IMG/VR virus record: IMGVR_UViG_3300030333_002037
Location: 1 to 28,278 of that record
DNA: 28,278 bases
Source: a virus
Strand: one strand, 5' to 3'
Made by a program: the position numbers and the translations under genes. Position 1 is the stretch's first letter. Each line of letters begins with the position of its first letter. The notes under the pieces were generated by a model. It was not told the DNA's origin, ran no database searches, and saw only the letters and a list, made by a program, of their open reading frames with translations. Below are positions 1 through 28,278 of this stretch, one piece after another.

Positions 1-348
1 TTCAACATCTAACTTTAACATTAATCCTGGTAAAAATCTCTTTACTTCTTTACCGTTATGATATATAACAACGGTTGGTACAGCCATAACATTATGTTTA
101 GCCATCAAACTCGGGTCTTGAGACATATCAACCCTATACTTTTTACAATCATATATTTTTTTTAGATTAACTTCATTTACAGAATTAAAGCTAGCCCAAA
201 ATTCCACTAACACGATACCTTGTTTGGTTTTTTTATCGTAATCATCTTCATGTAAAAAGTCTTGTGATTTAGCGCTTGTTACCATTAGGAATATAAGTCC
301 TAAAATAGCTGTGCACGCTTTAAATACAATTCCTTTTTTTATTTTCAT
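1..348 (-). CDS. Exported thioredoxin-fold protein lacking both active-site cysteines (3'-truncated by the window edge)
   Basis: The 116 visible residues begin MKIKKGIVFKACTAILGLIF, a Sec signal peptide ending near TSAKSQD. The mature part has the thioredoxin order: strand GIVLVEFWA, active-site loop, helix, YRVDMSQDPSLMAKHNV, then the cis-proline turn MAVPTVVIYHNGKEV. Aligned to FWAxWCGPC, the CGPC is replaced by NSVN (residues 55-58), so the redox pair is absent. One other cysteine occurs at residue 68 (IYDCKKYR). The fold is therefore probably used for binding, as in chaperone-like or structural thioredoxins, in the periplasm. The ATG overlaps the previous TGA (348-345, ATGA). The C-terminus lies outside the window. 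Fold assignment is moderate to good, and function unknown. Confidence 0.7.
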   Translation of the reverse strand, partial: MKIKKGIVFKACTAILGLIFLMVTSAKSQDFLHEDDYDKKTKQGIVLVEFWASFNSVNEVNLKKIYDCKKYRVDMSQDPSLMAKHNVMAVPTVVIYHNGKEVKRFLPGLMLKLDVE

Positions 349-725
349 CTATCTTTCTTTTTTGCTAATTCAATTTTAATTTCTTGTATATCTTCTTCCA
401 TTTCTTCTACTTTTTTAACAAGTTGATCCAATGTCATTCTACTCATTTGATCTTTCATGTTAAATTCAACTCTTGTTGGTGGGTATGTATTTAACGCTTG
501 TGGATCGCCTTGGTCTATAATATATGTACCAGTACCCACTTTAGGTAATTCTTTAGCCAGTTGTATTTCTTCCATTATTTGATAATAAAACATAGTTCCA
601 GCTACAATCGCGGCTATTAAACCACCAATCGCGCGTAAGTTGATCTTAAAATCAGGCTTACCATCACCATCTATATCAAGACCTACTTCTGTATCCTCAC
701 CTATTTTTGTTAAATCCTTTGCCAT
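345..725 (-). CDS. One-pass membrane protein with EF-hand-like loop and coiled coil (126 aa)
   Basis: Residues 16-26 (LDIDGDGKPDF) match the calcium-binding loop of EF-hand/dockerin type, with Asp17, Asp19, Asp21 and Asp25 as ligands. One transmembrane helix follows at about 31-50 (RAIGGLIAAIVAGTMFYYQI). A Pro/Thr-rich linker (NTYPPTRVEF) then leads to a C-terminal coiled coil at about 95-122 with charged heptads. Without a cleavable signal, a bitopic inner-membrane topology is likely. The layout would fit an envelope accessory or an i-spanin-like protein (membrane anchor plus coiled coil), but no partner o-spanin is identified. It is the third gene in the coupled envelope group. Its TGA overlaps the ATG of the next gene (ATGA). 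Function is unknown. Confidence 0.6.
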   Translation of the reverse strand: MAKDLTKIGEDTEVGLDIDGDGKPDFKINLRAIGGLIAAIVAGTMFYYQIMEEIQLAKELPKVGTGTYIIDQGDPQALNTYPPTRVEFNMKDQMSRMTLDQLVKKVEEMEEDIQEIKIELAKKKDR

Positions 726-1816
726 TATCTAAAGTTTACGTTAAATCCTACTTTTGCGTTGTAAATTTTCTTATCCCATAATTTAGAATATTCACCCTCT
801 GCAAATAAACCAAACCATCTTTTTATTTTTAATCCTATTACTAAACCAGCTTGGTAGTCTGTCCAATTTTTACCACCATCTTGTTGGTAATACTGTTCGT
901 ATCCAAAATCTTTATCACCAGATACTTGACCATGAAAAGGCATTACACTTAAATAATTATGAAACCAAAAGTTATCAGTGTAGTGATAAAAGTCATATCC
1001 TATAACAGCTGATAAATAACCCATTCTACCTATTTCAGAAAATATTTCTCTATTATAATTATTTACTAGGTTTTTATATATATATCTTCTAAATTCACCG
1101 TCTGTATCAGCAACCCTGTTTCCATCAGCATCTTCCCAATACCAGTCAAATTCTTTTGTTTCATCACCAGCAACCCAGTATCCATAATCACTATATTCAT
1201 AATCACGCGCTAGATCCCACCAGTTAACACTATCTGGAGCTAAATACTCTTCTATAGGATTAAGACCAAAAACTTTATCAGAAGTTCTATAAATCACACC
1301 CATTGATAAATTTAGTTTTTCTCCTAGCTTAGCTCTAACCCTAACGTCAGCTGCAGAATAATTAAAATTAATTGCACCTTCTTCTCTTACCTCTCCTTTA
1401 ATTATATACCAAGGTCCTAAATATCTTAAGAAATACCTTTGATTATTAAACTCATGGCCCATTCTTCTAGCCCAGTCATAATTAAATAACCACTCCCAGT
1501 TATCTACATTACCTACACCAGCTGATAAAGTAACTTGTTTTTCTGATCCATCATAAAACTCGTTTTGTCTGTTCTCGTAATCAAACCTAGCAAGCTTTCT
1601 CCAACCAACAGAATAACGATAATCAAACTTAGGTTCTTTTGTAATGTCTCTTACCTCACCCTCTTGTGTTACATAAAATTCTTTTCTATCCTCTATCAAA
1701 GGCATGGAAATATTCCCCGATGTATATATCGTTGAATATTTAAATATTTTTTTAAAAAATTGTGCATTAGTATTAAAACTAATGACTAAAAATAATAGCG
1801 TTAGTAATTGTTTCAT
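725..1816 (-). CDS. Exported beta-barrel-like outer membrane protein encoded by the phage (363 aa)
   Basis: I start this at 1816, where ATGA overlaps the previous stop. The alternative ATG at 1840 would add MGFYKRNT in front of the signal peptide. MKQLLTLLFLVISFNTNAQF is a good Bacteroidota-type Sec signal peptide, likely cut after NAQ or NA. The mature part is rich in Tyr, Trp and Phe, with alternating polar/aromatic strands (YFLRYLGPWYIIKGEVREEG) and acidic loops. It ends YNAKVGFNVNFR, close to an outer-membrane C-terminal beta-signal with an aromatic near the end. I infer an outer-membrane beta-barrel made late in infection. Possible roles are blocking superinfection, altering a receptor, or helping lysis. 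Homology to a named family was not recognised. The stop overlaps the next start by one base (TAATG). Confidence 0.65.
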   Translation of the reverse strand: MKQLLTLLFLVISFNTNAQFFKKIFKYSTIYTSGNISMPLIEDRKEFYVTQEGEVRDITKEPKFDYRYSVGWRKLARFDYENRQNEFYDGSEKQVTLSAGVGNVDNWEWLFNYDWARRMGHEFNNQRYFLRYLGPWYIIKGEVREEGAINFNYSAADVRVRAKLGEKLNLSMGVIYRTSDKVFGLNPIEEYLAPDSVNWWDLARDYEYSDYGYWVAGDETKEFDWYWEDADGNRVADTDGEFRRYIYKNLVNNYNREIFSEIGRMGYLSAVIGYDFYHYTDNFWFHNYLSVMPFHGQVSGDKDFGYEQYYQQDGGKNWTDYQAGLVIGLKIKRWFGLFAEGEYSKLWDKKIYNAKVGFNVNFR

Positions 1817-2115
1817 TGTGTTCCTTTTATAAAATCCCAAACGTGTTTTGCTATTAAACTAAAAAATCCTAGCCCAAAAGCATTTCTCCATTTAGTTGTT
1901 TCCTTTCTAAAATTTGAATTGTCTTTTACCTCTGTCCATATACCTTCTTTTGGATCAAAGAGGTTGTTTTTGATAAAACGAAGATCATCCTTTACTTCGT
2001 CGTGGGCAGACCTATTATCTTCTTTGATTTTTTCAACCTCAGTAAATATTTGCTCTATCTGATATTCTACTATCCTTAGTATTTCTTTAGTTGTTTGATT
2101 TTTATTTGCTGCCAT
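1813..2115 (-). CDS. Small helical protein, possible XhlA-like/holin-associated (100 aa)
   Basis: Residues 1-55 form a charged coiled coil (VEYQIEQIFTEVEKIKEDNR). A short conserved-looking motif follows (FDPKEGIWTEVKDNSNFR). The C-terminus (WRNAFGLGFFSLIAKHVWDF) is an amphipathic or membrane-inserting helix ending in Lys-Gly-Thr-Gln. This layout, coiled coil then one C-terminal membrane helix, resembles XhlA-type and other small lysis-associated phage proteins. It starts 24 bases after the giant gene with no clear Shine-Dalgarno (GAGTGATAATAAAGT leader). Its TGA overlaps the next ATG (ATGA), so the next gene is probably translated by re-initiation. No endolysin is found in the window, so a lysis role is a guess. 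A structural linker is possible. Confidence 0.5.
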   Translation of the reverse strand: MAANKNQTTKEILRIVEYQIEQIFTEVEKIKEDNRSAHDEVKDDLRFIKNNLFDPKEGIWTEVKDNSNFRKETTKWRNAFGLGFFSLIAKHVWDFIKGTQ

Positions 2116-2139
2116 ACTTTATTATCACTCGTTTTAAAA

Positions 2140-5100
2140 TTAATTTATCTTAATATCCTCCATTTTTGCATCACCAATTTTTATTTCAGTTGGAATATTT
2201 TTCTTCTTTTTAGTATCCTTTGGATCCTCAATACCAACCTGCCAAGGTCTATAACCTAATATTATAGCTAGCTTCTGCCAGTTTTCCACCTGCTGTTGGG
2301 TTAACATAGCTCCGTCTTCTGCCATTTCATAAAACTCATGAAAAGGTATGTTTGTTACAGCTTCAGCCGCTAGTAAAGGTGGTTTGAAAGTTGATTCTTT
2401 ATTAAATTTATCTTCTTGTAAAGCACTATAAAACTTTCTTGATTTACTACCTATTGGTGGAGAGAAGTTTAATGCTTCTATTAATACTTTAGCTTGGTCC
2501 GCTTTATAACCTTTTTGTGTTTGTTCAACGTATTCTATGAGTGTATTTTTAAGAGTAGAAACTACAGCACCAGTTAGACCACTACCTCTTAACAGTATAT
2601 CCATCATACCATTACCTATTCTTAACGATTTTTCTGTTATCTCTTTGTCATCAGGATCATAATACGCTGTAAAAGCAGCTTGCTGTAAACCTAAGAACAT
2701 AACATTTTGTACAAGCCCGTAGTATATAATTTTATTTATATTAGTTTGTGTATCACCTCTTTTATTAGCTAAGTCAAGTATAGCTCTGTACATGTTATTG
2801 TTATTCTGTAATGAAACATTTTGAAAGTTTAGTACATATCTACCAATACCACTAGCTTGTTGTTTTGATATTATATCAGGTCTAGTTGATTGCTGTGCTA
2901 TATCAGATGCCTCTTGGAATTTTATAAATGCTTTTTCTTCCGCCTGTTTTTTTGATAACCCTTGCTTTAAAAAGTGATTAACATAATTTCTATAATATGA
3001 AGCTCCACCCATAGCAATAGCAAAGCTGTCAGCTCCTTTTGTAAGTATAAAACCTTTATTTAACAACCAAGATCCAGCTGCTGTTATAGGATCTTTTTTA
3101 TTTTTAGACATATTAGCAAGCTCAGCATAATTAATATCTAATTTATTACCTAACCTTCTTTGCTTTAACATAGGCGAATTAAATATGTAAGCAAAATCTT
3201 TCCAAAATTGCTTAGGGTTTCCAGCAAAAGCGTTTATAGCTCCCAATGCGTCATTTGGTTTACCAAGCGCTTCAATAAAATTAAATGTTGATACTGTTTG
3301 TGTTAACGCTGATCTTCTATTTAAAAACATAACCGTAGCCGTTGCACCTGCAACCCATTTATCCGCAGCTGTTACATCCCTATCACCTTTACCTATATTT
3401 CTACTTGTATCATGTTCCATTCTATATAGTATATCTTCTAGTGATTCTCTATATCTTGTACCATAAATAGCTTCAATTTTATTTAGATTTTCTTCAGTAA
3501 ATATTGCGTTTTTATTTTCTACCCAAGTTTTAAATAACTCTTTTCTATACATAGTATGACCTACGCCTCTAAGATCCTCAGCTATATTACTTTCAACCCA
3601 GTTTTTACCTGGTTTTATATAACCTTCTTTTGTGGATGTTATAATAGAGATTTGATCTGCAAATGCTTTTAGTTCTGGATTTTTATTAACAAAACTTATT
3701 AGTTTAGTTCTATCTGTTTTAGTTAAACCGTGTTTTGTCATATCAATACCTATTTTATCCCAAAGATAAACTCTAGCAGCGTGCTCATATGTATAATCAT
3801 TATAATTAGTATTTTCTTTTAATAACTCTGGTATTTTATCATACGTTTTTAATAGCTCTTTGTAATCACTTCTTAATCTAGTTCTTTCTATATTTAATTG
3901 ATACTGTGCTTTAGCATAAGGTTCAGCTAATACTTTATCAAACCATTCTCTATGTTGATCACCTTTTTTACCTTTTCCAAAAAATTTATAATTTAAAGTT
4001 AAGAAGTGTTGCGCTCCAGGAGGTAACCACCATCTCCACTTACCTATATCCTTACCCTTTTTTCTTGCTGTAGCTGGTGAGAATTTTTTAAATGCTTCAA
4101 CACCAGTTGTTTCCTCTAGCATTAAGTTAAAGTCAGCACTTAAATCTTTCGCAGCTTGAATATTTGCTTCTTGAAGTTTTGAATTTATACCAAGCTTATC
4201 TAATACCTTACCAACAGCATTAACGTTGCTTTTAATATCATCAGTAAAAAACATATCATTATATCCTTTTTCTACTATTTTACCAATAAACCAATTAGCT
4301 TTTGCTTCAGCTCTACCATCTTGTAATGTTACTATATTTTCAACTGGCATATCAACACCATTACGTTTTAACCAATCTCTTATTGCTAGTGTAGCACCGG
4401 GCGCTCTGGCTGTTAAGACATATAAGTGCTTATTACCATGTTGTTCTTGCTGTTGAAGTAAGTGTTTAAATAAAGGTCCTTTTTTATTGCCTAGTATTTT
4501 ATCAAACTGTGAATAATCAAACTCTCCACCTTCTTTTTTTAATTTTTCATACTCTAAAGCAAACTCCTCTGAATTTAGTCGTATTTTTTTACCATTAGGC
4601 ATAGTAACAAGTACCTTTTCAACACCCTCATATAAAGTTCTATCTAAATCATACACACTAGCTCCACTTCTTTTTGCATTAGGATTTAAGTATATTTGTG
4701 CTGCTTCTACTTTAAGGTTTAATAACTCTGCTAGTTGTGATGTGCTCATGTTTGGATCAGCTCTCAATCCAGCTTTAATTACAGCTTTAACATGAGATGC
4801 ATGTGCTGCTGCCCATTTTTTACCTTCTTTATTAGCTTTAATAGCTTTTTCTAATATTATTTTATCTGATTCTGATTTTGATGCTGCGTATCTATACAGT
4901 ACATCTTTAAGGTAAGGTAGATTTAAGTCTTTAATATTTTTATTTAAACTTTGAGCTGTTTCAAGCATTAACTTATCATACAAGGTTGTGTTTTCTATAC
5001 CTTTTTCACCAACCATATAGTAGTCTTTTAGCTTTTCCATTTCAGCTGTAAATCTTGCCATACCACTCACGTTAGTTCTACCACCAACTAAATCTACTAT

Positions 5101-8100
5101 ATCAAACGTTTCAGCTTCTCCTAATACACCTTTGAATGTTCCTATTAACTTTCTACCCTCACTTATAAATCTACCCTCTATAATTGCTTTCGATGTTTCT
5201 AATGATCTTTCTACCATTGATTCTACGTGCTCTAATTTAACCGTTCGTGTTGGTCCACCTGGTAAATACACAGCTGATATAGGTACTAATGCTCTTTCAC
5301 CCATCCTAACATTATCTTGAACTTTACCCATGGTCATGATATGCTGCGCTCTTCTTAAGTATTCTTTTTTAGTTGTAGCTGATTCTAACCACTCTTGTTT
5401 TGATTTGTTCCAATAGTAATATATATCTCTTTTAAGGTTTTCGTTTAACTCTGAAAATTTAGATTCTAATAATAAATCTGCTTCTTCATTTTTACCTTCT
5501 TCTCTTAACTTTAAAGCGTCTTTGTAAGCTTTTGTTAACGAGTTTAAGCTTTTTAAATCTTTCTTTGAAAACTCTAACGTGCTGTTTTTACCTATATTAT
5601 TATAAACGCCAGTTGGGTTCATAAAGTCTTCTATCTTAGTAAAGTTTTTTCCGGTTTTTGATGATATAAGTTGATTAAAACTATCACCTTTTTTATGTTT
5701 ATTAAGACCTGTTGTTCTAAGGTGTAGTCCTAACAAACCGTCTATCATACCTACTGGCATTCCTTTTGGAAGATACTTTACTATCTCCTTAGACATCTCT
5801 ATATATTCCGTGACTTTATCTACATCAACTTCAAAAACTTTTTTACCATCACGGGTTAGGGTTCTAGTTACATATGAAACATTATTAGATGCGTTTTCTA
5901 TATCTGTACTTTTAATTGTTGTTCCATTTTTCAACGTAACATCTTTGTATTCAATTTTGCTTAAATCATAATGAGCAGCGCCTGTTCTACCTGACATAAA
6001 CTTATTATAAGCTGTAGCTTGAACTATACCCTCAACCATATCTACTATTTCTTGCGAGTGTTTATTTCTAAATTTATCTTGATCCTTACTATATTCAGTT
6101 ATATAACCAAGAACTTTAGATTCATTCATACCTGATACTTTACCCCAAATTGTTGATATATCTTTAGCAGCTAAATTAATATAACCACCTGCCATTTGCT
6201 CTAATACCTCTGATTCAACTTCTTCTAGTTTAGCTTTTCTTCTAACTACTGTATTACCTAATAACCTGTTATACATCTCTACCCATCCCCTAGCAAATGC
6301 TTTTTCACCTCTTTTACCCTCTGATTTTAATTGTTCAAATATTTTGTTTATACCTTCTATACCACCTACTTCTTCCCAAGTTTTCATTGTTTTAGCGCCT
6401 GTGCCCTGTCCTGATCTACCTCCAGTAGCTGATGCTCTAGCAATAACATCACTCATTAAGTATCTTTGCATGATTTCAGCAACACCCATTGCTTTACCTG
6501 TGAGAGGATTAACATTACTTGGGGACATGCCATTGAAAATTAATTCAGCAACAGTAATTTTTTTACCATTGTGTTCTACCTTCTCGTTAAGTTTAGCTAT
6601 AACGTTATTAACATCTGCTTGCGTGTAAGCGTTTTTACCTTTAGCTGTTACGCTAAACACTTTATTAGCAAACTCTACTGTAATAGAGCTAAGATCCTTT
6701 TCCATACCTTTAGGATCTCTATATGTAATTTTTTTATCTTTAACAATATCTTCAATTTTTATTACATCCTTTGGATCTATAATTATTCTAGGGTCAACTT
6801 TATTTGATTTTGTTTCTATTTTACCAACATTACCCGCTGTTCCCGAGATTTGTTCAACAACTGACGTTTTTCCTTCGCCAAAAGCTGCATCATCAAGGAT
6901 TTTAAGATCTTTTGTTTCGTTTTTTACAAATTTTCTTAATCTAATTTCTACACCACCTGCTCTGTTATGTATGAAACCACTTAATGTTGAGTCTGGATAT
7001 TTAGCAGGATCAAATGATGCTACTAATTTAGCAAAACCTCCTGATTTAGAACCCATAAACTCCGCTGATATATTTTCAATTTGCGTTTGTGTTAAATCTG
7101 GATAACGATTTTTTAACATAGCTTTTACAACAGGTTCATAATACATACCCGCTACCTCACCAAATTCTACCTTTTGTTCTTTAGACATGTTTTTCCAATC
7201 AACTTCTCTAAATTGATTATTCAAAAAGTCGTTTATTTCTGTTGTTGGGGTTTTCATGTTAAAGCTTTCAGGCATAGTACCCTTACCTGTGCTATTAATA
7301 ATAGTACCAGTAGTTTTTAATAAATTAACAACGTCTTGTATGTTACTACTCTCCACGTTACCAAGAAAAGTATTTTTACTTAATCTAGCCATAGCATTAA
7401 TTAAGTTTACCGTTGAGTTGGTATTTCCCTTCATGCCTAGTGTTTTGCCTAGATCAGCAAATATCTGTTCCATACCTTGCAGTACACCAGCTTGCTTACG
7501 TACTTCAGGTTTAGTTAACAGCTGCATTGCATAACTTAAAAACTCATTATTAAAAGTTATCTTAGCCTCGTTAGTACGCAAATCAAGAAACTTACCATCT
7601 TTACTGCCATAATTTTCTTTAATAAATTGTTTTACAGTTTTTGTGTTTCCATCTTTATCTTTAAATTTAAAGTTGAGTTTTCTTAATTTAAGAGCTAACG
7701 ACCTACTAAAGTTAAGCTGAAACTCAGGATTAACTTTAAAGTAATTACTTAACATAGCGTGGGTTATTTCATGATTAAATAACTCAGCATTAAATTTATT
7801 TTTAAGAACTGTTATTGTGTTTGTTTTAGAGTTGTATTCAGCCACATTACCACTACCAAGACTTTGTGGGTTTTCTGTATATTCTATTTTAATGTCTTCA
7901 AATTTTTCACCAAGAACTTCACGTAGCGCTTTGTTATATGGGTCAACTAATCTTTTCTTGACATTACTTTCAAATTTAGGATTTTCTGGATCTATATCCC
8001 AAGCTTTTGTTGATTCGTTATATGCCAGCTCAGCATCCTTTGCGGCTGACTTGTAAGCGTTATATTTTCTTTGGTACTTTTCTGGAGCTAATCCTAATTG

Positions 8101-10719
8101 AAACATCTCTGCCGCTGACATAGTCATTGGATCTTTTTTATCAAAGCCAAGTGTTTTTTCTTCAGGATTTATTTTTCCTTCCTCTACATCTTTTTCATAT
8201 TGCTTAATTACATCAAACGCGTTTTTGTCATGCTTTATTCTTAAGTTTGCTAAACCATCAATTGTTCTATTCCAAGGTAAATCAGTTAGTTTAACATGTG
8301 TTGCACCTAGCATTTTAAAGTTAATAACAGATACTAACATTCTTTTTTCAAAGTCACTATACTCACCGTATAGTTCATTCCAAACAGTTTTAAAATCTTT
8401 GTTTTTATTTAATATACCTTCTTCAAATATTGTAGACATCTCAGACGCTGACATACCAGTAAAACCTTGTTTAACTACTTTTTGCCATATAGGATCCCAC
8501 ATGGTATTAAGTTTCATTTTTCCACCAGCAACATTCATACCATAAAATATTGTTCCAGTACCAAGACCAAGACCAGCTACATTCATTTTAGCTTCTTCAA
8601 ATATACTATTTACAAAATGACCTTCTAAACGTGTTTGCAAGCTTTTACTTGAGGTCATTTTCATTAACCTATTAGCTACTCCCGTCATCGTTAATGCTGG
8701 GTTTACTACTGCTCCTATAGCACGTAACTTTAATATAATAGGTAAAAAGTGACCAGCACCTTCAGCAATCTCTTCTGATAAAGTTTTTTCTAAGTTTTTT
8801 ATTTGTTTTTTAGTTAATTCAATATTACCAAATTCTGGTCCATATAGCTCGTTATATTCATCTACTAAACCTGAAAAAGTTTGTAACAAAGCATCAGTTC
8901 TATTTTCTTCACCTAGCGTTGCTATTCTATTTGCCTCGTAAGTATTTAAACCACCTATATCTTGCAGTGTAGCTGATACAGCTGTTTGTAAAAAGTTAGG
9001 TATAAAACTTGGTTTTTTGATTTCACCAGGATCTCTATTAACCTCTGCTAAATCATATAAAACATATCTTTCACCAGAGTTTTTTTGCATAGAAGATTTA
9101 TGTAATTCCATCCAGTTGTAATCTTCTTTACTCACTGCTGTTTCTAATTCACTATGGCTTACATCATTTCTCATGCCATATATATCGCTATATGATAATA
9201 CGAGCTTACCATCTTCTATATTGCTTATTTGTTCGTCAGATAAATATTTTTTAACATTTGCCTTTGTTATTTCTGACATTTTATTAGAAGAAAAATCTAT
9301 CTCAATATTTTTTTCTTTGCCTAATTTTAATAAATAATCAAACTCAGCAATTTTGTTTTTTCTTAGCTCAGTTAAACCTTTGTAACGAGACATACCTTCA
9401 GTATCGTTTGATTGGTATACAGCAGTTAAATTCGTATCTAAGCTTTGTAAAAAAGCACCTACGTGGTTAATTACATCATCTGCATCATCTGGATCGTCGT
9501 ACATGTCATAAAACTTAGATGCTAAATCTTTATTAACTTGCGTAATGCCACCGTAGTAACTAGGTAATCCAGTTGCATTTCTTGTTATTTCTTTTTCTAG
9601 TTTATTTATTTCTTCAAGTATTTGATTTTTTTCTACTGCTGATGTTGTATTTTTTAGCTCTTGGCCTAATTCTCTAATTTTAGATACCAACTCTACCTTT
9701 GTTTTTTCTCTATCGTTACGTCTATTAAATTGAGCATTTGTGTCAAGGTTTAATCTATCATCATCAATCTCCCCTTCTAACAATATCGTTTCAAGTCTTT
9801 GTCTTTTTTCTTTATAAGACTGTGTATCTATTACATTATTTAACAAGTTATTTCTTGTCATTATCTTGTTAAAAGAATCTCTATCTAACTTACCACCTAA
9901 AAAAGATGTTTTTCGTAATACTGATTCATATATAGCTTCCTGTACTATATCTAAGTTGTTACCATCTTGCAACCATTGGGTGTCAAACATATTCATATCC
10001 TCTGGTAAATCCGTTATGTATTTACCTGGGTTTGTTACTATACTGGTTGTAAGCTCCTCTATCTTGTCTACTAAATGAAACATACGGTTGGTATATTCCT
10101 TTTCTTTTAGTTTAGGTTTACTACTACCCATACCAGTAGGATTTTCTAAACGATAATATTCATCTTTAGTTAAAGCTGTTTTATTAAATATGTGTGATTT
10201 TTTCGATCTTCTAGATATTGATTCGCCTTCTTTTATAAACTTATCAAATTGTTGAAATGCTATGGGGTTTGGATTTATTGCGTTTGGATCACCAGTTGAC
10301 GTTAGTTTGGATGTGTTTAAATTAACTACTGTTGAGTTTCCCTCTGGGTTTATTACCCTAACTGCATTAGTGCCAAACCTAGCTTGCTTAAATGTAAATT
10401 CTGGATATACTTCTCTAGCTTTTTTTACAAAGCTTTTTTCATCTAATTTAAAATCTTCTTCTGATATAGTTTCTGTTATTCTTTGTCCAACAACAGCAAC
10501 TTCTTCTAAAGCTTGTGTTTCAACGGGCTGTTCTTTTTTTCTTTTATTAAGGTTATTAGTAACAGAATTTGTAAAGTTATACGTTTCTGGATTTATTCTT
10601 TCCAGTTCAGACTCACTTGCCAATATATCATCTAGCTCAATGTCGCTAAGCTGTATGTTGTTCTCGGCGTATAAGTCTTGTATAAACTTTTTTCTATTGT
10701 TACTAATATCTATTGCCAT
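2140..10719 (-). CDS. Giant polyvalent internal virion protein with metallopeptidase and HAD-phosphatase domains (2859 aa)
   Basis: One uninterrupted frame of 2859 codons, the largest gene here, placed last in the cargo module. Visible parts in order are: a charged N-terminus; a possible membrane-interacting region near residues 655-755 with hydrophobic Gly/Ala stretches; an HEITH zinc-peptidase motif at 983-987; a weak sigma-70 region 2-like stretch at about 1185-1290; long helical regions; a HAD phosphatase domain at about 2015-2195; and a C-terminal 650 residues with hydrophobic helices (IIYYGLVQNVMFLGLQQAAF). Large ejected proteins such as T7 gp16 and the crAss-like cargo proteins are threaded into the host. 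Multi-domain 'polyvalent' proteins carry several enzymes that act on the host early in infection. I infer the same here. No lysozyme/transglycosylase or RNA polymerase signature was found. Possible internal cleavage, perhaps by the peptidase itself, cannot be excluded. Confidence 0.7.
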   Translation of the reverse strand: MAIDISNNRKKFIQDLYAENNIQLSDIELDDILASESELERINPETYNFTNSVTNNLNKRKKEQPVETQALEEVAVVGQRITETISEEDFKLDEKSFVKKAREVYPEFTFKQARFGTNAVRVINPEGNSTVVNLNTSKLTSTGDPNAINPNPIAFQQFDKFIKEGESISRRSKKSHIFNKTALTKDEYYRLENPTGMGSSKPKLKEKEYTNRMFHLVDKIEELTTSIVTNPGKYITDLPEDMNMFDTQWLQDGNNLDIVQEAIYESVLRKTSFLGGKLDRDSFNKIMTRNNLLNNVIDTQSYKEKRQRLETILLEGEIDDDRLNLDTNAQFNRRNDREKTKVELVSKIRELGQELKNTTSAVEKNQILEEINKLEKEITRNATGLPSYYGGITQVNKDLASKFYDMYDDPDDADDVINHVGAFLQSLDTNLTAVYQSNDTEGMSRYKGLTELRKNKIAEFDYLLKLGKEKNIEIDFSSNKMSEITKANVKKYLSDEQISNIEDGKLVLSYSDIYGMRNDVSHSELETAVSKEDYNWMELHKSSMQKNSGERYVLYDLAEVNRDPGEIKKPSFIPNFLQTAVSATLQDIGGLNTYEANRIATLGEENRTDALLQTFSGLVDEYNELYGPEFGNIELTKKQIKNLEKTLSEEIAEGAGHFLPIILKLRAIGAVVNPALTMTGVANRLMKMTSSKSLQTRLEGHFVNSIFEEAKMNVAGLGLGTGTIFYGMNVAGGKMKLNTMWDPIWQKVVKQGFTGMSASEMSTIFEEGILNKNKDFKTVWNELYGEYSDFEKRMLVSVINFKMLGATHVKLTDLPWNRTIDGLANLRIKHDKNAFDVIKQYEKDVEEGKINPEEKTLGFDKKDPMTMSAAEMFQLGLAPEKYQRKYNAYKSAAKDAELAYNESTKAWDIDPENPKFESNVKKRLVDPYNKALREVLGEKFEDIKIEYTENPQSLGSGNVAEYNSKTNTITVLKNKFNAELFNHEITHAMLSNYFKVNPEFQLNFSRSLALKLRKLNFKFKDKDGNTKTVKQFIKENYGSKDGKFLDLRTNEAKITFNNEFLSYAMQLLTKPEVRKQAGVLQGMEQIFADLGKTLGMKGNTNSTVNLINAMARLSKNTFLGNVESSNIQDVVNLLKTTGTIINSTGKGTMPESFNMKTPTTEINDFLNNQFREVDWKNMSKEQKVEFGEVAGMYYEPVVKAMLKNRYPDLTQTQIENISAEFMGSKSGGFAKLVASFDPAKYPDSTLSGFIHNRAGGVEIRLRKFVKNETKDLKILDDAAFGEGKTSVVEQISGTAGNVGKIETKSNKVDPRIIIDPKDVIKIEDIVKDKKITYRDPKGMEKDLSSITVEFANKVFSVTAKGKNAYTQADVNNVIAKLNEKVEHNGKKITVAELIFNGMSPSNVNPLTGKAMGVAEIMQRYLMSDVIARASATGGRSGQGTGAKTMKTWEEVGGIEGINKIFEQLKSEGKRGEKAFARGWVEMYNRLLGNTVVRRKAKLEEVESEVLEQMAGGYINLAAKDISTIWGKVSGMNESKVLGYITEYSKDQDKFRNKHSQEIVDMVEGIVQATAYNKFMSGRTGAAHYDLSKIEYKDVTLKNGTTIKSTDIENASNNVSYVTRTLTRDGKKVFEVDVDKVTEYIEMSKEIVKYLPKGMPVGMIDGLLGLHLRTTGLNKHKKGDSFNQLISSKTGKNFTKIEDFMNPTGVYNNIGKNSTLEFSKKDLKSLNSLTKAYKDALKLREEGKNEEADLLLESKFSELNENLKRDIYYYWNKSKQEWLESATTKKEYLRRAQHIMTMGKVQDNVRMGERALVPISAVYLPGGPTRTVKLEHVESMVERSLETSKAIIEGRFISEGRKLIGTFKGVLGEAETFDIVDLVGGRTNVSGMARFTAEMEKLKDYYMVGEKGIENTTLYDKLMLETAQSLNKNIKDLNLPYLKDVLYRYAASKSESDKIILEKAIKANKEGKKWAAAHASHVKAVIKAGLRADPNMSTSQLAELLNLKVEAAQIYLNPNAKRSGASVYDLDRTLYEGVEKVLVTMPNGKKIRLNSEEFALEYEKLKKEGGEFDYSQFDKILGNKKGPLFKHLLQQQEQHGNKHLYVLTARAPGATLAIRDWLKRNGVDMPVENIVTLQDGRAEAKANWFIGKIVEKGYNDMFFTDDIKSNVNAVGKVLDKLGINSKLQEANIQAAKDLSADFNLMLEETTGVEAFKKFSPATARKKGKDIGKWRWWLPPGAQHFLTLNYKFFGKGKKGDQHREWFDKVLAEPYAKAQYQLNIERTRLRSDYKELLKTYDKIPELLKENTNYNDYTYEHAARVYLWDKIGIDMTKHGLTKTDRTKLISFVNKNPELKAFADQISIITSTKEGYIKPGKNWVESNIAEDLRGVGHTMYRKELFKTWVENKNAIFTEENLNKIEAIYGTRYRESLEDILYRMEHDTSRNIGKGDRDVTAADKWVAGATATVMFLNRRSALTQTVSTFNFIEALGKPNDALGAINAFAGNPKQFWKDFAYIFNSPMLKQRRLGNKLDINYAELANMSKNKKDPITAAGSWLLNKGFILTKGADSFAIAMGGASYYRNYVNHFLKQGLSKKQAEEKAFIKFQEASDIAQQSTRPDIISKQQASGIGRYVLNFQNVSLQNNNNMYRAILDLANKRGDTQTNINKIIYYGLVQNVMFLGLQQAAFTAYYDPDDKEITEKSLRIGNGMMDILLRGSGLTGAVVSTLKNTLIEYVEQTQKGYKADQAKVLIEALNFSPPIGSKSRKFYSALQEDKFNKESTFKPPLLAAEAVTNIPFHEFYEMAEDGAMLTQQQVENWQKLAIILGYRPWQVGIEDPKDTKKKKNIPTEIKIGDAKMEDIKIN
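4135..4677 (-). other. HAD-superfamily phosphatase domain inside the giant protein
   Basis: All four HAD motifs are in order: motif I DLDRTL with Asp2024 (nucleophile) and Asp2026 (general acid); motif II VLTAR with Thr2103; a motif III lysine at 2140 or 2147; and motif IV FFTDD with Asp2160-Asp2161. The segment after motif I (LNSEEFALEYEKLKKEGGEF then DYSQFDKIL) has the layout I recall from virus-type HAD proteins with DFDDTL. Arg2027 replaces the usual Asp/Gly in motif I, which may tune specificity but leaves the catalytic residues intact. Confidence 0.8.
6850..7167 (-). other. Possible sigma-70 region 2-like segment inside the giant protein
   Basis: Residues about 1185-1290 show a helix starting at YYEPVVKAML (1193-1202), then FAKLVASFDPAKYPDSTL around FDP at 1236-1238, then GFIHNRAGGVEIRLRKF. 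The order resembles sigma region 2, in which a YxPLV helix is followed by xxxFDPxxGxxFxTYxxxxIR. An acidic linker follows. The resemblance is weak, and the residues that melt promoters are not clearly conserved. Confidence 0.3.
7720..7902 (-). other. Zinc metallopeptidase motif (HEITH) inside the giant protein
   Basis: Residues 983-987 read HEITH (codons at 7773-7759). They are preceded by a beta hairpin-like stretch (YNSKTNTITVLKNKFNAELF) and followed by a helix, the arrangement found in gluzincin/metzincin-type peptidases embedded in phage polyvalent proteins. The third zinc ligand should lie downstream and was not assigned. Only the HExxH core and its local setting support the call. Confidence 0.65.
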
Positions 10720-10721
10720 TG

Positions 10722-12371
10722 TTATTTAATTCTATCGTATCTTTGATTTTCATTAAGAACCTGCTTATCATCAAGCGATCCAGTAATTGCACCAATTAAC
10801 TCGTAAAATCCGCTATAATTATCTGCAGTTAAATCATATGTCCATGACTTAGTTTGTATAGTACCTTGTTGCATACCAGCTTTAACTTTTATTGTTAATA
10901 TACCGTTATCTAGTGTAGCACCTAATATATCTCTATTTTCACCACCTCTTTTTATACTTCTATTCATTAACCAAGTGGTTAAATTTTGACCTGTAGATGG
11001 TACTTTAATATCATCAACTGTGTAACGATCTGGATCAGTATATACTTCCATAAGTTCACTTAAATCATTTTCGTAGTTATTATATAACGTACTTTGATTA
11101 TCTGACTTAATCTCGTAAACAGATTTCTTACTTTCTTTGATTGTAACAGGTTTTCTTTGTTTAACATTTAAAGTTTGTACTTTATGTTCCATTAAATAAT
11201 CTGCTATTTTACTTTTTTGAGCCGTTAAAACAAAATCTGCCATATCAAAATCAGCTGATTCTAATGTAAAACCTACCTCTGAAACGTTATCTTGCTCGTA
11301 TGTTTCTGGGTTTATTCCAAGCTTCTTATCTAATACGCTACCTTTATTTTCATGAAATGTTATTGCTCTTTGCACGTCACCGTAGTTTAGTGAGTTCATC
11401 ATGTTAGCCATTTCTTCACTAAGTTTTACTCTCTTCCCGTTCCATATAACTTCATAACCTTCTTCAAAATCTGATATTTTATCTCCCTCGTTAGCCCATA
11501 TATAATGATTAACACCACCTTCACCATCCCAATCATCTATCAAGTTGTTAAGGTCATTACGAGTTTCTAATAAATGATCTTTATTAACTATATCGTAATT
11601 CATGTTTGGATCTAGGTTTAAAGCGTCGTATAATGAACTTGCTCTATTTTTTTGATCAGTTTCTATTAACTTAACGGCGCTTGCTATAGTTTTTTCTTGA
11701 GAATTACCTGAGCCAGTTTTTTCTCCAGCTTTTACGTTTTCTATCCATTGAGACCAAGTGTCAGAATTAACGGCCTCACCATTTATAGGATTAATAAGAT
11801 CTTTACTGTATATAGAGTGTAAACCAACACCCTCTGGAAGATTTGTTGGATCTACAGCAAAATCAATACCAAATATTTCTTGTATTTCAGTATCACTTAA
11901 TGTTGATAAATTACCCATTATTGCTTTTAACTCATGAGCTCCTTCAATAGACATATCAACCTCATCCCATTTAATAGCATTATTACCAGCTAAGCTATCA
12001 GCTAAACTATTTAAGTGTGTTATTTGGTTTCCAAAGCTAGCCTCAACATCCTTTAACTTGTCCTCACCCCATCCTTGAATTTTAGCTACTGTAGCAATTT
12101 TAGGTACAGCTAAATTTATAGCTGATGTTAGCCCTTTATGTGCATTTGGAATAACTTTATTATATAAGTTACCTCTAAAATCACCGTACTTCTTGGCCCA
12201 GTCTTGTCGCTGTTTAGCAAGTTGCGCTTGTTGAGCTTGAGCCATTTTTTGTGCATTCATCATTGCACCAAAAATTTTATCAAACCAAGTAGCAAAACTG
12301 CTGTGAAAAGCTCTAGTTCCCACGCTTGGATCATTAATACCTCTATATGTTGGATTTTGATATTCTCCCAT
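10722..12371 (-). CDS. Internal virion (cargo) protein of unknown activity (549 aa)
   Basis: I do not recognise a family. Residues 1-30 are non-hydrophobic and aromatic. Residues 35-65 are a Gln/Ala/Lys coiled coil (AQKMAQAQQAQLAKQRQDWA). The remaining 480 residues look largely helical to residue 330, then mixed, with a C-terminal beta-rich part (TLDNGILTIKVKAGMQQGTI). There is no membrane segment and no visible catalytic motif. It lies between the membrane-active protein and the giant protein, with only 2 bases separating its stop from the giant's start. A partner or second ejected cargo protein is therefore likely, by analogy with the three consecutive cargo genes of T7 (gp14-15-16) and crAss-like phages. 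That functional link is an inference from gene order. Confidence 0.55.
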   Translation of the reverse strand: MGEYQNPTYRGINDPSVGTRAFHSSFATWFDKIFGAMMNAQKMAQAQQAQLAKQRQDWAKKYGDFRGNLYNKVIPNAHKGLTSAINLAVPKIATVAKIQGWGEDKLKDVEASFGNQITHLNSLADSLAGNNAIKWDEVDMSIEGAHELKAIMGNLSTLSDTEIQEIFGIDFAVDPTNLPEGVGLHSIYSKDLINPINGEAVNSDTWSQWIENVKAGEKTGSGNSQEKTIASAVKLIETDQKNRASSLYDALNLDPNMNYDIVNKDHLLETRNDLNNLIDDWDGEGGVNHYIWANEGDKISDFEEGYEVIWNGKRVKLSEEMANMMNSLNYGDVQRAITFHENKGSVLDKKLGINPETYEQDNVSEVGFTLESADFDMADFVLTAQKSKIADYLMEHKVQTLNVKQRKPVTIKESKKSVYEIKSDNQSTLYNNYENDLSELMEVYTDPDRYTVDDIKVPSTGQNLTTWLMNRSIKRGGENRDILGATLDNGILTIKVKAGMQQGTIQTKSWTYDLTADNYSGFYELIGAITGSLDDKQVLNENQRYDRIK

Positions 12372-12403
12372 TGTTACTTATTTTATATTAATTTTAATTA
12401 TTT

Positions 12404-13117
12404 TTACGGTCCAGATTTACCAGCTGCCGCTGCTTTTACAGCATACTCTCCAGTTATTTCAGCTGTACCCGCACCCATTAAACCTCCAGCTACTGCGCCA
12501 ACACCTGACATTAACGCTTGTTGTTGTGCCATACCGTATTGATTAGCAGCTTGTTGTTGATTACCCATCATAGCGGCTAAACGGTCTAATTGTTGTATTT
12601 CTCTTTGCTCTTGTGCGCCAAAAACAAACTGAGCACCTTGCATCCTTGCTCCTTGAACTCTAGCAGCTTCTTGCATCATCATACCTTGCATCTGCTGTTG
12701 TCCTTGAGCTCTTAGTCTAGAGTTTTGTGCTTCTTGCTGCTCTATACTAGCGGAAATACCTTGTTTACTTCTTAAAGCAGCCATTGCTAACGCTGTAGCA
12801 CCACCTGCTCCCGCTCCAGTTTGCGTTAATGTATCTAAACTAGTAGCTAAAGCTATATCAGCTTCTTCTGCTTGCATTTCAGCTGCTTGTGTTGCAACTT
12901 GAAGATTAGCAAACGGATTTGTGATCATAGAACTCATGTCTCTGACCTGATCTGATGGATCTATAATTTCTTGTCTAGTTGCTTCTTTTTGCTTTATTTG
13001 CGCTTCATAATCACTAGCTAATGCTTCAGCTTTTCTTCTTTTATTTCTAGCTGAAATTGTACCAGCGATCGTACCTCCGACTGCAACTGCTGCTCCTATT
13101 ATTAATGGTATCGCCAT
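12404..13117 (-). CDS. Internal virion / ejection protein, membrane-active (237 aa)
   Basis: The N-terminus (MAIPLIIGAAVAVGGTIAGT) is a hydrophobic, Gly/Ala-rich helix followed by a basic patch (ARNKRRKAE). The middle is a long Gln/Ala/Met-rich helical region. The C-terminus has another small-residue hydrophobic stretch (LMSGVGAVAGGLMGAGTAE). This pattern matches T7 gp14-type and similar ejection proteins, which leave the virion and help form a channel across the envelope. It is the first of three genes in the cargo module and lies 11 bases after the tail gene. There is no cleavable signal peptide pattern, as expected for a protein packed in the virion. Sequence similarity to T7 gp14 itself is not claimed. 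The call is by architecture and position. Confidence 0.6.
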   Translation of the reverse strand: MAIPLIIGAAVAVGGTIAGTISARNKRRKAEALASDYEAQIKQKEATRQEIIDPSDQVRDMSSMITNPFANLQVATQAAEMQAEEADIALATSLDTLTQTGAGAGGATALAMAALRSKQGISASIEQQEAQNSRLRAQGQQQMQGMMMQEAARVQGARMQGAQFVFGAQEQREIQQLDRLAAMMGNQQQAANQYGMAQQQALMSGVGAVAGGLMGAGTAEITGEYAVKAAAAGKSGP

Positions 13118-13128
13118 AGTTTATAATT

Positions 13129-14472
13129 TTAATTTGATGATTGTTTTGTTTCATTGGACACCGCAAATAACTCAGCTTTAGCTTCATTATTTATAAAGGT
13201 AGGTTCCCAATATTGCATATTAATTTCTAAATACTCACCCTTTAATCCCGTTGAACTAAAGTATGTATTATCATTAAACATGTTAATATTTTTGTTATTT
13301 AACTGTTTAAAATATTTATTTTCTTTTTCGTCAAAACCTACATTAACAGATAAATAACTCTCATCATTTATAGTTACGCCTTTTTTTGGAATTTTATATG
13401 CTTCTTCCGCAATTGCTGTATAGGATGCACCAGACGTGCTATTATCTCTTGATCTTGACTTAGCACTTTCCATAGACCAACCTGACGAACCCTCGTAATT
13501 AATTGTTAAAAAGTTTTTAATTACACTTGGTTGATCATTCATCACCACATCAACATAAGAAGGATCTTTATATGTAGAGTTGTAAAAATTATTTCTTTGC
13601 GTTGATGGATCATAATGTTTAAATAAATTATGTTTATTAAATGTATAAAACTTATTACTTAAGCTAGTACCAAACGTTGGTTTATAAGAAAATAAACTAA
13701 CCCAACCTGTTGATTTTTCTGAATACGATAATGTTAGGTAACCTGATGACGTAACAATAGCAACATTATTATCTGTTGATTTACCACCAGTAATACTACT
13801 GCCTTGCATTGATAAAACGTAAGCATCTTTTACTTCATCATACATACCATATATAGTAGTTGCTTTTTCTAAGTTATCTCTAAAAAAGTCTTTCATACCA
13901 TATTGCGATATTGGCGTTAAACCATCTTGTGATAAACGTAAAACAACACCTCTATTTTTATCTGTAAAATACTTTCTTCCACCAAATGTAGCAAAACTTT
14001 CAGGATTTTTACTAATTCCAAATTTACCTAATATAGGCCTTATATTACCTATAACAACATTACTTAAAGCAGATATTGGTTGACCTTCAGCTGTAAAAAT
14101 AACATCTTTATCCATAGCTGCTTTCATAACTTTATTTTCCTGTAATATAATTAAATCAGTATCTTCAGCGTGTAGTTTTTGTATAGAGCCATTAGCTATA
14201 TCAACAGCTCTTGTTATATCATCACCAATAGGAAATTGGTTTGTGTTATTAACTTTAGTTTTTGAGTTGTAAATACCAGAATGTATTAAGCCATTTTCTC
14301 TTGTTCTAGTTTCATATTCTTCATCAACAACATACGCTCTAACACCAAAGTCTACTGTTTTATCGTTAAAACCACCTTTAATTCTAGATTCTTCAACGTG
14401 CCAGTCGCCAGTAGACGCGCCTCCTGATAAAATAAATGTATTGTAATATCCTATTTCTAATGTTATTGCCAT
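13129..14472 (-). CDS. Probable second half of the tail stabilisation / muzzle protein (447 aa)
   Basis: I start this gene at 14472 (MAITLEIGYYNTFILSGGAS), not at the upstream in-frame ATG at 14562, which lies inside the previous gene and encodes a low-quality peptide. The start follows the previous TAA by 10 bases, with an A/T-rich leader. The protein has blocks that I recall from the C-terminal half of single-chain tail stabilisation proteins of Bacteroidota podoviruses: VEESRIKGGFND, GSIQKLHAEDTDLIILQENK, ISKNPESFATFGGRKYFTD and RGVVLRLSQDGLTPISQYGM. These read like beta-propeller blades. The C-terminus is beta-rich and Asn-rich. No signal or membrane segment is seen. Together with the preceding gene it would rebuild one long muzzle protein, so the two probably assemble in the same complex. 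Confidence 0.65.
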   Translation of the reverse strand: MAITLEIGYYNTFILSGGASTGDWHVEESRIKGGFNDKTVDFGVRAYVVDEEYETRTRENGLIHSGIYNSKTKVNNTNQFPIGDDITRAVDIANGSIQKLHAEDTDLIILQENKVMKAAMDKDVIFTAEGQPISALSNVVIGNIRPILGKFGISKNPESFATFGGRKYFTDKNRGVVLRLSQDGLTPISQYGMKDFFRDNLEKATTIYGMYDEVKDAYVLSMQGSSITGGKSTDNNVAIVTSSGYLTLSYSEKSTGWVSLFSYKPTFGTSLSNKFYTFNKHNLFKHYDPSTQRNNFYNSTYKDPSYVDVVMNDQPSVIKNFLTINYEGSSGWSMESAKSRSRDNSTSGASYTAIAEEAYKIPKKGVTINDESYLSVNVGFDEKENKYFKQLNNKNINMFNDNTYFSSTGLKGEYLEINMQYWEPTFINNEAKAELFAVSNETKQSSN

Positions 14473-14482
14473 AATTTTATAT

Positions 14483-17400
14483 TTAACAAGTTTGTATTGC
14501 ACCTGATCCATTTGCTCCAGATGAATAGCCGTATTTATTATTACCACTACCATAATCAACAAATCTAAAAAATCCAGTTGATGCTGTTTCTGTTGTGTTA
14601 TTTATCCAAAGAACATCACCTTGCCTTAATTGTACCCAACCACCTAACACCTGAGGGTCTGTTGAGTTAGTACCTCTTGATACGTACCAAGTCGCAGCGC
14701 TGTTACTTGTAGAACATATATTATAAGACGCTTGTATTAAGTTACCTGAAACTCTATTTTGTAACTCATTTACTTGACAAAGTTGATTACCATTAACACT
14801 TGATCCATGTGCGTCTGTTACTGTTATAGTAACCCTTCTATCTGTTGGTGATCCAGCAAAAAATGTTGTACCACTAAAGTGACTAGATGTTTTTAATGTA
14901 ATTTGTCCGTTTGATATAGATATAACAAACATAACATTAAACGATGAACTTCCAAAAGTAAATGTAGGCGTTAAGCCTGTTGTGCTTTCAGATGATAACT
15001 TAGCACCATTTGTAGCGCTACAATTTAAAATTACAGTACCTGAAGAAGGGTTTGATACTAAATTTTTAGAAGCTGGTACACCTGTACAAGTTGGTGCTGA
15101 ATTTACAACATTAACTGTTAATTCTTTTGTTGATTGGTATGTGTTGAGTTCAGTACACTTAACTTTTAGCTTATGTGCGTCACGTGTGTTATTAGCAAAA
15201 GCAAAAGCACCAGAACCAGAAACAGTAACAGCTCCGTTAGATGCTACAGAAATTTTACTACTAACATCAGCGCCTAAACCATCTTTAAAAGAAACTAAAT
15301 CCCAATCAAAAGTTGAATTTAAATCATCCGCTACTAACGTTATAACTAAATTTGTGCTACCACCTATAACGCTAGTTGCTACTGTAATAGTATCACCAGC
15401 TTCATAACCAGTACCACCAGCTGTAACAGTAACAGCTGTAACCGCGTTACCACCAACAACAACGGTTATAGCACCACCAACACCATCGCCACTAGTTGTA
15501 AATGTCGCATTAGTATAAGTGTTGTTAGTACCATCTGATGTGTTTGTTGTTATAGATGATGTTAATTCTCCTGATCCTATTTTTAACGCGCCAACACCTG
15601 TTGCTGTAAGTGATCCTACAGCACCATTATTAGCAGTATTTTCTTCTAAACTTGTATCGCTAATAGCTATGTTAGTAGGTCCAACGTTACCCTCTGCAAC
15701 TCTATCATTAAGGTCTTTAATTAAACCACATGTAGATGTCTCATAGTAAATATCTAACTTTGACTCAAATGGTTCTGTCTCGTAAACACTTAAACCTTCA
15801 TTATATCTTGTAAAAAATATTTTATCACCCTTAGCTAATGACTGTTCAATACTATTAGACATTGTAACTACTCTATTTGTATCTGCGTAACTTGCTACGG
15901 TTAAAGTAACACCATCTGGCGTGTTAATATTACCACCAACAATTTTACAACCATCTAAATCTCCAGCATTTCCAATAACCGCCTCTACATTTGTTGTTAA
16001 AACAAAAGTGTTAGAATCTGTCGTTGCGGCGTCTACAATACCTAATACACCAGCCCTATTTTCAACACCAGCATCATAAGTTCCTAAATGCTTTAAATTT
16101 GGTAATTCCGCTATTAAAGGATTTTTATCTGCGCCATAAACAAAGCCTAATACATTGTAACCTCCAATACCTGCATTATCATTATCTGTGAAGTATAAAT
16201 TTTGATCTTTAGCAGTACCTAAACTAACAACATCAATTAAGTCAGTAGCGTTTTGAGATTGTTGAACTGATTGACCATTAGCGTCACTAACAACTTTAGG
16301 GAATAATCTTACTCTTGATCCAGAAACACCTTCCCTTGTTGAATCTACATCCCTAACATCTCTAGGTACTTTATCTATATTATCACCATATAAGCTTAAC
16401 CAACTACTACCTGATAATGTAGCATCTCTTTTACTATCTACATTGTTCCATCCATCAGCAGCATGCGATGTGTATATATTATAATATTCTTGCTCAGATT
16501 GCTTAACAACAACTCTCCATGAATACCAACCATGAGGATTATAATTAGCGCCAACATCTGTTCCTGACGTGGCTTTTTCAAATATATCTGAAGCTGCAGC
16601 AATCGCATCATCTCTAAATGTTATGTCTAATGATTTGCCAATAATACCAGATCTTTCAGTAGACCAACTCCAACTAGAACTGTTAAAGTTGTGAGATAAA
16701 TCTGCTGTCGTTGCTGGTACTGTATAAGTATCTTTAATTTTAGCATCAGCGTCTGTGTTTGTAGATAATAAAACAGGTGACTGTCTACCAAATCTATCAG
16801 AAAACACAATACCTACTTGATATGTTCTACGTTGTTTTATAGAGTGGTATTTATATTGGTTGTTAAGATACTGTATAAATCCATAGTTAAACACGTTACC
16901 ACCAGTGTTATGTTCGTGATCTGATTTAACGGTAGAGTTAATAGTATAATTAACACCTTTATTACCGTTAGAATCTATAGGATAATTATAATGTTCTGTG
17001 TAATTACCATAAATAAGTCTATTACCTGATATTTCTTGTGCTTGAGCTCTTAAAGGTACTTGATCATACACACGTGTTATTTGATCTTCAGGTAGCGTTT
17101 TAAACGGTTTTTCAGAACGATACATAAACTTATAGTTATATCTATAATAAGTATCTCCAGATAATTTTGGCTTTATTGTATATTGTTCTATGGATCCAGT
17201 AAAACCACTACCAGATACTTTAATATCTTTAACAACCTTAACTGATGGACCATCTGATTCTTTTGATAAAATCTCAATATTAGTAATTTTAAGATCGTTA
17301 CTCCATGTACCTGAAGATGTTTTATGCTCATTTAATGATGGTAGCGGAACCCTTAACTCAGCTTGATTGATTTTATTTTGCATTATATCTACAGTTGTTT

Positions 17401-18463
17401 TTTTGTAAATATTCTGCTTACTAGTTGCTACCCTTGGCTCTTCAGCACTTGTACCTGAACCAGTTGCATTTTTAGCATTATCACTCTCCACAACAACACC
17501 ACTATTTAATGGCTCAAATAATATTTGTGTGAATGGTGCTATTGTCGAATATTCACCATCTTCAAACTTATATCTATATGAGAATCTCACAAAATTAAAC
17601 CTTAAGTAATCTGATTTAATACTAGTATCTCTTGATAACACCGAATTACCACTTGAGTCAACTAATTGTATAGGCATGTAAGGTGCTACTTTAGCAACAC
17701 TTATTTGTTCTTCATACTGATAATGCGTAGGGCTTGTTAACGCTTTAGCTATATTTATTTTTCTTGGCTGATTTCTATTATCTGTCCAAAACACCAAATC
17801 ATCAATAATGTTAACACCTGTTATTCTATGGCTTTTGCTAAAGTTTAAAAAATTTCCTTCTACCAATATATTAACACTATCTGTTGTTGTATCATACAAA
17901 ACTATACGGCAAATGTTAGTAGTACTAGGGTATGTCATGCTTCTTATAGCTACATCACCTTCATTGTAATCTGTTACAAAATATACAATTCTTTTGTTTT
18001 TTAAATCTAAACAACTACCTATAACCTCTAAATTAGACGATCCAAACTGTATTGTATTACCTGATAATACCTTTACAGCTTTTGATAAAACTAAATTAAC
18101 ACCATTAATACTTGATACTGTGACATCATCTGGTATATCAAGCGCTATATCAGTACCACTAAAAGCTTTTACAGTTTGCCCAGCTTGTATTAACGCATTA
18201 GATCCTGTTAAAGTGTAGTTGGTTGTTGATGAACCTGGGTAAGACGCAGGTGTTGATTGTGTTATTTTTGATATTAAAAACTTATTTTGATCTGTATATG
18301 GTATTTTATTTCCAAAAACGTTTTCAATAGCTCCAACATTACCATCCTCAGACTCATTGATTAGTATGTTTTGAGCTTCACGATACTCGCCTTTAGGCAA
18401 AACCCTACTATCAAGGTCTTTGTTCATTTTACCCTGTAAAAAAGTATTTTTTATCTCTGCCAT
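14483..18463 (-). CDS. Long tail stabilisation / muzzle-like protein, N-terminal part, with cadherin-like domain (1326 aa)
   Basis: Residues 8-52 carry the hallmark start of P22 gp10-like/crAss muzzle proteins (GKMNKDLDSRVLPKGEYREA, then a VGAIEN-VFGN segment). The gp10-like body includes a Tyr/Arg-rich stretch (HSIKQRRTYQVGIVFSDRFG) and ends near residue 920 in EPFESKLDIYYETSTCGLIK. Two related beta modules lie at residues 83-143 and about 818-886. Residues about 927-1121 resemble a cadherin-like domain (ISDTSLEENTANNGAVGSLT to TVNVVNSAP), interrupted by the GYxxGDTITV module. The C-terminal 90 residues are Gly/Ser/Asn-rich with paired cysteines and a final IQTC, possibly surface-exposed or receptor-facing. 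Canonical relatives, as I recall, continue into a second half that here seems to be the next gene. It probably forms the outer tail tube or muzzle. Confidence 0.75.
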   Translation of the reverse strand: MAEIKNTFLQGKMNKDLDSRVLPKGEYREAQNILINESEDGNVGAIENVFGNKIPYTDQNKFLISKITQSTPASYPGSSTTNYTLTGSNALIQAGQTVKAFSGTDIALDIPDDVTVSSINGVNLVLSKAVKVLSGNTIQFGSSNLEVIGSCLDLKNKRIVYFVTDYNEGDVAIRSMTYPSTTNICRIVLYDTTTDSVNILVEGNFLNFSKSHRITGVNIIDDLVFWTDNRNQPRKINIAKALTSPTHYQYEEQISVAKVAPYMPIQLVDSSGNSVLSRDTSIKSDYLRFNFVRFSYRYKFEDGEYSTIAPFTQILFEPLNSGVVVESDNAKNATGSGTSAEEPRVATSKQNIYKKTTVDIMQNKINQAELRVPLPSLNEHKTSSGTWSNDLKITNIEILSKESDGPSVKVVKDIKVSGSGFTGSIEQYTIKPKLSGDTYYRYNYKFMYRSEKPFKTLPEDQITRVYDQVPLRAQAQEISGNRLIYGNYTEHYNYPIDSNGNKGVNYTINSTVKSDHEHNTGGNVFNYGFIQYLNNQYKYHSIKQRRTYQVGIVFSDRFGRQSPVLLSTNTDADAKIKDTYTVPATTADLSHNFNSSSWSWSTERSGIIGKSLDITFRDDAIAAASDIFEKATSGTDVGANYNPHGWYSWRVVVKQSEQEYYNIYTSHAADGWNNVDSKRDATLSGSSWLSLYGDNIDKVPRDVRDVDSTREGVSGSRVRLFPKVVSDANGQSVQQSQNATDLIDVVSLGTAKDQNLYFTDNDNAGIGGYNVLGFVYGADKNPLIAELPNLKHLGTYDAGVENRAGVLGIVDAATTDSNTFVLTTNVEAVIGNAGDLDGCKIVGGNINTPDGVTLTVASYADTNRVVTMSNSIEQSLAKGDKIFFTRYNEGLSVYETEPFESKLDIYYETSTCGLIKDLNDRVAEGNVGPTNIAISDTSLEENTANNGAVGSLTATGVGALKIGSGELTSSITTNTSDGTNNTYTNATFTTSGDGVGGAITVVVGGNAVTAVTVTAGGTGYEAGDTITVATSVIGGSTNLVITLVADDLNSTFDWDLVSFKDGLGADVSSKISVASNGAVTVSGSGAFAFANNTRDAHKLKVKCTELNTYQSTKELTVNVVNSAPTCTGVPASKNLVSNPSSGTVILNCSATNGAKLSSESTTGLTPTFTFGSSSFNVMFVISISNGQITLKTSSHFSGTTFFAGSPTDRRVTITVTDAHGSSVNGNQLCQVNELQNRVSGNLIQASYNICSTSNSAATWYVSRGTNSTDPQVLGGWVQLRQGDVLWINNTTETASTGFFRFVDYGSGNNKYGYSSGANGSGAIQTC
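15329..15490 (-). repeat. Dispersed GYxxGDTITV module, copy B (inside the long tail gene)
   Basis: Encodes residues 992-1045, with GGTGYEAGDTITVATSV and NLVITLVAD matching copy A at 19853-20035 in motif order. It sits inside the cadherin-like domain: the residues before it end a TATG strand and those after it resume with FDWDLVS. This suggests a module inserted into a pre-existing fold. DNA similarity to copy A remains visible, which suggests fairly recent exchange or duplication. Confidence 0.75.
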
Positions 18464-18470
18464 TTAACTT

Positions 18471-19673
18471 TTATTTTATTTGCTTAGACTTACCCGTCAT
18501 AACTGCGCTTATCTCTTCTGTCTTTAAATTAGATAATCTTATTTTAGCATTTCTTAATGCAGCTCTTTTATCCCTGCGGTATCTATTAATAATATACTCA
18601 GGAACATTTTGTTTTGTAGATAGTATATTTAAAGCAATATGCTTATACATAGCTTCTTCTGCAAACTTATGTATTTGCATTTCAGCATCAGTACCAACGC
18701 CGTCTGAAATATATTTTAACACAATTGTTTTTTCTTTTAAATCACTACTAAAATTGATTGTACCATTTGCTTCATCAATTATAAAAACACCGTTTCTATT
18801 TGCTAATTCTGGTTCTAAGCCGTATCTTTTTCCTTCATGTAATATTCTATCTCTATTATACTCTGTGTTATAATAGTAATCATCATTGATAGCGTTATTT
18901 AAATTTGATACTGTACTATCTTTAAAATTAGTATGTGTAACAGAGGTACCTTTTAATGTGTCTCCATCATTATCAAATATATAATCATAGTTATCATCCT
19001 GTAATATTGACTCAGACGGTTTAGATGTATATCTAGCTGGCAATATTAAATGTTCAATACCAGCGGAATCAACCCAAGTTAATTTAACATAATTAACATA
19101 GTCTTGTGGCATTGGAATACTTAAGCTTGGTCCAATATCAACCTCTTGTATCTTTTCTACCCTCGAAACATCGTAAGCAAACTCTTGTATACCACGCTTA
19201 GCATGAAATAAAATATCTGTTTTTTTAGTATTTCTAATTAATTTTCCATCACCTGTATATCCTATTATGAAGTTATTTACAACATCCTTTAGTGATATAA
19301 ATCGATAATTACCAAAATTTTCAGTGTTTGCTGTTTCTTTAAATAATAATGTTTTACCAGCTAACGGTGCTCCGTTTGTTGCTTGCACATCAGCATTAAC
19401 ACCATTACTATTATGAAAAACAATATTATAACTACCATCAGCAGATGTGTCACCTGGTGAAGTTCCATTGTATGAGTAAGTATTTTTGTTTATCTCAATA
19501 CCAGCAATAAAAACAGCAATATTAGCTTGCTGTGTTGGTCTTGTCGGAAAATAAACAGTTGTAACGTTAAATGTCAAAGTTCCACTACCACCAGCGCCGT
19601 CTGGCATAGTAGACCATGTTGTTTGTTCTTGACTATAGTATGATTGTTTTGTTGTTGTTCCTAGTAATCCCAT
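18471..19673 (-). CDS. Head-tail connector / ring protein with N-terminal tail-fibre-like beta domain (400 aa)
   Basis: It begins MGLLGTTTKQSYYSQEQ. Residues about 25-115 are a beta domain with the pattern of T7 tail-fibre-like repeats (TVYFPTRPTQQANIAVFIAG then a hydrophobic ...IVFHNSNG strand). From residue 120 a second, conserved-looking part begins: NYRFISLKDVVNNFIIGYTG, DILFHAKRGIQEFAYDVSR and MPQDYVNYVKLTWVDSAG. I associate this part with the adaptor/ring proteins of crAss-like and related podoviruses. The C-terminal helices are rich in Arg and Lys (YIINRYRRDKRAALRNAKIR) and could contact DNA or neighbouring subunits. The start overlaps the preceding stop by one base, implying coupled, balanced expression of the two connector proteins. 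Assignment is by resemblance and synteny. A P22 gp4-like adaptor is the main alternative name. Confidence 0.65.
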   Translation of the reverse strand: MGLLGTTTKQSYYSQEQTTWSTMPDGAGGSGTLTFNVTTVYFPTRPTQQANIAVFIAGIEINKNTYSYNGTSPGDTSADGSYNIVFHNSNGVNADVQATNGAPLAGKTLLFKETANTENFGNYRFISLKDVVNNFIIGYTGDGKLIRNTKKTDILFHAKRGIQEFAYDVSRVEKIQEVDIGPSLSIPMPQDYVNYVKLTWVDSAGIEHLILPARYTSKPSESILQDDNYDYIFDNDGDTLKGTSVTHTNFKDSTVSNLNNAINDDYYYNTEYNRDRILHEGKRYGLEPELANRNGVFIIDEANGTINFSSDLKEKTIVLKYISDGVGTDAEMQIHKFAEEAMYKHIALNILSTKQNVPEYIINRYRRDKRAALRNAKIRLSNLKTEEISAVMTGKSKQIK

Positions 19674-20695
19674 TATTGTTGTTGTTTAACGATTTCGTTA
19701 GCTTGCGCTATTTGTGTTGTTAATTGTGTTATTGCTGGATCTTTTATAGTAACACCAGCGTAACTAAGTATGCCTAATATTAAATTTGGTTCTTCAGTCT
19801 TATGTAGTTCAAAGTCACAAGAACCATATGTGTTATGATTATATATATTACTCGCAACTAACGTTATTACTAAATTACCACCCGTTGTACCTATACTACT
19901 ATCCGCATCCATACGCGCTTTTGTTACTGTAATTGTATCACCAATAGCATAACCAGAACCCGCAGCAACTACGGTAGCGCTATTTATATTAGCAGATGAT
20001 GATGTAACTTTAACAGTTGCACCAGTACCACTACCTGATGTGTCTGTAGCTAAAGCAGCTGTAGTTCCATTTCCTGATGCTGTGACGTTACCACTTGGTA
20101 ATGTTAATGTTAAATTAGTAATTAAACCTCCATCAACGTATAATCTATCATCATAAACGTTAGTTCCATATGTAGAATTTACAGTATAACCCCATCTAGG
20201 ATCTTTTGGTACTTTAATATACGTTACTGTTGGATTTGAAGTTGTAATAGGTAATACGTTTAATTGTGTTGATGTTTTGTAGTATATTGGAAAATCTGAA
20301 GTTGGTGTTAACATTGGTGTTGAGTTAACGTAAGACCATCTGTTTTTATCAACTTGTTCGATGTTTGTGTTTGAAGTTTTTACTTCTACTATTTTATATA
20401 TATCTGTTGGTAAAGTACCTGCTCCAGTTGTACTATCTAAACTAACAGTATTTTCTTTGTAAAAAACGTCTATTTTTTCTTGTGTGCCTTGGACCATATC
20501 GCCGTAACCTTCAGCGTTCATAGAAAAGCTTTCTGAGTTTATATCTTTATTGTATTTTACGATAGCTTGATCTAATAGTGACAGTTGCACTTGCTTACTT
20601 ATCTTGTTAAACTCATCAGGTGTAATATATCCTCTCTGTTCTTTGTTAAGAATTGATAATACAGTTTTATATACTCCGTTTACATTTATGGCCAT
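19673..20695 (-). CDS. Connector / head-tail adaptor-like protein with inserted beta module (340 aa)
   Basis: Residues 1-60 are helical (NGVYKTVLSILNKEQRGYIT) and resemble the N-termini of neck or ring adaptors in crAss-like and other Bacteroidota podoviruses. Residues 60-190 are a beta-rich middle. Residues about 190-285 are a Gly/Thr/Val-rich insertion containing GSGYAIGDTITV and ending NLVITLVAS. Residues 286-340 return to a helical adaptor-like tail (DFELHKTEEPNLILGILSYA). The insertion is related in protein and DNA to one in the long tail gene downstream (see the repeats). The TAA stop overlaps the next start by one base (TAATG), so the pair is translationally coupled. The gene probably encodes a ring protein below the portal. 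The exact ring position cannot be told from sequence alone. Confidence 0.6.
   Translation of the reverse strand: MAINVNGVYKTVLSILNKEQRGYITPDEFNKISKQVQLSLLDQAIVKYNKDINSESFSMNAEGYGDMVQGTQEKIDVFYKENTVSLDSTTGAGTLPTDIYKIVEVKTSNTNIEQVDKNRWSYVNSTPMLTPTSDFPIYYKTSTQLNVLPITTSNPTVTYIKVPKDPRWGYTVNSTYGTNVYDDRLYVDGGLITNLTLTLPSGNVTASGNGTTAALATDTSGSGTGATVKVTSSSANINSATVVAAGSGYAIGDTITVTKARMDADSSIGTTGGNLVITLVASNIYNHNTYGSCDFELHKTEEPNLILGILSYAGVTIKDPAITQLTTQIAQANEIVKQQQ
19853..20035 (-). repeat. Dispersed GYxxGDTITV module, copy A (inside the 340-aa connector gene)
   Basis: Encodes residues 221-281 of the connector protein. It starts with GSGTGATVKV, continues through GSGYAIGDTITV and ends NLVITLVA. Copy B, at 15329-15490 in the tail gene, follows the same order of motifs. 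DNA similarity is also visible, for example near 19921 against 15381, where both read close to ttactgtaattgtatcacc. Related Gly/Thr-rich modules are, from memory, common in structural proteins of marine phages. Confidence 0.75.
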
Positions 20696-20709
20696 AATTT
20701 CTTTTTTTA

Positions 20710-20746
20710 TATAGTGTAGTCACCCCATAGAGATGACTACTCTATA
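20710..20746 (-). other. Stable intergenic hairpin just upstream of the first connector gene
   Basis: Arms 20746-20734 and 20722-20710 pair at 12 of 13 positions (mismatch at 20741/20715) around an 11-base loop. The structure starts 11 bases after the stop of the 258-residue gene and ends 15 bases before the ATG at 20695. Downstream in the transcript is an A-run (ATAAAAAAAGAAATT) and not a U-run, so it is a poor intrinsic terminator. Part of the loop (CTCTAT) can also pair with ATAGAG in the 5' arm, giving a mutually exclusive smaller hairpin. Possible roles are mRNA end protection, a processing site or control of the next start codon. Confidence 0.5.
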
Positions 20747-20756
20747 AAGTGATTAA

Positions 20757-21533
20757 TTATTTTAATCTTTTTTCAACTGACTTAAAAACATCCATACCAT
20801 CATCTGTTTTAAACCACGCAGCTAATGCTGAATATGGGTTTTCTTCAAAAGGTACTGTTAATAGTTTTTTATCATTACTTGCCCAGGTAAATGTTCTATT
20901 ATCTGGCGATAGCTTTATTATACCACCTTCAACAGCTTTAATACCAACGTTTCTTAGTTCAATATTTTCATCTTGAACAAGATCTAAAAATAATGTTGGA
21001 TTATTCTTAGCAAATAATAATACGTCACGTTTTACTTCTTTTGATGTCATTGATGACACCGCGTTACCTATATCAGTTCTTAATATAGCTTCAGCTTGAT
21101 CTATGTCGATCTCTCTAGCAATATTTAAAGCTTCTATTTCAAACTCTAATATTGAAAGATCATCTTCAGCTTCTTTAACAGGATTAAATTCCGCGTAGAC
21201 TTTATTCCTATCAGGATGATATAACGATAACAACTTTTGTAATGTTTGTTCTTCTTTAGGAACAAACAACCTTCCATCTCTAAAAACTATATGACTTAAT
21301 CTTTGTTGTCCTTTCATATCTTCAACAAAAACTGTTCTTTGGTTTTTACAATATTTCATTTCCCTTTCATAACCAAGTTCCTCGTCGAACCAATACATGT
21401 TTCTGCTTCTTATTATATGTACAATCGGTGTTGAATCACCAACTAGTTCATATAGTCTATCTTTTACTTCCCAGTTACTTTTTTTCGCTGGTTGTTCTTT
21501 GACTACTTTAGTCGTTTCTTTTGCTTTTTTCAT
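20757..21533 (-). CDS. Conserved-looking virion-region protein of unknown function (258 aa)
   Basis: I do not recognise a named family. The first 20 residues are Lys-rich and disordered-looking. Residues 20-110 look like a small mixed fold with many aromatics and arginines (HIIRSRNMYWFDEELGYERE). Residues 115-200 are strongly helical and acidic. The C-terminus holds a beta-rich piece (LSPDNRTFTWASNDKKLLTV) before a final helix. There is no signal peptide or membrane segment. It lies just after the capsid gene and its terminator and just before the connector genes, where head-completion or capsid-accessory proteins often occur. A structural or assembly role in head closure is therefore the best guess, from position only. 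The start at 21533 follows an A/T-only leader. Confidence 0.6.
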   Translation of the reverse strand: MKKAKETTKVVKEQPAKKSNWEVKDRLYELVGDSTPIVHIIRSRNMYWFDEELGYEREMKYCKNQRTVFVEDMKGQQRLSHIVFRDGRLFVPKEEQTLQKLLSLYHPDRNKVYAEFNPVKEAEDDLSILEFEIEALNIAREIDIDQAEAILRTDIGNAVSSMTSKEVKRDVLLFAKNNPTLFLDLVQDENIELRNVGIKAVEGGIIKLSPDNRTFTWASNDKKLLTVPFEENPYSALAAWFKTDDGMDVFKSVEKRLK

Positions 21534-21550
21534 AATATAATATAATTAAA

Positions 21551-21596
21551 TAAGTTAAAAATAAAGTGCTAGGTGCCGAAGCACCTAACTCTTTAT
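21551..21596 (-). terminator. Strong intrinsic terminator after the capsid gene
   Basis: On the minus strand, the nine bases after the capsid stop codon lead into a long stem. The arms (21596-21581 and 21576-21561) pair at 15 of 16 positions, with one U-G wobble and a single T-T/A-A mismatch at 21567/21590. The loop at 21577-21580 reads UUCG and is closed by C-G, the very stable cUUCGg tetraloop. The transcript continues into a U-rich run (TTTATTTTTAAC), completing a rho-independent terminator. It lies within the 71-base gap between the capsid gene and the 258-residue gene. It probably lets partial readthrough continue into the tail genes, giving excess capsid mRNA, and may also protect the 3' end of that message. 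Confidence 0.85.
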
Positions 21597-21604
21597 ATTA
21601 GATT

Positions 21605-23050
21605 TTAGCTATTAAACAATACGAAATTGTTAGCTCCTTGTACTACTAAACATCTTTCAGATAAATAGTGTACTTCCATCTTATCATCACCAGTTGTAGC
21701 AGCTCCTACTGAACCAGTAACCCAAGATTTTAACTTTCTATTGTCAGCTTCAGAAGCTCTGTATCTGACGTGTAAGAAAGGTCTCTTCATGTTTCTACCC
21801 ATAGATTGATCGTAAACAGAAGTTGTACCAGCAGGTACTAAAACTCCTTCAACACCACCAACAGTAGCTGATGTATTTACAAGTCCTCTAGTAGAAGCGT
21901 CATTTAAGTATTTCCAGTCAGTTTTATAGAAGTCATAAGAACCTCTTCTAAAACCAGTGAAACCTAAATTAAGTGCCATGTCTTCTGAATTATTGAATAA
22001 TCCATAAGCAGTACCACCTTGTGATCCTGAAGAAATATTTGCTAACATACCATCGATGTTAATAGACGCGTCTCTTCCTAAGAACATAGCGTTTTCTTCG
22101 ATAGCTCCCTGAGCATCTAACTCTTTTAACAATAAGTCAAAATCCGCTAGAGTATCAGTTGAGTCATCAAATTGATTTGTAGCTTCAATACCTCTTGCTT
22201 TTATTGCAGCAAATAATCCTTCTGAACCAGCAGGAATATCAGCAGCAGCATTAGCGTGAGATTTTTCAGCTTCCATCATTACCATTTCTAAGTAATCATC
22301 AAATCTTTTTCTAGTATCACCTTCAGACTTGATATACCATAGGTAACCATTCTGTCCGTTTTCACCAGAAACTTCAACCCAACCAATTTGAGCAGTATCA
22401 GAACCTGATATTTCAAAATGATCCTTTATAATAACTGGAGAGTTATCAAAAGTTTTGAAATTTGGCTCAACTGACTCAGTGATATTAGCTGTTCCTTTTC
22501 CGAAATCTGAACCATAAACGAAGAACTTGATGTTATCAGCTGTGTTATCTACAGCGATGTTAGCAAGATCATCGAAGTGCTCAGCACCATAAGGTCTTAA
22601 AGTTAATGCGTTAGTAGCTGTTTCGATACCAGCAGTACAGTATGCTTTAACTACTTTGTAGTCAGAACCAGTTTTGATTTGACATACGACAGTAGCACCT
22701 TTTCTCACAGCGTGAGCTTCAGTAGCACCAGAGTCTATACCTTTAATAGCTGTAACTTGACCAGTTGCAGTATTAACTTTACCTTGATAAGCTAAATGAA
22801 GTCTACCTTGTTCTGACCAAATAACTTGATCTGAAGCCATAGCTTCTTCAGCTCCAATTGTTCTAAGAAAAGATCCAATAGATCTATTTCCATATCTTTC
22901 AACCTCAGCTTCGTATAGTTCAGGCATATATTGTTGTGCCCAACCACCAGCTACGTTGAAATCTAAGTAACTACCCGCAGTCGTCATTTTTTGCGCTGAA
23001 GGAGTTACAATGCTGTCCGCCAATGGGCCAGCAAAACTTGCAGTTGCCAT
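21605..23050 (-). CDS. Major capsid protein (probable)
   Basis: A 481-residue protein expected to build the icosahedral shell. It begins MATASFAGPLADSIVTPSAQ and has a long N-terminal arm. The central region is beta-rich, with a hinge-like helix near residues 250-275 (YLEMVMMEAEKSHANAAADI). The C-terminal segment contains an arginine cluster (MGRNMKRPFLHVRYR), reminiscent of the HK97-fold P-domain. Position after portal and scaffold, length, and richer base composition with less A/T-biased codons than its neighbours all fit a very highly expressed capsid gene. It is also the only gene followed by a strong intrinsic terminator (21561-21596). The start follows an A/T-rich leader, with no Shine-Dalgarno. 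I did not recognise a signature specific to one capsid family, so the call is mainly synteny and composition. Confidence 0.8.
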   Translation of the reverse strand: MATASFAGPLADSIVTPSAQKMTTAGSYLDFNVAGGWAQQYMPELYEAEVERYGNRSIGSFLRTIGAEEAMASDQVIWSEQGRLHLAYQGKVNTATGQVTAIKGIDSGATEAHAVRKGATVVCQIKTGSDYKVVKAYCTAGIETATNALTLRPYGAEHFDDLANIAVDNTADNIKFFVYGSDFGKGTANITESVEPNFKTFDNSPVIIKDHFEISGSDTAQIGWVEVSGENGQNGYLWYIKSEGDTRKRFDDYLEMVMMEAEKSHANAAADIPAGSEGLFAAIKARGIEATNQFDDSTDTLADFDLLLKELDAQGAIEENAMFLGRDASINIDGMLANISSGSQGGTAYGLFNNSEDMALNLGFTGFRRGSYDFYKTDWKYLNDASTRGLVNTSATVGGVEGVLVPAGTTSVYDQSMGRNMKRPFLHVRYRASEADNRKLKSWVTGSVGAATTGDDKMEVHYLSERCLVVQGANNFVLFNS

Positions 23051-23072
23051 AATTTTTAAATTTTAAAGTTTA

Positions 23073-24287
23073 TTAATAGTTTTTCAATTTTAATTTGAGT
23101 TTCGAACTATCATCACCACTAACCACTTTAAATTTTGTACCACCAGTTTCAATTGTACTTGAATCAACTTGTCTAGGGTCCATATTTATATTTTTAGAAC
23201 TCTTATTGATTTCGTTGATTGCGTCCGCTTTTCCTTGGTCGTAAAAGTGTTTAGCGATAGCATCAGGGTTTCTTGCCGCGAATAGTGATTTATGATAACC
23301 ACCCGCATCTTTTAATAAGTTGTCTTTATCAATGTATTTACTAAATACATTCACAACGTTACTTTGTGCTTCCTTATTTGCAGCAACATCCTTGATATTA
23401 TAACGATATTTTTTGTCACCAACTTTAAATTCAAAACCTTTGAACTCATTATTAAAGACTTCGTTTGTTTTATTGTCGAAATGTGCCTGTTGCTTTAACG
23501 TTAGTTTTTTAACCTCTTCTTGCTCTTTATTATAACGGTTAAAGAAATCTATTGCCTTTTGCTGCTCAGGAGGTAACTTTGAACCCATTTTAATTTCGTC
23601 ATAGTATTTACCTTTCATTTGCTCTAAATGGCTTCTAGCTTCCGCAACCGCTTCTTTATAAGCAAGTTTTTTTCGCTTAACAGACGTTGGCTCATCAACA
23701 TCTTCATTGTATGAAAATTTATCTTCCATAAGGAAGTTTCTTTCATCAGCAGATAGATGAGGTTTTGTCTGCCTATAGTACTCTTCTAAAAGACTACTAT
23801 CATCAGCTTTTGAATAATCCGCATTGAGCCTAACGTAGTCTTCAAGCGTTCCACCAGTCTCACCCATAAAGTCAATAACTTTTTGTATGTTTTCTGGTAG
23901 TTCCATTCCTGGAGTATTTTCTTTAATTTCTTCTTTTACGTTTTCTACAGTAGTAGTTTCTTCTACTTGCTCTGTAGCTTCTTTAGATTCTTCTTCATCT
24001 GTTACCTCTTCAATAACGTTTTCTTCTTCTACTTTCTCTTCTTTCTTTTCGTCTTTTTCTCCCACTTCTTCGCTAAGGACGGGAGATTCTTCCACATCCA
24101 CATTCTCTGTTTTTTGCTCTTGAACGGCATCTTCTTCTTTATTTAAATCTAATACATAAGTACCATCTTCCTTGAAGTTGTTACTTTTTTCTTCTTTAGG
24201 TTGTTCAACTTTTTTTGTCTCTACTTTTTCTTCAGAGACATTTTTGTCTACAACCTCTTTGGTTTTTTTTGTTTGCTTTTTTGCCAT
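23073..24287 (-). CDS. Scaffold-like acidic head assembly protein
   Basis: A 404-residue, highly charged protein between portal and major capsid, where scaffolding proteins normally lie. Residues 1-25 are Lys-rich. About residues 25-125 are very acidic and low in complexity, dominated by Glu, Val and Thr. Residues 128-260 are helical and contain a conserved-looking block (FMGETGGTLEDYVRLNADYS) followed by a long charged helix. The C-terminal 50 residues include a basic end (KLKLKLKNY), which could contact the capsid shell. No cysteine, transmembrane segment or protease motif is visible. I infer that it fills the procapsid and leaves or stays inside. No dedicated prohead protease gene lies nearby, so proteolytic maturation, if any, would need another enzyme. 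It could instead be an internal head protein. Confidence 0.65.
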   Translation of the reverse strand: MAKKQTKKTKEVVDKNVSEEKVETKKVEQPKEEKSNNFKEDGTYVLDLNKEEDAVQEQKTENVDVEESPVLSEEVGEKDEKKEEKVEEENVIEEVTDEEESKEATEQVEETTTVENVKEEIKENTPGMELPENIQKVIDFMGETGGTLEDYVRLNADYSKADDSSLLEEYYRQTKPHLSADERNFLMEDKFSYNEDVDEPTSVKRKKLAYKEAVAEARSHLEQMKGKYYDEIKMGSKLPPEQQKAIDFFNRYNKEQEEVKKLTLKQQAHFDNKTNEVFNNEFKGFEFKVGDKKYRYNIKDVAANKEAQSNVVNVFSKYIDKDNLLKDAGGYHKSLFAARNPDAIAKHFYDQGKADAINEINKSSKNINMDPRQVDSSTIETGGTKFKVVSGDDSSKLKLKLKNY

Positions 24288-24313
24288 AATATAATTTTAT
24301 AAAATAGTTAATT

Positions 24314-26722
24314 CTAACGTGGCTCAAATTGCTCTAAGCCAAAACCATCTAAATTGTCAAAACCTCTTGATTCAAACTTTTTAGGTGGTTTTTTGTTATT
24401 TCTTTGGTCTATTAATTCAGATTGTTGAGACGCTTGTATTCTAGTTCTTTCGTCTTTACGATCTTCCTTCATAGTATCTTTTGTTTTAATAGCATCTGAT
24501 TCCATTTGCTTTAACTGCATATTCATGTTAAACTCATGTTGCATTAGCTCTTTTTTAATCATAGCTTCAGTTTCCATTTTCTTAATATCAAACTCTAATT
24601 GCGCTTTATTTACTTGTACTTTACTTTCAGCTATACCTTGTTGTTTTTGTATTTCAGCTTGTGCTGACGCTTGAGCTGCTTGCGCGTTTGATTGTGTTTG
24701 GGCTTGTATATTTTCTTGTTGTATTAATCTATCTTGCTCAAACTTTTTACGTCTACGTAATTTTAACAATTGATTTGCTAATTTTAAATTTCTAATTTCT
24801 CTAACATCAATAGCATCCTCTAAACTGATTTGTTCTTTTTGTAGTGCCATTTGAATATTATTTTCAAGCATAGCTTTTTCTTCTTCATCTGGCGCTAATT
24901 CTAAGAATACACCAAAATCATGAAGGTGTAAAAACTTAATATCATCTAAAGTACCAACATTAAATCTACCAAGTGAATTTATAAAGTTTTCTCTTGTTTT
25001 TGAAAACTCTAAAACATCTGATATTCTAAGTGATAAAGCTTCGGCTGTTTTTAAAGTTAAAAATAAACCACCTTGTAAAATGTGTCTTGTTGCTGTATTG
25101 CTATTTGCTGCCGCGAGTTTTTGTACACCAACTAAAGCGTTAGCGTCTGGTGAACTACCATCTCTTGCTTCATTTAACCCAGTCACATCTCTTATCATTT
25201 GTAAATAATAATTATATGATTGTATTAAGCTAGCTATTTTAGCATTACCAGAACCAGAACTTAATTCTTGTATAGGTACTTTACCATTATTAAAGTCACC
25301 ATCCTGTGTCATTGATCTACCAACTATACTACCAGTTTGGAAGAACATGTTTAGTGCTTCTTGTGGATTATAATTTGTTCCATTACCCAAATCAACTTCA
25401 GCTAAACCATCAGCATCTAAGTAAACACCATCAGGTACCATTCTTGATAACACCTGTTGTAGTTTCAAGTGTGTTAATTGAATCATGTCAGCAAAAGTAA
25501 TCATCCTACTCACTAGTGATTCAACTCTACCTTTATACATTCTTGGTGCTATAATATTATAGCTCATAGATACTTTTGTAATGTCAGATTTTGGTCTTGT
25601 CATATTCTCTGCTAACTTCCACTCAAGAATATCATCCATACCAATTACTTTAACACCAGTATATAACACCTCAATTGCCCTTCTAGCAACTCTAAAGTTT
25701 TCAGGATCTAATGGAGCAAAATCACTTGGCTTCTCAATAGCTCTACTACCACCACTAGCACCTTGTTTTATTTTGTATACTTGGTGATTAAATGTTTTAT
25801 ATTCAAAGTACAACACGTCAACAGAACCCTCATATCTTTCTTGAGTATTATATGCTCTACCTTGTATTTTGTGTGACTGTCCTAATTCCTCAATCTTTTT
25901 AACATACTCAGGTGACATGTTCGGAAATTGCTTTTTTAACTCTGATATATTAACTCTTCTTACTTCACCCACGTAATATAAATCTTGAAAATATGGATCT
26001 TCAGTGTAAGAATACACTAAATTAGATGGATCAACATAATCAATTTTTATACCTTCAGCTGTATTAAATGATGTTTTTAAAGCAGCTATGCCTAAAACAG
26101 CAATATCATAATCTACTCTTTTTTTAATTAAATCGTATTTATTTAAGTCAAATAAATTATTTAAAGCTTCTTCTTGTGCAATTTCAATTGATTGTTTATA
26201 ATCAAGTTGCATATGTAAAGATAATTCTTGTTCATTTGCTGGTAAATTTGAAGGGTTATTTCTAAACGTATTAACACCAGATTTCTCCATTATAACACGC
26301 TTTAAACTTTGTAGTTGCATATCCTCTAAAACAGATGATACATAATCCGTTCTTTGCTTTAACCCATGTGGATCTTGTGAATATGCTTTAATATCATAAC
26401 TTCTTTCTGCAATACCATTAACAACAATATCAACAAACTTAGGTATAATAGGTACTGGTTTCCAGTCTAAGTTTAAATAGCTTAAGTCACCATTAATTGA
26501 TAACTCATCCTTATATTTTTGAATAGCTTGTTCACCTCTTGCATATAATCTTAATTTATGATAATTATCTTGCGTTGTTAAATACTTTGCGTTAGCAGAG
26601 TCTTTTTTAAACCACTCTGACTCAACAGCATTAGCAACTTGCAAGCCATACTCTAAAGTTGACTTTTCGCTATCACTAACCGATTGACTTGGAAAGGTAT
26701 TTTTTTTGTTTTTTTGTATCAT
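24314..26722 (-). CDS. Portal protein (head-tail connector dodecamer subunit)
   Basis: This 802-residue protein probably forms the portal ring, the channel for packaging and ejection and the docking site for the terminase. It directly follows terL and precedes the scaffold and capsid genes, the classic portal position. About residues 90-650 show a mixed alpha/beta portal-like body. A long amphipathic helical stretch includes ESLVSRMITFADMIQLTHLK and is followed by a Gly/Asn-rich loop and RDVTGLNEARDG, typical of the wing/stem region of podovirus portals. Residues from about 655 to 770 are a Gln/Ala/Lys-rich coiled coil, which would fit a barrel or crown extending into the head. The length is close to the 700-800 residues usual for podovirus portals. 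The start (AAAAAATG) has no Shine-Dalgarno. Function is assigned from synteny plus overall character, not from one diagnostic motif. Confidence 0.85.
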   Translation of the reverse strand: MIQKNKKNTFPSQSVSDSEKSTLEYGLQVANAVESEWFKKDSANAKYLTTQDNYHKLRLYARGEQAIQKYKDELSINGDLSYLNLDWKPVPIIPKFVDIVVNGIAERSYDIKAYSQDPHGLKQRTDYVSSVLEDMQLQSLKRVIMEKSGVNTFRNNPSNLPANEQELSLHMQLDYKQSIEIAQEEALNNLFDLNKYDLIKKRVDYDIAVLGIAALKTSFNTAEGIKIDYVDPSNLVYSYTEDPYFQDLYYVGEVRRVNISELKKQFPNMSPEYVKKIEELGQSHKIQGRAYNTQERYEGSVDVLYFEYKTFNHQVYKIKQGASGGSRAIEKPSDFAPLDPENFRVARRAIEVLYTGVKVIGMDDILEWKLAENMTRPKSDITKVSMSYNIIAPRMYKGRVESLVSRMITFADMIQLTHLKLQQVLSRMVPDGVYLDADGLAEVDLGNGTNYNPQEALNMFFQTGSIVGRSMTQDGDFNNGKVPIQELSSGSGNAKIASLIQSYNYYLQMIRDVTGLNEARDGSSPDANALVGVQKLAAANSNTATRHILQGGLFLTLKTAEALSLRISDVLEFSKTRENFINSLGRFNVGTLDDIKFLHLHDFGVFLELAPDEEEKAMLENNIQMALQKEQISLEDAIDVREIRNLKLANQLLKLRRRKKFEQDRLIQQENIQAQTQSNAQAAQASAQAEIQKQQGIAESKVQVNKAQLEFDIKKMETEAMIKKELMQHEFNMNMQLKQMESDAIKTKDTMKEDRKDERTRIQASQQSELIDQRNNKKPPKKFESRGFDNLDGFGLEQFEPR

Positions 26723-26725
26723 TTT

Positions 26726-28278
26726 TTACTCTATTATTTGTGATCTAACGCCAGTGTTTTTATATCTAGCTATATTAAGATTTACTTTATCTTTTTCTAT
26801 TTTTGCGTTCGGGTTATATAAGTGCCTATTACATGCCATTATAGCTAATCCAGAACTAATTGTTGCATCAAACTTGGTTCTTTTATTTATATCAAATCTA
26901 GACCAATCGTTTAAAGTTTTATTGAAATACATATTTCCATGTGTTTGATCGCTTTTAAAACCAACGTGTTCCTGTATATACATTTCAATAGCAGACGCGT
27001 GCGCCTGTTTAATATCTTCACTTGAGTTTGGTATACCACCTATTTCTTTTTCAGTAACAGATAGTTTATTCCATATTTTATCAGGTCTATTCATTGAGTA
27101 ACCCCTGTAACCTCTTCTTCTTAAATGGTATAATAAACGTGGTTTATTATTTTCTGCTAATAACGGCATACCATAAAATACTAATGCCATTAAAACATCT
27201 TCAAAAAACATTTCAGCGGTTTGTGGTCTAGCTATATACTCTAAGAAAAATTGGTTTGGTGGACAATTTTCCATGCTAAATTTAGTTAAGCCATGTAAAG
27301 AACCTTTAGATCCTTGACCATCGACTGTTCCAGATATATCATAACTATCACAACCAAAAGCACCCATGTGTTCGTTACCTGGATATTTAATACCATTTTT
27401 AATAACAATATTGTTTTGTATATTTCCAGGTGGAACCCAACTTAAATTAAATCTACCATTTAAATCAGGATAAAATATAACTTTAGTGTCTTTAATGCCA
27501 TTAACCCACTGAAAATTACCTTTAGTAATTTGAGATAAGTTGTTTGATTCTTCATTAAAATCTATCTGCTCATATATTTTAGCAAGATTAAATATACTAT
27601 TTTTGGTTTCATCTCTAAACGCGTGTTCTTCAGTTCTTGGAAATTGTCTGTAAAACTCATTTAAAGCATCTGGATCATTTTTTAAACCGTCTACTTCGTT
27701 TTCCCAATGATCTATAACGCCAGTGTCTATCAAGTCATTATAATGATCATATATCTCATTTTCTGGCGTGTTAAATACTGGCATACCATATTTATCCATA
27801 AACCCCTCGTAATTCCACTCCATTGGTATAAACAAACTATATAAGCCAGATTTAGTTTGTCCATTTTTATTTCTTTTTGTTACGTCAGAATCTTTATATA
27901 TCTTCTTAAAATTATCACCACCTTTATCTAACGCGTTTGATGTACTTCCCATCATACACTTACCAATAACTCTACTACCTAATCGTAAACATGTTTTTGT
28001 TACTCTCCAGTTGTTTAAAATATTATCTGGTCTTTCCCACTTTCCACTTTCATCATGTACTAACAAATTAAGTTTTTCTCCATCATAACTATTATCACCG
28101 GTGTTTTTCCAATCAATTGTTGTATCTAAACCTACAATCTCTTCAATTTGTTCATTCGCTTGAAGTTTCTTACGAGTAAACTTTTGAGCCGGGACCCTAT
28201 ATGCAAGTTCGCTTTTTGGTCGATCCATACCATCCTGAATCGGCTTAAAGAAAAACGGGTAATTAACAGATATTGGTA
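26726..28278 (-). CDS. terL: Terminase large subunit, 5'-truncated by the window edge
   Basis: This is the DNA-packaging motor and nuclease, which docks on the portal and fills the head. The reading frame stays open from the first in-window Met (28228) to the window edge, so the N-terminus with Walker A lies outside. Numbering from that Met, residues 54-60 (NLLVHDE) are a hydrophobic strand ending in Asp-Glu, as in Walker B. GSTSN at 94-98 fits the coupling motif. The C-terminal half looks like the RNase H-like nuclease: Asp294 in FGCDSYD, an acidic pair at 343-344, and Asp454 in KFDATISSG are plausible metal ligands. The TAA stop lies 3 bases before the portal start, so the two are co-transcribed. 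The assignment rests on motif order and on the portal and capsid genes that follow. It resembles terminases of uncultured marine and Bacteroidota podoviruses more than those of T7 or lambda, but that placement is from memory. Confidence 0.9.
   Translation of the reverse strand, partial: PISVNYPFFFKPIQDGMDRPKSELAYRVPAQKFTRKKLQANEQIEEIVGLDTTIDWKNTGDNSYDGEKLNLLVHDESGKWERPDNILNNWRVTKTCLRLGSRVIGKCMMGSTSNALDKGGDNFKKIYKDSDVTKRNKNGQTKSGLYSLFIPMEWNYEGFMDKYGMPVFNTPENEIYDHYNDLIDTGVIDHWENEVDGLKNDPDALNEFYRQFPRTEEHAFRDETKNSIFNLAKIYEQIDFNEESNNLSQITKGNFQWVNGIKDTKVIFYPDLNGRFNLSWVPPGNIQNNIVIKNGIKYPGNEHMGAFGCDSYDISGTVDGQGSKGSLHGLTKFSMENCPPNQFFLEYIARPQTAEMFFEDVLMALVFYGMPLLAENNKPRLLYHLRRRGYRGYSMNRPDKIWNKLSVTEKEIGGIPNSSEDIKQAHASAIEMYIQEHVGFKSDQTHGNMYFNKTLNDWSRFDINKRTKFDATISSGLAIMACNRHLYNPNAKIEKDKVNLNIARYKNTGVRSQIIE

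Follow-up and report, generated by a model that had tools for sequence, protein, structure and literature searches.

A giant multidomain protein encoded among the virion genes of a crAss-like marine Bacteroidota phage, probably of the polyvalent, ejected kind

INTRODUCTION

Polyvalent proteins, known from phages and from conjugative elements, are a class thought to be injected into the host; their commonest domain is a zincin-like peptidase, for which lethal factor served Iyer et al. (2017) as the reference (PMC5512222). PhicrAss001 gp47 is a cargo protein that has been detected in virions by mass spectrometry (PMC10172136), and the virion RNA polymerase (vRNAP) of phage N4 closes with a large helical domain that is preceded by an HExxH domain (PMC12633501).

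Here, we describe a giant protein that shares features with each of these systems and combines them with others. Its gene lies in a window of 28,278 nucleotides, which is the whole stretch of DNA analyzed (positions 1 to 28,278 of IMG/VR record IMGVR_UViG_3300030333_002037, a virus record of 39,297 bases). On one minus-strand chain it carries a zincin, a segment resembling sigma-70 region 2, a complete HAD phosphatase, and a helical C terminus of 635 residues.

RESULTS

The giant gene closes a block of virion genes

All large genes of the window lie on the minus strand. They run from TerL through the portal, 404-aa, capsid-like, 258-, 340-, 400-, 1326-, 477-, 237-, and 549-aa genes to the giant; beyond the giant follow four small or unassigned genes. 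The genes that define this neighborhood are as follows.

24314..26722, minus strand: portal (phrog_6547, E 1.9e-142)
21605..23050, minus strand: major-capsid-like virion protein (phrog_13704, E 1.3e-98)
14483..18463, minus strand: 1326-aa virion structural, muzzle-like frame (phrog_14478, E 5.9e-55)
13129..14562, minus strand: 477-aa frame P0009 with the crassvirus muzzle C-terminal domain (Pfam crAss_MUZ_C, E 3e-8, above the cut-off)
12404..13117, minus strand: 237-aa gene, first of a presumed ejection-protein triad, at the position of crAss001 gp45 (synteny; 80 IMG/VR homologs kept)
10722..12371, minus strand: 549-aa gene, second of the presumed triad, at the position of crAss001 gp46 (synteny with relatives)
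2140..10719, minus strand: giant protein gene P0001, 2859 aa (open frame with an ATG start; full-length relative L098)

The crAss_MUZ_C domain in the 477-aa frame indicates that the virion is crAss-like. After the muzzle comes a set of three genes with the giant in last place, matching gp45-gp46-gp47 of PhicrAss001, and this bears out the placement among ejected cargo proteins made in the initial annotation. Flavobacterium elemovirus, Cellulophaga Callevirus and Baltivirus, Maribacter phage Panino, and record ctfjg026 share this gene order, each with a giant gene at the equivalent place (1691 to 3859 aa). At this position, gp101 of Cellulophaga phi40:1 and gp123 of phi18:3 are annotated as structural proteins from MS/MS. 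Of the domains of the giant, only the zincin is detectable in any positional counterpart, namely in those of elemovirus (E 4e-18) and ctfjg026 (E 2e-6).

Several other features of these loci deserve mention. In the window, the muzzle-like protein is divided between frames P0003 and P0009, which overlap at 14483-14562; most relatives have a single longer muzzle frame, and the split in the window is a frameshift, either programmed or an assembly error. Window 725-1840 encodes a protein of 371 aa that begins with a signal-peptide-like stretch and is barrel-like in composition; it may be an outer-membrane protein and has no match in Pfam or among 50,697 phage records. One related locus (L002, 4133-11296) has a fiber frame of at least 2387 aa whose C terminus resembles the S74 endosialidase chaperone.

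Four modules recur in one order among uncultured relatives

The frame of the giant protein, claimed earlier as multidomain with no strand given, is real and divides into the following parts.

8350..8952, minus strand: conserved region in the N-terminal half, residues 590-790 (65% identical in L098)
7360..7866, minus strand: zincin-like metallopeptidase domain, residues 952-1120 (invariant H, E, H, E; 103 of 105 complete giants)
7759-7773, minus strand: HEITH motif, residues 983-987, with E1059 as third ligand (38-sequence alignment)
6820..7140, minus strand: sigma-70 region-2-like segment, residues about 1194-1300 (...KLVASFDPAKYPDSTLSGFIHNR...) (family profile, L111, and sigma-32 structural match)
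4153..4680, minus strand: HAD phosphatase domain, residues 2014-2189 (motifs invariant in 24 relatives; structural match to the T4 Pnkp 3'-phosphatase)
2230..4134, minus strand: conserved helical C-terminal domain, residues 2196-2830 (HAD plus C-terminus query reaching at least 579 IMG/VR loci; BFVD fold matches)

As a direct query, the whole window protein found no relatives. The 237-aa neighbor gene recruited 80 IMG/VR loci, most of them with a giant gene downstream where the contig was long enough, and the HAD plus C-terminus query recruited at least 579. A relative's HAD plus C terminus had no match in 50,697 phage and 72,556 plasmid records. One full-length relative is that of L098, a protein of 2931 aa that is 55% identical from end to end; by region, identity is 81% in the HAD, 71% in the C terminus, 53% in the zincin, and 45% in the sigma core. 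Metagenome-assembled contigs titled Aliivibrio and Woesearchaeota (L090, L092, and L091) also bear a giant gene and are probably mis-binned phage contigs.

Of 105 giants with a full C terminus, 103 have a profile match to the zincin, 97 to the HAD, and 91 to the sigma-like segment, the last count including iteration (67 of 105 without it). Since selection biases the HAD frequency in the set recruited by HAD plus C terminus, the giants with full C termini reached solely through the neighbor gene were counted apart: 22 of these 24 have the zincin, 18 the HAD, and all 24 the sigma-like segment. By these counts, the enzyme modules can be lost one by one. Three natural relatives (L046, L083, and L087) have giants that lack HExxH and retain the C terminus. 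Wherever all four modules are present (82 giants), their order is zincin, sigma-like segment, HAD, and C terminus, without exception. Judged by profile matches, the sigma-like segment and the C terminus are the most constant modules, and the predicted arrangement of zincin, sigma-like segment, and HAD recurs across dozens of uncultured relatives; none of the modules is a chance motif.

The zincin and the HAD phosphatase have conserved catalytic residues

H983, E984, H987, and E1059 are the sole invariant columns in the alignment of 38 relatives, which upholds the HEITH metallopeptidase proposed from the sequence. The predicted fold is similar to those of lethal factor, selecase, and IrrE, with weak Z scores of 4 to 5.

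The HAD domain has all four motifs (D2024-x-D2026-x-T2028, LTAR at 2102-2105, K2140, and D2160-D2161), invariant in 24 aligned relatives, so that the full HAD phosphatase claimed in the initial annotation is present. Structure comparison places the T4 Pnkp 3'-phosphatase (Z 8.8 over 119 of 143 residues) and Pnkp1 at the top, equal with a Nir2 domain at Z 8.8, and most of the match list consists of HAD structures, supporting the fold. A structural counterpart is thus found for the HAD and, at the weak level given above, for the peptidase. The models of giant pieces are of moderate quality (pLDDT 71 and 62), and Foldseek alone against the PDB gave no E below 0.001 for either. In sequence, the best PHROG match of the HAD is a weak one to phrog_415, polynucleotide kinase, and the HAD profile had no match to PDB sequences.

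Eleven relatives (L024, L090, L092, L125, L127, L128, L131, L138, L153, L166, and L175) have an insertion between HAD motifs I and II, a P-loop kinase (AAA_33, E 2e-16) about 195 residues long; the window giant has no such kinase. The presence of the kinase inside the HAD makes a kinase-phosphatase pair as in Pnkp and favors a Pnkp-like role. Apparent second HAD copies in L015, L025, L029-L032, and L035 were rejected as profile drift, lacking DxD where inspected.

The sigma-like segment is recognizable at the level of the family

The sigma-like segment suggested from the sequence stands for the family, through profile matches to sigma factors in the PDB, and not for the window copy on its own, which is divergent and had no match in a single-sequence Pfam search. 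Used alone as a search seed, the window segment found nothing; only the family profile succeeded. A 40-sequence profile retrieved from the PDB a sigma factor (E 1.6e-4) and sigma-K (E 0.002), and sigma factors make up 7 of its 10 best matches. A profile of 15 of these sequences likewise matched a sigma factor (E 7.6e-4), and a reversed control of the 15 retrieved no sigma factors from the PDB. The strongest sigma match comes from L111, whose segment aligns to positions 1-67 of 71 in Pfam Sigma70_r2 (PF04542) at E 1.4e-6 and, with 28.4 bits, exceeds the cut-off of 24; a genome-wide search recovers the match inside a 2406-aa frame. Alignment to ECF sigmas with hhalign gave E 3e-4, compared to 0.68 for the reversed sequence, at a low probability of 17. 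A template-free model has as its first structural match sigma-32, at Z 6.4 with an rmsd of 3.1 across 93 residues; this score is under Z 8 and below the level sufficient by itself. Cellular sigma HMMs run against the giants were rejected as evidence, their scores being inseparable from those of reversed sequences.

Searches of the giants with cellular and phage sigma profiles found no region 4 clear of the reversed control. T4 gp55 has a region-2-like core, lacks a canonical region 4, and is functional nonetheless; for this reason a lone region 2 may suffice to select promoters. A sigma-family match above the cut-off occurs in 16 of 20 related records, nearly always in a separate gene of 250 aa that has both regions 2 and 4; this standalone factor is seen in related phage records L214-L230. 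The standalone sigmas show no special similarity to the giant segment, and we make no claim that the segment originated from them. No T7-like or crAss-like RNA polymerase was found in the related records by searches that included PF00940 and had no positive control, and P0001 has no Pfam RNA polymerase match. In the literature, of which our coverage was incomplete, we found no virion-borne sigma factor.

The C terminus shares a fold with other phage proteins

The predicted fold of the C-terminal domain matches pieces of many phage proteins in BFVD (E 1e-7 to 2e-5, 11-13% identity), including C-terminal parts of proteins named polyvalent, MuF, or ART-PolyVal. By sequence, the domain had no match in the PDB or Pfam, no relationship to a named LPD domain was found, and the PolyVal and LPD Pfam models did not match the giant.

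The membrane-active helices claimed in the initial annotation proved weak. The highest 19-residue Kyte-Doolittle mean, 1.57 at residues 658-676 within the conserved 590-790 region, is borderline for a transmembrane helix, and no strong membrane helix was found on this scale.

DISCUSSION

We observed directly the domains of the giant protein with their conserved catalytic residues, the invariable order of these domains, and the place of the gene; packaging, ejection, cleavage, RNA polymerase binding, and substrate we infer. On balance, we favor the reading of the giant as an ejected polyvalent cargo protein of a crAss-like, podovirus-type marine Bacteroidota phage, which seems to us somewhat better than an even bet. 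The giant would be stored in the head, third and last among the ejection proteins, and would enter the host with the DNA or ahead of it, the helical C terminus (2196-2830) acting as a constant packaging or ejection module. The zincin (952-1120) may cleave the giant chain into working pieces or may cleave a host protein; the sigma region-2-like domain (1194-1300) may dock on the clamp of the host RNA polymerase and, once docked, either favor phage early promoters or block the host sigma; and the HAD (2014-2189) may strip 3' phosphates from broken DNA or RNA ends. T4 Pnkp removes 3' phosphates in the repair of cleaved tRNA. A more specific proposal, in which the zincin frees a virion-delivered sigma-70 region-2 domain that redirects the host RNA polymerase ahead of all phage gene expression, is tentative and, taken alone, rather doubtful.

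The case for packaging and ejection is one of gene position, shared with counterparts that are confirmed by mass spectrometry and are not detectably homologous to the giant, and other readings must be weighed. The giant might be mainly a structural protein of ejection or DNA translocation, like T7 gp16, with enzymes that process virion proteins or its own chain and with the sigma-like domain as a scaffold, a reused helical fold making no contact with RNA polymerase. Such a protein would fit the comparison with L098, where the C terminus (71%) is far more conserved than the sigma core (45%), and a sigma segment that is divergent in the window and has no region 4 partner, and N4 vRNAP likewise pairs an HExxH domain with a large helical C terminus (PMC12633501). 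It fits poorly, however, with invariant HAD motifs in what is the most conserved domain in L098 (81%), and with a sigma-like segment retained in every one of the 24 neighbor-anchored giants with full C termini; we regard it as unlikely.

Two further readings were weighed. If the sigma-like domain were an inhibitor or decoy on the polymerase clamp, it would shut off host transcription instead of selecting promoters; no region 4 was found that could recognize a -35 element, and the complete 250-aa sigma factor encoded separately in relatives could take over promoter selection, but the precedent of T4 gp55 shows a region-2-like core working without a canonical region 4, and we consider the decoy improbable. 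The giant could also be expressed late and do its work inside the cell that makes it, for instance in the maturation of the prohead or tail, and never be ejected. Its gene does lie in the late block, and zincin-like peptidases are suspected of a role in the virion maturation of other phages (PMC7824862); nevertheless, the positional counterparts are present in finished virions and the polyvalent class is thought to be injected (PMC5512222), so that a role confined to the producing cell appears very improbable.

The ejected-cargo reading would have several consequences. Phages are known to reach immediate transcription through virion RNA polymerases (N4 and PhiKZ) or injected polymerase modifiers (T4 Alt), and a virion sigma domain released by a zincin would, if true, be a third route. 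A sigma-like domain on a probable ejected protein offers a concrete and testable proposal for how transcription starts in crAss-like phages with no detected RNA polymerase. The HAD with its optional inserted kinase suggests end repair delivered at entry, possibly against nuclease-based defence, and the giant may let the virus seize its host at that moment. With at least 579 loci and no match in 50,697 phage records, the giant would be a widespread and unstudied infection device of marine Bacteroidota phages.

Comparison with known systems

Proteins of the polyvalent kind are already known; the domain combination of the giant, including a possible virion-delivered sigma fragment, is unreported, and we found no description in the literature of the fixed order zincin, sigma-like segment, HAD, and C terminus. 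The giant resembles the polyvalent proteins (PMC5512222) as a giant multidomain protein adjoining virion genes, with a zincin of lethal-factor-like fold and a C-terminal fold common to annotated polyvalent phage proteins. By the features that define the class, it has at least two biochemically unrelated domains on one chain (zincin, HAD, and sigma-like), a gene among virion genes, and an HExxH zincin with a glutamate on a later helix (H983, E984, H987, and E1059). It differs in that the main text of PMC5512222 does not mention sigma factors or phosphatases; the sigma region-2-like domain and the Pnkp-like phosphatase in a fixed arrangement are new relative to that text.

PhicrAss001 gp47 is likewise the third gene product after the muzzle gene, similar in size (2341 aa), and has an HExxH at residue 2157, but it is annotated as RNA-polymerase-associated and has no HMM or BLAST homology to the giant. 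Its HExxH region (gp47 at L209 1120-8145) is not detectably related to the window zincin. The N4 virion RNA polymerase (Schitoviridae), a last-ejected protein of about 3500 residues, shares the HExxH and the large helical C terminus, whereas the giant has the sigma-like and HAD domains and no detected RNA polymerase domain. The T4 Pnkp 3'-phosphatase shares the HAD fold, and some relatives of the giant add a P-loop kinase; this kinase lies within the HAD, while that of Pnkp is N-terminal, and the window giant is without it. Cellulophaga phi40:1 gp101 and phi18:3 gp123 share the gene position and have a structural annotation from MS/MS but no detectable zincin, sigma-like, HAD, or C-terminal domains; Flavobacterium elemovirus gp18 shares the position and the zincin (E 4e-18), yet not, at a detectable level, the other three. 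Overall, the giant probably belongs with the polyvalent, ejected proteins.
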